From Bacilli bacterium (GTDB taxonomy: Bacteria; Bacillota_I; Bacilli_A; RF39; UBA660), in assembly GCA_017484205.1 (NCBI GenBank), contig JAFUTO010000018.1:1-64000 (forward strand): DNA of 64,000 nucleotides. Direction: 5' to 3'. The position numbers were made by a program, and so were the translations under genes. Numbering within the stretch: position 1 is the stretch's first letter; every line of letters begins with the position of its first letter. Shown here one piece after another: positions 1-64,000 of this stretch. The notes beneath the pieces were generated by a model. The model made no database searches and was not told where the DNA came from. It saw nothing but the letters and a program-made list of their open reading frames with translations.

Positions 1-1
1 A

Positions 2-76
2 TACCAAAAACTTGTAGAAGATTGGATATTATTTTACAACACATCTAGATTAAAATCAAAAAAGAAATCAAATTAA
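2..76 (+). CDS. 3' end of an unidentified gene (partial)
   Basis: An open frame enters from the left edge and ends at TAA (74-76), giving 24 codons that finish FYNTSRLKSKKKSN. The pattern of aromatic residues followed by YN..R.K recalls the C-terminus of IS3-type transposases, but the fragment is too short to assign. Its stop lies inside the terminator hairpin at 59-91, which supports a real gene end. Only the sequence to the left can settle identity. Confidence 0.3.
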   Translation, partial: YQKLVEDWILFYNTSRLKSKKKSN

Positions 77-93
77 ATGATTTCTTTTTTTAT
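59..93. terminator. bidirectional terminator hairpin
   Basis: AAAAAGAAATCA pairs with TGATTTCTTTTT around a short A/T loop, with A and T tracts on both sides. It can end both the gene entering from the left and the minus-strand operon that ends at 146. Confidence 0.65.
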
Positions 94-145
94 ATACAAC
101 TAGTTTTTTATTTCTGTGAACTATTTGGGGTTCACTTCATTAAAC

Positions 146-637
146 CTAGTTTCTCTTATTAATTTCTTTCTTCCATACTTTAGCTTTTCCTAAAGTATCT
201 AATTTAGTATTTAAACTACTAGATGAAGGTAAACATACAAACTCAATATCTAATTTATTAAGTTTAATATATTTTTTTAAACTTATTTCTGCTTTACCTC
301 CATTAACATATATACTTTTTATATTATACTTAGATAATAAAGAAGATAAATCATTATATTTTTCATTCTTTATTTTATTATCTAATGAACCTTCTCTATC
401 AGCTGACTCTATTACATCCCAAAGTGCCACATGATGTTCTTTTAAAAATGTAATCTTTTCATCATAATTTTTAAAATCAATATACCTATTTGCAAAAACA
501 TAAGATATAATCTTCCAAAATTGATTTCTTGAGTTATCATAATATTTTTGATTTTTAATAGATTCATCACCTGGTAAACTACCTAATATTAATATTTCTG
601 ATAATTCATCTATAATTGGACTTAATCCTTTTTTCAT
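146..637 (-). CDS. DNA-deoxyinosine (hypoxanthine) glycosylase, UDG superfamily
   Basis: This 163-residue protein matches the small family 6 uracil/hypoxanthine-DNA glycosylases, which remove deaminated adenine (hypoxanthine) from DNA to start base excision repair. The N-terminal signature LILGSLPGDESI (residues 16-27) followed by YYDNSRNQFW (32-41) is typical; the Asn in SRNQFW aligns with the catalytic Asn of the family. A Ser-rich loop LPSSSS near residue 135 takes the place of the usual second substrate-binding motif. The length is normal. A GGTGG ribosome binding site precedes the ATG. It lies 11 bases behind the membrane protein ending at 649, so the two are probably one operon. Confidence 0.85.
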   Translation of the reverse strand: MKKGLSPIIDELSEILILGSLPGDESIKNQKYYDNSRNQFWKIISYVFANRYIDFKNYDEKITFLKEHHVALWDVIESADREGSLDNKIKNEKYNDLSSLLSKYNIKSIYVNGGKAEISLKKYIKLNKLDIEFVCLPSSSSLNTKLDTLGKAKVWKKEINKRN

Positions 638-648
638 ATTACCACCTA

Positions 649-1467
649 TTAACTATTTTTATATTTACTATACCATTCACTTAATGATGTTTTAGCATTA
701 CTAAATAACTTACTACCAGTATCCTTTAAAAAAGATACTGCATTTTTAGTATAATATACTAAATCATCTTTACTATTTATAATAGAATTATAATCATCTT
801 CGCTTAATTTACTCTGTAGAAAACTATTTAAATTAGTTGATCCTTTTTTAATTAATGCAGATGCATTTTTATAAGCCTTTGTAGCTGTACTAGATATAGA
901 TTCTTTATAATTAGGTACTTTAGATTCTATAGTAGTATCTATTTTATTTGCTAATTCTAATACTTTAGCTTTACCATTATCAGTTAGTTCATCAAAAGTA
1001 ATACCTTTTATAGTACCATCATAAAACAAGAAGTCCACTATACTAATAAATGTTGCTTTAGCTGAATCTTTAAAACTACTATCTACTTTAGAACAATTTA
1101 TAGTGTTTAAAGTATCTTCTAATGAATTAATAACAAGTGTATCTTTAGTACTATATACTGGTTCAGTTACTACAGGAGCAGTAATATTGTTAGTATTAGT
1201 ACTAATGTTACTATTATCTTGTGTAATAACACCTTCTTGTGTATTATTAGTTTCTAATACTGGCTCTTCTTTTGTTACTACATTACTTTCCTCTTTTATA
1301 GTTTCTTCATCTTTTACATCATTATTATCTATATTATTAGATAACGTTTTAGATGATTCAACAGGTTTATTATCTAATTTATTATTGATATTTAATCCTA
1401 TTAATATACCAATACCTAATATAATTGTTACACCAATTACAATTAGTATATATGTATCTTTTTTCAT
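649..1467 (-). CDS. membrane-anchored protein of unknown function
   Basis: I do not recognise this 272-residue protein. Residues 1-6 are positively charged and 7-27 form one hydrophobic segment, so it should be anchored in the membrane with the rest outside. Residues about 30-100 are a low-complexity linker rich in Asn, Thr, Glu and Val. The C-terminal 160 residues look folded and mainly helical, with one Cys. The start has a very strong ribosome binding site (GAGGTGAGGGG), preceded by TATAATATAAT as a likely -10. It is first in an operon with the glycosylase at 146-637, although no functional link is obvious. Confidence 0.7.
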   Translation of the reverse strand: MKKDTYILIVIGVTIILGIGILIGLNINNKLDNKPVESSKTLSNNIDNNDVKDEETIKEESNVVTKEEPVLETNNTQEGVITQDNSNISTNTNNITAPVVTEPVYSTKDTLVINSLEDTLNTINCSKVDSSFKDSAKATFISIVDFLFYDGTIKGITFDELTDNGKAKVLELANKIDTTIESKVPNYKESISSTATKAYKNASALIKKGSTNLNSFLQSKLSEDDYNSIINSKDDLVYYTKNAVSFLKDTGSKLFSNAKTSLSEWYSKYKNS

Positions 1468-1608
1468 AACCCCTCACCTCACGGTAGTTATTATATTATA
1501 AAAAAGTAAAATGGGCAAATTGATAACAAAAAATACAGCATAGTCATTTTGTTTATATGGATTACATATATTAGTTTAAAATGGTATTTCTATTAATTAC
1601 CTCTATCA

Positions 1609-1818
1609 TCATTTTTTATCTTCTATCTTCGATATTTTGTTGTTTAGCTTAGTATATTCCTTACACTTTTTTTCTAACAATTTAAAATCAACAGTTTGTG
1701 CTAAATATGGTATAACATAATTATTGATTTTTTGATTATATAAAACATTAGCATATTTTTTTATCATCGTTTCATTTTTGTGAATAAAATCCAATTCTTT
1801 TTCAAAATAAAAAGGCAA
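1609..1818 (-). CDS. small doubtful reading frame, perhaps a gene remnant
   Basis: Sixty-nine codons rich in Lys, Asn and Glu, with no recognised domain. The only available start is TTG, two codons after an in-frame stop, inside the hairpin at 1811-1838 and without a convincing ribosome binding site. Composition is protein-like, so it may be the 3' remainder of a decayed gene. It sits in a gene-poor stretch (1470-2229). Confidence 0.25.
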   Translation of the reverse strand: MPFYFEKELDFIHKNETMIKKYANVLYNQKINNYVIPYLAQTVDFKLLEKKCKEYTKLNNKISKIEDKK

Positions 1819-1845
1819 GAATTAAAAATCCTGCCTTTCATTTTT
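1811..1845. terminator. terminator-like hairpin
   Basis: AAAGGCA (1811-1817) pairs with TGCCTTT (1832-1838); an inner GA/TC pair extends the stem. A T-rich run follows on the plus strand (CATTTTTAC). No plus-strand gene in this window ends here, so it may belong to lost sequence. Confidence 0.4.
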
Positions 1846-2087
1846 ACAGTCCCCACTTATTGGTAGGGTTCACCTGATTTTACAATACTATTGTATGCAT
1901 TTTAGAATATATAATTCCCTCATTGCACCTATAATATACCATATTAAATTATAAAAGTCAAACTTAAAACCTAAAATTCATTGAGTTACTACAGAATCTT
2001 TTTGTCCCATCAGTTTTACCATACAATCTAATATATCATCAAATTCTATATTTTTTGCATAGTCATAATTTCTAGAAATATTTTTTC

Positions 2088-2133
2088 TTGACAAATCTAA
2101 TGATATTTTAAGATTTTTCATTAGATTTGTCAA
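2088..2133. repeat. perfect 16-bp inverted repeat in a gene-free stretch
   Basis: TTGACAAATCTAATGA (2088-2103) is followed after 14 bases by its exact reverse complement (2118-2133). Neither strand has the T-run needed for a terminator. The stretch 1839-2207 holds no gene I can support; this hairpin is its only clear structure. It could be a small palindromic element, or an operator upstream of the hydrolase. Confidence 0.6.
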
Positions 2134-2204
2134 AAAAACTTTATAACATAAAAATCTAATTTAAGTTAATTATAAATTTTTATTTCGAACCAGTATATAA
2201 AAAA

Positions 2205-2213
2205 TGCTATAAT
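2205..2213 (+). promoter_or_regulatory. extended -10 promoter of the alpha/beta hydrolase
   Basis: TGCTATAAT is a consensus extended -10 element (TGnTATAAT). No good -35 lies 17 bases upstream. The expected transcript start is only a few bases before the ribosome binding site AGGTGATATT at 2220-2229. Confidence 0.55.
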
Positions 2214-2229
2214 ATAGTCAGGTGATATT

Positions 2230-2946
2230 ATGAAATCTTTAGACTTAAATATGCAATTATCAAAAACTAATATACAGAATATTTTTACAAAAGAGTTAAT
2301 ACCTTCTAATCCTAAAAAAATTATAATATATGTGCATGGACTTGGAAGTAATAAAACATATATAGATAGATTTTCTAAGCTATTGAATAATAATATTGGA
2401 TTAATATCATTTGATTTCCCAGGTCATGGTGAAGATAGTACTCCTTTTGAAAACTTCAGTATAGAATTATGTATTTCGTATCTAGAAAAGGTTATTAAAT
2501 ATACAACTGATAAATATCAATTAGATATTTGCTTATTTGGTTCTAGTTTTGGAGGATTTGTTGTTTTAAATGAGTTAATAAAAAAGCAATATAAAACTAT
2601 TTTAATGTGCCCAGCAATTAACTTTGGAAGTATCATAAAAAGAAAAACAAATATCGATGATAAATATTTTGATACTAATGAATACTTACCTTTATATAAC
2701 GACATAAAAATATGGAAAAATGTATATTTAGATATAGTTGAAAGAGAAAAGAAAATATATAACTATAAATACAAAAATATTCATATAATAAGTGGTTCAG
2801 ATGATAAAACAACATTATATGATGATATACATAATTTTTGTCTAAATAATGATATAAAGTTGAAAAAGCTAGAAAATGGTAAACACGAATTATATGGTTA
2901 TGAAGATGATATAGTTAATTTCATAATTAAAAATTTAGATATATAA
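2230..2946 (+). CDS. alpha/beta hydrolase, serine type
   Basis: The 238-residue protein has the layout of a small cytoplasmic alpha/beta hydrolase (esterase, lipase or acylglycerol lipase type). The oxyanion-hole motif HGLGSN is near residue 36, FDFPGHGED follows, and the nucleophile elbow GSSFGG is near residue 110. An Asp in SGSDDKT (about 200) and the His of GKHELYG near the end can complete the Ser-Asp-His triad. No signal peptide is present. It is monocistronic on the plus strand, facing the minus-strand RNA at 2961-3052. The substrate cannot be read from the sequence. Confidence 0.85.
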   Translation: MKSLDLNMQLSKTNIQNIFTKELIPSNPKKIIIYVHGLGSNKTYIDRFSKLLNNNIGLISFDFPGHGEDSTPFENFSIELCISYLEKVIKYTTDKYQLDICLFGSSFGGFVVLNELIKKQYKTILMCPAINFGSIIKRKTNIDDKYFDTNEYLPLYNDIKIWKNVYLDIVEREKKIYNYKYKNIHIISGSDDKTTLYDDIHNFCLNNDIKLKKLENGKHELYGYEDDIVNFIIKNLDI

Positions 2947-2960
2947 TATTAAAACTCCCA

Positions 2961-3052
2961 ACAAAAATGCCCCGTTTCCGGGGCTCAGGGGGTTTTTATG
3001 GTGTTACTACAATATACCAGCGGTAACACCAGCGTGATTTATTATTCACGCT
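2961..3052 (-). ncRNA. candidate structured small RNA A (three hairpins)
   Basis: A complete small transcription unit without an open frame. Hairpin 1 pairs AGCGTGA with TCACGCT (3046-3052 with 3031-3037). Hairpin 2 pairs GGTGTTAC with GTAACACC (3023-3030 with 3000-3007). A linker ACCCCCTGA follows, and a terminator GCCCCG-GAAA-CGGGGC (2969-2984) ends in ATTTTTG. The GC-rich stems stand out in this AT-rich genome. The predicted length is about 92 nucleotides. It matches no family I recognise. Confidence 0.6.
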
Positions 3053-3058
3053 ACTATA

Positions 3059-3087
3059 ATTATAAAAGAAAGACCCCCAAAAGTCAA
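3059..3087 (-). promoter_or_regulatory. promoter of small RNA A
   Basis: TTGACT (3082-3087) and TATAAT (3059-3064) are separated by exactly 17 bases on the minus strand. The predicted transcript starts near 3052, at the first base of hairpin 1. It lies just downstream of the phosphatase stop at 3099. Confidence 0.7.
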
Positions 3088-3098
3088 TTCATAAATTC

Positions 3099-4005
3099 TT
3101 ATTCAAATATAGTAGCCCCATCCTTATATTTCATCTTTCTTAATTTAACATGAGGATTAAGGTATTTTCTATATTCATCTAAATTATTTATAGGTATACT
3201 TATACCATCTGAAAAATAATTTCCTTCAATTATTTCATTGTTATTATTGAAAGTTAATATAATAAGTCTATTATTTGATGAGTCTATTTCTACTAATGGT
3301 ATATGATCACAAGATCTTTGACCATTTAAATAGCACGAACATCCGCCATCAATATTTAAAAAATTTTGTTCTTCATTATAAAGATAACCAGTTTTAGTAG
3401 TTATTGGTGTATGTCCTATAATAGTAAAATAATCATTATGACCTATTTTGGTTGATCCACCTTCATCCATTCTTTGCCATACTAATTCGTCTTCTAATTC
3501 ATCATCTTTAATAGTTAAATTACAATCACTTAATACTACATTAGGGCATTTTGCATGCACCAATACTATTTTTTTTGCCATTTAATGTTTCATTAAACTT
3601 ATGATATATTTTTAAATTAGATATAAAATTAACAATATTATTAACATTATCATTAAGTTTATCAGAACCAAACATAGCTTCAAAGCCAAATGCAGTCTTA
3701 TACCCACCATTATGAAACCATACAGAATTTACTGGCCAACTATGTTCTAAATCATGACAATCCTGCCACATCATTAGTTCATGATTACCAGCTAAATATT
3801 CTACTTTAAAAGGACCAGAATTTATCATTCTACTAATAACATCTAGTAACATTCTAGCGCTGTCATATCCTCTATCAATTAAATCCCCATTTATATATAA
3901 TGTAACTTCTTCATCACTAGATGAAGCAACATTTTCTAAATAAGAAATAATACTATTGTAGGCATTACCATCACCATGTAAATCACTAACTATAAAATTT
4001 CTCAT
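3099..4005 (-). pseudogene. PPP-family metallophosphatase, frameshifted at an A8 run
   Basis: Two overlapping frames (4005-3541 and 3581-3099) together make one Ser/Thr-phosphatase-type metallophosphoesterase. The first part carries SDLHG, GDLIDRG and GNHE, which bind the two metals. The second carries LVHA and IIGHTP, the C-terminal metal ligands. The break is at a run of eight A residues (plus strand T run 3569-3576): with seven, the protein reads smoothly from LNGKK into IVLVHA. It may be a true inactivating insertion, an assembly error, or transcript slippage that restores some full-length protein. The second ATG (4005), behind GAGGGGG, is the better start. An upstream ATG overlaps the recG stop, so the two genes are probably co-transcribed. 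Confidence 0.75.
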
Positions 4006-4022
4006 AAAACCCCCTCGATTCA

Positions 4023-6008
4023 TTAATCTAAATTATTTGCTTCCATTATAATATTCGTTATATAGTCATATTTACCATCATTTAATCTTAAGAATTCTTC
4101 ACTATCCTCCTTAGCTTTAGTCAAAATATCAAAATCTCTTTTAATATCTGCTAGGTTAAATGACATATCACCACTTTGTCTATATCCAAACAAATCTCCA
4201 CTACCTCTTAATTTAAAATCTTCTTCAGAAACCTTAAATCCATCATTAGTATGCGTAAGTACATTTAACCTTTCAGTTTCTCTATTACTTAATAATATAC
4301 AATATGATTGTAGACTATTTCTACCTACTCTACCTCTTAACTGGTGAAGTGCAGATAAACCAAATCTAAATGCATCATATATAACCATCATTGTAGCATT
4401 AGCCACATCTACACCAACTTCTATTACAGTAGTAGATATAAGTATTTGTATTTCATTATTCTTAAACTTATCCATTACTTCATCTTTTTCATCATTGGAT
4501 AATTTACCATGTAATACACCTATATTATAATGTTTACCAAATGCCTTTTGCATATTTTTTTCTATTTCATATACATTTTCTAAATCTATCTTATCAGATT
4601 CTTCTATTAATGGTGCAATAACATATATTTGATGTCCACTAGTTAGTTCACCATTCATCATATCTAATACATCTTTAATTTCTTTTTCACTTTTAAGTAA
4701 TGTTTTAATTTCTTTTCTTCCACTAGGCATAGTCTTAATACTAGATATATCCATATCACCATATATAGTTAAAGCATAAGTTCTTGGTATTGGTGTTGCT
4801 GACATATATAATATATCAGGTGTAATACCTTTATTTTTTAAACTACCTCTTTGATTAACACCAAATCTATGTTGTTCATCAGTTATAACTAAACCTAGAT
4901 TATTATATTCTACATCATCGCTGAATAAGGCATGTGTACCTATAATAACATCTATTTTTTTATTTTGCAAATTCTTAATTATATCTTTTTTTTCTTTTGC
5001 TTTTACCTTACCAGTAAGTAATTCTACTTTAATACCATATTTATCTAGCATATTAGATATATTATTATAATGTTGTATGGCAAGGATTTCAGTAGGTGCC
5101 ATAAGGGCACTTTGATATCCACTTAAATAATTAATATACATTGATACTATAGATACAATAGTTTTACCAGATCCTACATCACCTTGTAATAATCTATTCA
5201 TTCTAACAGGACTAGTTAAGTCATCATATATATCTTTAATAGACTTTCCTTGATCATCAGTTAATTTAAAAGGTAATTCATCTATAAATTCTAATACCTT
5301 ATTATAATCTACAGTTCTTTTAAGACCCATTTCTTTACCTTTATTACTTTTTAAATAACTCATTTTTAACATAAACATAAATAATTCTTCATATTTAAGT
5401 TTCTTTCTAGCTTGTTTTAAATCATTTATATCAGTTGGATTATGTACAATTCTAATAGATTTTTCTTTATCTAAAAAATTATATTTTTCATTTAAATAAT
5501 CAGGTACATAATCTATTACATCTATATCACTTTGAAGTCTTTGGTCAATTAATTTACCTAGTTCTTTAGAACTAAGTCCAAAGGTTGCATGATATACAGG
5601 TTCTATTACTGGTTTAGGTGGTAAAGCACCAAATCTAAGTTCAGACGCAACACAAGTATTATGTTTAATATCATATTTACCCATTATAGTTATAGTAGTA
5701 CCTATAGGTAATTTAGATTTATAAAAACCTCTATTAAATATAACTACATTTATAATCTTACTACCTGTATTTAATTTAAAACTCATCTTATCCATTCTTT
5801 TTCTAAAATGAACTACATAAGGTAATGTTTCTACAATTCCGTCAGTTACAATATAGTCATCCTCTGTTAATGAATTAATATCAGTTTTCTTTAAAACATT
5901 ATACCTAAAAGGATAGTGACTAATTAAATCATTATCACTATATATACCTATTTTATTTAATGTTTTAGCTACCTTAGGTCCTACACCTTTCATTTCAAGA
6001 ATGTCCAT
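4023..6008 (-). CDS. recG: ATP-dependent DNA helicase RecG
   Basis: RecG reverses stalled replication forks and moves Holliday junctions. The 661-residue protein has the N-terminal wedge/OB region, Walker A GDVGSGKT at 276-283, a DEQH box near 376, the helicase C motifs (STTVIEVGVDV, then QLRGRVGR) and the C-terminal TRG-like region. Length is normal for the family. The frame is open upstream, but the ATG at 6008 is preceded by GGAAGGTG and begins with the conserved MKGVGPK helix-hairpin region, so I place the start there. It overlaps the following phosphatase by one to a few bases. Confidence 0.97.
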   Translation of the reverse strand: MDILEMKGVGPKVAKTLNKIGIYSDNDLISHYPFRYNVLKKTDINSLTEDDYIVTDGIVETLPYVVHFRKRMDKMSFKLNTGSKIINVVIFNRGFYKSKLPIGTTITIMGKYDIKHNTCVASELRFGALPPKPVIEPVYHATFGLSSKELGKLIDQRLQSDIDVIDYVPDYLNEKYNFLDKEKSIRIVHNPTDINDLKQARKKLKYEELFMFMLKMSYLKSNKGKEMGLKRTVDYNKVLEFIDELPFKLTDDQGKSIKDIYDDLTSPVRMNRLLQGDVGSGKTIVSIVSMYINYLSGYQSALMAPTEILAIQHYNNISNMLDKYGIKVELLTGKVKAKEKKDIIKNLQNKKIDVIIGTHALFSDDVEYNNLGLVITDEQHRFGVNQRGSLKNKGITPDILYMSATPIPRTYALTIYGDMDISSIKTMPSGRKEIKTLLKSEKEIKDVLDMMNGELTSGHQIYVIAPLIEESDKIDLENVYEIEKNMQKAFGKHYNIGVLHGKLSNDEKDEVMDKFKNNEIQILISTTVIEVGVDVANATMMVIYDAFRFGLSALHQLRGRVGRNSLQSYCILLSNRETERLNVLTHTNDGFKVSEEDFKLRGSGDLFGYRQSGDMSFNLADIKRDFDILTKAKEDSEEFLRLNDGKYDYITNIIMEANNLD

Positions 6009-6060
6009 ATTGCACCTTCCTTTCTCATCAATTATACCAAACAAATGTTTAGAGGTCAAT

Positions 6061-6088
6061 AAAAGTGTAGTTTAACTACACTTTTATT
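6061..6088. terminator. bidirectional terminator
   Basis: AAAAGTGTAG pairs with CTACACTTTT around TTTAA, and T runs occur on both strands. It ends the small membrane protein gene (stop at 6084) just before recG. Confidence 0.75.
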
Positions 6089-6497
6089 TTTTTGTTTTGA
6101 AATATTTATCATAGTTTATATAAATCTCAATTAATCTTTTTTCTAAGTCCTTATAAAGTGGTGATTTAATAAAGAAAGGAATATATGACATATATGCTAT
6201 TACAGTATAAAGTGCTGACAATTTTAAAATATCACAAATAGATAAACCATCTACCCCTTTATTAACTGAAACAAATATAGCAAGTAAAGCAAAAAAGATA
6301 GTTACAAATGTGCTCCAAACATTAATATTCAATCGACTAGATGTGTACTGACGATAGTGATCAATCATTAATGATATTGCTTCTTTAGTATTAATATTAT
6401 AATTCTCTAATACTTTTACTAATTGGCGATTACATTCAGTTCTAATTTCTCTATTATTAATACTTTTTTTATAATCTTTTTCAAATTCGTAAAACAT
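6084..6497 (-). CDS. small protein with two membrane segments, unknown function
   Basis: A 137-residue protein I do not recognise. About 57 charged, helical N-terminal residues precede two hydrophobic segments (about 60-78 and 90-110), and a short charged tail follows. Both termini are therefore likely on the same, cytoplasmic side. It has a good ribosome binding site (AGGAGGTGG) and its own terminator, so it is probably transcribed alone. Confidence 0.7.
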   Translation of the reverse strand: MFYEFEKDYKKSINNREIRTECNRQLVKVLENYNINTKEAISLMIDHYRQYTSSRLNINVWSTFVTIFFALLAIFVSVNKGVDGLSICDILKLSALYTVIAYMSYIPFFIKSPLYKDLEKRLIEIYINYDKYFKTKK

Positions 6498-6611
6498 ACT
6501 ACCACCTCCTTAATAACCTATATTATATATAAAAGAAAAATTCATTTAAATACTTTTTCTTAAAATAAATTGCCATTTGATAACATAAAATAAGGGTTTC
6601 ATGCAATAAAT

Positions 6612-6641
6612 AAAAAAAATTGTAGTTTTTATGCTACAATT
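6612..6641 (-). terminator. terminator of the Fic gene
   Basis: AATTGTAG pairs with CTACAATT around an 8-base loop, and a long T run follows on the minus strand. The stem includes the last codons of the Fic gene. Confidence 0.7.
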
Positions 6642-7239
6642 CTTCCGTTTTATACTCTTTATATCCCTCATAGAAATAACTATGATCAATGCCTTTCATA
6701 TATACATCTCTATCATTAATTTTATCAGTTAAAGCTCCTTTTAATAATTCTTTAATTTCTAAATCTTTAATAGGGCTTCTTTCCATAGCAAGTAAATAAT
6801 CATTTTTATCTACCTTACTCCAATCAACAACTTTACCTATCCCCTTTTTTAACATCAAGTCTAACCATATTCTCATACTTCTACCATTACCTTCTCTAAA
6901 CGGATGAGCTATATTCATTTCAACATACTTTTCTATAATCTCATCATAATTAGATTCTGGTAATTTATCTATATTATTTATTGCTTCACTTAAATAAGTC
7001 ATAGATATAAATCTAAAGTTACCTTTAGCTAAATTAACATCTCTTATTTTACCTGCAAAATAATATATATCATCAAATAGATATTTATGTATAAAAGATA
7101 AACTTTCAAAAGTACCAACCTCTAATGTATCTAACAATTTTTTATCATATAATTCTAAAGCTTTCTTTTTACTAGTTCTTTCTTCAATACACGCTAATTC
7201 AACTTTATCTTCTACATTTAATTTATTTTTAAGAACCAC
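6634..7239 (-). CDS. Fic domain protein (protein adenylyltransferase type)
   Basis: The core motif HPFREGNGR is intact; its His is the base that activates the target hydroxyl, and the Glu and Arg handle metal and phosphates. Fic enzymes usually transfer AMP from ATP to Ser, Thr or Tyr of proteins, often as bacterial toxins. No antitoxin partner gene is adjacent. No clear inhibitory [S/T]xxxE[G/N] helix could be identified, so self-regulation is open. I place the start at GTG 7239 (SD AGGTGG): a TATAAT at 7281-7286 implies that transcription begins at or after the upstream ATG at 7278. The resulting protein has 201 residues. Confidence 0.88.
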   Translation of the reverse strand: MVLKNKLNVEDKVELACIEERTSKKKALELYDKKLLDTLEVGTFESLSFIHKYLFDDIYYFAGKIRDVNLAKGNFRFISMTYLSEAINNIDKLPESNYDEIIEKYVEMNIAHPFREGNGRSMRIWLDLMLKKGIGKVVDWSKVDKNDYLLAMERSPIKDLEIKELLKGALTDKINDRDVYMKGIDHSYFYEGYKEYKTEEL

Positions 7240-7280
7240 ATTACCACCTCTTATCCTATAGGGCATAAATTCTTGCATCT

Positions 7281-7286
7281 ATTATA
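7281..7286 (-). promoter_or_regulatory. -10 element of the Fic gene
   Basis: TATAAT on the minus strand, with no strong -35. Its distance to the two possible starts argues against translation from the ATG at 7278 and for the GTG at 7239. Confidence 0.5.
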
Positions 7287-7378
7287 CATTATTTTTTTAC
7301 CTATTTTAAGTCTTTTTAATAAATTTATTAAAATAATTTTTAATTGTTAAAATAAATAAAAAAAATTATCAAAAATTA

Positions 7379-7407
7379 TTGACAAATGGAATTAAAAAAG
7401 TTAATAT
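7379..7407 (+). promoter_or_regulatory. promoter of small RNA B
   Basis: TTGACA (7379-7384), 17 bases, TAATAT (7402-7407). Transcription is expected to start near 7414, directly before the first hairpin. Confidence 0.7.
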
Positions 7408-7413
7408 AGTAAC

Positions 7414-7547
7414 TACCAATTCGGATTAGGCGAATTGGTGCTAGTATCACACTAGCCAACCCCTTTTTATTCTTTTATAAGGGAGGCTCCTCAGGGGGTG
7501 CCTCCTGGGTTTGGAAAATTAATAGAACTATATAGTTCTATTTTTTT
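7414..7547 (+). ncRNA. candidate structured small RNA B
   Basis: About 134 bases without an open frame. Hairpin 1 is ACCAATTCG/CGAATTGGT (7415-7439). Hairpin 2 is GCTAGT/ACTAGC (7440-7456). CCAACCC (from 7456) can pair with GGGTTTGG (7507-7514) and encloses a GC-rich hairpin GGAGGC/GCCTCC (7482-7505). The terminator is AATAGAACTATATAGTTCTATT followed by a T7 run (7521-7547). The two leading hairpins and GC-rich third domain resemble RNA A in layout, though not in sequence. No known RNA family was recognised; it lacks the conserved SRP RNA apical loop. Confidence 0.6.
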
Positions 7548-7599
7548 ACATCAAAACGTCAAGCGATAATTTTTTTTATAAATATCTATTGCTTTTTTT

Positions 7600-7691
7600 A
7601 ACTATATATATTATGATGTATATAGTTAATAAAGAAATTATATTCGATATTAACTAATATAGTATATTTAAATAACTCTAAATATACTATA
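7600..7691. repeat. two AT-rich inverted repeats in the RNA B-ruvB gap
   Basis: AACTATATA (7600-7608) pairs with TATATAGTT (7619-7627), and TATAGTATATTTA (7658-7670) pairs exactly with TAAATATACTATA (7679-7691). The stretch 7548-7916 has no gene I can support and is almost pure A/T, so some palindromes are expected by chance. The second, at 13 bp, is the more notable. Confidence 0.45.
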
Positions 7692-7916
7692 TAATGGTAC
7701 ATTTCTTAATATATTAATAATTTGTTAACAACTATTTATATTAAAAGTGCATTAAAACTAGTTAAAACAATACAAATAGTAAATTATTAAATATATTATT
7801 ATATTACACCTTATCACAAATATAAAAGTAATATATAATAAGCATGTCAAAACTTATTGAAATGTAAACAATAATTTATAGAAGATGCATACTTTATAAA
7901 TAATTGCATATTTGTA

Positions 7917-7950
7917 AAAAAAAGTTAACCACTTAATGTTAACTTTTTTT
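7917..7950. terminator. bidirectional terminator after ruvB
   Basis: AAAAAGTTAAC pairs with GTTAACTTTTT around an 8-base loop, with long A and T tracts on the flanks. Confidence 0.8.
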
Positions 7951-7958
7951 TGTTTATA

Positions 7959-8957
7959 TTAATGTTTAAATAAAGGTATTCCTAAATGCTCATAAGCTTT
8001 TTCAGTAACTACTCTACCTCTACTAGTTCTCTTAAGAAAACCTATTTGAAGTAAATATGGTTCATATACATCCTCTATAGTAGTTACTTCTTCACCTATA
8101 GATGATGCGATTGCTTCAATTCCTACAGGTCCACCATTAAACTTATCAATAATAGATTTAAGTAAATTATAATCAGTTTCATCTAAACCTTTATCATCTA
8201 CTTTAAGTTTTCCTAATGCAAGTCTAGCGATAGGTAATGTAATAACACCATTACCTTTTACTTCTGCATAATCTCTTACTCTTTTAACTAATCTATTCGC
8301 GATTCTAGGTGTGCCTCTACTTCTTCCTGCGATTTCTATAGCGGCATCTTCATCTATTTCACAATTTAATACACCTGCAGTTCTTTTAACAATTTTAGTT
8401 AATTCTTCAATTGTATAATAATTTAATTTAGATACAATACCAAATCTATCTCTCATAGGTGCGGTTAAATCACCTGCTCTAGTAGTCGCACCTACTAAAG
8501 TAAACTTAGGTAGATCTATTCTAATACTTCTTGAAGAAGAATCATTACCTACAATTATATCTAATACATAATCTTCCATAGCAGAATATAAAGTTTCCTC
8601 TACATATTTAGGTATACGATGTACTTCATCTATAAATAATACATCATTTGGTTCTATAGTGGATAATATAGCTGCTAAATCACCTGTTTTTTCAATTGCA
8701 GGACCTGATGCGACTCTAATATTAGAACCTAGTTCATTAGCTATAATATACGCGAGTGTTGTTTTACCAAGTCCTGGTGGACCATATAATAAAACGTGAT
8801 CTAAAGCTTCTTCTCTTTTTTTAGCTGCTTCTATAAATATTTTTAAATTCTCTTTTAGTTCTTCTTGACCAACATATTCGTCTAATGTTTCTGGTCTAAT
8901 CGCGGATTCAAAACTATCTTCTTTTAGTTCATCACCTGTCACGATTCTCTCATCCAT
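7959..8957 (-). CDS. ruvB: Holliday junction branch migration ATPase RuvB
   Basis: RuvB forms the hexameric motor that drives branch migration with RuvA. The 332-residue protein contains Walker [10 protein letters not shown] at 59-67, Walker [10 protein letters not shown] near 106-114, the sensor region [18 protein letters not shown] and the C-terminal winged helix ([20 protein letters not shown]). Length is normal. It is the last gene of a run that begins with ruvA at 11429, but two unrelated genes are inserted between ruvA and ruvB. Confidence 0.98.
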
Positions 8958-8972
8958 ATAAGCACCTCCAGT

Positions 8973-10331
8973 CTATTCTTCGATTGTTTGAGGAATTGTT
9001 CTTTTGTTTTTGATTGAATTTGGAATTGATACTGTATATGTACCATCATCATTTTTATTGATACAAGCTTCTTTTGACGTTTCAGCATTCCAATCTTCAA
9101 TACTATCACACGTCTTTAAATCAGGCATATATCCCAAATGAGGATTATAATCATTTTCAAATTCTTCTAATGTTACTTGCTTGCAGTTTTTCTTATCCTT
9201 ATCACAAATAAGATATTCTTCTACTTTTTCACTGCTATAAGTATTAGTTTCTAAATTGCATGCTCCTGTAACATAATATGTTCTATGTCTTTTACATATC
9301 GCATCACCACATTCATATGCTGAAGAACCTTTTTCTTCTACATATATTGGTATAATATTATAGTTGCTTTCAGAAAGTATATCTAATAAATTTAATTTAG
9401 TTAATTTAAATGATTTTTCATTACAACTAATTTTAGCAGAATATGTCATATTTTCACTACGCATAGAGGCTGTTTCATTGACACCATTTAATTTTTCAGC
9501 GTAAGTAGATCCAAATGTATAACTATATTTAGCACCATCTATAGTAATATTTTCAATAGGATATCTAAATATATAATTTTCAGTATATCCATTAGTTTCA
9601 ACTCCAAATTTATTAAGAACTCTTTCAATACCTTCCATATTACTTGAAGCTGTTAATAACATATCTTTAACTGCATTAACAGGATCAGTATTTAAATCAT
9701 AAAATGCTATTTCTTCCTTAATATAACATGCTAATGTACCATTTTCAAAATCACATCCATATACTTCTCCATAGTCAGCATCTTGCTTTAATTGTGCATA
9801 TAAATTATCATTATATTTTTTTTCAAGTTCAGTTGCAGAATCTCTTAAAACATCATTATTGATAATAGTACTTATTAATTTATCACGTTCTTCTTTTGAT
9901 ATTTTTATAATATTCGCATATGATAGTCCTGATAAATCTACATTTAAGTCTTGATATTTAACTTCTATTCCATTAGATATATCAATTCCATTATGATATA
10001 AGATTTTTCTAAGTTCTTCCATACCTATCAGCAAATCTTTATCCCTTATATCTAATTTATCATAAATATCTAAGCATTCTTCATTCAAGCATCCTATATC
10101 TTCTATTTTCTTATCTTTAATAGATAATACTATTTCTGGTTTTAACTTCAAAAATACATAATATGTTCTTTGCTTATTTATAGTTTCAATATTTTTAGCT
10201 ATTTTAGCATCATTCAAATTATTTAATAATTTATCAATATATTTAATACCAACAAAGAACGCTAAAGCTGCTAGTATTATTAAAAATAAAATTGAAAATA
10301 ATTTTGTTTTCTTTTTCTTACCTTTTTTCAT
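8973..10331 (-). CDS. membrane-anchored, Cys-rich extracytoplasmic protein, unknown
   Basis: This 452-residue protein has a very basic N-terminus (KKGKKKKTK), one membrane segment at about 12-29 and a long outside part. That part contains several Cys pairs (GCLNEEC, GCDFENGTLAC, ECGDAIC, LICDKDKKNC and others), which suggests disulfide bonds. I do not recognise the fold. It lies 15 bases before ruvB and 2 bases after the nucleotidase-like gene, so it is transcribed with DNA-repair genes without evident connection. Confidence 0.7.
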   Translation of the reverse strand: MKKGKKKKTKLFSILFLIILAALAFFVGIKYIDKLLNNLNDAKIAKNIETINKQRTYYVFLKLKPEIVLSIKDKKIEDIGCLNEECLDIYDKLDIRDKDLLIGMEELRKILYHNGIDISNGIEVKYQDLNVDLSGLSYANIIKISKEERDKLISTIINNDVLRDSATELEKKYNDNLYAQLKQDADYGEVYGCDFENGTLACYIKEEIAFYDLNTDPVNAVKDMLLTASSNMEGIERVLNKFGVETNGYTENYIFRYPIENITIDGAKYSYTFGSTYAEKLNGVNETASMRSENMTYSAKISCNEKSFKLTKLNLLDILSESNYNIIPIYVEEKGSSAYECGDAICKRHRTYYVTGACNLETNTYSSEKVEEYLICDKDKKNCKQVTLEEFENDYNPHLGYMPDLKTCDSIEDWNAETSKEACINKNDDGTYTVSIPNSIKNKRTIPQTIEE

Positions 10332-10333
10332 AA

Positions 10334-10882
10334 TTAACTCCTTTTTATTATTTCATATATTTCTTCCCAATTATGTCCTCTTAAAGCATCAATATCTTTA
10401 TTATAATCGTTATCCATAATAATAAAATTGATACCTGCTTTAACACACTCTATAGCATGTCTAGGACTATCATCTATCATAATATCAATATTATTATCTA
10501 TACATTCTTTATCTTTAAATCTAGAATGTGTAATTATACTATCATATTTAATACCAATATTTTTTAAATAATCTAATGTAATATTAGGTACATTAGGTGA
10601 ATATTTATCACTTCTTGCTGTTATAAAATAAATAGTATTACCTTCATCATGAAGTTTATTTATATATTTTACAGCATCTTCCTTTAAAGAAACATTACTT
10701 ATTATTTGTTCCATATAATTCTTTAAAAAATCTTCACATTTATATTGGTCCCAATTATATCTGTCAGGTATTCTATATTTATCTTTTCTAATAGTAATAC
10801 TACTATCATATATAGATGCATAATTATCCATAGTTTCTATAGTGTTAGTAATTGTATCGTCTATATCTATACCTATTCTCAT
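10334..10882 (-). CDS. HAD-superfamily 5'-nucleotidase-like hydrolase
   Basis: Motif I GIDIDDTIT (residues 3-11) supplies the two catalytic Asp residues. FITARSD near 97 is motif II and IMIDDSPRHA near 140 is motif IV. The layout and the 182-residue length fit the NT5C/YorS group, which removes phosphate from deoxynucleoside monophosphates. Substrate choice cannot be read with certainty. It starts directly after the ruvA stop (10884) and is co-transcribed with it. Confidence 0.8.
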   Translation of the reverse strand: MRIGIDIDDTITNTIETMDNYASIYDSSITIRKDKYRIPDRYNWDQYKCEDFLKNYMEQIISNVSLKEDAVKYINKLHDEGNTIYFITARSDKYSPNVPNITLDYLKNIGIKYDSIITHSRFKDKECIDNNIDIMIDDSPRHAIECVKAGINFIIMDNDYNKDIDALRGHNWEEIYEIIKRS

Positions 10883-10883
10883 A

Positions 10884-11429
10884 TTACTTTAACATAAGCT
10901 TTAAAGCTTCTTTTATTTGTTCTCCTATATCTTTACTCTTATCAACATTAGGAATTACCTTATTAATATCAGGTACTTTATATCCTAATGATTTTAGGGC
11001 TTCTACAAGTTCACTATTATCATTAATAGGTTCATTATTATTAACTAGTTTTCCTTTTAAATCTAAGATAATTTGTCTAGCTACTTTATCACCTATTTTA
11101 GGGAATTTTTTAAGATATAGAATATTACCTCTTTCTATGGCATCTTCTATTCCTTCTATAGATCCTAAAGCAAGCATAGGTAAAGCCATCTTACATCCTA
11201 ATCCTTTTACCTCTATCAATTTTAAGAATAGTTCTTTTTCTTCTATTTCTTTAAAACCATATAAGGTATGCTCATCTTCTCTTATATATTCATAAATATA
11301 TACTTTATATTCATTATTTAATGTAAAAGAATAAGGATTTGGTGTATATACTTCATAACCTATTCCATTATTATCTATAACTATATAATTACTTTCTATT
11401 TCAACTATAATACCTTTAATATAATTCAT
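10884..11429 (-). CDS. ruvA: Holliday junction branch migration subunit RuvA
   Basis: RuvA binds the four-way junction and loads RuvB. The N-terminal OB domain starts MNYIKGIIVEIESNYIVI and contains YEYIREDEHTLYGF. Helix-hairpin-helix motifs follow (EVKGLGCKMALPML and FPKIGDKVARQIILDLKGKL). A linker and a small C-terminal domain, the part that touches RuvB, finish the 181 residues. The second hairpin lacks the common GIGKKTA form but keeps the Gly and Lys positions. Ribosome binding site AGGATGG. Confidence 0.96.
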   Translation of the reverse strand: MNYIKGIIVEIESNYIVIDNNGIGYEVYTPNPYSFTLNNEYKVYIYEYIREDEHTLYGFKEIEEKELFLKLIEVKGLGCKMALPMLALGSIEGIEDAIERGNILYLKKFPKIGDKVARQIILDLKGKLVNNNEPINDNSELVEALKSLGYKVPDINKVIPNVDKSKDIGEQIKEALKLMLK

Positions 11430-11438
11430 ATAACCATC

Positions 11439-11744
11439 CTAACGTTTTTTTATAAATGTAGATATAATATAATATTCAAAAATTATATATACAATAAATA
11501 TCGCCCATAATAATATCGTTTCAAATACACCTGATGTAGTGTGACTTATAACTGCGTTTAAACTAGCTGGTATCATATTAAAAAAGTTACCTATTTCACC
11601 AGTTATTCTTATATATCCTCTTAAGAAATCGATTAATCTTAAAAAGATATCTACGATAACTATCGCGTATATTGCACTTGAAAATGTTCTTTTAAATAAT
11701 AATACTAATATTAATATAATTAATATAATAATAATTGCTTCCAT
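11439..11744 (-). CDS. small polytopic membrane protein, unknown
   Basis: One hundred and one residues with hydrophobic segments at about 2-17, 22-40 and 75-97. The middle carries RLIDFLRGYIRITGEIGNFF. No family recognised. It lies 9 bases before ruvA and 12 after the next gene, inside the fmt-ruvA operon. Confidence 0.65.
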   Translation of the reverse strand: MEAIIIILIILILVLLFKRTFSSAIYAIVIVDIFLRLIDFLRGYIRITGEIGNFFNMIPASLNAVISHTTSGVFETILLWAIFIVYIIFEYYIISTFIKKR

Positions 11745-11756
11745 AATATACTCCTT

Positions 11757-12374
11757 TTATTCACTTAATTTAGTTTGACCTATGTTTGTATATTCAATAG
11801 TTATAGTAGATGTTATATCATCATTAACTATTTCAATAAGTACTTTATCAATAACTTTATCATTTTCATATAAAGTTACATACATAGCATCTGCTTTAAA
11901 CAATACTTTATCTAAATTAATACTATATCTAGTAGTAATTAAATTATCTTTATAATTTTCATTCTTACTATCTATTGTAGCGTTTTCTATAAGTGAAACT
12001 ATCTTATGATTATTCATTAAATATATATCATCTAATGCAGTTTCAACTTCTTCATCCTCATATCTATATACTCTATTATCTTTGATATAGTAATCATCTT
12101 CTTCAAAAGTAAAATACATTATATCTCTATATACTCTACCTTCTATAATAGTTTCTATATCACCATTATAAGTATATACATATTGATAATTGTTCATCTC
12201 ACTAAATTTTTCTAATGGTGTTTTACTAATTACCTCTTTATTATCATTAGGTAATATATCACTTCCTGAACGAAATAGCATAGCTACTATAATAAAGAAA
12301 ATAATATATATACCTAATCTTAAAATAGCTCTTCCTCTTTTACTCTTTAAAAATTCTTTAGTCTCGTCACTCAT
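11757..12374 (-). CDS. membrane-anchored protein of unknown function
   Basis: The 205-residue protein has a cytoplasmic basic start (SDETKEFLKSKRGRA), one membrane segment at about 18-37 and an outside domain of about 160 residues, probably beta-rich, without Cys. The ATG overlaps the end of fmt by four bases, so translation is probably coupled. Function unknown. Confidence 0.7.
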   Translation of the reverse strand: MSDETKEFLKSKRGRAILRLGIYIIFFIIVAMLFRSGSDILPNDNKEVISKTPLEKFSEMNNYQYVYTYNGDIETIIEGRVYRDIMYFTFEEDDYYIKDNRVYRYEDEEVETALDDIYLMNNHKIVSLIENATIDSKNENYKDNLITTRYSINLDKVLFKADAMYVTLYENDKVIDKVLIEIVNDDITSTITIEYTNIGQTKLSE

Positions 12375-13363
12375 TTTAATAATTTTCCTATCATTGGACC
12401 TTTATTTCGTTCACCATTTATAAATGAGGAAGCATCCATTTTTGTTTTACCTTCTGGTTGTACATTAGTTAAAACTATTTCACCATCAGAAGTCTTTACT
12501 CCAAAACCATCTTCATATATACTAACTATTTCTCCATTAGCTTTTGCAGGATCAAAGTTATTACCTAATCTTGAAGACCATACTTTAAGTACTTTACCAT
12601 CATATGTAGTATAAGCACCTGGCCATGAATTAAGACCCCTTATTTGATTAAATACTTGTCTAGATGTTTTAGAAAAATCAATATGTTCATCTTCTCTAGT
12701 TATATTATAACCATAACTAGCTTCGAAATCTTCTTGTTTTGTTCTTGTATTAGTACCATCTATAATTGATGGTAATGTTTCTATTAATAAATCTCTTCCT
12801 AAAATACTTAGTTTATCATGAAGAGTTGAGGCTGTATCAGTATCTTCTATAGGAATTGATTTAGAAGATATAATATCACCTTTATCCATATACTCATTCA
12901 TGTACATAATAGTAACTCCAGTATTTTTAAAACCATTAATGATTGCCCTGTGAATTGGTGCACCACCTCTTAGTTTAGGAAGTAGTGAAGCATGTACATT
13001 GATACATCCTAATCTCGGATAATTAAGTAGCCCTTTAGGAATTATTTGCCCATAAGCACATGTAATAATTAAATCCGGATCTAAAGCTAGTATCTCTTCA
13101 TACTCTTCCCTAATCTTATTAGGTTGTAATACTAATATCATGTTTTTCATACCAACTTCTTTAATAGGAGTAGGTTTAAGTATTCTATCTCTTCCTACTT
13201 CTTTATCTGGTTGCGTCACTATTGCACGTACGTTATAGTTTTCTATTAATGCTTCTAAAACTGGCACTGCAAAATCTGGAGTACCCATAAATACAATCTT
13301 AAGTTCTTTTTCAACATTAACATCTGCTATATTTAAATCTTCTTCTAAAGTTATATCTTCCAT
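12371..13363 (-). CDS. fmt: methionyl-tRNA formyltransferase
   Basis: Fmt adds the formyl group to initiator Met-tRNA. The conserved start KIVFMGTPDFAVPVLEAL lies about 20 residues in. The formyl-folate site NVHASLLPKLRGGAPIHRAI and the C-terminal tRNA-binding domain are present. The catalytic Asn-His-Asp set appears complete. Two ATGs are possible; that at 13363 has GGTGAAG at a fitting distance, that at 13375 has no site. Either gives an acidic extension before the conserved start, which is unusual. The gene follows priA as in many Firmicutes, but def is missing between them. Confidence 0.95.
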   Translation of the reverse strand: MEDITLEEDLNIADVNVEKELKIVFMGTPDFAVPVLEALIENYNVRAIVTQPDKEVGRDRILKPTPIKEVGMKNMILVLQPNKIREEYEEILALDPDLIITCAYGQIIPKGLLNYPRLGCINVHASLLPKLRGGAPIHRAIINGFKNTGVTIMYMNEYMDKGDIISSKSIPIEDTDTASTLHDKLSILGRDLLIETLPSIIDGTNTRTKQEDFEASYGYNITREDEHIDFSKTSRQVFNQIRGLNSWPGAYTTYDGKVLKVWSSRLGNNFDPAKANGEIVSIYEDGFGVKTSDGEIVLTNVQPEGKTKMDASSFINGERNKGPMIGKLLK

Positions 13364-13395
13364 ATTCTTCACCATTATTATTTTATCACATTTAA

Positions 13396-15558
13396 CTATA
13401 TTCTCAAAGGATTTATATCAATTTCTACCTTTACTTTATGATTATTTTTATATATTTCTTTAATATATTTTAAACATTCATATATTGCATCACTTTTCTT
13501 ATATTTAATAAGTATCTGCATATAATATATATTATTTATTTTAGGCATTGTAGATGTAGACGGTCCTAAAACATTATCTTTAATATTTTCTTTTAAATAA
13601 TTAGCTATCTTATTACTTTCTTTTGATACAATATCATAGTCTTTACTAGATATCTTAAGTAAACATAAATTATTAAATGGAGGATAACCTAATTTTTTTC
13701 TAATACTAATCTCTTCATCATAAAAACCTTTATAATCACAGTTTTTAGCTTTCACAATACTATAATGATTAACATTAAATCCTTGGATTATTACTTCACC
13801 TAAATCTTTACTTCGTCCTGCTCTTCCACTTACTTGATTCAAAAGTCCAAATGTTCTTTCAGCACTTCTAAAATCAGGTATATTTAAAGATGCATCTCCA
13901 TTTATTACACCTACTAATGTAACATTAGGAAAATCTAAACCTTTAGATATCATCTGTGTTCCAAGTAAAATGTTATATTCACCATTCCTAAATGATTCTA
14001 TTATTTTTTCATGAGCACCTTTCTTAGTTGTTGTATCTATATCCATCCTAATCACTTTAGCGCCACTAAATTCACTCATTATTTCTTCTTCTAACTTTTG
14101 AGTTCCCATACCAAAAGAATCTATATCCTTACTTTTACATTCAGGACATATCGTTATTTTACCAGTACCATATCCACAGTAGTGACATCTCATTGTATTG
14201 CTTGTCTTATGATAAGTTAAAGGTATATCACAGTTAGGACATTTTGATGTATATCCACAATTATGACATGTTATCACTGTAGAAAAACCTCTTCTATTTA
14301 ATAAAATAATAGCTTGTTTATTATTTTTTATTACTTCATTTAATTTGTTTTTTAATAACTCACTAAATATTCTATTACCTTTTTTTATCTCATCTTTCAT
14401 ATCAATTAAATGAACTTTAGGTAAATTATTATTAACTCTTGTAGGCATATTTATTAATGTATATGTACCTAATATAGCTCTTGTATAACTTTCTATTGAT
14501 GGAGTAGCACTTCCAAGTACAATAGGACATTTATGATATTTAGCCCTATAAACACCTATATCTATTGCATTATATCTCGGATTATTTTCTTGTTTATATG
14601 TATCAGTATGTTCTTCATCTACAATAATAATTCCAATATTTTTAAGTGGTGCGAATATAGCACTTCTCGCCCCTACTACTATTTTAACTTTACCTTCTAA
14701 TATTCTTCGCCACTCATCATATCTTTCACCATCAGAAAGTCTACTATGTAATACAGCTATATCACCAAATCTGGCTTTAAAGATATTTACTAGTTGTGGT
14801 GTTAGACTGATTTCAGGTACTAATACAATAGCTTCCTTACCACTATTTAATACTTCACTTATTAAATGCATATATACTTCTGTCTTACCTGATCCTGTAA
14901 CACCATGAATTAAGAAAGGGTTAAAAGTATTTAAACTATTCTTAATAGTATTATAAGCATTATTTTGTTCTTCAGTTAAACTAACAGTTTTATCTTCATA
15001 ATTACTTTTCAAATTATATCTATATACTTCTTCTTTTATTTCTTCTAATACTTTATTTTTAATTAATGTATTAACAGATGAAGAAGATATTTTAACAGCA
15101 GCACTTTTTAAAACTAAATCATCATTAAATAATTTTATTACCTCTTTTTGCTTATCAGTAGAAACCATATCTAACTTTTCTTTATTTAATTTTAAATATG
15201 TTATATACTTTTTATTTACGTTAGTTTTATGTGATGCTTTCAAGGCTTTAGGTAACATAGTCGAAAAACAGCTTATCAAATTTGATAGTGTTTTATGTGC
15301 CATATATTTACCTAGCAAAATCATTTCATCATTTAATACTGCTTCATCATCTATAGCTTCTATTATTTCTTTTAATTCATAATCAAACTTTTTATCATCA
15401 TCGATACTCATAACAAAACCTTCTAGTTTTTGATTACCAAATGGAACTAGAACTCTGATACCTATTTTAACTTTATCTTTTAAATTTTCAGGAATGGCAT
15501 AAGTAAATGTCTTATCCATACCTTGCGCTTTTATTTCTACTAATACCTCGGCTGTCAT
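13396..15558 (-). CDS. priA: primosomal replication restart helicase PriA
   Basis: PriA reloads the replicative helicase at repaired forks. The 720-residue protein has the N-terminal 3'-end binding domain, Walker A GVTGSGKT at 219-226, a DEEH box, the eight-Cys zinc region (CHNCGYTSKCPNC and CHYCGY then CPEC) and the C-terminal helicase motif QVSGRAGRS. Length is typical. The start has AGGGTGATACT before ATG. It heads the operon priA-fmt and probably the genes down to ruvB. Confidence 0.97.
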   Translation of the reverse strand: MTAEVLVEIKAQGMDKTFTYAIPENLKDKVKIGIRVLVPFGNQKLEGFVMSIDDDKKFDYELKEIIEAIDDEAVLNDEMILLGKYMAHKTLSNLISCFSTMLPKALKASHKTNVNKKYITYLKLNKEKLDMVSTDKQKEVIKLFNDDLVLKSAAVKISSSSVNTLIKNKVLEEIKEEVYRYNLKSNYEDKTVSLTEEQNNAYNTIKNSLNTFNPFLIHGVTGSGKTEVYMHLISEVLNSGKEAIVLVPEISLTPQLVNIFKARFGDIAVLHSRLSDGERYDEWRRILEGKVKIVVGARSAIFAPLKNIGIIIVDEEHTDTYKQENNPRYNAIDIGVYRAKYHKCPIVLGSATPSIESYTRAILGTYTLINMPTRVNNNLPKVHLIDMKDEIKKGNRIFSELLKNKLNEVIKNNKQAIILLNRRGFSTVITCHNCGYTSKCPNCDIPLTYHKTSNTMRCHYCGYGTGKITICPECKSKDIDSFGMGTQKLEEEIMSEFSGAKVIRMDIDTTTKKGAHEKIIESFRNGEYNILLGTQMISKGLDFPNVTLVGVINGDASLNIPDFRSAERTFGLLNQVSGRAGRSKDLGEVIIQGFNVNHYSIVKAKNCDYKGFYDEEISIRKKLGYPPFNNLCLLKISSKDYDIVSKESNKIANYLKENIKDNVLGPSTSTMPKINNIYYMQILIKYKKSDAIYECLKYIKEIYKNNHKVKVEIDINPLRI

Positions 15559-15625
15559 AGTATCACCCTAATAACATTATAACATATACGAACATATTTT
15601 TGTAGTAAAACTTACTAATTCATAT

Positions 15626-15654
15626 TTGACTTGTCAAATATCATAATATATAAT
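15626..15654 (+). promoter_or_regulatory. promoter of small RNA C
   Basis: TTGACT (15626-15631), 17 bases, TATAAT (15649-15654). It reads away from priA into a short unit that ends at the terminator 15734-15771. TTGACTTGTCAA at the -35 is itself a dyad. Confidence 0.6.
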
Positions 15655-15660
15655 GTAATT

Positions 15661-15771
15661 GTAATTACATTTGAACTCTTAAAGTGATTTTTATTTTGAA
15701 TATTTTTTTATTGAAAGTATGTAATTACATTTGAGTGCTTGTGATCCACTTGGGTCTATGGCACTTTTTTT
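15661..15771 (+). ncRNA. candidate small RNA C with a duplicated 14-mer
   Basis: The unit begins with GTAATTACATTTGA (15661-15674), and the same 14 bases recur exactly 60 bases later (15721-15734). The 3' end is the hairpin AGTGC/GCACT (15734-15765) with an inner GATCC/GGGTC stem and a T7 run. There is no convincing open frame. The part between the repeats is A/T-rich and poorly structured. The repeats could be two copies of a pairing or binding site. No family recognised. Confidence 0.45.
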
Positions 15772-15789
15772 GTTTCTATTATTAATTTA

Positions 15790-15818
15790 TTGACATAAAA
15801 TACATTATATGTTAATAT
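15790..15818 (+). promoter_or_regulatory. promoter of small RNA D
   Basis: TTGACA (15790-15795), 17 bases, TAATAT (15813-15818). It uses the same -10 hexamer as the promoter of RNA B. Confidence 0.65.
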
Positions 15819-15824
15819 TATAAA

Positions 15825-15871
15825 CAGAAAGAGGTTATCCTTGCCCGCTGGGGCTGGGGGAACCTCTTTTT
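15825..15871 (+). ncRNA. candidate very short RNA D, or a bidirectional terminator with a large loop
   Basis: AAAGAGGTT (15828-15836) pairs with AACCTCTTT (15861-15869) around a 24-base G-rich loop that contains GCCCGCTGGGGC; a T run follows. On the plus strand it lies directly behind a consensus promoter, so a transcript of about 45-50 bases is expected. On the minus strand the same hairpin can terminate the gene ending at 15871. The GC-rich loop is out of keeping with the region. It may be antisense to the 3' end of that gene. Confidence 0.45.
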
Positions 15872-16395
15872 TATTTCTTTGTAAAAACCCCTATTAAATC
15901 GTCATTATATTTAATAATGATTTTATTTACCCATAAACGATAATACATTCCAGGAGTAAAAGTCTTTTTAACTTGTTTTATTATACTACTGACAGGAACT
16001 TCGGAATCAGTAATATCAATAATAAAATTATGTGATTGTTTTTCGCAATCTTTAATTACATTATCGACCGCTCTCGTTAAACTTGTTGAATTTTTTAATT
16101 CTTTTAAATCCCAATATTCACCATTCCACCAATAATCTGCTGTTTTTACACCATTTGGTATATTTACTCTAGGATTCATATATATTTCTCCACCAAAAGT
16201 ATTTTCTAGAAAGTTAGCTACTTCTAGTTCTTTTAAAGAATAGTCTAAAACTACATTTTTACTACCATCTACAATATATACTTTATCGTTTGAAATATAA
16301 AAATAACTATCTCTTACTTTATGACTATTTGGTTTAGCATTTTCTAACCATTCTTTTGTTACATCAATATATCCTTCCTTTTCTTCTACGATAGT
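15871..16395 (-). CDS. CdiA-CT/BECR-fold nuclease-like protein (possible toxin)
   Basis: The C-terminal half resembles the nuclease domain found at the end of CdiA toxins and in phage proteins: an opening GGEIYMNPRVNIPNGVKTADY, then WDLKELKNST, a helix with RAVDNVIKDCEKQSHNFIIDIT, and WVNKIIIKYNDDLIGVF at the end. In that family the Lys, Asp and late Arg/His residues belong to the tRNA-cleaving site. Here the domain is a small stand-alone protein with no secretion signal and no visible immunity gene. A perfect site GAGAGGAGG is not followed by ATG, GTG or TTG; ATC (16395) is at the right distance. An in-frame TTG at 16440 lies inside a terminator hairpin and is unlikely. Start and activity are therefore uncertain. 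Confidence 0.6.
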   Translation of the reverse strand, partial: TIVEEKEGYIDVTKEWLENAKPNSHKVRDSYFYISNDKVYIVDGSKNVVLDYSLKELEVANFLENTFGGEIYMNPRVNIPNGVKTADYWWNGEYWDLKELKNSTSLTRAVDNVIKDCEKQSHNFIIDITDSEVPVSSIIKQVKKTFTPGMYYRLWVNKIIIKYNDDLIGVFTKK

Positions 16396-16413
16396 ATTCC
16401 TCCTCTCAAGAAC

Positions 16414-16443
16414 ACAAAAAAGTTGCACCAAAAAGTACAACTT
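16414..16443 (-). terminator. leader terminator (possible attenuator) before the nuclease-like gene
   Basis: AAGTTG pairs with CAACTT around a loop containing TTTTTGG, and TTTTTTG follows on the minus strand. It sits between the promoter at 16472-16500 and the ribosome binding site, so most transcripts should stop before the gene. Three GTTGTA copies just upstream (16437-16456) could offer alternative pairing. Confidence 0.55.
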
Positions 16444-16471
16444 ACAACATACAACTATTTTTTATGTATTA

Positions 16472-16500
16472 AATATATCATAATATAAAATTTAAGTAAA
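16472..16500 (-). promoter_or_regulatory. promoter of the nuclease-like gene
   Basis: TTTACT (16495-16500), 17 bases, TATATT (16472-16477) on the minus strand, directly behind the tig terminator. Confidence 0.45.
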
Positions 16501-16526
16501 CAAAAAAGCGTTTTTATAAACGCTTA
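16499..16526 (-). terminator. terminator of tig
   Basis: AAGCGTTT pairs with AAACGCTT around TTAT, with a T6 run on the minus strand; it includes the tig stop codon. Confidence 0.8.
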
Positions 16527-17768
16527 TTTTTTTAATAATTCCATTGCTTCTCTCATTTGCATGTCATATTTAACCATTTCAATGCCACCAAATGCTTTTA
16601 AGAATTCATCCTTTTCCATATCGTATTTCTTAGCTAATTCATCAGCTTGTTTTTCTACTTCTTTTTTAGTTGGATCAATCTTTTCTTGTTTAGCAATTTC
16701 TTCTAACATTAATCTATATTTTACTCTCTTTTCAGCTTCTGGTTCCATTTGTTCCATTAAAGCATGTTCATCAGAATGAGTAAATTCATAGAATTGGTCT
16801 AATGTTAATCCTTGCATTCTTAATGTTTCTTCATATTGATGAACCATTCTGTGTGCTTCTTCATGAATCATAACATGAGGAATATCTACTTTCACATTTT
16901 TGGCAGCTGCTTCTAATAAATCATCAATATATTTATTTTCAGCGTTTTGTTCTTTTTGAGCTTCTAATGTTTTCTTAACTTCTGCTTCTAATGTTTCTTT
17001 TGAATTAACACCTTCCATACCTAAATCATCAAAGAAATCTTGATTAAGTTCAGGTACTTTTATTTCTTTAATTTCATTAACTTTTACTTTGAATATAGCT
17101 TTCTTACCTTTTAATTCTTCTGCTTGATAATCCTTAGGGAAAGTAACTTCTATATCTTTTTCTTCACCTTTTTTCATACCAATAATTTGATCTTCAAATC
17201 CAGGAATAAATGTATTACTTCCAATAGTTAAAGAATAGTTTTCGCCTTTACCACCTGGGAAAGCAACTCCATCTTTAAATCCTTCAAAATCAATAACAGC
17301 TATATCACCATTTGCTACAGCACCTTTTTTAACTACATTTTCAGCAAATCTATTTTGCATTTCTTTTATAGTTTTATTTATTTCTTCTTTTGTTACTTTA
17401 GTAGAATCTTTCTTAACATTTAAACCAGTATATTTTCCTAATTTAACTTCTGGTTTTAGTGTTAAAGTAAATTCAAAAACAATTTCTTTTTCACTAATAT
17501 CTTTAATATCAATACTAGGTTCTGCAACTAATTCAACATCTTTAATTTTCTTAAATAATTCATTATAAGCATCATTTAAACTTGCATTAGCTGCATCCAT
17601 ATATAATGATTCTTTTCCATATTTTTTTAAGAATATGTCTTTTGGAACATGTCCTTTTCTAAAACCAGGAATATTCGCATTTTTTAAATTCTTTTCTAAA
17701 GCCTTATCAATAGCTTCAGTCCATTTTTTACCTTCAATTTTTATTGTTTCTTTTCTTGTATTTTCCAT
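16524..17768 (-). CDS. tig: trigger factor, ribosome-bound chaperone and prolyl isomerase
   Basis: Trigger factor binds at the exit tunnel and shields new proteins. The N-terminal ribosome-binding domain carries IPGFRKGHVPKDIF (the family signature GFRxGxxP), an FKBP-type domain follows (GDIAVIDFEGFKDGVAFPGG, IPGFEDQIIGMKKGEE), and a long helical C-terminal domain ends the protein. The ATG at 17768 follows GGAGG at the right distance, giving 414 residues; an upstream ATG five codons earlier has no site. The gene stands alone between two terminators. Confidence 0.97.
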   Translation of the reverse strand: MENTRKETIKIEGKKWTEAIDKALEKNLKNANIPGFRKGHVPKDIFLKKYGKESLYMDAANASLNDAYNELFKKIKDVELVAEPSIDIKDISEKEIVFEFTLTLKPEVKLGKYTGLNVKKDSTKVTKEEINKTIKEMQNRFAENVVKKGAVANGDIAVIDFEGFKDGVAFPGGKGENYSLTIGSNTFIPGFEDQIIGMKKGEEKDIEVTFPKDYQAEELKGKKAIFKVKVNEIKEIKVPELNQDFFDDLGMEGVNSKETLEAEVKKTLEAQKEQNAENKYIDDLLEAAAKNVKVDIPHVMIHEEAHRMVHQYEETLRMQGLTLDQFYEFTHSDEHALMEQMEPEAEKRVKYRLMLEEIAKQEKIDPTKKEVEKQADELAKKYDMEKDEFLKAFGGIEMVKYDMQMREAMELLKK

Positions 17769-17807
17769 ATTAACCTCCAACAATTATATAGTATATAATA
17801 AAATCAC

Positions 17808-18086
17808 TTATTTTTCAATCTTTTTAAGTACAAAATACTTACATTCATAGGCACATTCTTCTTTAATGTACTTATCAATATTATCATAATCATTTATATT
17901 GTTAAGCATTTTGTTTTCTTTATTACAAAATCCTTTTAATCTTAGTTTACTATATGCATAGTCACCTAAGATATAATCATAATCTTTGAAATAATCAGTA
18001 TATAAATTAGTTAAATCTTCTTTATTAAAACCATCTTTATAATTTTTAATTACTTCATATTCTTGTTCTTTTAATACTACTTTCAT
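17808..18086 (-). CDS. yutD: YutD family protein
   Basis: The 92-residue protein shows the family core YDYILGDYAYSKLRLKGF (residues about 39-56), followed by a Cys-bearing tail (CNKEN, ECAYECKYF). YutD proteins are small conserved Firmicute proteins of unknown role. The ATG at 18086 has AGGTGATAAT before it; a longer frame upstream runs into the DUF4015 gene and lacks a site. It follows that gene by four bases. In Bacillus yutD also lies near yunB, which is found two genes upstream here. Confidence 0.85.
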   Translation of the reverse strand: MKVVLKEQEYEVIKNYKDGFNKEDLTNLYTDYFKDYDYILGDYAYSKLRLKGFCNKENKMLNNINDYDNIDKYIKEECAYECKYFVLKKIEK

Positions 18087-18090
18087 ATTA

Positions 18091-19749
18091 TCACCTATAA
18101 TCTTTCTTGAATGCACTTGAAATAGATTTATATTTAGATATGCTGGACATTGCATTCCATGTAATATATCCATCTTTTAAACCAGCATTATATAAAGCTT
18201 TTATTTGATCACTTACTTGATCTGGGCCATATGTAACATATGGTTCATAGATAGTATCATATGCTTGTATCCATGTTCTTGCTTTAGCAGGGGTTGGAAT
18301 TTCACTTTGTCTTTGAAAAGCATCACTACCCCACTTAGATAATAATTCATATGGATGTAACCAAACAGCTTCTTTAGAACCATATGCATATTTATTAAAA
18401 TGATCTGGATATGGCATGGCACTTATAACATCTACAATATTTGATATTGCAGGGAAATACTGCCCATATGCGGTTACATAAGTATTAGCTGATTCTCCAA
18501 AAACATCTGCTGAAATATATCCGCCTGCTTCATGTATTTTATCAGTTGCATAAAATAAGAAATTTTGAATAGCTTGTCCTTTAGACTCATTATACTTATT
18601 TTTAAAATCATAACTATTATCTTTGCTCCATGTATATGAAGCTTCTGGAAATCTAACATAATCATATTGTATTTCATTAAATCCTATTTCTTCTATTGCT
18701 TCAATAGCTAACTTAACATTATATTCCCAAGCATTTCTACTAAAAGCCGATACCCAAGTAGTAGGACTACCATTATTTGATATAGCATCTTCTGGATTAT
18801 CTTTCGCGAAATGTGAATTATTAAACGCGACTATTCTACCTATAACATAGAAATTATTATTTTTTAATTTATCTATTAATTTTTTATAATCTTCTATGCT
18901 TCTTTTAGAAGTTGCATATGCACTAGGACTATATTCTTTGGCTACTTCACTTTGATAAGCCAAATAACCATCATATATATCTACAACAAAAGCATTGATA
19001 TTAGATTCTTTTGCAATTTCAATATAATCATCTACATTACTTACGGCCGTAGCTGTTAAATATAATGATCTTACTTCTTCTGGCATGACATTATTTTCAA
19101 AATTTGCTTTTTCGTATGGATAATAATCTAATTCAGAAGCATATCCACCATATAATTCATAACCAAATTTCCTATCCTTATGAATCAAATATGTGGTATC
19201 TTCATCATAATTTTTTAATGCATCTTCTTCATTATTCAAAAGATACTTTGAATATACATATCCTTCTAAGTCTTTATATTTAACTTTATACATAGTAGGT
19301 ATTCCTTTTACTATGTTATCAAATCCCACTATATTAAGTGCAGCTCCTTTAGGACTAAAACCTAATATATCAGGAGTATCTATATCACTATATATAGTAA
19401 CAGGTGTCCTGACATACATTATATCTTCTTTAACCACATCTTTATAATTATCAACTAAATTCTCCGGTAATACATAATATTCTTTTTCATTATAACTAAT
19501 CTTTTTATATTTAGTATCCTCATTTATGAATGTATTATTATATACTAATACTTTAACACCTCTATATAAAATATCTACATCATTATACTCCATATCATAT
19601 AAAGTAATAATTGGTGAGGAACCTGCAGTATACATATCTATCATGACTAATTTTTTAGGCATATTCTTATATATTAAGTAAGTTATAAAGCCACATCCTA
19701 TTAATAATAAAAATATTAATAATTTTTTTATAAAATGCCCTTTCCCCAT
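18091..19749 (-). CDS. putative glycosyl hydrolase, DUF4015 family, membrane-anchored
   Basis: Residues 7-25 form an N-terminal membrane anchor. A poorly conserved region of about 180 residues follows, possibly an SH3-like wall-binding part. From about 225 comes the TIM-barrel DUF4015 domain (YLTATAVSNVDDYIEIAKESNINAFVVDIYDGY, here given only as landmarks YLTATAV and VVDIYDG; later GFNEIQYDYVRFP and YISADVFGE). The Asp of QYDYVRFP and the acidic residues near the strand ends fit a glycosidase active site. The protein should act outside the cell, probably on wall polysaccharide; the substrate is not known. It overlaps no gene and is followed closely by yutD. Confidence 0.8.
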   Translation of the reverse strand: MGKGHFIKKLLIFLLLIGCGFITYLIYKNMPKKLVMIDMYTAGSSPIITLYDMEYNDVDILYRGVKVLVYNNTFINEDTKYKKISYNEKEYYVLPENLVDNYKDVVKEDIMYVRTPVTIYSDIDTPDILGFSPKGAALNIVGFDNIVKGIPTMYKVKYKDLEGYVYSKYLLNNEEDALKNYDEDTTYLIHKDRKFGYELYGGYASELDYYPYEKANFENNVMPEEVRSLYLTATAVSNVDDYIEIAKESNINAFVVDIYDGYLAYQSEVAKEYSPSAYATSKRSIEDYKKLIDKLKNNNFYVIGRIVAFNNSHFAKDNPEDAISNNGSPTTWVSAFSRNAWEYNVKLAIEAIEEIGFNEIQYDYVRFPEASYTWSKDNSYDFKNKYNESKGQAIQNFLFYATDKIHEAGGYISADVFGESANTYVTAYGQYFPAISNIVDVISAMPYPDHFNKYAYGSKEAVWLHPYELLSKWGSDAFQRQSEIPTPAKARTWIQAYDTIYEPYVTYGPDQVSDQIKALYNAGLKDGYITWNAMSSISKYKSISSAFKKDYR

Positions 19750-19779
19750 AGTATCACCAATATTATTTTAACATAATAT

Positions 19780-20520
19780 TTAGTTTTCTTCTAGTGGTAT
19801 AGATACTATTGGAGAACTTTCATTAATACCATTACTATAATATTTTGGTACAGTGCCTTCTATTATTTTAAGCACTACTGGTATTGAATTTTCAACTATA
19901 ATTGTTTTAGTAGTAAAAGGAAGTAATATTTGTTCTTCTAAAGATATATTTATAGATATTTCGATTAAAGCATTATTTATGCCATAATTAGTTAACTTAG
20001 TATCTATGTTAGTAGTTAGGCTCCCACGCATATCTATTTTAACAGGTATCCTAGGGCCAATATTAGAGATGATATTATCTCTTAAAAATAGTCCACTGGG
20101 AAGTTTATATATAATACCCCTTCCTAAATCTTCATCACTATAACCAGGTATGCCTGTTAATTTACCATCTTCTAACAGTTTCATGTTTTCCTCTACTTTA
20201 TCTCCTACTTTAGCAAGTATACTATTAACAACATTAACATTAAAATCAACTGTGTTTATAACTCCATTATCTTCATTAACAATAACTAAACTTTCAATAT
20301 TTTCTATATCACTTTCATTTATTGCCTTATTAATTATAATATTTATAAATTTCCTAGCTTCAACTTCTGCATAATTCATTAAAGTTGGTGTAACAGTATT
20401 ACTTATATATCTAAACGCGATAATAATGGATATAAATAAAAGAATTAATGTAATAACTAATTTATCGCCAAAAGAAAGTCTATTTAAAGTATATTTTTTT
20501 CTTAATTTTATTCTAGGCAT
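19780..20520 (-). CDS. yunB: sporulation protein YunB homologue
   Basis: The 246-residue protein has one membrane segment at about 20-42, followed by TPTLMNYAEVEARKFINIIINKAI and a domain with ISNIGPRIPVKIDMRGSL and LLPFTTKTIIVENSIPVVLKII, all typical of YunB. In Bacillus YunB is made under mother-cell control and is needed for normal sporulation, with unclear molecular role. Finding it suggests either sporulation or a retained ancestral function. It precedes the DUF4015 gene by 30 bases and probably shares its transcript. Confidence 0.88.
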   Translation of the reverse strand: MPRIKLRKKYTLNRLSFGDKLVITLILLFISIIIAFRYISNTVTPTLMNYAEVEARKFINIIINKAINESDIENIESLVIVNEDNGVINTVDFNVNVVNSILAKVGDKVEENMKLLEDGKLTGIPGYSDEDLGRGIIYKLPSGLFLRDNIISNIGPRIPVKIDMRGSLTTNIDTKLTNYGINNALIEISINISLEEQILLPFTTKTIIVENSIPVVLKIIEGTVPKYYSNGINESSPIVSIPLEEN

Positions 20521-20577
20521 AATACCACCTAATAAATAATATGAAATAAATTAGAATATATTTATATAGGTGATAGT

Positions 20578-20940
20578 ATGGATGAAGAAACTATTAATTA
20601 TCAAATTGGTTTTTCATTTCTTTCTATCATTGCAGCTATTGTATCCATCGTTTTACTCATCAACAATAAATATAAACTTATATATGATGAAGGTTTTCTA
20701 AATGATAAAACTTCTTATAAGATAAATTTATATAATCGTATATTGTTAGTTATAGTTTTTTCTATATTTTTACTTATTAACTATAATAATTATAAAAAAG
20801 CAATGGAAAAAGGAGAAGATCCTACATCTTATAAATTACAAGTATATTCATCTATTTTAATTGTTATAGCCACATTAATCTCATTATATGTTGTATACAA
20901 TTATCAAGGTAGTGATACTCTAGAGAATCCAGAAATATAA
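20578..20940 (+). CDS. small membrane protein, unknown
   Basis: One hundred and twenty residues with three hydrophobic segments (about 10-29, 54-67 and 92-108). The loops contain YKLIYDEGFLNDKTSYKINLYNR and a similar TSYKLQVYSS, so the two halves may be an internal duplication. Ribosome binding site AGGTGATAGT. It is divergent from yunB, with only about 57 bases between them that must hold both promoters. No family recognised. Confidence 0.7.
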   Translation: MDEETINYQIGFSFLSIIAAIVSIVLLINNKYKLIYDEGFLNDKTSYKINLYNRILLVIVFSIFLLINYNNYKKAMEKGEDPTSYKLQVYSSILIVIATLISLYVVYNYQGSDTLENPEI

Positions 20941-20962
20941 AAACACCATTATGGTGTTATTT
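20938..20962. terminator. bidirectional terminator
   Basis: AAAACACCAT pairs with ATGGTGTTATTTT between the convergent genes ending at 20940 and 20949. Confidence 0.65.
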
Positions 20963-22112
20963 TCTTTTGTTTATCAAAATTAAATCTTGCAGTTATAGGC
21001 TCAAGATATACCTTTTTAGGGAAATATCCTGATATATATTGTTTATTATATTCATTATCTATAACACTAACTAATGTCTCTATTCTACAAGGATCAATAG
21101 AGGTATAGTCACTTAATGAAATTATTTCTAATACCTCGTCATATGCAATTTTTTGATAATTTTTATCATTAAAATCATAATAATATGTATCGTTAATATA
21201 TCTTTCATTAAAATAATATCTTTGTAAACTCTCATCACTTGACATAATTAGATTTATTATTTTATCCTCATAAATACTTTTTCCATAAATATTTTGATAT
21301 AAAATCTCACATAATCTATCTAGACTTTTTTTATGATTTAAACGTTGTTCTGCATTATCAGGGTCAAAAGATAAATCATCTAAAAATTCTTTATATTCTT
21401 CATCAGTTAAATATGGTTTTACTCTTTCCTCTATCATACTAAAATCACCTGTGAATATATAGTTCCATATAGGTTCACTTCCAATAATTTCCATTATTTT
21501 CTTAACTGACTTTACTTCCATGCCATAACTTTCCATTTTTGTTTGTGGATAATATTCATACGAAACAATTTCAGCAGTTGCTTCCTTTAACATATTATAT
21601 TCACATGAATCTTGGCATAAATGTATGAATTCATGAGCTATAACATCTGTATTGTCCTCATCTATACTATCATAGTCTAATATATATAATTTATTAGGTA
21701 ATAGTAAATTATAATATCCTAATGTATTTTGTCTAGAAAATATCTCATCATTACTAAAAGATTTTATTGTAATATTATCAAACTTATTATGATATGAATA
21801 TTTCATATAATTAGAACTATTTACTTCTTCTAAGATGTCCTCAAAAAATTCTTCATTATATAAATACTCTTTTTCTTCATCAGTTAATTTAGATGATGAA
21901 TATATCTTTTCTTTTAAATCATCTACATCGATATCTTCATATTCAATTTTATTAATTATTTTTTTAGATACTTCCCAAGGAAATCCATTATATTTTGATA
22001 CTATAAGTGCGACTACTAATGAAAATAAAGCAATTTCTTTTTTAATAGGATTTTTCTTTTTTACTATGTTTTCACCTGACTGAGTAATTTTATAAGACTC
22101 ATTTTCTATCAC
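20949..22112 (-). CDS. membrane-anchored HExxH metallopeptidase-like protein
   Basis: The 387-residue protein starts with GTG behind AAAGGGGTGATACT. A hydrophobic segment at about 26-40 follows a basic stretch, so the rest is probably outside the cell. The zinc site HEFIH is at 160-164, and KEATAEIVSYEY (176-187) supplies a likely third ligand Glu, the gluzincin arrangement. The rest is acidic and Tyr-rich. Family and substrate are not recognised; it may act on surface proteins or be a degenerate peptidase. Confidence 0.7.
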   Translation of the reverse strand: MIENESYKITQSGENIVKKKNPIKKEIALFSLVVALIVSKYNGFPWEVSKKIINKIEYEDIDVDDLKEKIYSSSKLTDEEKEYLYNEEFFEDILEEVNSSNYMKYSYHNKFDNITIKSFSNDEIFSRQNTLGYYNLLLPNKLYILDYDSIDEDNTDVIAHEFIHLCQDSCEYNMLKEATAEIVSYEYYPQTKMESYGMEVKSVKKIMEIIGSEPIWNYIFTGDFSMIEERVKPYLTDEEYKEFLDDLSFDPDNAEQRLNHKKSLDRLCEILYQNIYGKSIYEDKIINLIMSSDESLQRYYFNERYINDTYYYDFNDKNYQKIAYDEVLEIISLSDYTSIDPCRIETLVSVIDNEYNKQYISGYFPKKVYLEPITARFNFDKQKKITP

Positions 22113-22155
22113 AGTATCACCCCTTTTGTCACAAAAGCATTAGTTATTATATCAC

Positions 22156-22190
22156 TTTTTTATAAAAAAGCAAAACATCGTTATTTACGA
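22156..22190 (-). terminator. terminator of nrnA
   Basis: AAAACATCG pairs with CGATGTTTT around a 7-base loop; GCTTTTTT follows on the minus strand. The stem includes the nrnA stop region. Confidence 0.6.
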
Positions 22191-23155
22191 TGTTTTAATT
22201 CTTTTTTATATTCTTTACAAGTTTTATCTAAAGCTTTAATAATATTTTCTACTTCATCCATAGTTTTTACTCTAACACCTGAAGCCATTGCATGACCTCC
22301 ACCACCAAAAGAAGCGGCAACAGTGTTAATAACAGGTCCTCTAGATCTAATTGATCCTCTTATTGTATCATTGGCTTTATCATCAGAAAATATTACCCAT
22401 GCATATATTTCATCAATATAATTAAAATTTGAGACCATATTACTTGCAGTCGATGAATCTACTTCATGTTCCTTTAAAACTTCATCAGTTAACATGATAT
22501 ATCCAAGTCCATTTTCAGTAATATTCATGTGTGTAGCTAGATATCCTTGAAATTGTATTTCTTTAAATGGTCTTAAATATAAATTTTCATACAAACCTGT
22601 AAAATTTAAATTTGTTTTCTTAATCAATTTTGACACTAAATCAAATGTTTTAGCAGTAGTATATGAATACATAAATCTATTTGTATCTGATACTAACCCC
22701 ACATATAAATCCTCAGCTGCTTTGGTATTAATTTTTAATGGAGTATTAAAAGATAATTCCATAATTAATTGAGATGCACTTGACGCTGTATCATCTACCC
22801 ATTCTATATCACAATAATCATCTACAGTAGGATGATGATCAATTTTAATTTTATATTTAAATCTATCTGGATCTACACCATCTACTCTTTTTCTATCTGG
22901 AGTATCTGTGATAATAAGTAAGGCATTATCATACCATGACTCATCAAATTTATCCATTATACCTATAAATTTAAATTTAGATACAGCTGCACCAACACAG
23001 TATACTTTTTTATTAGGAAATGTGTTTAATATAATTTCTTTTAAACCAAATTGACTTCCTAAAGCATCTGGATCAGGACCAACATGTCTTGCAATAACAA
23101 TTGTATCATACTTTTTTATTTCTTTATATATTCTTTTATAAACACTGCTTATCAT
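22181..23155 (-). CDS. nrnA: bifunctional oligoribonuclease / 3'-phosphoadenosine phosphatase NrnA
   Basis: NrnA degrades two- to five-base RNA leftovers and dephosphorylates pAp. The 324-residue protein belongs to the DHH/DHHA1 family: RHVGPDPDALGS (about 23-34), TDTPD, the DHH motif DHHPTVDD, DTNRFMYS, and the C-terminal GGGGHAMASG of the DHHA1 domain. All metal-binding Asp and His residues appear intact. It follows ackA by about 15 bases in an operon lysS-phosphatase-ackA-nrnA. Confidence 0.93.
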   Translation of the reverse strand: MISSVYKRIYKEIKKYDTIVIARHVGPDPDALGSQFGLKEIILNTFPNKKVYCVGAAVSKFKFIGIMDKFDESWYDNALLIITDTPDRKRVDGVDPDRFKYKIKIDHHPTVDDYCDIEWVDDTASSASQLIMELSFNTPLKINTKAAEDLYVGLVSDTNRFMYSYTTAKTFDLVSKLIKKTNLNFTGLYENLYLRPFKEIQFQGYLATHMNITENGLGYIMLTDEVLKEHEVDSSTASNMVSNFNYIDEIYAWVIFSDDKANDTIRGSIRSRGPVINTVAASFGGGGHAMASGVRVKTMDEVENIIKALDKTCKEYKKELKHRK

Positions 23156-23170
23156 AGATCTTCCTCTTAT

Positions 23171-24352
23171 CTACTCGCTAATTAGTTCATATGTATCTAA
23201 AGCGATCATTAATTCTTCATTTGTAGGAACTACATATACAGGAATTTTTGAATCCTCTGCAGAAATTTTTTGTAATTTACCTCTTACATCATTAGCTTCT
23301 TCATCTAATTTAACACCTAAACTAGATACTCTTTTGATAATATCTTTTCTTGTATCAATACTATTTTCACCAAGGCCTGCAGTAAATACAATTACATCAG
23401 CACCATATAATTGGTTATTATATTGAGCAATATAGTTAGCAACTCTTTGGTTAAAGATATTGTTAGCTAAGATACATCTTTCATTACCTTCTTTAACACC
23501 CTTTTCAATATCTCTAGAATCACTAGATACACCACTTACTCCTAAGAAACCACTATGTTTATTTAAATCTTCAAATACTTCATCATAAGATTTACCAGTT
23601 TTCTTAACAATGTAAGGTATTAATGATTCATCTATATCACCAGATCTAGTACCCATCATTAAACCAGCTAATGGACTAAATCCCATTGTTGTATCAACTA
23701 CTCTACCTTTATCAATCGCACATACTGATGCACCACTACCTAAATGACAAGATATAACTTTAATATCTCTTCTTCCAAATACATCAGCTATAGTTCTATA
23801 GATAAATCTATGGCTTGTTCCATGGAAACCATATTTTCTAACACCATATTCAGTATACCATTCATAAGGTACTGGATATATATATTCTTCTGGTGACATT
23901 GATTGATGGAATGATGTATCAAATACTGCAACCATTGGAGTTTCTGGCATAGCTTCTTTAAATGCTCTTACGCATGCAAGCATAGGAGGATTATGTAATG
24001 GAGCTAAATCATTAAACTCTTCACATTCTTCTAATACTTCATCAGTAATAATTACACTATTCTTAAATTTATCTCCACCATGAACTAATCTATGACCAAC
24101 ACCATCAATTTCATCTAATGATTTAATAATATTATTATCAAATAATTCCTTTTTTAAACATTCTACGGCATCCATATGATTTTTTAGTTCTACTTCATGT
24201 TCAGTTTTAACTCCATCAATTTTTACATAATAGAAACTTCCTTCAATTCCTATTCTTTGGAAGTATCCACTTATTAATTCATTTTTTTCTGGAAGTTCGA
24301 TTACATTAAATTTTAATGATGAACTACCTGCGTTTACTGTTAATATTTTCAT
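23171..24352 (-). CDS. ackA: acetate kinase
   Basis: AckA converts acetyl phosphate and ADP to acetate and ATP, so the organism probably gains energy by acetate fermentation. The start KILTVNAGSSSLKFNV, the central VFDTSFHQ, YGFHGTSHRF, HLGSGAS and the late TAGLGENS motifs are all conserved over 393 residues. The ATG at 24352 (SD AAAGAGG) starts the conserved N-terminus; the frame extends eight codons further without a site. The partner pta is not in the window. Confidence 0.97.
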   Translation of the reverse strand: MKILTVNAGSSSLKFNVIELPEKNELISGYFQRIGIEGSFYYVKIDGVKTEHEVELKNHMDAVECLKKELFDNNIIKSLDEIDGVGHRLVHGGDKFKNSVIITDEVLEECEEFNDLAPLHNPPMLACVRAFKEAMPETPMVAVFDTSFHQSMSPEEYIYPVPYEWYTEYGVRKYGFHGTSHRFIYRTIADVFGRRDIKVISCHLGSGASVCAIDKGRVVDTTMGFSPLAGLMMGTRSGDIDESLIPYIVKKTGKSYDEVFEDLNKHSGFLGVSGVSSDSRDIEKGVKEGNERCILANNIFNQRVANYIAQYNNQLYGADVIVFTAGLGENSIDTRKDIIKRVSSLGVKLDEEANDVRGKLQKISAEDSKIPVYVVPTNEELMIALDTYELISE

Positions 24353-24365
24353 AAAATTCCTCTTT

Positions 24366-24914
24366 CTATAATTCATATTCTATTATTCTTAAATTAGGTA
24401 TTTCTATCTTACTTAAATCGCCATCTTCAGGTATACCATTTATTATGTAATGTATGCCACGAAGTACAGCTGAATGAGCAACTACCAAAACCTTTGAATC
24501 ACTATACTTAATTCTTATATCTTCTATAAATTCAGATAATCTTTTTAAGAAATCTTGTACTTTTTCTATATGGTCATCTCCATCTGAAGTATTAGTATAA
24601 AAATTCCATCTTTCAATAGTTTTTTTCTCTCCTACTTCTTCCATTTTGACACCTTCAGAAAATCCCCAACTTCTTTCAATTATTCTATCATCTATATTTA
24701 TAGGATATTTATTATCTGTAATTATTTTAGCTGTATCAATAGCTCTTTTAAGTGGAGATGATATTACCACATCTATATCTAATTCACTAACTAGTTTTTT
24801 TATTTTTTTTGCATCTTCTATTCCCTTAGGGCTTAAATCTGCTTCCATTTGTCCTTGAACAATACCATTTTTATTGTTTTCTGTTTCGCCATGTCTAACT
24901 AGATACAGTATCAT
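24366..24914 (-). CDS. histidine phosphatase family protein (phosphoglycerate mutase-like)
   Basis: The RHGE motif at residues 8-11 (LVRHGETENN) holds the His that is phosphorylated. SSPLKRAIDTA near 55 and the second His region VVAHSAVLRGI near 145 complete the site. At 182 residues it fits the small phosphatases of the PhoE/CobC/GpmB group rather than true GpmA. The substrate is unknown. It overlaps lysS by about 20 bases, so translation is probably coupled. Confidence 0.87.
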   Translation of the reverse strand: MILYLVRHGETENNKNGIVQGQMEADLSPKGIEDAKKIKKLVSELDIDVVISSPLKRAIDTAKIITDNKYPINIDDRIIERSWGFSEGVKMEEVGEKKTIERWNFYTNTSDGDDHIEKVQDFLKRLSEFIEDIRIKYSDSKVLVVAHSAVLRGIHYIINGIPEDGDLSKIEIPNLRIIEYEL

Positions 24915-26397
24915 TTTTCTTTTTCTCTTTCATTGTAGGGAATAAGATTACATCTCTTATAGAATCTGATTCTGTAAATAACATACATAATCTATCTATT
25001 CCATAACCAATTCCACCTGCTGGTGGCATACCATATTCTAAAGCTTCTATGAAGTCCATATCAATATCATTAGCTTCATCATTACCCAAATCTCTTTCTT
25101 TTAATTGAGCTTCAAATCTTTCTAATTGATCAATTGGATCATTTAACTCAGTATATGCATTAGCAAATTCTTTACCACCTATGAATAATTCAAATCTATC
25201 AACAAATCTAGGATCTTCTGGATTCTTCTTTGTAAGTGGTGATATTTCTACTGGGTGACCATATAAGAAAGTTGGTTGAATTAGTGTTTCCTCAACATAT
25301 TTTTCAAAGAATAAATTGATTATATGTCCAATTGTTTTTTCATGTTCTTGTACTTCTATTTGATGATCACTAGCTAATTTTAATGCTTCTTCTAATGTAA
25401 CATTTTTAAAATCAATTCCAGTAGCAGCTTTTATTGCATCTGTCATAGATACTCTTTTCCATTTACCATCTAAATTGATTTCTTCACCACACCAATTAAA
25501 GATGTATCTACCATATACTTTTTCAGCAATATATTTATACATTGCTTCTGTTTGATCCATCATAACTTCTAAATCAGCATATGCCTTATAAGCTTCCATT
25601 AATGTGAATTCAGGATTATGTTTAGGATCCATTCCTTCATTTCTAAATACTCTACCTATTTCATAAACTGATTCCATACCACCTACTAATAATCTTTTTA
25701 AAGGTAGTTCCAAAGCTATTCTTAAATACATTTGTAACTCTTGTGTATTATGATATGTAATGAATGGTCTAGCTGAAGCACCAGTAAGTAATGTAGTTAA
25801 TACTGGAGTTTCTACTTCTGTGTATCCCTCATCTTCCATAAAATCCCTAATTGCTTTAATTATTTTAGGTCTTTCAAATGCAACTTTTTTAGCATCTTCA
25901 TTCATAATTAAATCAACATAACGTCTTCTATATCTTTCTTCAATATCTGTAAGCCCATGGAATTTTTCAGGTAATGGTTTTAATGCTTTTACAAGTGGTG
26001 TATATTCTAAACATTTTACTGTTAATTCACCAGTTCTTGTTTTCATTACTTTACCTTTAACTCCAACAATATCTCCAATATCTGCTGATTTAAATAATTC
26101 ATATGATTCTTCAGGTATATCATTTATAGAAATGTATACTTGCATTTTACCTGTTTTATCTTGAATACTAAAGAATGAAGCCTTACCCATTTTTCTGATA
26201 AACATAATTCTACCAGCAATAGTGACAATATCGTTTCTATTTTCAAATTCATCATGTTCTATTTCACTATATTTTTCTTTAATATCAGAAGCAAAACTAT
26301 CTCTTTCAAATCTATGACCAAATGGATCTAAACCTAATTCTTTTAGCTTCTCTGCTTTTTCTCTTCTTACTGTTTCTTGTTCAGTAAACTCTCTCAT
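24895..26397 (-). CDS. lysS: lysyl-tRNA synthetase, class II
   Basis: LysS charges tRNA-Lys. An N-terminal OB anticodon-binding domain (VTIAGRIMFIRKMGKASFF as a landmark region) precedes the catalytic core with motif 2 (RVFRNEGMDPKHNPEFT) and motif 3 (GIGYGIDRLCMLF). The ATG at 26397 (SD GAGAGGTG) gives 500 residues, normal for the family; the longer frame upstream has no site. It is first in the operon with the phosphatase, ackA and nrnA. Confidence 0.97.
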   Translation of the reverse strand: MREFTEQETVRREKAEKLKELGLDPFGHRFERDSFASDIKEKYSEIEHDEFENRNDIVTIAGRIMFIRKMGKASFFSIQDKTGKMQVYISINDIPEESYELFKSADIGDIVGVKGKVMKTRTGELTVKCLEYTPLVKALKPLPEKFHGLTDIEERYRRRYVDLIMNEDAKKVAFERPKIIKAIRDFMEDEGYTEVETPVLTTLLTGASARPFITYHNTQELQMYLRIALELPLKRLLVGGMESVYEIGRVFRNEGMDPKHNPEFTLMEAYKAYADLEVMMDQTEAMYKYIAEKVYGRYIFNWCGEEINLDGKWKRVSMTDAIKAATGIDFKNVTLEEALKLASDHQIEVQEHEKTIGHIINLFFEKYVEETLIQPTFLYGHPVEISPLTKKNPEDPRFVDRFELFIGGKEFANAYTELNDPIDQLERFEAQLKERDLGNDEANDIDMDFIEALEYGMPPAGGIGYGIDRLCMLFTESDSIRDVILFPTMKEKKKNDTVSS

Positions 26398-26655
26398 AAA
26401 TTCACCTCTCAACTTATAATATAATACCAAAAAATCAATAAAAATACTAGTGATTTGATGTAATATTATTAATATTTCTACTATTCTTTATCTAGATTAT
26501 ATTTTTAATTTATAAAGTTATTATAATGTATCGTGGTAACTTTATTTGTAAGATAAAATAACTTTATTATTATATGTAAAAAATCAATACTTATCTAGTA
26601 GTAAAAATTAGAAATATATGATATAATATAAACTATAAAAGATAGGAGAATAAAT

Positions 26656-27705
26656 ATGGAAAACAATGAACAAAGCAATATTAACGAACCTGTTAATAAT
26701 GTAAATGAAAAAACAGTTTCAGGAGAAAATAATGTAGAAGTTACAACAACACCCGTTGAAACTCCAGTACAACCTGCACCAAGTACACCTGCAGTTGAAA
26801 CTCCAGTACAACCTGTGCCAAGTACACCTGTAGTTGAAACTCCAGTTACAACACCTTCTACAGAAACAAATCAACAAAAAAAGGAGAATAAAAATAATCC
26901 GATATTATTAGTTATAATAATCTTATTAATAGCAATTATAGGGTATTTAGTTTATACAAATTATATTAGTAAAGATAATACAAATCAACCTAATAATAAT
27001 CCAGCTAATAACCAAGTTAATAATCAAGATAGTAATCAAGATAATAATCAACCAATTAATCAACAAGAACCTAATAACAATTCAAGTAATCAAGAAATCA
27101 ATAATAAGTCTACAAATCTTAAATTAGCAGATGTAACTATATTAGTTGACAAATATTATGGAAGTTATAAAAATACACCATTGGCAAAAATGTCTTTAGA
27201 TTCATTAACTGAAGAATATAAAATAGGTATGGCTATTAATAGTATTTCTGAAAGTGAATTTACAACTATAACTCTTGATAAATTAGTAGCAAATGGAATT
27301 CAAACATGTGAACCACTTACTAGAAACATGGTTAAATTAGATACTGTGAAAGCAGCATATAAAAATTTATTTAATATAGATATGAATACACTAGCCAAAG
27401 CAACTACGAAATATGGAACATATTATGAAATGCATAATATTGATGGAATTGATTATTATATCGACTTAGGTGGCTGCGGTGGTGGAGGCCCTGTTGGTAA
27501 ATACACATACACTGTAACTGATTTTAATGAAGACAATAATCAATTAACAGTTACATTAAATATAACACTAGTTAACTCAACTGAATTAAAAGAAGTATAC
27601 GATGATAATACTATATCTAGTGAATTTTCATCACCACTTACATATAAATTAACATTTGAAAAAGAAAATGATAATTATATATTAAAATCATCATATAAAG
27701 CATAA
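26656..27705 (+). CDS. membrane-anchored surface protein with Pro/Thr and Asn/Gln linkers
   Basis: The 349-residue protein has an unusual order: about 75 residues of Pro/Thr/Val repeat (three imperfect copies of VETPVQPxPSTPx at 32-63), one membrane segment (about 81-101), an Asn/Gln-rich linker (107-150), then an outside domain of about 190 residues. That domain includes a GGCGGGGPVG loop. The Pro-rich part should be cytoplasmic, as in the TadA tail at 63358. Ribosome binding site GATAGGAG. It is monocistronic and read opposite to its neighbours. No family recognised. Confidence 0.75.
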   Translation: MENNEQSNINEPVNNVNEKTVSGENNVEVTTTPVETPVQPAPSTPAVETPVQPVPSTPVVETPVTTPSTETNQQKKENKNNPILLVIIILLIAIIGYLVYTNYISKDNTNQPNNNPANNQVNNQDSNQDNNQPINQQEPNNNSSNQEINNKSTNLKLADVTILVDKYYGSYKNTPLAKMSLDSLTEEYKIGMAINSISESEFTTITLDKLVANGIQTCEPLTRNMVKLDTVKAAYKNLFNIDMNTLAKATTKYGTYYEMHNIDGIDYYIDLGGCGGGGPVGKYTYTVTDFNEDNNQLTVTLNITLVNSTELKEVYDDNTISSEFSSPLTYKLTFEKENDNYILKSSYKA

Positions 27706-27727
27706 AGAACAAGTTAAACTTGTTCTT
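27703..27727. terminator. bidirectional terminator
   Basis: AAAGAACAAG pairs with CTTGTTCTTT around TTAAA between two convergent genes; it includes the dusB stop. Confidence 0.8.
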
Positions 27728-28697
27728 TTATTTTTACTATATATTCATCTAATAAATTAAATAGTTCTTCTTTTGTTTTCATTTGAAATATCTTTTGTTT
27801 TATTCCTACACTACCAGGTAAGCCTTTTACATAATATGCAGCATGAGTCCTCATCTCTAGCATAGCTACTTTTTCACTTTTATTTTTTATAAGTAACTCG
27901 GCATGATGTTTAAGCATATCAATTCTTTCTTCTGCCGTTACTTCTCTAGGTTCTATACCTTTTTCTAAATAATCAACACATTCTTTAATTAACCAAGGGT
28001 TACCAAGTACTCCTCTACCTATCATAACAGCGTCACATAAAGTTTCATCTATCATTCGTTTAGCGTCATAACAAGATTTAATATCACCATTTCCAATAAC
28101 AGGAATAGAAACACTATCTTTTACTTTTTTAATAATTGACCAATCAGCAGTACCACTATAACCCTGCGCTCTTGTTCTAGGATGCACTGTTATCGCAGAT
28201 GCACCAGCATTTTCAGCTATTTTAGCTATTTCTATAGCATTAATACTATCTGCATCCCATCCGCTTCTAATTTTAACTGTTATAGGAATAGGTACAGCAT
28301 TTACTACTGCTGAAATTATTTCATATACTTTATTTGGGTCTTTTAAAAGTGCACTTCCTGCTTGAGCTCTTAAAGCTACTTTAGGAACTGGACACCCCAT
28401 ATTTATATCAATGATATCTGGTTTCATATTCTCATATATATATTTTGCTGCTACTACAAATGATTCAACATCTGAACCAAATATTTGTTGTGATATAGGT
28501 CTTTCATAATCAGTCATATATAACATATCTTTAGTTTTATTACTACCATACATAATTGCCTTATCAGAAACCATCTCAGCTTCAATAAGACCACATCCCA
28601 TAGATTTTATAATAGTTCTAAAAGCAGAATCGCATACACCTGCCATAGGTGCTAAAACAACTCTATTTTCTATTTCTACATTTCCTATTTTAAACAT
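27714..28697 (-). CDS. dusB: tRNA-dihydrouridine synthase
   Basis: DusB uses FMN and NADPH to reduce uridines in tRNA. The start NRVVLAPMAGVCDSAFR, INMGCPVPKVALRAQAGSALL (with the catalytic Cys in MGCP), TVKIRSGWD, TVHPRTRAQGY and VMIGRGVLGNPWL are all typical. The 327 residues fit the DusB group. It follows the membrane protein gene ending at 28699 almost without gap. Confidence 0.95.
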   Translation of the reverse strand: MFKIGNVEIENRVVLAPMAGVCDSAFRTIIKSMGCGLIEAEMVSDKAIMYGSNKTKDMLYMTDYERPISQQIFGSDVESFVVAAKYIYENMKPDIIDINMGCPVPKVALRAQAGSALLKDPNKVYEIISAVVNAVPIPITVKIRSGWDADSINAIEIAKIAENAGASAITVHPRTRAQGYSGTADWSIIKKVKDSVSIPVIGNGDIKSCYDAKRMIDETLCDAVMIGRGVLGNPWLIKECVDYLEKGIEPREVTAEERIDMLKHHAELLIKNKSEKVAMLEMRTHAAYYVKGLPGSVGIKQKIFQMKTKEELFNLLDEYIVKIKEQV

Positions 28698-28698
28698 A

Positions 28699-29532
28699 TT
28701 AATTACCTAGCATACTAAAACTAAATATTCTATTGTTTTTATCTACATATATAACTGAATTATTATTATAAATATTAATATATGTTATGTTATCCATAAA
28801 TTCTTCTAAAATTTCACTTTTAGTGAATTCTAAATTACACTCTACATCTGCATATTCTAAGCATTCCATGTTAGTAATCTTGTTATTGTAAATTCCATTA
28901 TTTGTAGTTATAAAATTTATATTTTTATTAAATACATTAAATGACTTAATTAATTCATCTTCATATTCTTTAAATACTTCATCACTTATAACAGTATATG
29001 AATAACTTCCTTGCGTGAATATAAATTCTCTATTAAATTTTACTTTATATATTTTTCCATCTGTTTTTAAAACATAATATTTATATTGATTCATACCACC
29101 ATAGTTAGATGCCATGACAACATCATCACCAAATAAATATGCCGGAATTCTACCTGCTGAATCATAGACCTTTAATTCATCATTATCAGCATCATATGTA
29201 TATACAGTATTATCACTACCAATATAGTAATTATCAACAACTCTAACAATATTAACATCACTAACTAATTTGCAGTTTTGTTCGTTTGAATATTTCATAT
29301 TAGGATTAATTTTATATAAATGTCCATCATTAATCACTATTTCTGAGTTAAATGTATTTCGAATTTCATTTATCACTTCACACTCAAAATTACCTATTTC
29401 TTTAATTGGATTTACTGGTTCTGGAGCATCTTCTTTTAATCCTATAAATACTATAACTAATATTATCAATACAAATAACATTGTCGCACTTATAAAACCT
29501 ATTAAAAAATATTTTATCTTTTCAGTATCCAT
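28699..29532 (-). CDS. membrane-anchored extracytoplasmic protein, unknown
   Basis: I place the start at ATG 29532 behind GGAGTGAG, giving 277 residues. A short basic start is followed by a membrane segment (about 9-31). The outside domain has repeated short beta-type motifs (YYIGSDNTVYTYDADND and similar), which could be a propeller-like or WD-type arrangement. Cys residues occur in pairs. No family recognised. It lies between the NAGPA-type glycosidase and dusB in one transcript. Confidence 0.7.
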   Translation of the reverse strand: MDTEKIKYFLIGFISATMLFVLIILVIVFIGLKEDAPEPVNPIKEIGNFECEVINEIRNTFNSEIVINDGHLYKINPNMKYSNEQNCKLVSDVNIVRVVDNYYIGSDNTVYTYDADNDELKVYDSAGRIPAYLFGDDVVMASNYGGMNQYKYYVLKTDGKIYKVKFNREFIFTQGSYSYTVISDEVFKEYEDELIKSFNVFNKNINFITTNNGIYNNKITNMECLEYADVECNLEFTKSEILEEFMDNITYINIYNNNSVIYVDKNNRIFSFSMLGN

Positions 29533-29543
29533 AAAACTCACTC

Positions 29544-30545
29544 CTATTTTACTATCCAACCATTAGGTAACCAACGTTCACCACTTGCCGAATAAGCAAC
29601 TGGTTCATTATATGCTTTGCCATTAACAGCTAAGACTACAGAAGCACCACCATCTAAATTAGCAGCATTATATGCACCATATCTTTCTAAAATAGATATC
29701 ATTTCAGACATAGTAGCACCACCTCTAAAGCCATATTTACTACCAGAACCATCAATTGTTAAAAATAACATTATACCATCTTTTCTTTGGGCAATTGCTG
29801 TTCTAGGATTAACACCATATCCACCATTTCCTAAAATTTGAGATGATTTACCATTTACAATTAAAAATGGTCCAAAATATACGGCATCCCTTATTCCCAT
29901 ATTAATGGCTTGTTGAGCTGTCATATACCCTAATGTCAAAACATTATCATTAGTTATTCCTATTACTCCAGAAGCTGCACCACCATAATTTTCTATTACC
30001 TCACCATTAGAAATAAATATTCCGGCTGCTAAAGCACCATCGCCTTCACCATTTACATCTACAAAAGCACCACCATTTATCGCGACTAAAGCACCTGATT
30101 TAGCTGCCATTGTAGATAAATATTCTCCCCTATATCCATAATAAGCACTTTTTGTTGTTGTAACTCTTGATGGATCATATATTACTGTTAAATATGCATG
30201 ATAACCATTTCCGTCAAATTCAATTATTTTGTACACATCATCAGGATCTCTATTCAGTATTTGTTCTTCATAAATCGAATCATAGATTATATCGTCTGCT
30301 TGAGTACCAAAATTTATCAATGAAGTATCAGTTGTCTCGTTTACTACAATCGTTTTATTTGATGAAATTATACTTTCTATTGTATTTTCACTATAAAACA
30401 CTCTTGCTAAATATCTATGTGATTTTGTTTCCATTGCTGTTGTAACAAAGTAAGTTCTAAAATTATCATTTGGACCATAAACAATAATAAAACATACAAT
30501 AGCTATTAAATCCATTAAAATTAATAAAATCGTACTTCTTTTCAT
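29544..30545 (-). CDS. phosphodiester glycosidase family protein (NAGPA domain)
   Basis: After an N-terminal membrane segment (about 5-24) comes the conserved NAGPA domain: ALVAINGGAFVD, FGPFLIVNG, GYGVNPRTAIAQRKDG, FLTIDGSG and NLDGGASVVL. In this family such domains cleave sugars linked by phosphodiesters; bacterial members act on the cell surface, probably on wall teichoic-type or exopolysaccharide bonds. The total of 333 residues is usual. It is close to the degenerate mutase gene upstream (30553), so both may serve the envelope. Confidence 0.87.
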   Translation of the reverse strand: MKRSTILLILMDLIAIVCFIIVYGPNDNFRTYFVTTAMETKSHRYLARVFYSENTIESIISSNKTIVVNETTDTSLINFGTQADDIIYDSIYEEQILNRDPDDVYKIIEFDGNGYHAYLTVIYDPSRVTTTKSAYYGYRGEYLSTMAAKSGALVAINGGAFVDVNGEGDGALAAGIFISNGEVIENYGGAASGVIGITNDNVLTLGYMTAQQAINMGIRDAVYFGPFLIVNGKSSQILGNGGYGVNPRTAIAQRKDGIMLFLTIDGSGSKYGFRGGATMSEMISILERYGAYNAANLDGGASVVLAVNGKAYNEPVAYSASGERWLPNGWIVK

Positions 30546-30552
30546 ACTTCAC

Positions 30553-31716
30553 CTACTTTGTTATATAAAAATATAAAAACCTAGTAATATAATATATCAT
30601 ACATGATAATATAAAAATAACACTTATAATTCTAAAAATAACTCCATATACAGCAAAACGATTAGATATCAATGTTTTTCCCATACCACTAGGAACTCTT
30701 AATTTAAATAGATCTAGTATAGTCCCAGCAACTGATGTAATATCGCCATGTTTAAGATTAACTTTTTTCGATAACAAGAAAACTCCTTGATTTTCATTTT
30801 CTGATACAATTGCCATAATACCAGACATTTCCACAATCTTATCATTCAACTTTATTAAATCTTCTTCTGAATCAAGGTGTGTGATTACCAAATCGTATTT
30901 TGTTAAATCTAATTTTAGAATATCATCATCTATTATCTTTTCACCCTTATACTTTTTATTTCTAAAACCATCAAATTCATAGTTATTAATATTACATCTT
31001 AGTTGTTTTAAACCTTTATCACTAATACACTTACCTAAAGAAACACATCTAGGTAGGTCATACATATAATGTATCTTATTATATGTAAATATAGTTAATA
31101 TATTAATATTCTTTAAAGTCTTTGTGGAAAATTTTTTAAAATTCTTAGATGTTAACGCTTGGATTAGTTCTTCATATACATCAATGCTATTATTGAAGAA
31201 AATAACTAAATCATTATTATTAACATTTTTATTTTCTAGATTTTCATCAGTATTAATTTTTTTCCCTCTCACAATTGCATCATATATTTTTAAATTATCC
31301 TTTATATCTATATCTATAAAATTACATATTTTACCAATACCTACCTTTTCATTCAAAGATTTTAGATCAGTGTTTTTATCTACGAATAAATGCAAATATA
31401 CTTCTTTTATTCCATTTTCTTCGCATGCTTTTAATATAGCGTATAGATTGTTTTCATCTTTAGCAATATCTCCTATAATATGAATTTTAGATTTTTTTGT
31501 TTTGGCATATTCTATAGAACTTAATAGTTTAGTATTAGTATGAAACTTGGAATCCTCTATTTCTTTTTCAATAAAAGATTCTAATGAAACCATATTTTTA
31601 CCTAAACCAATGCTAGCATAATTAAAGTTTTCATATTTAAGTGGCACTTTTGAATAATGATTAAATTTATCCGAAACTATTTTATTATTAAAAATGCAAA
31701 GTACTACAGGTTTCAT
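30553..31716 (-). CDS. degenerate phosphoglycerate mutase (GpmI-like) pseudoenzyme with C-terminal membrane segment
   Basis: Landmarks align along the whole length of cofactor-independent phosphoglycerate mutase. KPVVLCIFNNK stands where the enzyme has KPVVLxILDGWG; NYASIGLGKN where it has the HLNIGAGR region; KIHIIGDIAKDENN for LHLMGLxSDGGVHSH; EVYLHLFVDKNTD for VxxHAFLDGRD; DLVIFFN, LKQLRC and AGTILDLFKLRVPSGMGKTLI for later segments. The metal ligands and the Ser of GNSEVGH are all missing. Residues about 365-390 form a hydrophobic segment near the C-terminus. It cannot be a normal mutase; I infer a binding or regulatory role at the membrane. Start at ATG 31716 (SD GGAGTGATAGT). Confidence 0.7.
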   Translation of the reverse strand: MKPVVLCIFNNKIVSDKFNHYSKVPLKYENFNYASIGLGKNMVSLESFIEKEIEDSKFHTNTKLLSSIEYAKTKKSKIHIIGDIAKDENNLYAILKACEENGIKEVYLHLFVDKNTDLKSLNEKVGIGKICNFIDIDIKDNLKIYDAIVRGKKINTDENLENKNVNNNDLVIFFNNSIDVYEELIQALTSKNFKKFSTKTLKNINILTIFTYNKIHYMYDLPRCVSLGKCISDKGLKQLRCNINNYEFDGFRNKKYKGEKIIDDDILKLDLTKYDLVITHLDSEEDLIKLNDKIVEMSGIMAIVSENENQGVFLLSKKVNLKHGDITSVAGTILDLFKLRVPSGMGKTLISNRFAVYGVIFRIISVIFILSCMIYYITRFLYFYITK

Positions 31717-31785
31717 ACTATCACTCCTGATATTATATTTTACCATATAAATGTCAAAAAATATATATAAAATAAAGAAAAAGAT

Positions 31786-31812
31786 AGATTATTCTATCTT
31801 ATGCAATTTCTA
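31786..31812 (-). terminator. terminator of greA
   Basis: AAGATAGA pairs with TCTATCTT around TTAT; TTTTTC follows on the minus strand. Confidence 0.75.
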
Positions 31813-32281
31813 CTATTTTGACATCATAAGATCCGCCAGGACTATTAACAGTCTTAGTATCTCCTACTTTACCACCAATAATTGCTTGAGCAATTGGTGA
31901 TTCATTAGAAATCTTATTGTTAGCTAAATCAACTTCCTTGCTTCCTACAATAGTGTATGTTTCTTTTTCATTATCATCTACATATTCTATTGTTACAGTT
32001 ACACCAACATTAACTTTATCTTTCTTTATCTTATCAGAAATTACTTCTACATTTTCAATCATAGATTCAAGTTCAGCTATTCTACTTTCACATTCAGCTT
32101 GAGCACTTCTAGCAGCATCATATTCAGCATTTTCAGATAAATCTCCTAAAGCTCTTGCTTCTTTTAATGATTGAATAATTTCTGGTCTTTTAACATTTTT
32201 TAATTCATCTAACTCAGTTTTAAGTTTTTCTAAACCTTCTGCAGTTAAATATACTTTATTATCATCTTTCATGATTTTCAC
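31799..32281 (-). CDS. greA: transcription elongation factor GreA
   Basis: GreA rescues backtracked RNA polymerase. The N-terminal coiled coil (EGLEKLKTELDELKNVKRPEI, then LKEARALGDLSENAEYDAARSAQ) carries the acidic tip DLSENAEYD that reaches the active site. The C-terminal FKBP-like domain ends with GGKVGDTKTVNSPGGSYDVKI. The 160 residues are standard. In Bacillus greA follows yrrM-yrrN-yrrO-udk; here yrrN and yrrO lie directly upstream and udk is absent. Confidence 0.97.
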   Translation of the reverse strand: MKIMKDDNKVYLTAEGLEKLKTELDELKNVKRPEIIQSLKEARALGDLSENAEYDAARSAQAECESRIAELESMIENVEVISDKIKKDKVNVGVTVTIEYVDDNEKETYTIVGSKEVDLANNKISNESPIAQAIIGGKVGDTKTVNSPGGSYDVKIVEIA

Positions 32282-32327
32282 CTCATCTTTGATTACTTAA
32301 AAATAATACAATAATTTTATAGTTTTG

Positions 32328-33515
32328 TCAACTTATTTTTATACGCATAATATCATTTGGACTCAATTTTCTATCTGTCTTTATTTTTACTATCTCACCT
32401 GGATGTCTAACAATATCTATATCATTACCATCTTCATCTATTATTTTATCTATTTTCATACTAAATGTATCTATATTTGGCCCAAAAAATTCAACATTAT
32501 ATCCTTTTTCAAAATAGTTTCTTTCTTCCACTGTTGCATATCCATCTTTATAGTCTATGACAACACCTAAGAAATCTTGATTAGATAATTCTACTCTTCC
32601 ATTATAGTAACTTGTATTTGCGCCATAATTAGAATCAAAGAACTGTGGTATTGAATCTCTATTAGCTACTCTATTAAGTGTATTTTCTAATTCTTTATTA
32701 TATTCATAATTTCCATTTAAATAATCGTCTATAGCTTTTCTATATACACTTATAACAGTTGCAAGATAATAAATAGATCTCATTCTTCCTTCTATTTTGA
32801 ATGATGTAATACCTAAATCTATCATATCCCCTATATATTTTAACATTGATAAATCTTTTGATGAAAAAGTAAATGGCTTTTCTGCTTCTATTTTATTACC
32901 AAATTCATCTAACAAGTCAAAATCCCATCTACATATTTGACTACATCCGCCTCTATTAGCATCTCTATTTGTTAAATAATTAGATAATACACATCTACCA
33001 CTATATCCTGCACACATAGCCCCATGTATAAAACATTCTATATCAATATCAACATTTTTTCTTATCTCTTCTATCTCTTCTTTAGAAGTTTCTCTACCTA
33101 AAACTACTCTTTTAACACCTTTATTTTCCCAATACTTAATTGCTTCATAATTAATTGTTGATTGCTGTGTAGATAAATGTACCTCTAAATTAGTTTTATT
33201 TAAAGCTATATCTACAATAGTTGGATCACTTACTATTATTGCATCTACCCCAATTTTATCTAGTTCTTTTAAATAATCTTCTACTATTTTTAGCTCTTTA
33301 TCATGTAATACTATATTAACTGTTACATATATTTTTTTACCATGATCATGTACAAATTTAGTACCCTCTTTTAAATCATCAATAGTAAAATTAATAGCAT
33401 TCGCGCGAAGTCCTAAAACAGTTCCACCTACATATACAGCATCTGCACCATATAAAATCGCATATTTAAGTCTTTCTAAATCTCCTGCTGGAGATAATAG
33501 TTCTACCTTTTTCAT
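32328..33515 (-). CDS. yrrO: U32 family protein, tRNA 5-hydroxyuridine synthesis (YrrO/TrhP type)
   Basis: The start ELLSPAGDLERLKYAILYGADAVYVGG and the Cys-bearing core ECFIHGAMCAGYSGRCVLSNY with GGCSQICRW are the U32 signature; these Cys residues are thought to bind an iron-sulfur cluster. YrrO/TrhP proteins use prephenate in wobble-uridine hydroxylation; the older name U32 peptidase is misleading here. The 395 residues agree with the long paralogue. The start overlaps the lipoprotein gene stop by four bases. Confidence 0.88.
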   Translation of the reverse strand: MKKVELLSPAGDLERLKYAILYGADAVYVGGTVLGLRANAINFTIDDLKEGTKFVHDHGKKIYVTVNIVLHDKELKIVEDYLKELDKIGVDAIIVSDPTIVDIALNKTNLEVHLSTQQSTINYEAIKYWENKGVKRVVLGRETSKEEIEEIRKNVDIDIECFIHGAMCAGYSGRCVLSNYLTNRDANRGGCSQICRWDFDLLDEFGNKIEAEKPFTFSSKDLSMLKYIGDMIDLGITSFKIEGRMRSIYYLATVISVYRKAIDDYLNGNYEYNKELENTLNRVANRDSIPQFFDSNYGANTSYYNGRVELSNQDFLGVVIDYKDGYATVEERNYFEKGYNVEFFGPNIDTFSMKIDKIIDEDGNDIDIVRHPGEIVKIKTDRKLSPNDIMRIKIS

Positions 33516-33970
33516 TTTACCAATTCCTCTTCATCTAATGTAGGTAGTATCTTTTCGTTATATAGCTTTATTATATCGTTTATATCATAGGTTTTACTTA
33601 TCATATCATTCTCGTATAAATAAGGTGTTATCTTTTTCTCTGATACAATTTCTAAATCCTTACCAATAAGTGTATTTTTTTCATATAGTACTACTCCACT
33701 CATAACATCTATATAACTTATTTCAGTTTCAAAAGGTAATGGTTTTATCGTTTTACAAACTACCAATCTTGTAAATTCTATATCATCTTGTTTAAAAGTT
33801 ACTATTTTAATATTATCAAGATAATCATAAGTATATGTTCCTTCAATTAACAAGTCACCATTTTCATCTTTAGAATAATTTGTAAAATTTTCATCTTTAT
33901 GGCAACCTATTAATATAGCACTTCCAAGCGTAATAGCTGCAAGACCTACTTTTAATTTTTTAATATTCAT
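33512..33970 (-). CDS. small putative lipoprotein
   Basis: A basic start and hydrophobic stretch end in ILIGC (Cys at residue 23), which fits a lipobox for cleavage and lipid attachment. About 130 mature residues follow, with no recognised domain. It lies between the two U32 genes with overlaps or gaps of a few bases, so it is translated with tRNA-modification proteins although it should sit on the cell surface. Ribosome binding site AAAGAGGTGAC. Confidence 0.7.
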   Translation of the reverse strand: MNIKKLKVGLAAITLGSAILIGCHKDENFTNYSKDENGDLLIEGTYTYDYLDNIKIVTFKQDDIEFTRLVVCKTIKPLPFETEISYIDVMSGVVLYEKNTLIGKDLEIVSEKKITPYLYENDMISKTYDINDIIKLYNEKILPTLDEEELVK

Positions 33971-33974
33971 TTTG

Positions 33975-34823
33975 TCACCTCTTTACTTTGTATATTGTTT
34001 CTTGATACAAGAATCCCTCACTCGTATTTGGTATTAGTTTGCTTAACTTTTGGTAACATTTTTCTAAATTATCTTTATCTAGTGTATTAAAAATGTCAAC
34101 CACTTTTTCTATATCTTCAATTAAAAAACTATTTATAACATAATAATCTAAATCCAAATCAAAATATTCTTTAATAGCGTTTAATACATAGCCTGAATAA
34201 GCAACTGTTCCGTTACCTTCTTCTACTAGTGGATACTTAATTCCTTCTTTATACATATAATATATATTTGATACTTTTTCTTTATCAAATGTTTCTAAAT
34301 AATTATTAACTAAATTCCTTTTAGATGTAAATATAGGAACATATCCAAATATATTAGCAATTAATTTTGCTTTTATGTTTTTCTTTATTTCTATTATCTC
34401 ATTTTTAGTTATTTCACTAGATAAGTATGCATATTTGCTTCCTTCGTTATACCAATAATTAACTGTACTATAGTTAGTAACTAAATGATCTTGATTCCAT
34501 ACTATATCATTTTTTAAATTTAGTTCTTTTTTATAATTTACTATGCTTATATCATAATACATGATACCCTTAATATTATAATTTTCTAACATAAGTAAAG
34601 TATCTTTTAATTTAGGTAAATCACTATTATGCATATTCTTATTTAATGATATAAATATATCTTTATTATTCAATTCTTTTAATATTTTATCAATATCCTT
34701 AATATCAATATAGTAATTATAATTTATAGATAAATCTTTGATAGGCAATATAAAACCATCTACTTTATCTTTTAATTTAGTAATATCTTCTATACTATTA
34801 GGTACAAGTAATACTCTACTCAT
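33975..34823 (-). CDS. yrrN: U32 family protein, short paralogue (YrrN/TrhP type)
   Basis: This 282-residue protein shows the U32 barrel but lacks the Cys cluster of its downstream paralogue: TNYSTVNYWYNEGSKYAYLSSEITKNEI corresponds to the STQQSTINYEAIKYWENKGVKRVVLG region (landmarks NYWYNEG and NYEAIKYW). In Bacillus the Cys-poor YrrN and YrrO work as a pair. The order yrrN-yrrO-greA is the usual one apart from the inserted lipoprotein. Ribosome binding site GAGGTGATAAC; TATAAT lies at about 34840. Confidence 0.78.
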   Translation of the reverse strand: MSRVLLVPNSIEDITKLKDKVDGFILPIKDLSINYNYYIDIKDIDKILKELNNKDIFISLNKNMHNSDLPKLKDTLLMLENYNIKGIMYYDISIVNYKKELNLKNDIVWNQDHLVTNYSTVNYWYNEGSKYAYLSSEITKNEIIEIKKNIKAKLIANIFGYVPIFTSKRNLVNNYLETFDKEKVSNIYYMYKEGIKYPLVEEGNGTVAYSGYVLNAIKEYFDLDLDYYVINSFLIEDIEKVVDIFNTLDKDNLEKCYQKLSKLIPNTSEGFLYQETIYKVKR

Positions 34824-34870
34824 GTTATCACCTCAAATCTATTATAACAATATTTTAATATTTTGAAAAT

Positions 34871-36442
34871 TTATTTAATACCATATTTTTTATTAAATTT
34901 TTCTATTTGAGTTAATCTTTTAACTGGTTCTTTTTTTACCACTTCTTCTGTTTGATTAACAACTGGTACTCCAATATATGGATACATACTTATTATATTT
35001 TTAGTGCCAGGTAGGCATATAATATTAATATAATTTATTTTATTGCCATCACTATCATAACCAATATTATCATAATTAATAATATAGCTATCTAAAAATC
35101 CTTGGCAAAAAACAATGTCATCAGTTAATTTATCTTTAATATCATCAAATAACTTATCTGTATCTATAAATAAATCGAATACGGTTTTATGGCCATATAA
35201 AACATGTCTTTCAAAAATATGTCTTTTAGCTTCTTCTTCTGAATAATTTGCCAATTGTGAAGTAAAATAGTGATTATATACATTATTTGATACAGGTTTT
35301 CCTAGCTCTACATCAATATATAAACTTATTCTTTGCATTTCTAGTTTTTCCATATCAGTCATCTTTGGTTTAGATTTTTTTAAAATGTCATAAATTTCAT
35401 AAAATCTATCATAATTATGTTTTCTAAATGATATAATTGCGAGTGAATACATTGCTTGATGTTTAAAATCAAAATCATCTGGATTATTAATTACTTTTTC
35501 AAAATTTTCTGTAGCAGCATCAAAATTATAGTTAGACATATTTATTTTTCCTAAACCATAATACTTAAGATTTGATTCTTCCAAACTATCAATCATTTTT
35601 TCCATACTTTTATAATCACTTAATTTTAAATATGATTTTAATAATATAGCATTTGCTCTTTTAACTTCGGTAATGACATCACAACCTTCTATAACATTTT
35701 TGCATATAGCAATTGCTCTAGAAATATCATCAGTTTTATACTTAATTTGACCTAAAAAGGAATATGCTGCCCAATATATAGATGTATTTTTACATTCCAT
35801 AGCCTTAGTAAAGTATTTAGCTGCAGATTCAAAATCATCTTTGGCATATGCTGCTTGTCCAAGTAAATAATTAATGCTTTGATCTTCTACTTCTTTTTTA
35901 AATGTTTCTGTAACACGAATACCAGTATTATTTTCATAAGGTCTTTCTAATTCCTTTTCAATATCCTCATATTTTCCTTCATATAAGGCAATGTAAGCTC
36001 TTTGAATATTTAAGTATCTAATATTTAATCCGGGAATCTCTAATATCTCTCTTGCCTTATTATATTCCTTTTTTAAATTATATATTTTAGCTGCTTCAGA
36101 TCTAGAAATAATCTCTGCAGAATCAGAATATTTAATAACTTTTAAATAGCATTCTAAAGCTGCATCCTTATTTTTTTCTCTTCTTAAGATTCTTGCATAT
36201 TCTGATAAAGCGAAGAAAAAAGCACTTCCCCCAGTATTATGTTCTATTACTTCATCTAAAATAGCTTTTGCTTCATCATATCGATATAAGTGTGTTAATA
36301 TCATAGCTTTATATGCCATCATATAATAATCATCAGGATATAATTCTAAATACTCCTCTACTTTAGCTAATGCTTGACTATTTTTTTTATTACTTTTTAA
36401 AAACTTTATCTCATGTTTTCTAATATCTTTATCATTTTGCAT
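34871..36442 (-). CDS. tetratricopeptide repeat protein
   Basis: The 523-residue protein consists mainly of TPR-type helix pairs from about 10 to 360 (for example AKVEEYLELYPDDYYMMAYKA, AAKYFTKAMECKNTSIYWAAY and FEKVINNPDDFDFKHQAMYSLA as landmarks within). The C-terminal 150 residues are not TPR-like and end in a Lys-rich tail. No membrane segment or catalytic motif is present. It probably serves as a cytoplasmic scaffold. Transcribed separately from yrrN, about 48 bases upstream of that gene's region. Confidence 0.8.
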   Translation of the reverse strand: MQNDKDIRKHEIKFLKSNKKNSQALAKVEEYLELYPDDYYMMAYKAMILTHLYRYDEAKAILDEVIEHNTGGSAFFFALSEYARILRREKNKDAALECYLKVIKYSDSAEIISRSEAAKIYNLKKEYNKAREILEIPGLNIRYLNIQRAYIALYEGKYEDIEKELERPYENNTGIRVTETFKKEVEDQSINYLLGQAAYAKDDFESAAKYFTKAMECKNTSIYWAAYSFLGQIKYKTDDISRAIAICKNVIEGCDVITEVKRANAILLKSYLKLSDYKSMEKMIDSLEESNLKYYGLGKINMSNYNFDAATENFEKVINNPDDFDFKHQAMYSLAIISFRKHNYDRFYEIYDILKKSKPKMTDMEKLEMQRISLYIDVELGKPVSNNVYNHYFTSQLANYSEEEAKRHIFERHVLYGHKTVFDLFIDTDKLFDDIKDKLTDDIVFCQGFLDSYIINYDNIGYDSDGNKINYINIICLPGTKNIISMYPYIGVPVVNQTEEVVKKEPVKRLTQIEKFNKKYGIK

Positions 36443-36484
36443 AAAAACACCCCTTTAAGTAAGGAATATTATACCACAAAATAA

Positions 36485-36513
36485 AATAAAGTGTTAATTT
36501 AATAACACTTTAT
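36485..36513 (-). terminator. terminator of the HipA-like gene
   Basis: AAAGTGTTA pairs with TAACACTTT around ATTTAA, followed on the minus strand by TATTTTAT. Confidence 0.65.
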
Positions 36514-37361
36514 CTAAGTAGTTTATTTTTTCTTATCATTAATTTTATTTTAGCATTATAATCCTTGTAATTATCTTTTAACTTTTCATCTAATGCAATA
36601 TCATTTTCCATCTCTATTTCAGATAACATTTCAATAATATCAATATCCATTAATTTATTTAAAAGAGATTGAAACATTTCATCATTCCTAATAAATTCCT
36701 GAGTATCTTTTTCTTTTAAATCAAAAGTACCTAATACACTAGAATATATATAAGGACATAAATAATTTGCATTAAATGATTTTTCATAGTCATATAATGG
36801 TGCCACTTCTATACCACTTTTTTCCTTAAACATTAAGTTGTGATTAGTTCTATCATACTCCCATGTATACAAATCCCTTATCATAATTTTTTTAATATCA
36901 TTTAATAATCTATTATACTCATCCTCATTACTACACAAATCTATTAATAATTTAAAGATATCAAAATCTTTAGGATATTTTATTTTATAATCTTTTAATG
37001 TTTTATAAGTAGTATTCTTTTCACAAAAATTAGGTGTAACTACACCATATTTATTATCTTTTTTTGCCAATTGATAATGCGCTGAAGGTAAATCAAAATA
37101 ATTGGATACTTTTTCTCCTAAAAATTGATTTACTATTGATAAACTATCCATTTGTTTATAAAAGCACCATTTACCATTTAATTTATACCAATTATTTATA
37201 TACATTATTCTAGGAGGTAGATATATTGAACTTTCATTAATACCAGTTTCTCTATTAATTATTTTAGCTAACATATTTAAGTTTTCTTTTTTATAAAATT
37301 CTATTTCTTTATCAGTTTTAATATCTATTATTTTACTATCATTTTTTATACTAAAATTCAT
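36510..37361 (-). CDS. HipA-like kinase-fold protein, tentative
   Basis: Residues about 170-215 contain IMIRDLYTWEYDRTNHNLMF followed by GIEVAPLYDYEKSFN. The D-R-x-x-H-N and APLYD pattern resembles the catalytic loop and metal-binding Asp of HipA and related kinases. The earlier WYKLNGKWCFYKQMD could be the nucleotide-binding Lys region. Length (283 residues) and the lack of a HipB partner differ from typical toxin modules, so only the fold is suggested. Start at ATG 37361 (SD GGGGTGATATT). Confidence 0.5.
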   Translation of the reverse strand: MNFSIKNDSKIIDIKTDKEIEFYKKENLNMLAKIINRETGINESSIYLPPRIMYINNWYKLNGKWCFYKQMDSLSIVNQFLGEKVSNYFDLPSAHYQLAKKDNKYGVVTPNFCEKNTTYKTLKDYKIKYPKDFDIFKLLIDLCSNEDEYNRLLNDIKKIMIRDLYTWEYDRTNHNLMFKEKSGIEVAPLYDYEKSFNANYLCPYIYSSVLGTFDLKEKDTQEFIRNDEMFQSLLNKLMDIDIIEMLSEIEMENDIALDEKLKDNYKDYNAKIKLMIRKNKLLR

Positions 37362-37385
37362 AATATCACCCCTTTGGCACACAAA

Positions 37386-37415
37386 AAAACAGTGATATTA
37401 TATCACTATTTTTTA
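37386..37415 (-). terminator. terminator of the Rieske-FAD gene
   Basis: AGTGATA pairs with TATCACT around TTA; T7 follows on the minus strand. Confidence 0.7.
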
Positions 37416-37426
37416 AAACTTCAAAA

Positions 37427-38833
37427 TTATATTCCTATGTCATGATTAGAAGGACCATTTATACATTTCCCATCTATATCAAATCTAGAACCATGACAAG
37501 GACAATCCCATGTTTTTTCTATTTCATTAAATATTAAACGACATCCAAAATGAGGGCATTTATGATTTACTATATGTTTTCTACTATCTCTATATATCAT
37601 AACATCTTTTCCATCAACTTCATCATAAGTAACTTTTTCATTTTTATCTGCTAAACCATTTACAATTCCTTCAAAACTACTATATGCACATTTAAGGCTA
37701 CCCGTAACTTGACTTATATTAACTCTTTTAGGATCAAATAATTTAACATATTCATTATCTTTAACTAAAATAATATCTGATAATATTTTAGATGATAACA
37801 CACTAGTTGCAAGTCCCCATGTATTATAGCCAGTTCCTATTAATAAATTATTTTTTATCTCTCCTATATAAGGTAAACCATCATTAGTTATAATATCTAT
37901 GTTACTCCATAAATAATTAGGTTTCAGTTTTAAACCATTTAATTTTTTAATGAGTTCTTCAAAATGATGTTTATCCGATACATTGTTACTAGTAGAATGT
38001 GAATTACTTAAATATATTAATTTATCTTGATAAGTTCTTATAGAGATAAATGGATTACTATAGCTTATTATTGACACATCGTTACCACTGTATTTAGAAG
38101 CACTTAGGTAAGATTTTTCCAAAGTACCCTTAATAGGAAATAAGTACGGTAAATTAAAATAAGGATAATGTAAAGCTAAAATAACATATTTAGATTTAAT
38201 TTTATATTTATCTGTATAAGATATAAAATAATCTTTCTTCTTTTCTAAGGCTTTAATACTTGTGTTCTCATATATAGGATATTTATTGTTTTTTAATAGT
38301 CCATATATAAATTTTAAAGGGTGAAATAAATAAGTATTATCTACTTCTATCATATATTTGCTTTGTACTAATTTGTTGTATGTAGTATTTACCTCTATAT
38401 TATTCTCTTTTAAGAATAATTCTAAATCTTTTATTTTTTTTATTTCATTAACTTTATTAGTATACAATATACCTTTTACTTTAACTAAATCACAATCAAT
38501 TTTTTCCTTGTTTATTATATCTACAACCATGTTTATTGCATCTATTTGAGATTTTAAATACTTTGATGCAGTATCATCATTAAAACTTTTCCTTATCTTA
38601 TCTATTAAATCATTTTGTAAATAATTAAGTTTACCTGTACTATTACCAGTAACGCCATATCCTATTTTATTTTGTTCAACTAACATTACTTTTAAATTAC
38701 TGTCCTTTAAATGATATAGTGAACTTATTCCTGTTATTCCACCACCTATAATTAAGACATCTACTTCTTTATCTTCATCAAGTGTAGGATATGACTTACT
38801 TTCTATATCTTTCCATATACTAATATTTTTCAT
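37427..38833 (-). CDS. FAD-dependent oxidoreductase with C-terminal Rieske domain
   Basis: The N-terminus VDVLIIGGGITGISSLYHL (about 25-43) is the FAD-binding Rossmann motif of the glycine oxidase/DAO family, and NLLIGTGYNTWGLATS near 330 is the second FAD region. The last 90 residues form a Rieske-type [2Fe-2S] domain with CPHFGC and CPCHGSRFD, giving both Cys-His ligand pairs. Such fusions are cytoplasmic enzymes of unknown substrate. It lies beside superoxide dismutase, which may point to redox stress. Confidence 0.9.
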   Translation of the reverse strand: MKNISIWKDIESKSYPTLDEDKEVDVLIIGGGITGISSLYHLKDSNLKVMLVEQNKIGYGVTGNSTGKLNYLQNDLIDKIRKSFNDDTASKYLKSQIDAINMVVDIINKEKIDCDLVKVKGILYTNKVNEIKKIKDLELFLKENNIEVNTTYNKLVQSKYMIEVDNTYLFHPLKFIYGLLKNNKYPIYENTSIKALEKKKDYFISYTDKYKIKSKYVILALHYPYFNLPYLFPIKGTLEKSYLSASKYSGNDVSIISYSNPFISIRTYQDKLIYLSNSHSTSNNVSDKHHFEELIKKLNGLKLKPNYLWSNIDIITNDGLPYIGEIKNNLLIGTGYNTWGLATSVLSSKILSDIILVKDNEYVKLFDPKRVNISQVTGSLKCAYSSFEGIVNGLADKNEKVTYDEVDGKDVMIYRDSRKHIVNHKCPHFGCRLIFNEIEKTWDCPCHGSRFDIDGKCINGPSNHDIGI

Positions 38834-38882
38834 ATTATCACCAATATTAGTATCTCTTGAAATAAAAAAAATATGATAAAAA

Positions 38883-39473
38883 CTAAAATATTCTATTAGC
38901 TATACTAAAATTCACTACTTCAAAATAGTTATCTATATAAATATCTTTTTTATTTTCATAATTAATATAATATGCATGTTCCCACATATCAAGTCCTATT
39001 AAAGGTATATAATTATGATTGTATGGATTATCCTGATTTAATAGATTCACTATTTCTATATCATTTCCATTCAATACTAAAAAAGTATATCCAGAGCCTT
39101 TTATAGATAGAGCTTTTTCTTTAAATTCTTTTTTAAAGTTTTCGTAATTACCATATTTACCATTTAATAGTTTAGTTAACATTTCATTTGGCATTACTTT
39201 ATTAGGATTCATACTATTAAAATATATTTCGTGATTTATAACACCACCTAAATTAAATAAAATATCTTCCTTATTATTTATATCAAAATTATTTATATGT
39301 TTTGCTAGTTCCTCTAAAGAATATCTAAAATCATAATTATTTTTTATTAATAGTTCATTTAACTTATTTAAATAATTTTTTTCATGTTTATTTTTATGTA
39401 AGCCTAATGTATGAGTATCTATAAATGGTTCTAATGCATCATATTCATATGGCAATTCTTTTAAAATATACAT
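38883..39473 (-). CDS. sodA: iron/manganese superoxide dismutase
   Basis: SOD converts superoxide to oxygen and hydrogen peroxide. The metal ligands are all present: His26 (LGLHKNKHEKNY), His81 (VINHEIYF), Asp162 and His166 (GLDMWEHAYY). The start LPYEYDALEPFID and NQDNPY are typical. At 196 residues it is close to normal. A Tyr replaces the usual Trp in the GSGW segment, and the region near the second His (usually GGxxNHxxFW) is changed, so activity and metal choice are not certain. It is transcribed just before the Rieske gene. Confidence 0.9.
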   Translation of the reverse strand: MYILKELPYEYDALEPFIDTHTLGLHKNKHEKNYLNKLNELLIKNNYDFRYSLEELAKHINNFDINNKEDILFNLGGVINHEIYFNSMNPNKVMPNEMLTKLLNGKYGNYENFKKEFKEKALSIKGSGYTFLVLNGNDIEIVNLLNQDNPYNHNYIPLIGLDMWEHAYYINYENKKDIYIDNYFEVVNFSIANRIF

Positions 39474-39488
39474 ACTATCACCAATATA

Positions 39489-39522
39489 TTATATGAAAAA
39501 ACACATACCATTGATATGTGTT
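39489..39522 (-). terminator. terminator of the gene ending at 39522
   Basis: AAACACATA pairs with TATGTGTTT around an 8-base loop, and TTTTTTCAT follows on the minus strand. Confidence 0.7.
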
Positions 39523-40004
39523 TATTTGCTTAAAATAAATCTTTTGTAACTTTCTTCTTCACTATTTTCAAAGTCAACATCTTTAGTTCTAGTTAATTCA
39601 TAATTAAGATTATATAATACATTATGAACAAACCATTCTAATTTCATCGTTTCTATAGATCTACTCCAAATAGATGGATCATTTTTTTCATATTCTTCTA
39701 TAATATTTATAATATCTTCCCTAGCGTTTTTATCAGTTATTCTATAAGAATCTAATATTTTAATATTTGAGTCAATACTATCTCTTTCATCTACTACTAA
39801 AACATCATTTTCTTCATGCTTAACACTATTTATAAATTCTTCCCTACCTATATATACATAACCATCTCTATAACTAGCAAAGGCATCATCTGTTTCTTTT
39901 AATATTTCATATTCCGGTTCATATCTATGTCTATAATTAAACATTCCTATAAATATAGTAATGGCCGTTGCATACATCAAAAAGCCATTCTTTTTTTTAG
40001 CCAT
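39522..40004 (-). CDS. small protein with N-terminal membrane anchor, unknown
   Basis: The 160-residue protein has a Lys-rich start, a short hydrophobic stretch (about 7-20) and a charged remainder rich in Glu and Asp with several short helices. No recognised domain. It has a good ribosome binding site (AAAGGAGTG), a promoter at 40052-40080 and its own terminator. Confidence 0.6.
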   Translation of the reverse strand: MAKKKNGFLMYATAITIFIGMFNYRHRYEPEYEILKETDDAFASYRDGYVYIGREEFINSVKHEENDVLVVDERDSIDSNIKILDSYRITDKNAREDIINIIEEYEKNDPSIWSRSIETMKLEWFVHNVLYNLNYELTRTKDVDFENSEEESYKRFILSK

Positions 40005-40051
40005 ACTATCACTCCTTTTATATATTATTCATAATCTTCCTGTGCTGCTAT

Positions 40052-40080
40052 ATTATAACATTAATATTTTAAAATGCAAA
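40052..40080 (-). promoter_or_regulatory. promoter of the gene 39522-40004
   Basis: TTTGCA (40075-40080), 17 bases, TATAAT (40052-40057) with a TGT before it (extended -10). Confidence 0.55.
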
Positions 40081-40082
40081 GT

Positions 40083-40112
40083 AAAACCCCTAATAAAGGG
40101 GATTATTAAAAT
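40083..40112 (-). terminator. terminator of the deaminase gene
   Basis: TCCCC pairs with GGGG(A) around TTTATTA; TTTTAC follows on the minus strand. Confidence 0.5.
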
Positions 40113-40133
40113 ATTACAAACTCTTTATTTTAC

Positions 40134-40610
40134 TTAATATATTGTCTTGTCACTTTTTTCCATAAATTTATCAAATGATTTTATTGTTTCTTCTCTATTT
40201 ATACATTCTAAATTTAATACATTATCATCATTATTATCATCTTTTAATTTATGTATAAAATCATATATAAAGTCATCCCTGAAACCAATATTTGCTGCAT
40301 CTTCTTTCGTATTTCCATAATAAACTTTTTTTATATTTGCCCATATTATTGCTGATAAACACATTGGACAAGGATAACAAGAAGTATATAATTCACATCC
40401 ATTTAAATCATATGAATCTATGTTTTTACAAGCATCTTTAATTGCCATTATTTCTGCATGTGCTGTTGGATCATTATTACTCAAAACATGATTTGACCCT
40501 TTACCTATAATCTTGCCATCTTTAACAACGCAGGCACCAAATGGTCCACCTACACCTGTTTTCAAATTTTCATCTGCTAATTCTTTTGCGATTTCCATAT
40601 ACTTATTCAT
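40134..40610 (-). CDS. guaD: guanine deaminase-like nucleoside deaminase
   Basis: The zinc site is complete: PTAHAEIMAI (His and proton-shuttling Glu) near 50 and SCYPCPMCLSAI near 83. The order and the C-terminal segment IGFRDDFIYDFI agree with the Bacillus GuaD type, which turns guanine into xanthine, rather than with tRNA adenosine deaminase TadA. The 158 residues are normal. Ribosome binding site TGGAGG. It is read alone, between the tmRNA terminator and its own terminator. Confidence 0.83.
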   Translation of the reverse strand: MNKYMEIAKELADENLKTGVGGPFGACVVKDGKIIGKGSNHVLSNNDPTAHAEIMAIKDACKNIDSYDLNGCELYTSCYPCPMCLSAIIWANIKKVYYGNTKEDAANIGFRDDFIYDFIHKLKDDNNDDNVLNLECINREETIKSFDKFMEKSDKTIY

Positions 40611-40699
40611 ATATTAAACCTCCATATAAATTTTATCTATATCTAATTATACCATAATTTCAATATATTTTTTTATTAATTCCAATATTACTTTCCTTA

Positions 40700-40724
40700 A
40701 ATAAAAAAGAACTATAAGTTCTTA
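40700..40724 (-). terminator. terminator of the tmRNA gene
   Basis: AAGAACTTATAGTTCTT forms a perfect stem with a T run on the minus strand, starting shortly after the CCA end. Confidence 0.75.
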
Positions 40725-40734
40725 AAATACAAAA

Positions 40735-41073
40735 TGGTGGAGCTGAGGGGAATCGCACCCCTGTCCAAAATTACTAAACAAAAGACTTCTACAAGTTTAG
40801 TTAACTTAATTATTTCCTTAGAACCAAGAAGTTAACTACCAAGTTTCTAAGTAAGCCTATAAAATTCATCATTATTGCTAGGCTAAATAATGGTATACCC
40901 TATTAGTCGAGCCCCATATATAGATCATAGGGAAATCTATAAAGGAGCAGCTTGCTATTATCTTAAGCGAAAGCTAATTGATTTCTGTTTCCAGTTATTT
41001 TTATTTTGTACTTAACGCGTACCTTCGACTTGCCATCTAGAGCCACATAATCCTGTCGAACCTGAACAGCCCC
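40735..41073 (-). ncRNA. ssrA: transfer-messenger RNA
   Basis: tmRNA releases stalled ribosomes and tags the unfinished protein. The 5' end GGGGCTG pairs with the 3' CAGCTCC before the encoded CCA. The T arm region GGACAGGGGTGCGATTCCCC and the 5' GGTTCGACAGGATT are conserved. The tag frame ends TGNRNQLAFA before TAA (40963-40995), and the resume codon lies a few codons upstream. The tag end LAFA resembles that of Mollicutes more than the LAA of Bacillus. smpB lies about 400 bases upstream. Confidence 0.96.
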
Positions 41074-41081
41074 GTAAAAAC

Positions 41082-41109
41082 ATTATAACACTTTATAAAA
41101 TAAAGTCAA
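41082..41109 (-). promoter_or_regulatory. promoter of the tmRNA gene
   Basis: TTGACT (41104-41109), 16 bases, TATAAT (41082-41087) with TGT before it. The start is expected within the T run that precedes GGGGCTG. Confidence 0.75.
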
Positions 41110-41140
41110 TTTCGTTATTAACAATTTGTTAATTTTTATA

Positions 41141-41169
41141 TTTACACGAACAATATTTCGTGTTACAAT
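41141..41169 (+). promoter_or_regulatory. toxin promoter with LexA-like operator dyad
   Basis: TTTACA (41141-41146), 17 bases, TACAAT (41164-41169), with TGT giving an extended -10. The spacer holds an inverted repeat ACACGAA-6-TTCGTGT (41144-41163). Its core CGAAC-AATA-TTTCG differs at one base from the Gram-positive LexA form CGAACnnnnGTTCG. A repressor bound there would cover the promoter. Confidence 0.6.
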
Positions 41170-41248
41170 TGTCATAGGAGTGAAAGACTGTTAGGTACTA
41201 CCTCTTATCATATACTATCACCATAGTTATGAGAGGAGGATTGATGCT

Positions 41249-41332
41249 ATGAAGAAAGATAATTACTTTCTAAAACTAGTTATCATATTATTATTAGTAA
41301 TTTATTTATTAACAATAATGAAAAGTGCCTAA
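41249..41332 (+). CDS. 27-residue hydrophobic peptide, predicted type I toxin
   Basis: The peptide starts MKKDNYFLKL, has a continuous hydrophobic core (about 10-23) and ends TIMKSA, so it should span the membrane once. The ribosome binding site GAGAGGAGG is excellent, but CCTCT upstream (41201-41205) can pair with AGAGG and hide it. A two-codon frame ATGCTATGA overlaps the start. The transcript ends at the hairpin 41368-41407. The layout matches type I toxins such as TisB, TxpA or BsrG; the sequence itself matches none that I know. Toxicity is inferred. Confidence 0.62.
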   Translation: MKKDNYFLKLVIILLLVIYLLTIMKSA

Positions 41333-41353
41333 TCATCATAGACGACTAGGCGC
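41321..41353 (-). terminator. terminator of the antisense RNA
   Basis: GCGCCTA pairs with TAGGCAC (one G-U pair), then TTTTC. The U run is short, so some read-through is possible. Confidence 0.45.
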
Positions 41354-41367
41354 ATAACCTATTTAAG

Positions 41368-41407
41368 GTAGTAACCTAACGTGGAAAAGTTAAGTAACTC
41401 CTTTTTT
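41368..41407 (+). terminator. terminator of the toxin message
   Basis: GGTAGTAACCTAAC and GTTAAGTAACTCC form an imperfect stem around GTGGAAAA, followed by T6. Confidence 0.6.
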
Positions 41408-41436
41408 ATTGTATGAAATTTCTTTCATCTATATAC

Positions 41437-41465
41437 ATTATAGATTAAACAAATATAATTGTCAA
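41437..41465 (-). promoter_or_regulatory. promoter of the antisense RNA
   Basis: TTGACA (41460-41465), 17 bases, TATAAT (41437-41442): a full consensus promoter. The TGA stop of smpB is part of the -35 hexamer. It is stronger on paper than the toxin promoter, as expected for an antitoxin. Confidence 0.75.
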
Positions 41466-41899
41466 CGATTCTTAAAGTTTTTAGCTATATCACGTTTTAT
41501 ATCACGCTCTTTTATAGTTTCTCTTTTATCATACATTTTTTTACCCCTAGCAATACCAAGTTCTACTTTAGCATGATTACCTTTAAAATATACTTTTAAA
41601 GGAATTATAGTATATCCTTCTTTTGCTATGGCATCTCTCATTTTATATATTTCTTTTTTATGTAAAAGTAATTTCCTTGTTCTAGTTTCACTATGATTGA
41701 ATATATTTCCTTGTTCATATTCTTTAATATACATATTTAAGATATAGGCTTCACCATCTTTAATAATGGCATATGAGTCTTTTATATTAGCATTACCATT
41801 TCTGATAGATTTAATCTCTGTACCAGTTAAGGCAATACCAGCTTCATATGTATCTGTTATTTCATAATCAAATCTAGCTTTCCTGTTTAGTATTTCCAT
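41462..41899 (-). CDS. smpB: SsrA-binding protein
   Basis: SmpB carries tmRNA to stalled ribosomes. The start [31 protein letters not shown], the segment LHKKEIYKM and the basic C-terminal tail ([15 protein letters not shown]) are typical over 145 residues. The 5' end overlaps rnr by 26 bases. Its TGA stop shows that TGA is not read as Trp in this organism. The order rnr-smpB-ssrA is common in Firmicutes, here with the toxin module in between. Confidence 0.97.
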
Positions 41900-43997
41900 T
41901 GTTATCCTTAACTATTTCAAAATCAATTGTTCTAAGTTCTTTAGAAGCACCAATTACTTTTACTTTGACAATATCTCCAAGGCGATAACCTCTTTTATCG
42001 TTTTCACTTCTTATTGCAAACATTTCTTCATCAAAGAAATAATGTTCATTTGTAAATGTATCTAATTTAACTAATCCCTCAATTAAGTTAGGTAATTCAA
42101 CAAACATCCCAAAACTTGTAACAGTAGATACCATACCTTCAAACACTTCTCCTATATGGTCTTCCATATATTCAGCTTTCTTCATATCATCTACTTCTCT
42201 TTCACATTCAATTGCGCATCTTTCACGATATGAAGTATGTTCACCTAACATAACTAAGTGTTCTTTATAATAATCAATCGTATCTCTCGATAAATCATGT
42301 TTGAATAAGTATGTTCTTAAAAGTCTATGTACTGTTGTATCTGGATATCTTCTTATTGGAGATGTAAAATGAGTATAACATTTACTAGCTAATCCAAAAT
42401 GTCCTATATTAACAGGATCATAAATAGCTTTTTGCATGCTTCTTAAAAGTAGGCTAGATAAAATCGTATATTCCTTTTTTTCTTTTAAACCATCTAATAT
42501 TTTTTGCATAGCTTTTGGTGTTATATTTTTTACTTTGCCATCCACTGTATATCCTAATATATGGATAAATTTTAAGAAATTTTCTATCTTCTCTTCTGAT
42601 GGTGCACCATGTACACGATATATAAATGGTAAGTCCATATAGAAAATATGACTAGCCACTGTTTCATTCGCGATAACCATGAAATCCTCTATCATGTTTT
42701 CACCTTTACCACGATCTCTTAATTTAACATCTATTGCTTTTCCTGTTTCATCTACTATTATTTTTGATTCATCAATTTGAAAATCAATATATCCTCTTTC
42801 ATCTTTTTCTTTTCTAATTATTTTAGCAAGTTCCCACATTTCTTTTAACTTTGAAGCATATGGTTCATACCCGTCAGGTATTCCTTCATCATTTAAGATA
42901 CTATTAACTTTTTTATAAGTCATTTGTATTCTAGATCTAATAACACTTTCAAAAATATCATAATCTACTACTTTGCCCTTTTCATTGATAGTCATAACAC
43001 ATGAAATAGCAAGTCTATCAACATTAGGATTTAATGAACATATTCCATTGGATAGTTTATGAGGCAACATTGGTATTACTCTATCTGCAAGATATACAGA
43101 TGTTCCTCTATCATATGCTTCATCATCTAAATGTGTATTAGGTTTTACATAATAACTAACATCAGCGATATGTACACCTAATTCATATTTACCATCACCT
43201 AAAACTTTCAATGAAATGGCATCATCTATATCTTTAGTATCATCACCATCTATTGTAAATATCATTTCATCTCTTAGATCTTTTCTACCTACTTTTTCTT
43301 CTTCTGATACAGTATCAGGTATTTTATCTAATTCATGCATTACATCATCACTAAATGTATCTGGCATTTCATATTTAGCAACAATAGATAATATATCTAC
43401 ACCAGGATCATTTTTATGCCCTAATACTCTAATTACTTCGCCTTTATAATTATTATCTTTTAATTTATTTAAAACTTTAACTAATACTTTATGACCAGGC
43501 ATTGCATTCATTGATTTATCTGCATCGATTTCAATATTTAGTTTAACTTTATCATCATCTAATTTAACATAACGTTTATCTTTGTCCATTATGATTTCTC
43601 CAACCATAGGCTTAAATTCGCGTTTCATTATTCTAAATACTCTACCTTCTAAATCAATACCCTTTTTAGAAGTTATTTCAACTATTACCTTATCGCCATG
43701 AATTGCACCATTCATATTAGGAGGGGCGATGAAAACATCTTCATCCCCTTCAATATCTACAAATCCAAAACCTTTCTTATTAGCAATCATAGTACCTACT
43801 CTTAGATTACTATTGTTAAATAGCATATACTTATCTTGTTTTGTTCTATAGATTTTTAAGTTATCCTCTAGGTCATTCAAATCTTTTAATAAAGCTTTTA
43901 AATCATCTACTGAAGATAATCCTAGTGCATCCATAAGTTCATCAACACTATATGGTTTATTTTCATTAGTTAAAAATTCCATTATCTTATCTTGCAT
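41874..43997 (-). CDS. rnr: ribonuclease R
   Basis: RNase R degrades structured RNA from the 3' end, including messages freed by trans-translation. The 707-residue protein has the N-terminal winged-helix region, cold-shock domains ([16 protein letters not shown]), the RNB catalytic domain with [14 protein letters not shown] (the metal-binding Asp residues), and the C-terminal S1 domain ([18 protein letters not shown]). ATG 43997 with GGTGG is the start; the longer frame has no site. Confidence 0.97.
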
Positions 43998-44024
43998 AAT
44001 ACCACCTATTCTTATTATACAATA

Positions 44025-44062
44025 AAAAAAGAACAAAAATATAGTAATATTGCTCTTTTTGT
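44025..44062 (-). terminator. terminator of rmuC
   Basis: AAGAGCAA pairs with TTGTTCTT (one G-U pair) around an A/T loop; T7 follows on the minus strand. Confidence 0.6.
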
Positions 44063-44073
44063 CACTTATTTAC

Positions 44074-45135
44074 TTATTTTTCTTCTAATTTTTCTACTTC
44101 GACTTGATTTATTGAATCAAACCTCTTAGCTATTTTCTCACTAGTAGTATGTAATTCTTTAACATCTTTAGATACTGTATCAATATGACTAGATAGTTTA
44201 TCCCATCTTTCTTTATATCTTAAGAATTCTTCATTTAGTAGTTGCAATTCTTTATGTATAACCTTAGCATATTTATCACGTTCCATATTTTTAACAATAA
44301 CTTCTATAGTTGTTAACGTAGAAATTAAAGTTGTAGGAGATGTAATCCATACTCTTTTTTTATATGCATATTCTATTATATCAGCATGATATGCATTTAT
44401 TTCCGCGAATATTGCTTCTGCTGGTAAGAATAAGATTGCTTGATCAGAAGTAACATTTGGAATAATATACTTTGAAGAAATATCATCAATATGTTTTTTC
44501 ATATCAGCAACAAATGCCTTAGTAGCTTGTTTTCTTATTTCTACTGGTAAATTCCTATCAACCATTCTTTCGTAGTTTTCTAAAGGAAATTTTGAGTCTA
44601 TACCAATTGTACCTAAAGGTTCTGGTGCGAATAAGGCGCAATCAACAACAGTACCATTTTCAAACGGATATTGCATATGAAATAATTCACTACCTTCACC
44701 AAATACATTTGTCATTATGTGATTAAGATTTACCTCGCCAAATGTACCTCTAGTTTTTTTGTCTGTTAATATATTTTGTAATGATATTATATCAGTAGAT
44801 AATGTATCTATTTTCTTTTGGGCTTCATCTATTTTAGTTAATCTTTCCAATACATTAGTAAATGTTTTATTTGTTTTTTCAAAATTCTCGTCTAATCTTT
44901 CATTAACCTTATCATTCATTAACCTAAGTCTTTGATCCATTTTTTCTTTTAAGTCATTAAAATTATCTTGATTATTTTTATATATATCAGATTTAAATTC
45001 TCCTAATTCTTTTATAACCTCTGTTTCAACTTTTCCAAGTCTTTCAGTTATATTAGATTCATTTGCATTTTTCATTAAAGAAATAACTGATATAATTAAT
45101 AATACAACAAGTAGACCTATTATTACATATTCCAT
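44074..45135 (-). CDS. rmuC: DNA recombination protein RmuC
   Basis: An N-terminal membrane segment (3-20) is followed by a long coiled coil (about 30-125) and the RmuC nuclease-like domain: RGTFGEVNLNHIMTNVFGE, VVDCALFAPEPLGTIGIDSKFPLENYERM (landmark IDSKFPLENY) and LFLPAEAIFAEI. RmuC limits DNA inversion and rearrangement; the Asp and Lys of IDSKFP belong to the PDDEXK-type site. The 353 residues are within the family range. Confidence 0.93.
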   Translation of the reverse strand: MEYVIIGLLVVLLIISVISLMKNANESNITERLGKVETEVIKELGEFKSDIYKNNQDNFNDLKEKMDQRLRLMNDKVNERLDENFEKTNKTFTNVLERLTKIDEAQKKIDTLSTDIISLQNILTDKKTRGTFGEVNLNHIMTNVFGEGSELFHMQYPFENGTVVDCALFAPEPLGTIGIDSKFPLENYERMVDRNLPVEIRKQATKAFVADMKKHIDDISSKYIIPNVTSDQAILFLPAEAIFAEINAYHADIIEYAYKKRVWITSPTTLISTLTTIEVIVKNMERDKYAKVIHKELQLLNEEFLRYKERWDKLSSHIDTVSKDVKELHTTSEKIAKRFDSINQVEVEKLEEK

Positions 45136-45170
45136 ACTATCACCATACTAATTATATCATATATTAAAAG

Positions 45171-45194
45171 AAAGCGAAACTTTTTTCGCCTTAT
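45171..45194 (-). terminator. terminator of the rhodanese gene
   Basis: GGCGAAA pairs with TTTCGC around AAAG; TTTCTTTT follows on the minus strand. Confidence 0.6.
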
Positions 45195-45195
45195 T

Positions 45196-45480
45196 TTAAT
45201 TATTTAATATCCAATTTTGATATCCACCTATTACATTAATTACACGATATCCTAAATTACTTAAAAGTTTACATACTTTTAAACTTTGCTCACCACGTTC
45301 ACAATATATATAATATATTTTATTCCTATCCAAATACTTTAAATAATCTTTTACTAATAATATTTTAGGTATATTAATTGCTCCTGGAATATGGTTATCA
45401 TTATATTTTTCAATGCTTCTAATATCTATTAAATTAATATTATTAAGATTTTTTAATTCATTAACATTAATTTGATTCAT
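45196..45480 (-). CDS. rhodanese-like single-domain protein
   Basis: A 94-residue protein in the cytoplasm. It has LIDIRSIEKYNDNHIPGAINIP (the CH2A-type start), the active-site loop YCERGEQS with the sulfur-carrying Cys, and GYRVINVIGGYQNW at the end. Such PspE/GlpE-type proteins move sulfane sulfur. The ATG at 45480 has AGGTGG before it; a longer frame exists without a site. It is monocistronic. Confidence 0.88.
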   Translation of the reverse strand: MNQINVNELKNLNNINLIDIRSIEKYNDNHIPGAINIPKILLVKDYLKYLDRNKIYYIYCERGEQSLKVCKLLSNLGYRVINVIGGYQNWILNN

Positions 45481-45542
45481 CAAACCACCTATTACATTAT
45501 ATGCATTTAACAAAATATAGTCAATTAATTACAACTTATATT

Positions 45543-45570
45543 TCATAAATTATTTAATTTATGATAGAAT
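45543..45570 (+). promoter_or_regulatory. promoter region with dyad before the antiporter gene
   Basis: TCATAAAT (45543-45550) and ATTTATGA (45557-45564) form an inverted repeat directly before a -10-like TAGAAT (45565-45570). It may be an operator for the antiporter gene. Confidence 0.4.
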
Positions 45571-45590
45571 ATTAATATAGGAGTGGTAAC

Positions 45591-46538
45591 ATGATATGGA
45601 AATTATTCGTACTAATTGTCGGATTTGCATTATTAATTAAAGGAGCAGATGTACTTGTAGATGGTTCTTCTAGCATCGCGCTGAACTTAAAAGTACCCAA
45701 AGTATTAATTGGACTAACTATTGTTGCATTTGGTACAAGTGCACCAGAATTGGCAGTAAGCATAAGTGCACGCCTAGCTGGTAGTGATGATATGGTCTTA
45801 GGTAATGTTATAGGTAGTTCGATTATGAATATAATGCTTATATTAGCGGTTGGCAGTATAATTAGACCAGTAATCATGAAAGATAATACTATTAAGAAAG
45901 AACTACCATTACATTTGATTTTGTCTTTATTATTAGTAGTATTAATTATTGATGTTACATTAGATGGCAATGTAATAAATCAAATAACAAGAAGTGATGC
46001 TTTAGCGATACTACTATACTTTTCAATTTTTATATATTATTTAGTATCAGTTGCAAAAACACATAGTATATTTCATGAAAAAGCACCTTATGGTGTACTA
46101 AAATCAATAGCATTCGTCATAATTGGTTTAGGTGCATTAATATATGGTAGTAATTTAGTAGTTGATAGTGCATCTTATATAGCAAGACAATTGCATATAA
46201 GTGATAGAGTAATTGCTCTTACAATTGTTGCGTTTGGAACTTCATTACCTGAATTAGTTACAACAATAACATCTTCTCTAAAAGGTGAACAGGACTTACT
46301 TTTAGGAAATTTAATTGGAAGTAATATATTTAATATATGTATAGTATTAGGTTTACCAGTAGCTATTTTCGGTACAATTGAAGCTACAGGGTTCAATTTA
46401 ATAGATATAATTGCATTTATTCTTTCATCAGTAATATTAATGGTTGTTGCTAAAACAAAAGCTACAGTTTCTAGAAAAGAAGGAATTATTATGTTACTAA
46501 TATTTGTTATATATTATAGTTTAGTAATATTTTTATAA
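45591..46538 (+). CDS. calcium/sodium antiporter (CaCA family, YrbG type)
   Basis: The 315-residue membrane protein has two inverted halves. Each carries the ion-binding alpha repeat: VAFGTSAPELAVSISA with GNVIGSSIMNI in the first half, and VAFGTSLPELVTTITSS with GNLIGSNIFNI in the second. The Glu of each PEL is the cation ligand. About ten membrane segments are visible. It probably exports Ca2+ in exchange for Na+ or H+. It is read alone on the plus strand (SD TAGGAGTGG). Confidence 0.94.
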   Translation: MIWKLFVLIVGFALLIKGADVLVDGSSSIALNLKVPKVLIGLTIVAFGTSAPELAVSISARLAGSDDMVLGNVIGSSIMNIMLILAVGSIIRPVIMKDNTIKKELPLHLILSLLLVVLIIDVTLDGNVINQITRSDALAILLYFSIFIYYLVSVAKTHSIFHEKAPYGVLKSIAFVIIGLGALIYGSNLVVDSASYIARQLHISDRVIALTIVAFGTSLPELVTTITSSLKGEQDLLLGNLIGSNIFNICIVLGLPVAIFGTIEATGFNLIDIIAFILSSVILMVVAKTKATVSRKEGIIMLLIFVIYYSLVIFL

Positions 46539-46542
46539 ATAA

Positions 46543-46569
46543 AAACCTTATCATATGATAAGGTTTTTT
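46543..46569. terminator. terminator between antiporter and virD4-like gene
   Basis: AAAACCTTATCA pairs with TGATAAGGTTTT and works in both directions. It closes the large minus-strand secretion cluster. Confidence 0.85.
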
Positions 46570-49167
46570 TTAATAATAATCATCATTGAAGAAATCATCA
46601 AAGAACTCATCTTCGGTAATTTGATGTTTAGCTTCTTCAGAAACTTCATAAGTATCCTTTGTCTCAGGACTATCATTATTTTGAATAGCTTTTTGTAATT
46701 CTTCTTCTTGGGCTTTTCTTCTTTCTTCAAAGGCTTTTAATTCTGCTTCTCTTGCTTCGTTTTCAAGTCTAAGTTCTTCAATGCGTTTATTTTCAGCATC
46801 TATCTTGGCTTGTTCAATAGCCCTTGCTTCTTCTAACTTAGAAATTCTTGCTTTTTCTTCATCTAATTTCTTTTTCTTTTCTTCTTCTAAACGAATTAAT
46901 CTTTCTCTTTCTTCTTTTTCTTTAGCAAGTTTTCTCTCTGTTTCTTCTTTTAATCTTTTAAGCTCCTCGTTTTTCTTCTCTTCTTCAGCCATTCTGGCGT
47001 CAGCCAAAGCTTGTTTTCTCTTTAATTCTTCTTCTATTCGTTTATTTTCAATTTCTTGTTCTTTTAATTCTGCCTCTTTTGTTTTAGTTTCTTCTTCAGC
47101 TTTCTTTGTTTCCTCTTGTTTTTTCTTAATCTCTTCTATCTTAGATGATTCTTTCTTCATAGCTTCTCTTACAGTTGCCTTAATAGAATCCTTTTCTTCA
47201 GCTGTTAAACTTCCTGGAACCTTTTCATCTTTAACTTCCTTATTTGTCTCCTTTGGAATTTCAATCTTTTCTTCCTTTGGTTTATCAGGAGCAAGAGTTG
47301 GTTTTGGTTTATTTTGTTCAGCAAGTTTTTGATCAATTTTCTTAAAGAAATCATTGATATCCATATTAGGCTTAGCTCCACCAGAACCTGATCCAGCTGG
47401 TGCACCTTGGTTACGTCCTGCCATACCAGCTAACATATTGTTGATTTTTTCATCACGTTTAGCGTCTATAAATTTTTTAAGATCAAATAGATGAACTATA
47501 CCTTTTTCTCTTTGTGGATAATCAGATTTAGGATATGACCTACCCCATAAATGATCTCTTTCCATTTGCCAGTTATACATCATTTTAGTCTTAAACGGCA
47601 TTGTACGAGTACGTAGAATAATTATTGTTCCCATTGGTAATCTTTGTAAATCTGATACTGTAACTAATGGTGTTGAAGCAGTTTTATCTTTTTCTTTAGA
47701 TTTTACTTCACCACACATTTTAGATATTTCTTCTAGCGCGGCAAGTTCACTACTAATTAAATAAATGATATTACCGCAGTTACCTTTAATTGTATCTCCA
47801 TCTTCTTTACCATACACTTGTGATAATTGAGCAAAGTTTTGGATGATAAATGTGAATCTTATTTGTCTTGAACGAGCTGCTGTAACCATTGTTGTAACAT
47901 CTTTAAGTGGTGGCATGTTTGCAAACTCATCTAGAATAAAGTTTGTTTTATAAGGTAACTTACCACCATTTTCTTGAGCTACATCAATTAATGTTTCATA
48001 ACATTGTTTTAAGAATATGGTAGCAAGTGAATGGTATGTTTTCTTTTCATCATGAATTACTAAGAAAACTGCAGTCTTCTTTCTACCGATATCTTCCATT
48101 TCAAAATCACTTTTAGAAAGCATTTCGGATAAATTTTCTTTAGATGAGAATAATTTAATCTTTTGTTTAAATACTGATAAGATACTTTGTTTAGTATCAT
48201 TTGGTGCATTAATAGTAGAAGATGCATTCATATAAGCAATACTTTCAGGTCCTTTTAGATTGAAGTATTCCTTAATATAAGTAGAAGGTCCTACTTTATC
48301 TTCACCAACTGTAGTCATTAAGTTGATACTATTGATATTTATTTCTTCTTCCTTCGCGTCTTCAAATAGACCCAAACTTAAACCAGTAAAATAATCAGCT
48401 GATGTTTTTTCCCAAAATGGATCTTGGTTTTGTGCATTTTGGTCATATAGAATATTAATAGCTAAGTCATCTAATAATTCTGTAGCTTTATCTTTATTAC
48501 CACTTTTATATAATTGATATGGTAAATTTAATGGGTTCCATGAATTACCATTTTGTGGATTACGGAAATTTAATAGTACAACATTATAACCTTTTTCTCT
48601 TAATTCAACGGCATTTCTTTCATATATTTCACCTTTAGGGTCAGTGATAATCATTGATTCACCCTTTTTAGCTAATATTTTAACCATCGGTTGAACGATT
48701 ATTTCAGTTTTACCTGATCCAGTAGAACCTATAATCAAGTTATGATATTCTCCTGAATCTACCCAAATTGTTTTACCATTATTGATAAGAGGTATACCAG
48801 CTTTATCTATTGTTTCAGAACCTGGTAATACTGGGGATAATTGTTTTTGAAATTCTCTTTCTGTTTCCCACCTAGAATAACCTTTTTCTTTTTTAGGAGT
48901 AGTACTAAATCCAACACCTTTATCTCTTTCAAAGAAATAAGATGATACTCCCAAAAATGATGCAACTATAACTGCTACAAAACCAAATATAGTAGCTAAT
49001 AAATAATCCGGTGTAAAGGCCATAATTGGGTTAAATCCCCAAAATGCACCATAGTTTGCAAAATATGATAAATTTAATACAAGTACAGCAACTATATAAA
49101 GAGCAACTATACAATATAATATAAATATCATCCATTTTTTTGGATCTGCTGTTAATTTTAATTTCAT
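46570..49167 (-). CDS. virD4: VirD4/TraG-type coupling protein with long coiled-coil tail
   Basis: Coupling proteins are hexameric ATPases that feed DNA or proteins into type IV secretion channels. Two membrane segments (about 12-35 and 52-78) come first. Walker A GSTGSGKT is at 147-154 and Walker B FILDEFANMPP near 413-423, followed by the typical ARSRQIRFTFIIQNFAQLSQVYG region. The last 220 residues or so are a highly charged Lys/Glu coiled coil ending in an acidic DDFFNDDYY tail, longer than in most relatives. I suggest a substrate- or partner-docking arm. It is the last gene of the cluster, 11 bases after the beta-type protein at 49179. Confidence 0.93.
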   Translation of the reverse strand: MKLKLTADPKKWMIFILYCIVALYIVAVLVLNLSYFANYGAFWGFNPIMAFTPDYLLATIFGFVAVIVASFLGVSSYFFERDKGVGFSTTPKKEKGYSRWETEREFQKQLSPVLPGSETIDKAGIPLINNGKTIWVDSGEYHNLIIGSTGSGKTEIIVQPMVKILAKKGESMIITDPKGEIYERNAVELREKGYNVVLLNFRNPQNGNSWNPLNLPYQLYKSGNKDKATELLDDLAINILYDQNAQNQDPFWEKTSADYFTGLSLGLFEDAKEEEININSINLMTTVGEDKVGPSTYIKEYFNLKGPESIAYMNASSTINAPNDTKQSILSVFKQKIKLFSSKENLSEMLSKSDFEMEDIGRKKTAVFLVIHDEKKTYHSLATIFLKQCYETLIDVAQENGGKLPYKTNFILDEFANMPPLKDVTTMVTAARSRQIRFTFIIQNFAQLSQVYGKEDGDTIKGNCGNIIYLISSELAALEEISKMCGEVKSKEKDKTASTPLVTVSDLQRLPMGTIIILRTRTMPFKTKMMYNWQMERDHLWGRSYPKSDYPQREKGIVHLFDLKKFIDAKRDEKINNMLAGMAGRNQGAPAGSGSGGAKPNMDINDFFKKIDQKLAEQNKPKPTLAPDKPKEEKIEIPKETNKEVKDEKVPGSLTAEEKDSIKATVREAMKKESSKIEEIKKKQEETKKAEEETKTKEAELKEQEIENKRIEEELKRKQALADARMAEEEKKNEELKRLKEETERKLAKEKEERERLIRLEEEKKKKLDEEKARISKLEEARAIEQAKIDAENKRIEELRLENEAREAELKAFEERRKAQEEELQKAIQNNDSPETKDTYEVSEEAKHQITEDEFFDDFFNDDYY

Positions 49168-49178
49168 GTTATTACCTC

Positions 49179-49934
49179 CTAATAACTACTAACTAATTCA
49201 ATATATTCACCATCATCTAATCCATATAATGAATATTCATTTCCTAATAATGAAAATTTTTCTTCAGAAATTATAATCTCTAAATTATTATCACCATCAA
49301 AATCTATTATAGCAAAAATATTAAAACTTGTCTTATTAATTAAATTATCTGTTTTTGTGATTGTTGATTTAACAATTTTATAATCACCTTCACTATAATA
49401 AGCGACAACAGAGAAATAACTACTCTCGTTAGATTCAGAAAACATATTAGAAATTATATAGAAATATTCACTATCACCATCATCATTGGAATCAATTTTT
49501 ATTTTATCTGATGTGGATAATGCACTATAACCACTGATACCTATTTTTTTTAATATATCAGTAATTTCGGATTTAGATATTTCATATTCTCTATCATATT
49601 CATATATTTTAAACTTATTATTAGCTTTATATGCGAGTAAAATATTATCATATAAAACATAATCATTAGTTTCTTTAATATACCATTCCCCATCTATATA
49701 TCTTAAATCGTGTTTACCTTGATCTTGATCAATATATGGGGCATAAACATGATAGTTTTTTAATTCAATATTGTTACTTCTATCTATATTATTCCATTTC
49801 TTATTAGAATACTCCCATCTAACATTTGTGTCAATATAAATATACTTTTTTGATGAAGAATCTATATGTCCTATGCCAAGAGATATTACTAAATATAATA
49901 ATACCACAAATAATATAATAGCATACTTTTTCAT
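49179..49934 (-). CDS. secreted or anchored protein with Asp-rich repeats, unknown
   Basis: A 251-residue protein with an N-terminal hydrophobic segment (3-20) that may be a signal peptide or anchor. Two segments, SNDDGDSEYFYI near 154 and DFDGDNNLEIII near 215, resemble the calcium-binding loops of FG-GAP/VCBS-type repeats. The middle has short Trp/Tyr-containing repeats (RYIDGEWYI). It lies between the C39-like peptidase and VirD4, so I infer a surface role in the same machine. No family recognised. Confidence 0.65.
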   Translation of the reverse strand: MKKYAIILFVVLLYLVISLGIGHIDSSSKKYIYIDTNVRWEYSNKKWNNIDRSNNIELKNYHVYAPYIDQDQGKHDLRYIDGEWYIKETNDYVLYDNILLAYKANNKFKIYEYDREYEISKSEITDILKKIGISGYSALSTSDKIKIDSNDDGDSEYFYIISNMFSESNESSYFSVVAYYSEGDYKIVKSTITKTDNLINKTSFNIFAIIDFDGDNNLEIIISEEKFSLLGNEYSLYGLDDGEYIELVSSY

Positions 49935-49942
49935 AATATCAC

Positions 49943-52078
49943 CTAACCATTATCTCTAAATACACGTAGACCAACTATAGTTCCTGGTGGATATAGCTTA
50001 TCATCATCCAAATAAGTTGGTGTTGCACTGACACCTGGATCAGCTATGACAACACGACCATTTTCAATACCTACAACAGCAACAAAGTGTGCCCCATTTT
50101 TAACATGTAGTACAACATAATCTCCTGCATTTAATCTTTCACTTACTATAGTAGCTATTTGATTTTTTGTTTTCCCCTTTAAAATGTCACCTGACATTGC
50201 ATCCACACGTATAAAATTAGGAGCAAGAGATTTCCATGCAGGATTAGCACCGTTAGGAACTGCTAAACTACCACCAGAAGTGAAACCATTATTATCTTTT
50301 ACAACTTTAGCTAAAACTCCTGGGTCAAATGTATCTTGTGTAATATATGTTCCTGAATTAGCCATTAGAATAGCAATAGAAGTTATATAACATCCTACTT
50401 TTCTTATTGAAGAATTTGAGCTACTGCCAAGCCATACTCCACTCCACGCAGCACCAAATTGTTTCCAATTTGTCCCTTTAGTTCCAACAGGTACATCACT
50501 TACATAGGCTGGTCCACCACCACCCTCGTCTGTATCAACATAAGCAACCATCGAACCATTAAAATCATAATTAATGATTAAATAGTTATCTTCACCTTGA
50601 ATACCATAATAATCGTTTCTAGAATTTACTATATCATAAATAGTAGATTTTATAATAAACTTTTTCTCATCATCAGTATATTTCTTCCAAACTGAATTAT
50701 ATACAGTTGGTACATATACTTTTGAAATATAATTGAAAAACATTTCATAATCGTTTATTTTTGTTGTCTCATATTCAGCTGTTGGATATAATGTAACATT
50801 ATATGGTTGATTTTGTGCATTATATCTTACCTCTGTTCTATTAGGTTGACTTTCACAACCATCTATTTCAGTATGAAGATTAGACATATCATTTAAAATA
50901 CGATTTAAAACATTTTCATCTATAATAAATTTAGATAGTTCAACTTTATATGATAAATAGTTAGAATTTTGACTACCAAAACTTGCTATATTATCTATAG
51001 TCTTAGCCACATTTGCAATTTGTGATAACATACCAAATGGTCCTGCGCCTGATGTAATAATTATTTGTTTAGCGCTATTGATGCTTACATCAGCACCTGC
51101 AAGTAAACCATTATAAGCGTATTTATATAATTGAACCACATTATTAGCTTTAATGCTTGAACGTTCACTACTATCAACAAATTCACAACTTACAGATATT
51201 TCTTCACCCATCAAACTATATATCATTGTTCCTGCTTCACTTGAAGAGCCTAACATTTCATTTTTCATAGTATAAAAAGAGTGTGAACTTGAAGCATCAA
51301 TACCAAAATCTTTTTGTAAATCTTGAGGTGTTTCATCAGTACTTTTTTCTCCATCTGCTTCGAAAATATCTGAGCCAAATATTACTTGATTATTAACAGT
51401 TGCATATAAAATTCCTTTATCCAAGCCTGGATTATTATTAATATTTCCTTTGACTAAACAGTTTTTACAATCATTAGCAGCTTGATCTATCTTCTTTTGT
51501 ATTTGCTCTGTATTACTACTAAAGCCATTTAAAGTTAAGAAATTATATGTTTTTTCTCCACCTTCAATTAAATCATTTAAACTTACATTTGCAGCATTTA
51601 TTGATGCAATTATTAGTATAAGAACAATAAGTCCAATAGCTACATAACCTAATATTGGCCATACGACTGGCGGAATTTTAGAAATAAACTTTATTACTTT
51701 AGCTGCTTTCTCAGCTGTTTCAATTTTATTTGCAACATTTGAAGAACCCAATCCATTTTTTAATAAATTAGTTCCTGCTTTAGACGCAAAAGAGGAAAGA
51801 CCACCTCGGTTATTTCCACTTTGTTTATTTGCTTCGTTTTGTTCTATATTTTCAGAATCAGAAGCATTTTGATTATAATTTGATTGAGCTAAAGCATTAC
51901 CAGCCATGTTTGCTACTTTTCCTGCTATAGGATGACCTGATGCAGTTAAAGCTTTACCAGCTGCGTCACCTAATTTAGTTGAACTAACTGCAGATGCTTT
52001 TGCTTTAGCTTGATCTTGTAATTCTTTATAAGCATTTTTTCCAGTGGTACTATTACCACCTAAATTATTATTATTCAT
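49943..52078 (-). CDS. membrane protein with C39-like cysteine peptidase domain
   Basis: The 711-residue protein has a Gly/Asn/Ser-rich start (1-125), one membrane segment (138-160), a middle domain of about 350 residues and a C-terminal C39-like domain from about 540. There VGCYITSIAILM holds the likely catalytic Cys, GAHFVAVVGI the His, and VVIADPG the Asp. In Gram-positive type IV systems the protein at this place is usually a two-domain wall hydrolase (VirB1/CwlT type). Here a C39-type peptidase replaces it and may cut wall cross-links or process a substrate. Confidence 0.8.
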   Translation of the reverse strand: MNNNNLGGNSTTGKNAYKELQDQAKAKASAVSSTKLGDAAGKALTASGHPIAGKVANMAGNALAQSNYNQNASDSENIEQNEANKQSGNNRGGLSSFASKAGTNLLKNGLGSSNVANKIETAEKAAKVIKFISKIPPVVWPILGYVAIGLIVLILIIASINAANVSLNDLIEGGEKTYNFLTLNGFSSNTEQIQKKIDQAANDCKNCLVKGNINNNPGLDKGILYATVNNQVIFGSDIFEADGEKSTDETPQDLQKDFGIDASSSHSFYTMKNEMLGSSSEAGTMIYSLMGEEISVSCEFVDSSERSSIKANNVVQLYKYAYNGLLAGADVSINSAKQIIITSGAGPFGMLSQIANVAKTIDNIASFGSQNSNYLSYKVELSKFIIDENVLNRILNDMSNLHTEIDGCESQPNRTEVRYNAQNQPYNVTLYPTAEYETTKINDYEMFFNYISKVYVPTVYNSVWKKYTDDEKKFIIKSTIYDIVNSRNDYYGIQGEDNYLIINYDFNGSMVAYVDTDEGGGGPAYVSDVPVGTKGTNWKQFGAAWSGVWLGSSSNSSIRKVGCYITSIAILMANSGTYITQDTFDPGVLAKVVKDNNGFTSGGSLAVPNGANPAWKSLAPNFIRVDAMSGDILKGKTKNQIATIVSERLNAGDYVVLHVKNGAHFVAVVGIENGRVVIADPGVSATPTYLDDDKLYPPGTIVGLRVFRDNG

Positions 52079-52104
52079 AGTACCACCACCAAACTATTAA
52101 ATTA

Positions 52105-53889
52105 CTATAGTCCTCCACCAGAACCAAATGAATCTAATTCTTGTTCTGTAACAACTATATTAATTCTCATTCTACGGTTACCACATACAAATAATGCTTC
52201 ACCTTGGTTATAACGTTTAATACTTTCTTTCTCATTATCATTTAAATCAATTAATTTAGATAAGTCTTCTACAGCTTGTTTCTTTAATCCCATTACTATA
52301 TAGTAAGCAGCATTATCAAATATTGCTTTACCTTGAGTAATAACCTTTGGATCAGAGAAATCAGTAGGTTGTTGTGTAATAATGATTGTACCAGTATTAT
52401 ATTTTCTAGCACGTCTTTGTACTTGCGCTAAGAAATCCGCACCTAATGTGTTATTCGCACCCATTAAAACATGTGCTTCATCAACCATTAATACTGTATT
52501 TTGATTAGGATCTAATGTAAGACCCCACGCGTATTTTAAGATATTGAAGAATAGTGCATTTCTAACATTACTATCAGAATTCATTAACTCTTTAATATTA
52601 AATACAATAAATTTTGAATTTGAACTTATTGTTGTATGACCATCAAAATAATATTTCAATTCTTTAACTAATGGTCTTACTTTTATTTCTAGTTTTTCTA
52701 AGATATCTCTTTCTTGAGTTCTTTCAGACATAGACATTATTCTACCTCTAATAGTTGCATAGACATCTTTTAATGTTGGATAATCCTTAGATGTAAATTT
52801 AGTATAATCTGTATTAAAATCCATACCAAATCTTCTATATGTTTCTTGAGCAATTTCACTAAACATATTAACTACATCATCTTCCATTGATGGATCATAG
52901 TATTTAATAAACGCACGTAAAGTTTGTAATGTTCTTGTTAATACTGTATAACCTAAACCTTGTTCTATTTCTTCAGCATCAGCATCCATTACAACTTCAA
53001 GTGGATTTATCATACCGAATTCTCCACCTTTACCTAAATCAATGAAGTCACCATCATATAATTTAGTCATTCCTTCAAGTTCACCTTCAGGGTCAATTAC
53101 AACTAATTGATTATCATTTCTTATATTAGTTCTAAGAAGTAATTTAGCTGCTGTTGATTTACCTGAACCAGATGTACCTAGAATTATTACATTGGCATTA
53201 TTTCTATTATTTTCTTTCTTAATTTGATATAAGAATTGATTAAATAATATAACACCACCTGAGAAATCGACACCTAGCAAGCAAGATAATCCTGGATCTT
53301 TAATACTATCAAAGATGAAAGGATACATTGCCGCGATTGTAGGTGCAGGTATTGGAGTACCAATTCTATCTTCTATATCTTGTTTAGGATAAATAGGTAA
53401 AATTGATTTCAATACTTTTTCTTGTTCAAATCTTAAAGGTACAGTTCTAATTTCCATAGCCTCTAAGTAGTTTTTAACTTGCATTTTTTTAGCCATTAAT
53501 TCATCATCTGTATCAGCAGTAATCATAATATGCATTTGAAAATCATATATCTTTGATTGACTACTTGCTAACATAGATATGAAGTATTCTAATGACTCAT
53601 AATCTTGTCTTATTCTTTCTTGAATAGTTTTATCAGGTTCATCTTGATATCTTTGCTTTAAATCAGCAATTTCTTTATTTAACATTTTTTGAATAACTGA
53701 GAATGGTAATGGTATATGTTTAATTACCATTTTGATACCAGACATACTAGTTAATGATGACAAGAAACCTGGATATATAAATTTAGGATAACTAATAGCA
53801 GTTAAAATAGTTGCTCTTTTATCACTAATTATAAATTCAGAAGGTTTAAACTCTAATCCTTTAGGAGCAATTTGACTTCTAATATCCAT
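52105..53889 (-). CDS. virB4: VirB4-type ATPase, main part
   Basis: VirB4 is the conserved motor ATPase of type IV secretion. The 594-residue protein carries part of the VirB4 N-domain, then Walker A GTSGSGKS at 238-245, Walker B VLMVDEAHVLM near 447-457 and the final RRARKYNTGTIIITQQPTDF region. Its first ATG overlaps the stop of the preceding small gene (TAATG), and that gene supplies the missing N-terminal domain. Thus VirB4 is encoded as two coupled pieces. Confidence 0.93.
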   Translation of the reverse strand: MDIRSQIAPKGLEFKPSEFIISDKRATILTAISYPKFIYPGFLSSLTSMSGIKMVIKHIPLPFSVIQKMLNKEIADLKQRYQDEPDKTIQERIRQDYESLEYFISMLASSQSKIYDFQMHIMITADTDDELMAKKMQVKNYLEAMEIRTVPLRFEQEKVLKSILPIYPKQDIEDRIGTPIPAPTIAAMYPFIFDSIKDPGLSCLLGVDFSGGVILFNQFLYQIKKENNRNNANVIILGTSGSGKSTAAKLLLRTNIRNDNQLVVIDPEGELEGMTKLYDGDFIDLGKGGEFGMINPLEVVMDADAEEIEQGLGYTVLTRTLQTLRAFIKYYDPSMEDDVVNMFSEIAQETYRRFGMDFNTDYTKFTSKDYPTLKDVYATIRGRIMSMSERTQERDILEKLEIKVRPLVKELKYYFDGHTTISSNSKFIVFNIKELMNSDSNVRNALFFNILKYAWGLTLDPNQNTVLMVDEAHVLMGANNTLGADFLAQVQRRARKYNTGTIIITQQPTDFSDPKVITQGKAIFDNAAYYIVMGLKKQAVEDLSKLIDLNDNEKESIKRYNQGEALFVCGNRRMRINIVVTEQELDSFGSGGGL

Positions 53890-54437
53890 TAACTCATCAC
53901 CGTCCCAAATTTAGTAGTTTGTCCACCATTTAAGAAATTATCTAAAATCATTCTTAAATCATCATTAGATACTTGTGTTGCAGATAAACTAGCACCTGCT
54001 AAATAATTAATTAGGTTTCTTACTCTCTTTTGAATTGTCTCATCATTTTTTTCCTTAAAAAGAATAAAGTATTCTGTATCAACTACATTGTTATTCATAA
54101 ACATATTAGCTTTGTTAATATCTTCCATTATTAATTTTCTTTTGCTTGGAGCTTGTGTTGAATTATATAATACTTGTAATTGTGATAGATATAAATTTAT
54201 ATCTACTGGTCTATCAGCTGCAATAGTCCAAAATTCATAATCAATCATATTATACACATTTCTTAGATTATCAATAATAGCATTTTGAGTACCTTGATCT
54301 AAGATAAATATATTCTTAGGCATTATTTTAACGCCAGTAACTTTCATACCATTAGTAAGTAATATAACACCATTATTGATAGCTCTTACAGGGATATCAT
54401 CAACTGTATATTTACTTTTTACTGTCTTTTGATTCAT
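53889..54437 (-). CDS. separate N-terminal domain of VirB4-type protein
   Basis: The 182-residue protein looks like the first domain of TraC/VirB4 proteins: VRAINNGVILLTNGMKVTGVKI resembles the early strand pair, and the rest (NLYLSQLQVL, TEYFILFKEK, IQKRVRNLINYLAGASL) fits the following helices. There is no P-loop. It overlaps the VirB3-like gene by 26 bases and the ATPase gene by one base, so all three are translated together. The reading frames join cleanly in a stop-start, not in a simple decay, which favours a functional split. Confidence 0.75.
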   Translation of the reverse strand: MNQKTVKSKYTVDDIPVRAINNGVILLTNGMKVTGVKIMPKNIFILDQGTQNAIIDNLRNVYNMIDYEFWTIAADRPVDINLYLSQLQVLYNSTQAPSKRKLIMEDINKANMFMNNNVVDTEYFILFKEKNDETIQKRVRNLINYLAGASLSATQVSNDDLRMILDNFLNGGQTTKFGTVMS

Positions 54438-54735
54438 CTAATGCACACCAACCTTTCCAAACATATTGTTGTCTTGTTGTATAGAACTCCCATACATTTG
54501 TTAAAACAACTCTCATATTATGGTAATTAGGAACTGGGAGTACTAGAAACCCAGCTACTAATACCGGCAATAACACTATTATAACTGTTAACAATGTATC
54601 AGCAGATAAAGTTAACAATAATATTAAAGTTGCACCAATTCCTGAGCCAAATATAATCAAATCTATTGGTTGGAACACACCAAATATTAACATTGATCTT
54701 TTTGAATTGGCAGGAATTAAATAATTTCCTCTCAT
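54412..54735 (-). CDS. VirB3/PrgI-like membrane protein
   Basis: A 107-residue protein with two adjoining membrane segments (about 25-42 and 46-65). The ending PVPNYHNMRVVLTNVWEFYTTRQQYVWKGWC is typical of the PrgI family (landmarks PNYHN and YVWKGWC), which takes the VirB3 place next to VirB4 in Gram-positive type IV systems. A strong site AAAGGAGG precedes the ATG. Confidence 0.85.
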   Translation of the reverse strand: MRGNYLIPANSKRSMLIFGVFQPIDLIIFGSGIGATLILLLTLSADTLLTVIIVLLPVLVAGFLVLPVPNYHNMRVVLTNVWEFYTTRQQYVWKGWCALDESKDSKK

Positions 54736-54759
54736 CTATGTTCCTCCTTTTTATTCTAT

Positions 54760-56760
54760 TTATCCATCCATACGACCTGGATCAAATGGTGTCCTAGGAT
54801 CATTACTATTGCTATTATTATTTCGTGGAGCATTGCTGCTAACACTATTTTGTGCATCTGACATCATTTGAAGAATTTCATCATCACTATAGTTACTAGC
54901 TCCTTGACTTGTTGATGGTATAATAACATCACTATGATTCATTCCTACCTCAGCATCACTTAGCATTTCAAACACAGGTTTGTCGTCTGGAGCAGCATTT
55001 ATCACATTTGTAACTGTAGGATTTCCTGTTTCATTATATTTACGAGTTTTAATAGAATCTTCCAATCTAGCATCATCAGCATATGTTTTTCTCATTGATT
55101 CATGTGTTGCTTCTAGTCCTTTTAATGTTTTTGTAGAAGTCTCAGTTGCTCTTTGTAGGTCTGCTATGGAAGTATACGTTTTACCATTTACTTTTACACC
55201 TTTGAATGCTTGTCCCATAGCTTGAGCCTGAGTTAATGCAGCTTGGAAGTTCTTATTTCTTTCGCCTTCATTATCAGCATTCATCAAAGAGTTTATGAAA
55301 TCATTATGCTTATAACCAACTTTGTCATATGCGCTTCTATTTTTACCATCTAATGCTTTAATATTATCAATTCCTGCTCTGTCGCCGCGTTTCCATTGTT
55401 GATCCATTTTTCTAAGTTCATTTCTACCTTCTGTTCTACGTTTCAACATATCAGCATGCATAGGCGCTAAATCACTAAGTTTCTTTGCATTACCACCTAA
55501 ACCAACACTTGAGAAACCATGTTTTAAGCCTTCCCAAGCATTACCACCATTCATTGCAGCATCTACCGCTCCGATACCAGCACCTAAAGCAGCACCAGCT
55601 ATAGGAACAGAACTCAATTGTTTCATTGGATTTAAATTGAATTTTCCAGATAATTTTAATCCTGTAATATCCTCTATAATTTTAGGTAATTCTTTAGCAA
55701 ACATCAATGTACCTAAGATTAAGAATATAACAACAAATATTCCTGGTTCTTTGCAATTTGTTGTTGATAAGGCATCACCTGAAAAACTCCAACTACATAT
55801 TTTCACATCTCTATTCATAATAAATTCTGTTATTATGTATATTGCAAAATCAATACCGGCTAATCTTACAAATAAATCTAGATATGTACTTGTACAAGTA
55901 TTCAACCACTTTTTGAACATTCCTTGTCCTTTATCGTCGATGTAAGAAACAATTGGAATAGGAGCAATTAATTGTAAAAACGCTAATTTAATTGTACGTG
56001 TAGCAATATCTATACAGAACATAAGCAGTACATAAGCAACAAATCCGCCTACTAACGATGATATACCAAATATATAGGTTACAACGAATGTATCACCATT
56101 TGTTGTATCAGGTATCCTTGCCATTTTTGTTAAATATGTATAACCACCTGTTGATTGATATGCATTATAGTATGCGTTAGCAGCTGTATCTTGTCCATCT
56201 GCTTCCAAAGACCTTTTACACTCTTCACTATATGTTACAGAATCACATCCAGAATATGAACTATCCGGTCTAATAAATCCCGATAATATTTGTGTAGCTA
56301 TTTTATCACCAACGGTACTTTTGTCACTATTAGTAGCAACACTATAATCACCGCCTGAATTACCAGTTATAAGTCTTCCGATTGTATCATCTTCTAATAT
56401 TAAGTATTGTAGTGCCATTGCATATCTAAATACAATTGGAACAACTAATATCATAACAAACATTATAACAACATTTTTTATGATACCACCAAAACCATTT
56501 TTAGAATCAGTCATCTTATCTGGTTCAATTATGTATTGAACAATTGAAAAAGATAATTTGAACAACATAATAACACCAATAATGGTATAAATTCTTTGAC
56601 CAAATGATCCTACGCCATCTGAGCCAAATATATTTACTCTAGCTATATCCGTCATTAAATTATATACTTGTATTAATAGCCAATATATTACATTGTCAAA
56701 AGCTGAAAATAATACTCTTATGCCGCTTAATATAAAATGCCCAAAACTAGCTAAGACCAT
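54760..56760 (-). CDS. VirB6/TrbL-like polytopic channel protein
   Basis: The 666-residue protein has an N-terminal half with about six membrane segments (including near 15-40, 58-75, 95-120, 225-250, 290-310 and 340-360) and outside loops with Cys residues (CDSVTYSEEC, KICSWSF..TTNC). The C-terminal 280 residues are hydrophilic and rich in Asn, Asp and Lys. Size, topology and position before VirB3 and VirB4 genes fit the VirB6/TrbL/TcpH group, the inner-membrane channel. Start at ATG 56760 (SD GGGTGATGTT), with a promoter at 56807-56835. Confidence 0.82.
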   Translation of the reverse strand: MVLASFGHFILSGIRVLFSAFDNVIYWLLIQVYNLMTDIARVNIFGSDGVGSFGQRIYTIIGVIMLFKLSFSIVQYIIEPDKMTDSKNGFGGIIKNVVIMFVMILVVPIVFRYAMALQYLILEDDTIGRLITGNSGGDYSVATNSDKSTVGDKIATQILSGFIRPDSSYSGCDSVTYSEECKRSLEADGQDTAANAYYNAYQSTGGYTYLTKMARIPDTTNGDTFVVTYIFGISSLVGGFVAYVLLMFCIDIATRTIKLAFLQLIAPIPIVSYIDDKGQGMFKKWLNTCTSTYLDLFVRLAGIDFAIYIITEFIMNRDVKICSWSFSGDALSTTNCKEPGIFVVIFLILGTLMFAKELPKIIEDITGLKLSGKFNLNPMKQLSSVPIAGAALGAGIGAVDAAMNGGNAWEGLKHGFSSVGLGGNAKKLSDLAPMHADMLKRRTEGRNELRKMDQQWKRGDRAGIDNIKALDGKNRSAYDKVGYKHNDFINSLMNADNEGERNKNFQAALTQAQAMGQAFKGVKVNGKTYTSIADLQRATETSTKTLKGLEATHESMRKTYADDARLEDSIKTRKYNETGNPTVTNVINAAPDDKPVFEMLSDAEVGMNHSDVIIPSTSQGASNYSDDEILQMMSDAQNSVSSNAPRNNNSNSNDPRTPFDPGRMDG

Positions 56761-56806
56761 AACATCACCCATTCTTCTATATTTTTATTTAATTTCCACC
56801 ACAATA

Positions 56807-56835
56807 ATTATACCATAAATATAGCGCATTTACAA
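56807..56835 (-). promoter_or_regulatory. promoter of the VirB6-VirD4 part of the cluster
   Basis: TTGTAA (56830-56835), 17 bases, TATAAT (56807-56812) with TGG before it (extended -10). It can drive the seven genes from 56760 to 46570. Confidence 0.65.
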
Positions 56836-56904
56836 TTAACTTAATATATATTTTATAAGGTTTTTTCTAAAATTTTAAAGATTGATAATGTTTTATTAAT
56901 TATA

Positions 56905-57804
56905 CTAATTTAAAATATATTCTCTAGATAAAATTCTATCATCAGAAGCATATTTAATTATAAATTCATTATTTTCCCTACATATAATTATTCCTATCGT
57001 TTTATCTTGATTTATTGTTTTAATATTTTCATCTATATAATTCATATATACTTGTATTTGACCTATATATTCTTTCTTTAATTCTGTTATTTTTAATTCT
57101 ACAACTACATAACTATTAAATTTAATATTATATAAAAGTATATCTATATAATTATAACTATTACCTATCTTTATAGGATATTCATTACCTATATACGAAA
57201 ATCCTTCACCTAATTCTTTTAAAAAATTATCTATATTTTCTAATATAAGTAATTTAAGCACTTTTTCTTTATTCACATTTATATTATTTGGATTGCCAAT
57301 TATAATAGGATTCTTTATTATATCAGGCAATGTTATATCTTCTTTATTAATTAGTTTCATTTTTGTTTTATCATCTAATCTTTCGTATTCTTTAGATTTG
57401 ATTCTATCTCTTAAACCTCTTATAGTTAAATTTTGTTGCTCCGTTAAATTAATGTAATAATTCATTTCATTAATGTCTTTTATTGACAACAATTCAAAAT
57501 AGTGGCTTTGAGTCAATTGGTGCGACATTGTCGCACCTTTTTGAATCATCAAATAGAATTGACGCATTCTCTTTAATAAAGTGGTATTGTACTTCTCCCC
57601 AATTTCTTTCATTAACTTTATTGAATATTCTTTAATTAAATGTTCACCATATTTAGATCTAGATTCTCCTCCCTGAGCTTCTATAAGTAATTTCCCCACA
57701 TTATAACAAGTCATCAAATCTGATCTATTTTTTGAATAATCCTTTACCTTTCTATATGTCTCGTTATTTATTAATTCTTGTTTTATTTCTTCATAATAAT
57801 TCAT
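56905..57804 (-). CDS. DUF1016/YhcG-type protein with PDDEXK nuclease fold
   Basis: The N-terminal helical domain (YYNVGKLL-type segment near 33-42, then SKYGEHLIKEYS) and the region KRMRQFYLMIQ are typical of DUF1016. The C-terminal domain holds YIDILLYNIKFNSYVVVELKI, that is the D-(X)n-ExK core of PDDEXK nucleases. Such proteins occur near restriction and mobile elements; their role is not settled. It interrupts the order VirB2-VirB6 and is preceded by AGGAGG twice, with a nine-codon frame (starting MKRRNYELL) overlapping its start. It is probably an inserted cargo gene. Confidence 0.85.
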   Translation of the reverse strand: MNYYEEIKQELINNETYRKVKDYSKNRSDLMTCYNVGKLLIEAQGGESRSKYGEHLIKEYSIKLMKEIGEKYNTTLLKRMRQFYLMIQKGATMSHQLTQSHYFELLSIKDINEMNYYINLTEQQNLTIRGLRDRIKSKEYERLDDKTKMKLINKEDITLPDIIKNPIIIGNPNNINVNKEKVLKLLILENIDNFLKELGEGFSYIGNEYPIKIGNSYNYIDILLYNIKFNSYVVVELKITELKKEYIGQIQVYMNYIDENIKTINQDKTIGIIICRENNEFIIKYASDDRILSREYILN

Positions 57805-57892
57805 AATTCCTCCTTTTCATAAATTTACCTCCTATTTATAACATACGTGAAAACTTTTTAATTTCCTTTTTTTGGAAGATTTTTTAAATTTA

Positions 57893-57927
57893 GACACAAA
57901 AAAAGCAATGATATCATTGCTTATTTA
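57893..57927 (-). terminator. terminator of the VirB2-like pilin gene
   Basis: AGCAATGA and TCATTGCT form a perfect stem around TA, with T7 on the minus strand (plus strand A7). It separates the pilin transcript from the nuclease gene. Confidence 0.7.
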
Positions 57928-57932
57928 CTATA

Positions 57933-58262
57933 TTACTTAGCACCTAATAAACTAGATACGCATGCCATAATGCTTTGGCCATCTTCTCCAGCTACTAAAG
58001 TTACAACTAACTTAACAATTGTAAATACAAAGAATACAATTGCTGCAGCTATTAATCTTGAAACGAAAACTTTTTGGTTTTTCTTGATATCGTCTTCCTT
58101 TTGAGAGATAACTGCCTTACCTAAATCTAACATACCCATAATAATTAATAGAAGTGGAATACCTATTCTAATAACATTATAAATTAAAGTTGTTAAACCA
58201 ACTATTTGAGCTGGGACAGTTACATCACCACAAGTTACTTCTTTTGCTAAAACGAAAAACAT
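57933..58262 (-). CDS. VirB2/TrbC-like pilin or channel subunit
   Basis: A 109-residue protein with two long hydrophobic segments (about 18-41 and 64-87) divided by a charged loop SQKEDDIKKNQKVFVSR, and one Cys on each outer side (TCGD near the start, MACVSS near the end). This is the shape of VirB2/TrbC-type proteins of Gram-positive type IV systems; there is no cleavable signal of the classical kind. ATG 58262 has AGGAGG at an ideal distance, plus its own promoter and terminator, so it is probably made in excess, as expected of a fibre subunit. Confidence 0.75.
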   Translation of the reverse strand: MFFVLAKEVTCGDVTVPAQIVGLTTLIYNVIRIGIPLLLIIMGMLDLGKAVISQKEDDIKKNQKVFVSRLIAAAIVFFVFTIVKLVVTLVAGEDGQSIMACVSSLLGAK

Positions 58263-58284
58263 AAAATTCCTCCTCACTACTTAT

Positions 58285-58313
58285 ATAATACTATTATTTT
58301 ATATGTTTGTCAA
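58285..58313 (-). promoter_or_regulatory. promoter of the VirB2-like pilin gene
   Basis: TTGACA (58308-58313), 17 bases, TATTAT (58285-58290), just after the stop region of the preceding gene. Confidence 0.65.
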
Positions 58314-58321
58314 TTATTTCC

Positions 58322-59398
58322 TTATTTTATAATATAAGGTTTAGCTTCTGTTCCATCACCTGATATATATGTGTTTTCTCCACTAATATTAAACATAATA
58401 GAAGCTCTTACTGTATTATTGGTTCTCTTTTCTTCTACGTATCCATATGAAATCGTAAATGCTTGATATGTATTCTCAGCTACTCCAGTTAAAGTCCATA
58501 CAGTATACTCATATATATTATAGAAATAATTGTAATTAGCACAGGCGCCATCAAGCACACTTTTACAGTTACTATCAAGACTAACTCTTGCATACTCAAT
58601 AGGAGTTATTAATCCAACATAATCTTTTACTGTTGAACTACACTCATTTAGACTCATTGATCCATCTTCTAACCCACGTTTTGCAGTACACCAATCATAA
58701 TTGATAATATATTTTTTTAAACTATCATCATATTTTTCATATGCCTCATCAATAGTCTCTTTAATCCTACTTTTTGCATAATCATTTATTCCTAAACTAT
58801 CTTGTTTTCTTTCTACATTATATCTATTATCAAATGGATAAGTAACATTTGATGTTGTACTTTCAACTAACTTTATATTGTTATTACTATCTATAGAAAC
58901 AATTCTATATATCTTATCAGCTAATTTTATATAGTTATTTACATATTCACCTCTATAGTAATATGTACCATTTGATGCATACAAACCATTACCTGAAGTG
59001 ACTACATTTTCTTTTAATACATCAATTATTTCTCTAGTTTTATACTCACTACAATCTAGTGAAACAATATGTAAGTATTGTCCATTATTGTTTGTAGTTT
59101 TAATTTCAGCACTACAACCAGTATTTCTAGTTGATTTATCAAATGATTTCATGTATTTATTTGATATTAATGTTTCGGATGTTATACGAACAGATTCACC
59201 ATCATTTTTAGGTAATTCTTCTGAATGGTCATTATAATATCTTACAGTTGCTCTTTCAATTAGGTTTACTAATTTATCATTGCTTACCTTAGAGCCCATA
59301 ATCGCTATGATGATAAAGAATAATACAAGTATTACTACTAGACCACCAATCAACATACCAAACATTTTAAACATTTTTTTATTTTCTTCTGTTAACAT
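58322..59398 (-). CDS. membrane-anchored pseudopilin-like protein with DUF6273-like domain
   Basis: The 358-residue protein has one membrane segment (about 13-34) and an outside part with several Cys. From about 135 comes SGNGLYASNGTYYYRGEYVNNYIKLADKIYRIVSID (landmarks GLYASNG, NYIKLADKIYRIVSI), the start of a domain common on surface proteins of gut Bacilli and often annotated DUF6273 or formylglycine-enzyme-like. It sits between the CpaE-like ATPase and VirB2, so I infer a tip or adhesin part. Identity with a known pilus gene is not claimed. Confidence 0.65.
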   Translation of the reverse strand: MLTEENKKMFKMFGMLIGGLVVILVLFFIIIAIMGSKVSNDKLVNLIERATVRYYNDHSEELPKNDGESVRITSETLISNKYMKSFDKSTRNTGCSAEIKTTNNNGQYLHIVSLDCSEYKTREIIDVLKENVVTSGNGLYASNGTYYYRGEYVNNYIKLADKIYRIVSIDSNNNIKLVESTTSNVTYPFDNRYNVERKQDSLGINDYAKSRIKETIDEAYEKYDDSLKKYIINYDWCTAKRGLEDGSMSLNECSSTVKDYVGLITPIEYARVSLDSNCKSVLDGACANYNYFYNIYEYTVWTLTGVAENTYQAFTISYGYVEEKRTNNTVRASIMFNISGENTYISGDGTEAKPYIIK

Positions 59399-59409
59399 CT
59401 TCTATCCCC

Positions 59410-60417
59410 CTATAAACCAAGTAAACCTAAAATACCCTTCTTTTTCTCTGCTTCTTCTGAATCACTTTGTTGAGTAAATCCCATCTTAGTCAACATAGAG
59501 TTAAGAATATATATATCTTTTTCTCTATCATCTAATGGTGGTAAATTATAGAATACTTTAAGCCTTGCTTCGTATTCAAAGTCTAATACATCTTTAGCTG
59601 TTAATAGACTTTTATTTAAAACGACATGTTTTCCTTTTAAAGTTTCTAATATTTGTGGTTCTACCATCATCATTTTATTAATTCTAATAATAGATGGTTC
59701 TATTAAATACAAAATATCATGTACAGCAGACATAGCTGGAGAACTACTATTCATATCAATTAAAATAATGTCAGCATTACTATTTTTAGCTACAACACTA
59801 CCTATATTAGTAGAAGTTGTTGAAATAAGTGATTTATCTCTAAAATATGTAAAATCGCTTTTATCTACTTCAATTGCTACTACTTTATAGTGCTTTTCTA
59901 ACATTTTTTTCATCATATATACTAATGTAGTAGCACCTGCTTCTTTAGTAACATTTTTAATACCTATGATTCTAACACCATGTGATGAATCGTAAGCAGT
60001 CATACCCATACCACTGCCTGTCCCATCATCTTCATGTTCAATTTGATGATATTGTGCAACATCACGATATGTATTAGGATGATTATATAAATACATTACA
60101 CCCTCTACATTTTTAGTGAAGTTATAAATACCTATCGAAATAAGCTGTGACAAAAATTCTGGTGATGATACTTCTGGTGAATCATCTAGTAATAAGATTA
60201 ACTTATCCATATCTAATGATATAGATAATTTTTGTAATGTTTTTATATCAGTATAATCCTTTAATGCAGTTATATCTAATACCATTCTTTGATAGAAAAG
60301 GTTTTGATATTTAGATATAATTTCATTAACCTCAAAAACACCTTGTTCACTTTTTATAACATCAATCGTTAAACTTTGCAATAATTCTGCTGATTTATTT
60401 GAAATAATAACGTTCAT
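59410..60417 (-). CDS. CpaE/TadZ-like ATPase
   Basis: TadZ proteins place the Tad pilus at the cell surface. The first 110 residues look like an atypical receiver domain. From about 148, IIGIKNVTKEAGATTLVYMM is a CpaE-type P-loop in which KEAGATT stands for the usual KGGVGATT, with one Gly pair altered. DIILIDMNSS near 215 is the Walker B strand. A Lys-rich tail ends GILGLLGL. Start codon overlaps the stop of the preceding pseudopilin gene (TAATG). Confidence 0.78.
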   Translation of the reverse strand: MNVIISNKSAELLQSLTIDVIKSEQGVFEVNEIISKYQNLFYQRMVLDITALKDYTDIKTLQKLSISLDMDKLILLLDDSPEVSSPEFLSQLISIGIYNFTKNVEGVMYLYNHPNTYRDVAQYHQIEHEDDGTGSGMGMTAYDSSHGVRIIGIKNVTKEAGATTLVYMMKKMLEKHYKVVAIEVDKSDFTYFRDKSLISTTSTNIGSVVAKNSNADIILIDMNSSSPAMSAVHDILYLIEPSIIRINKMMMVEPQILETLKGKHVVLNKSLLTAKDVLDFEYEARLKVFYNLPPLDDREKDIYILNSMLTKMGFTQQSDSEEAEKKKGILGLLGL

Positions 60418-60875
60418 TAGTTCTCATACCACCTTTCTCCATCAAAGTTCCAATATATAATTTGAGAATCACCTTTAACTTGTAAAGTTAAATATTGCCC
60501 TATAGCAGGGATATCAAAATGTACATACACAATAATATGATAATATGGACCTCTAGTAGTTACTTTTTCATATATACAATAATCAAATCTACCAGGTCTA
60601 ATATCATGTACTATCCTCATATCTTCAATTTCTTTGCATTTACGGGTACTATCTGTATTAACAGTATAACCCATCTTTCTTAAATCTTCATATATATCCT
60701 TTTCAGCATCGCCATCTTCTTCGTATCCATTATATTTTTCAATAATACCTACTATTTTATTTTTAGCTTTAAACGCTTTTGTATACGCGATTGTGCCTAT
60801 AATAATCATCATTATCAAAAAAGAGAATACAATAGCAAGTGTCATTAAAAAAGCATTACCTATAGATTCTTTCAT
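60417..60875 (-). CDS. TadE-like pseudopilin 2
   Basis: The 152-residue protein starts MKESIGNAFLM, then has a hydrophobic segment (about 10-32) and KAFKAKNKIVGIIEKYNGYEE. The C-terminal domain has two Cys (RKCKEI, DYCIYE). It is a clear paralogue of the next gene: both share MKESIG, the membrane segment, YxKAFKA and IxEKYxGY. Shape and place fit TadE/TadF minor pilins. Ribosome binding site GGGAGTG. Confidence 0.72.
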   Translation of the reverse strand: MKESIGNAFLMTLAIVFSFLIMMIIIGTIAYTKAFKAKNKIVGIIEKYNGYEEDGDAEKDIYEDLRKMGYTVNTDSTRKCKEIEDMRIVHDIRPGRFDYCIYEKVTTRGPYYHIIVYVHFDIPAIGQYLTLQVKGDSQIIYWNFDGERWYEN

Positions 60876-60892
60876 TTTTTAATCACACTCCC

Positions 60893-61360
60893 TTATGTAT
60901 TCGTAAAACGATATATACGCGTTGTCTTAGCGTATACTGGTACCCTTAGTCTAGTTCCAAACATAGTAAAATCAAATGCCATATATGTAAGTACACCATA
61001 GCTATAATGATTATCTACTCTATTGTCGCTTTCTGTATCATCATTGTCAAAAAAATAAATACAATATTGATACATTTGATCATATGAATTTACTAATTGT
61101 CCTTCTAACTTATATGATTCTCTTGTAGGAGCACATTTACTAGAATCGCCACGAAGATATCCTACACTACCTAGATCCCTATTAATTTGTTCTATAGCCA
61201 AGTCATTATAACCTTCATATTTTTCTAAAGATTTGACTATCAAAGAGGCAGCTTTAAATGCTTTACTATAGCTATAAATACCTATTATAAATACAAAAGC
61301 AACAGAAACAAATATAATAATAATATTAATTGTTACTGTTAAACCTATACTTTCTTTCAT
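60893..61360 (-). CDS. TadE-like pseudopilin 1
   Basis: The 155-residue protein begins MKESIGLTVTIN with a hydrophobic segment to about 28, then YSYSKAFKAASLIVKSLEKYEGY. Two Cys residues (SKCAPT, YQYCIYF) agree with those of its paralogue. I infer an origin by duplication. It lies directly after the Flp-like pilin, with a strong site AAGGAGG. Confidence 0.72.
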   Translation of the reverse strand: MKESIGLTVTINIIIIFVSVAFVFIIGIYSYSKAFKAASLIVKSLEKYEGYNDLAIEQINRDLGSVGYLRGDSSKCAPTRESYKLEGQLVNSYDQMYQYCIYFFDNDDTESDNRVDNHYSYGVLTYMAFDFTMFGTRLRVPVYAKTTRIYRFTNT

Positions 61361-61391
61361 AAAGCTACCTCCTTAACGCAAAATTAGTTAA

Positions 61392-61583
61392 TTAATAATC
61401 TTTACATTCATAATCTATACTACAACTACCATTTGTCCATATACCACCCTCGTTAGTACAACAAGTTTTTTGTTCAATACTTTTCATCATTCTAGTTATG
61501 ATTGGTGTAGCAATGGCAACAATTGCAGCTATTAAGACAATTGTAACAACTGTCATGTTTGCTTCTCCTGCAGCTTCCTTCAT
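61392..61583 (-). CDS. Flp-like major pilin candidate
   Basis: This 63-residue protein starts MKEAAG, continues into one hydrophobic helix (EANMTVVTIVLIAAIVA, about 7-32) and ends in a short Cys-rich domain (KTCCTNEGG, SCSIDYEC). The size and single helix fit Flp pilins, which are cut after a Gly by a prepilin peptidase; the family Glu at +5 is absent and a Glu stands at +1. It has its own promoter (61612-61641), as expected for an abundant subunit. Confidence 0.68.
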   Translation of the reverse strand: MKEAAGEANMTVVTIVLIAAIVAIATPIITRMMKSIEQKTCCTNEGGIWTNGSCSIDYECKDY

Positions 61584-61611
61584 TTTATCACCACCTTACC
61601 TCTACATTTTT

Positions 61612-61644
61612 ATTATACCATATTTTTGGTATTGTAAACAATAC
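61612..61644 (-). promoter_or_regulatory. promoter of the Flp-like pilin with palindromic operator
   Basis: TTGTTT (61636-61641), 18 bases, TATAAT (61612-61617) with TGG before it. The -35 lies inside a nearly perfect palindrome, GTATTGT-AA-ACAATAC (61629-61644), which directly follows the tadC stop and could bind a repressor. Confidence 0.6.
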
Positions 61645-62441
61645 TATAAATTCATCATGCTCATCATCGCGAATAATAGAATACCTAAGATACCACCACC
61701 GGTAACGAATAACATAATCATCGTACGTTTTTCCATGCCATCAAGTCTCTCTTGATATTTTTGTTCACGGCTCTTATTTTGCAAAGTAGAAACAGTTCTT
61801 GAGAACATCATTAATTGTTCCTCTTTTCTTTCTTGAGAACCTAAACCAAGTCTATATAAAAGTCTCATCATACGCATAGAATCTCTAACTGGATATTCTT
61901 TTGCGAAATCCATATAAGGATCAACAGAAGAATCACCAGCTTCAATTTTTTGAACTAATCTTCTAAGTCCTGGTTTAAATATTTCAGGAGCAGTATCTAT
62001 GGATCTTGATAATGCTACTGGAACTGTATAATGTTGAATTAATATTTCCAAACTTTTTAAGTAATAAGGTAACATTTGATCTATTTGGTGCAAATTTGCC
62101 TTATAATAATTTTTTAAACTTGTATATGAACTTTTGAATACAATATATCCACCAGCTAAAGCTATTAAAGCATATACAAATTTAAAATTTTGTAAGAACA
62201 AAAATATTAAAGCAACAATAGTTATTAAACCATTTCTTACTCTTTGGCCATATAGTTTATTAACATCTAAATCGCCTGTTTTATATTTAATACTCAATAA
62301 GAATTCATAATCATCTTCTTTTAAGAACATGAAATAAGGTTGAGTTTCATATATGAATTTATTTAAATCAATTCTTTTGTTATACCACATTACAAATAGT
62401 ATCAATGCAGTAATAATTATAAACATTATTCCTATACTCAT
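61644..62441 (-). CDS. tadC: Tad pilus assembly membrane protein TadC
   Basis: TadC is one of two GspF-type proteins that form the inner-membrane platform of the pilus. The 265-residue protein has membrane segments at about 5-20, 70-105 and 240-263. The GspF core in between contains LPYYLKSLEILIQHYTVPVALSRSI (landmarks LPYYLKSLEIL, VPVALSRSI) and FAKEYPVRDSMRMMRLL. The start overlaps the tadB stop by one base. The paralogous order tadB-tadC is the usual one. Confidence 0.85.
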   Translation of the reverse strand: MSIGIMFIIITALILFVMWYNKRIDLNKFIYETQPYFMFLKEDDYEFLLSIKYKTGDLDVNKLYGQRVRNGLITIVALIFLFLQNFKFVYALIALAGGYIVFKSSYTSLKNYYKANLHQIDQMLPYYLKSLEILIQHYTVPVALSRSIDTAPEIFKPGLRRLVQKIEAGDSSVDPYMDFAKEYPVRDSMRMMRLLYRLGLGSQERKEEQLMMFSRTVSTLQNKSREQKYQERLDGMEKRTMIMLFVTGGGILGILLFAMMSMMNL

Positions 62442-63346
62442 TACTCTTCACCTACATTCTCATTATAATATTTTTCACCACTTAGGATGAAGAATGTGTT
62501 TAACATTACAACAACATGTAGAAGTATTTGTACTAACACATTTTCTAATAATTTAATATAAGAGTCAACACCTACCATCATTTGAACTAACATTATCATT
62601 AAATATAAGACAATACCAAATTGTAAGAATTTTTTGTGGAATGCAGCTCTATCCATTCTATCACGATAAACTCCTTCAACTAATTGGTCAATATCCAATG
62701 ACATGTTTTCAAGTGGTCCTGATGCATCTTTAGAACCTTCATTTGTTATTTGCAAGAATAATTGGTGCATATTTCTAACCATATAATAATCATACTTATT
62801 GTTCATATAAGATAATGATTCATCTATAGAACCATTCTGCATTGCTAAATCTAGCATTACTTTAACATCAGCCTTAACTGGATCTTCTAAAACTCCTGAT
62901 TCATATACACCTTCAAGTGATTTAACAAATGATTGAGTTGTTGCAAATTCCATTATTGTATTTGTAGTATATACTTGTATTTGTTCAAATAAGAACTCAC
63001 TATATACTCTCTTACACCTTAAATATGATAAATAAGGAATAGTAGATATAGCGATTATTATATATACTATACATATAATTAAGTTATAAAAATATAAATA
63101 TGAAATTACACCTGCACCTGCTCCAAAAGCAACTATTTGGACTATATATTGTCTAGGTGTAAAATCTTGGCCTAAATCTTTAACCTTTTCACGGATTACC
63201 TTATATGAGAATGGTGCATATTTATCATATATACTTTTACTTTGCCTAACGATAAATTTATATACACCCTCTTTACTGTTTCTTCTATATAATATTAGAA
63301 ATATTAATATTAAAGTTACAAGTAAAAACGTCGTCAAAGGTGCCAT
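62441..63346 (-). CDS. tadB: Tad pilus assembly membrane protein TadB
   Basis: The 301-residue protein has membrane segments at about 3-20, 88-125 and 250-290. The GspF domain in between includes FEQIQVYTTNTIMEFATTQSFVKSLEGVYE (landmarks YTTNTIMEFA, SFVKSLEGVY) and NEGSKDASGPLENMSLDIDQLVEGVYRDR. It follows the TadA C-terminus by 11 bases. With tadC it fixes this part of the cluster as Tad-type rather than competence- or type II-type. Confidence 0.85.
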   Translation of the reverse strand: MAPLTTFLLVTLILIFLILYRRNSKEGVYKFIVRQSKSIYDKYAPFSYKVIREKVKDLGQDFTPRQYIVQIVAFGAGAGVISYLYFYNLIICIVYIIIAISTIPYLSYLRCKRVYSEFLFEQIQVYTTNTIMEFATTQSFVKSLEGVYESGVLEDPVKADVKVMLDLAMQNGSIDESLSYMNNKYDYYMVRNMHQLFLQITNEGSKDASGPLENMSLDIDQLVEGVYRDRMDRAAFHKKFLQFGIVLYLMIMLVQMMVGVDSYIKLLENVLVQILLHVVVMLNTFFILSGEKYYNENVGEE

Positions 63347-63357
63347 ACTATCCCTCC

Positions 63358-64000
63358 TTACCCATTATTTGTTTGATTCACTACACCTGGCGTTGCCGGT
63401 GTTACCGGTGCCACTGGAGTAGGATTTGGTGTTGGAGTTGTTCCAACACTTGGCGTACTCGTAGTTGGAGTACTTGGAGTGCTAACTGGAGTAACTGTTG
63501 GAGTTACTGGAGTTGCACTTGTAGTTTGCGCTACTGTAGATGTTTGTGGCGCTACTGGAGTTACTGGTTTTTGAACTGGTGTTGGAGTTGGAACTACTGG
63601 TTTTTCAGCAGTCACTGCTTCAGGTTTCTTTTCTTCAGCAGGTTTTTCTTCTCCTGACACTTGAGCTTTTTCAAATTTAGCTCCATTTGGTAACTCTGGT
63701 GCCTCATCATCTATAGTATTAGTTTCTTGAATTGGAGGCAAAGTTATACCTTGTGCATCCAAATAATCAATTAAATATTTTGTTGGATTACTTCTAATCA
63801 TTCTACCATCTGATGTTTTACGATATATCAAATGACTTTTTGGTACATTGTTTTCATCAACATAGAATTCTGAAATATCCGCGATTTCTCTTTTAAATTT
63901 CTTTGTTACTTTATCTTGTCTACCTCTTATACATACACCTAATTGAATATATCTATATACAGTTGTTAAGAATTGCGTAACATCTTGACTTGTTTCCATC
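63358..64000 (-). CDS. tadA: C-terminal part of TadA/CpaF-type ATPase with Pro/Thr-rich tail (partial)
   Basis: The gene enters from the right edge; the Met at 63999 may be internal. The first 85 residues (SQDVTQFLTTVYRYIQLGVCIRGRQDK, REIADISEFY as landmarks) fit the end of CpaF/TadA ATPases, where the basic strand and IxEI motif follow the catalytic core. After that come about 125 residues of Pro, Thr, Val and Ala repeats (PTPVQKPVTPVAP and similar). The ATPase is cytoplasmic, so this tail is unusual. Its place before tadB supports the call; the catalytic core itself lies outside the window. Confidence 0.7.
   Translation of the reverse strand, partial: METSQDVTQFLTTVYRYIQLGVCIRGRQDKVTKKFKREIADISEFYVDENNVPKSHLIYRKTSDGRMIRSNPTKYLIDYLDAQGITLPPIQETNTIDDEAPELPNGAKFEKAQVSGEEKPAEEKKPEAVTAEKPVVPTPTPVQKPVTPVAPQTSTVAQTTSATPVTPTVTPVSTPSTPTTSTPSVGTTPTPNPTPVAPVTPATPGVVNQTNNG

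Follow-up and report, generated by a model that had tools for sequence, protein, structure and literature searches.

Why would a bacterium keep, as a long open frame directly before the gene of an envelope glycosidase, a relative of a glycolytic enzyme that lacks the residues of its active site? This question is raised by one gene of the window, by which we mean the whole 64,000-nucleotide stretch of DNA that was analyzed, from an uncultured gut-type bacterium. The gene lies on the minus strand at 30553..31716 and encodes, from an ATG at the 31716 end, 387 amino acids followed by a stop; a Shine-Dalgarno-like AGGAG lies 5′ of the ATG at 31724..31728 on the same strand. We refer to its product as pseudo-GpmI.

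The gene, its neighbors and its fold

The next gene in the 3′ direction, separated from the pseudo-GpmI stop by 7 nt, encodes a NAGPA-family phosphodiester glycosidase with an N-terminal hydrophobic segment (29544..30545, minus strand; PF09992, 1.4e-39). Upstream is a greA-like gene, named by eye (31799..32281, minus strand). A first-pass annotation of this DNA had described an operon region with envelope enzymes. The glycosidase does adjoin the gene, but it is the only adjacent enzyme of the envelope type, the other neighbors being mixed (greA, U32 peptidase, dus, lysS and ackA, by eye). Promoter-like and terminator-like matches were no commoner than in shuffled sequence. Elsewhere in the same genome there is a second NAGPA-family gene (G000:C12:21999-22991).

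The protein was recognized by the Pfam iPGM_N profile PF06415 (1.8e-15, 57.5 bits against a cut-off of 27) and by TIGR01307 (1.7e-19, 69.7 bits, which does not reach the equivalog cut-off of 330.65 bits), while the PF01676 Metalloenzyme domain gave no match in it at E values up to 10. Solved GpmI chains in the PDB matched it by sequence, down to 3e-10, and the GpmI core motifs MKPxVLCI, VYLHLF and LKQLR are present. Together with the alignment to relatives, the two profile matches bear out the earlier proposal of a GpmI homolog with its landmarks in order. In a GpmI tree the protein grouped with intact GpmI (bootstrap 99), on a long branch. A scan of genome contigs for close relatives with P0001 as the sole query returned no match, and an alignment of nine members contained no stretch conserved enough for use as a search query.

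An AlphaFold2 model of the protein had a mean pLDDT of 90.5 and a pTM of 0.79. Its input alignment had 26 rows, the window protein together with related loci; proteins of the GpmI type, full length or longer, make up 24 of these rows, so that the alignment may favor a GpmI-like model. Searched with Foldseek, the model found Bacillus stearothermophilus GpmI 1ejj as its best solved match (E 2.4e-22, TM 0.72 by query length), and all 22 solved chains at E < 0.001 were cofactor-independent phosphoglycerate mutases. The structural overlay on GpmI that had been suggested as a check thus gave the GpmI fold and not an unrelated one. Fold and landmark order are therefore common to the window protein and GpmI/iPGM (TIGR01307, PF06415 plus PF01676; PDB 1ejj, 1o98). 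Unlike GpmI, the window protein has no catalytic or metal residues, has undergone about 149 residues of deletion, carries an added C-terminal transmembrane (TM) helix, and shares its genome with a GpmA.

Loss of the active site and constraint on the remaining protein

We compared 16 catalytic positions, comprising the catalytic Ser, two metal sites and the substrate Arg/Lys residues, numbered after B. stearothermophilus GpmI. All 33 intact or fused GpmI proteins aligned had identical residues at these positions. The window protein kept at most one of them, by chance alignment. Two further proteins described below, from genomes G001 and G151, resembled it in this respect; each of the three retained at most one or two of the 16, within otherwise lost motifs, and no metal ligand or catalytic Ser was retained in all three. 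Across the 101 columns invariant in the 33 GpmI proteins, the window protein kept 25 residues, with 36 substituted and 40 deleted.

Measured against a GpmI of 500 aa, the protein lacks 149 residues, in eleven gaps of at least 4 residues and some shorter ones, and the loops that bore catalytic residues are largely deleted. By alignment to relatives, the blocks changed or deleted are DGxG, GNA...GNSEVGH, SDGGxHS, DGRD, GRYYxMDRD and NxRxDR, and also AETEKYxHVT, PSPKVxTYDLxPEMSA, MVGHTG, TADHGN and T.H. Residues 10-11 (31684..31689, minus strand), for instance, align as N-N with the D-G of the LDGxG metal motif of intact GpmI, and residues 304-309 (30790..30807, minus strand) read VSENEN in place of TADHGN. 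It had been reported that the active-site motifs are all changed; they are indeed lost, but mostly by deletion rather than substitution.

We compared the gene with its counterpart in one other genome of the same genus, G001, a separately assembled contig of Bacilli bacterium RGIG9169 from the reticulum of a water deer. The ortholog there has 378 aa, is 40-41% identical from end to end, and has the same losses and the same tail. The order U32 peptidase, greA, pseudo-GpmI, NAGPA, TM protein, dus is the same in both (all but NAGPA named by eye). Pairwise codon maximum likelihood rejected omega = 1 for the whole gene (2dlnL 104). For the soluble GpmI-fold part, residues 1-345 (30682..31716, minus strand), the value was 102, indicating purifying selection in a comparison of two orthologs at saturated dS; for the 42-residue tail alone it was a weak 4.1. 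Maintenance of the fold could explain part of the constraint on residues 1-345.

The dN of pseudo-GpmI, 0.57, was the highest among the genes compared; scaled to the dS of greA, dus and ackA (about 2.5), as its own dS is saturated, it suggests an omega of roughly 0.2, versus 0.03-0.09 for those three genes. Given the strong AT bias of the sequences and synonymous sites close to saturation, a simple NG86 dN/dS of 0.56 for the pseudo-GpmI pair was set aside in favor of codon maximum likelihood. The codon-model results indicate that pseudo-GpmI is constrained, though it evolves faster than its neighbors. An ortholog with the same losses and gene order is not what random decay would give, and the loss of the catalytic site combined with purifying selection supports the earlier proposal of selection for a non-enzymatic role; what that role may be is taken up below.

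The phosphoglycerate mutase step of this genome is probably carried out by an unrelated enzyme, GpmA, in place of GpmI. A 234-aa GpmA-type protein is encoded on contig C11, and in the draft genome (92.5% complete) iPGM_N had no match beyond the window locus, so no intact gpmI was found; a search for both genes had been recommended at first pass. Among 37 draft genomes of the bacterial family, ten had a strong gpmA match (G000, which is the window genome, G001, G272, G349, G003, G188, G289, G299, G203 and G205), and intact gpmI was absent from all ten. Genomes with intact gpmI had only weak histidine-phosphatase matches, so that gpmA and intact gpmI never occurred together across these 37 drafts. 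The window also encodes a small histidine-phosphatase (PF00300; 24366-24914, minus strand) between lysS-like and ackA-like genes. It is conserved in G001 and is distinct from the GpmA on C11.

The membrane tail and its counterparts in relatives

The hydrophobic segment near the C-terminus is a helix in the AlphaFold2 model (residues 354-386; 30559..30657, minus strand), and the model and the likeness to TM segments of relatives predict a membrane anchor. Within it, RFLYFY (residues 379-384; 30565..30582, minus strand) follows a juxtamembrane form, R-x-x-[HYF]-[YF]-[YFK], common to the relatives. Scored with a profile built from the TM segments of relatives, the tail reached 13.8 bits, the best of 166 window frames (the next scored 1.7), and the tail of the G001 ortholog reached only 7.5 bits.

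NAGPA-family proteins are widespread in the bacterial family of the window. In most of the NAGPA loci inspected, NAGPA is directly preceded by a TM segment of this kind, which as a rule forms the N-terminus of a protein (about 395-465 aa) that also has an outside domain; in many, gpmI lies beside this TM protein, and some NAGPA genes have no such segment upstream. The tail of the window protein matches these segments in sequence and in its position directly before NAGPA. The annotated gain of a membrane segment therefore needs rewording: the segment is present, but it probably did not arise de novo, since it resembles the TM element that in relatives is usually found before NAGPA. The outside domain that follows the TM segment in most members is missing in the window, where the protein ends 3 residues past the motif, and it is also missing in G219, G001 and G151.

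In a quick NAGPA tree, G219, from a sister genus, came out closest to the window genus, with an SH-aLRT of 100 for the group of three. The gpmI of G219 is intact, with 108 nt from its stop to NAGPA. A possible 36-aa TM ORF with a TTG start, MKVKIEKIFIIVSIIFISFMILFYGFRLFYYYFTMK (L104, about 1592-1710, minus strand), lies in a frame different from that of gpmI, overlaps the gpmI stop and ends just before NAGPA; it scored 46.9 bits against the TM profile. From the sequences, the window gene looks like an in-frame fusion of gpmI with a small TM element, which is the simplest reading.

Active fusions also occur. Intact GpmI that continues into a TM segment and then an outside domain, in proteins of 943-945 aa, was found in G178, G417, G357 and G281, of one genus, and in G147, of another (L066 130-2967, plus; L067 1594-4425, minus; L099 1553-4387, minus; L100 138-2975, plus; L101 1610-4447, minus). 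The outside domain of the L066 fusion is DUF6273-like, and a further 958-aa fusion frame is present in G543, of the same genus as the G178 group. The five proteins of 943-945 aa have the same kind of TM join as the window protein, with NAGPA next. Unlike it, they retain an intact active site and the large outside domain and are the sole iPGM_N match of their genomes. Their five genomes had no strong gpmA match either, so that for both genera a protein joined to a membrane segment is the only phosphoglycerate mutase that was found.

Two other loci, from two further genera, show loss. In G151 (L065 4509-5852) a GpmI of up to 447 aa, depending on the start codon, has lost its active site, has a C-terminal TM tail and overlaps the NAGPA gene that follows; unlike the window protein, to which it is 28% identical, it is less deleted and its genome has an intact gpmI elsewhere. 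In G272 (L103 1656-3410, minus strand) a 584-aa protein begins with about 160 aa of eroded GpmI-like sequence, continues through a TM segment into an outside domain, and is followed by NAGPA. By eye, the GpmI-like part has MKPVVLCIING at its start and GSLVDTTPTMLEILNIKKAKNIIGSSLF before the TM segment; this genome has gpmA. The GpmI part measures about 500 aa in the active fusions, 395 in G151, 350 in the window genus and 160 in G272. Judged from sequence relationships, the G151 and G272 cases probably have origins separate from that of the window genus, because they lie apart from it in the NAGPA tree, in which several forks are weak. The change from enzyme to membrane protein has probably happened more than once among these relatives.

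A second set of proteins derived from GpmI, about 460-560 aa long, which we call the 'NGFG' family (L159-L188; for example, L159 1498-3087, plus, and L160 1492-2877, minus), was found at E < 1e-45 in more than 40 genomes of this bacterial family. Most have an NGFG-type motif at the start, catalytic residues are missing in all 30 examined, and about ten have a C-terminal TM segment. Their neighbors are conserved in small groups only, with no recurrent NAGPA. Like the window protein they derive from GpmI and have lost the active site. Membership of the window protein was ruled out, as the 'NGFG' family forms a separate group in the GpmI tree, and the family profile had no match in the window genome.

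Origin and possible role of the window protein

The origin of the window gene is well supported, and its present function we infer from the evidence given above. The reading we prefer, at a probability of roughly 60%, is that of a catalytically dead, tail-anchored protein of GpmI fold, displaced as an enzyme by GpmA and kept as a membrane partner of the adjoining glycosidase. The ancestral state would have been a cluster of gpmI, TM segment and NAGPA gene, the window gene being the old gpmI. GpmA appears to have taken over the mutase step in this lineage, and gpmI may have lost its stop and become joined in frame to the adjoining small TM element. The product would be tail-anchored, with an N-terminal GpmI-fold domain, expected to be cytoplasmic, and one C-terminal membrane helix; this domain has no active or metal site, yet its sequence is still held by selection. 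Pseudo-GpmI most likely serves the NAGPA-type glycosidase encoded next to it as a membrane partner, in a structural or regulatory capacity, and would contact it through the TM helix. We propose this partnership because it is the helix that accompanies NAGPA across the family. Counting against this reading are the weak selection signal of the tail alone, the low score of the G001 tail with the TM profile, and the NAGPA genes that have no TM segment before them.

A serious alternative, though on balance an unlikely one, is that the TM tail alone matters as the partner of NAGPA and that the GpmI part is a relic, an N-terminal extension eroding by deletion. The frame would stay open because stops would remove the tail and uncouple NAGPA translation, and the 7-nt spacing to the NAGPA start fits such coupling. 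The variation in size of the GpmI part among lineages and the high dN of pseudo-GpmI speak for it as well. Against it, residues 1-345 are under purifying selection of their own (2dlnL 102), although this value comes from two orthologs and may partly reflect fold maintenance, and the GpmI part is 41% identical to that of the ortholog.

We consider it improbable that the protein is a changed enzyme whose remodeled pocket binds a ligand or catalyzes another reaction. The confident, compact predicted fold and the purifying selection would suit such a protein, but no metal ligand or catalytic Ser is common to the window, G001 and G151 proteins, and the loops that bore these residues are largely gone. 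Least credible, and very improbable indeed, is a functionless pseudogene or assembly artifact: the ruined active site and the draft state of the genome speak for it, but a full-length open ortholog stands in the same gene order in the separately assembled RGIG9169, and the codon model rejects neutrality.

Beyond the dead membrane partner preferred for this locus, a wider generalization is possible but doubtful: in this family of gut-type Bacilli, GpmI may repeatedly have become anchored in the membrane by way of the TM partner of NAGPA, then lost its active site in lineages with a displaced or duplicated mutase, and persisted as a regulatory subunit in the cytoplasm. If true, this would be a repeated route from a glycolytic enzyme to a membrane pseudoenzyme that regulates an envelope phosphodiester glycosidase. 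Likely intermediates survive among the relatives, ranging from genes still separate, through a possible small TM ORF, an active fusion and a dead fusion, to a shrunken remnant, and the order of displacement, fusion and active-site loss is therefore testable. The loci also raise the question of why a glycolytic gene adjoins an envelope glycosidase.

Pseudoenzymes are known in many families. The window protein looks like a GpmI-derived pseudoenzyme with an acquired membrane anchor, and no description of one derived from GpmI was found in the open-licence literature searched, which offers partial coverage.

Two other features of the window were noted. Positions 46570-63999 hold what by eye resembles a gene cluster for a Tad pilus or for type IV secretion, with VirD4-, VirB4- and TadA/B/C-like genes, and one stretch of the ORF at 58322-59398 resembles the outside domain that adjoins NAGPA.
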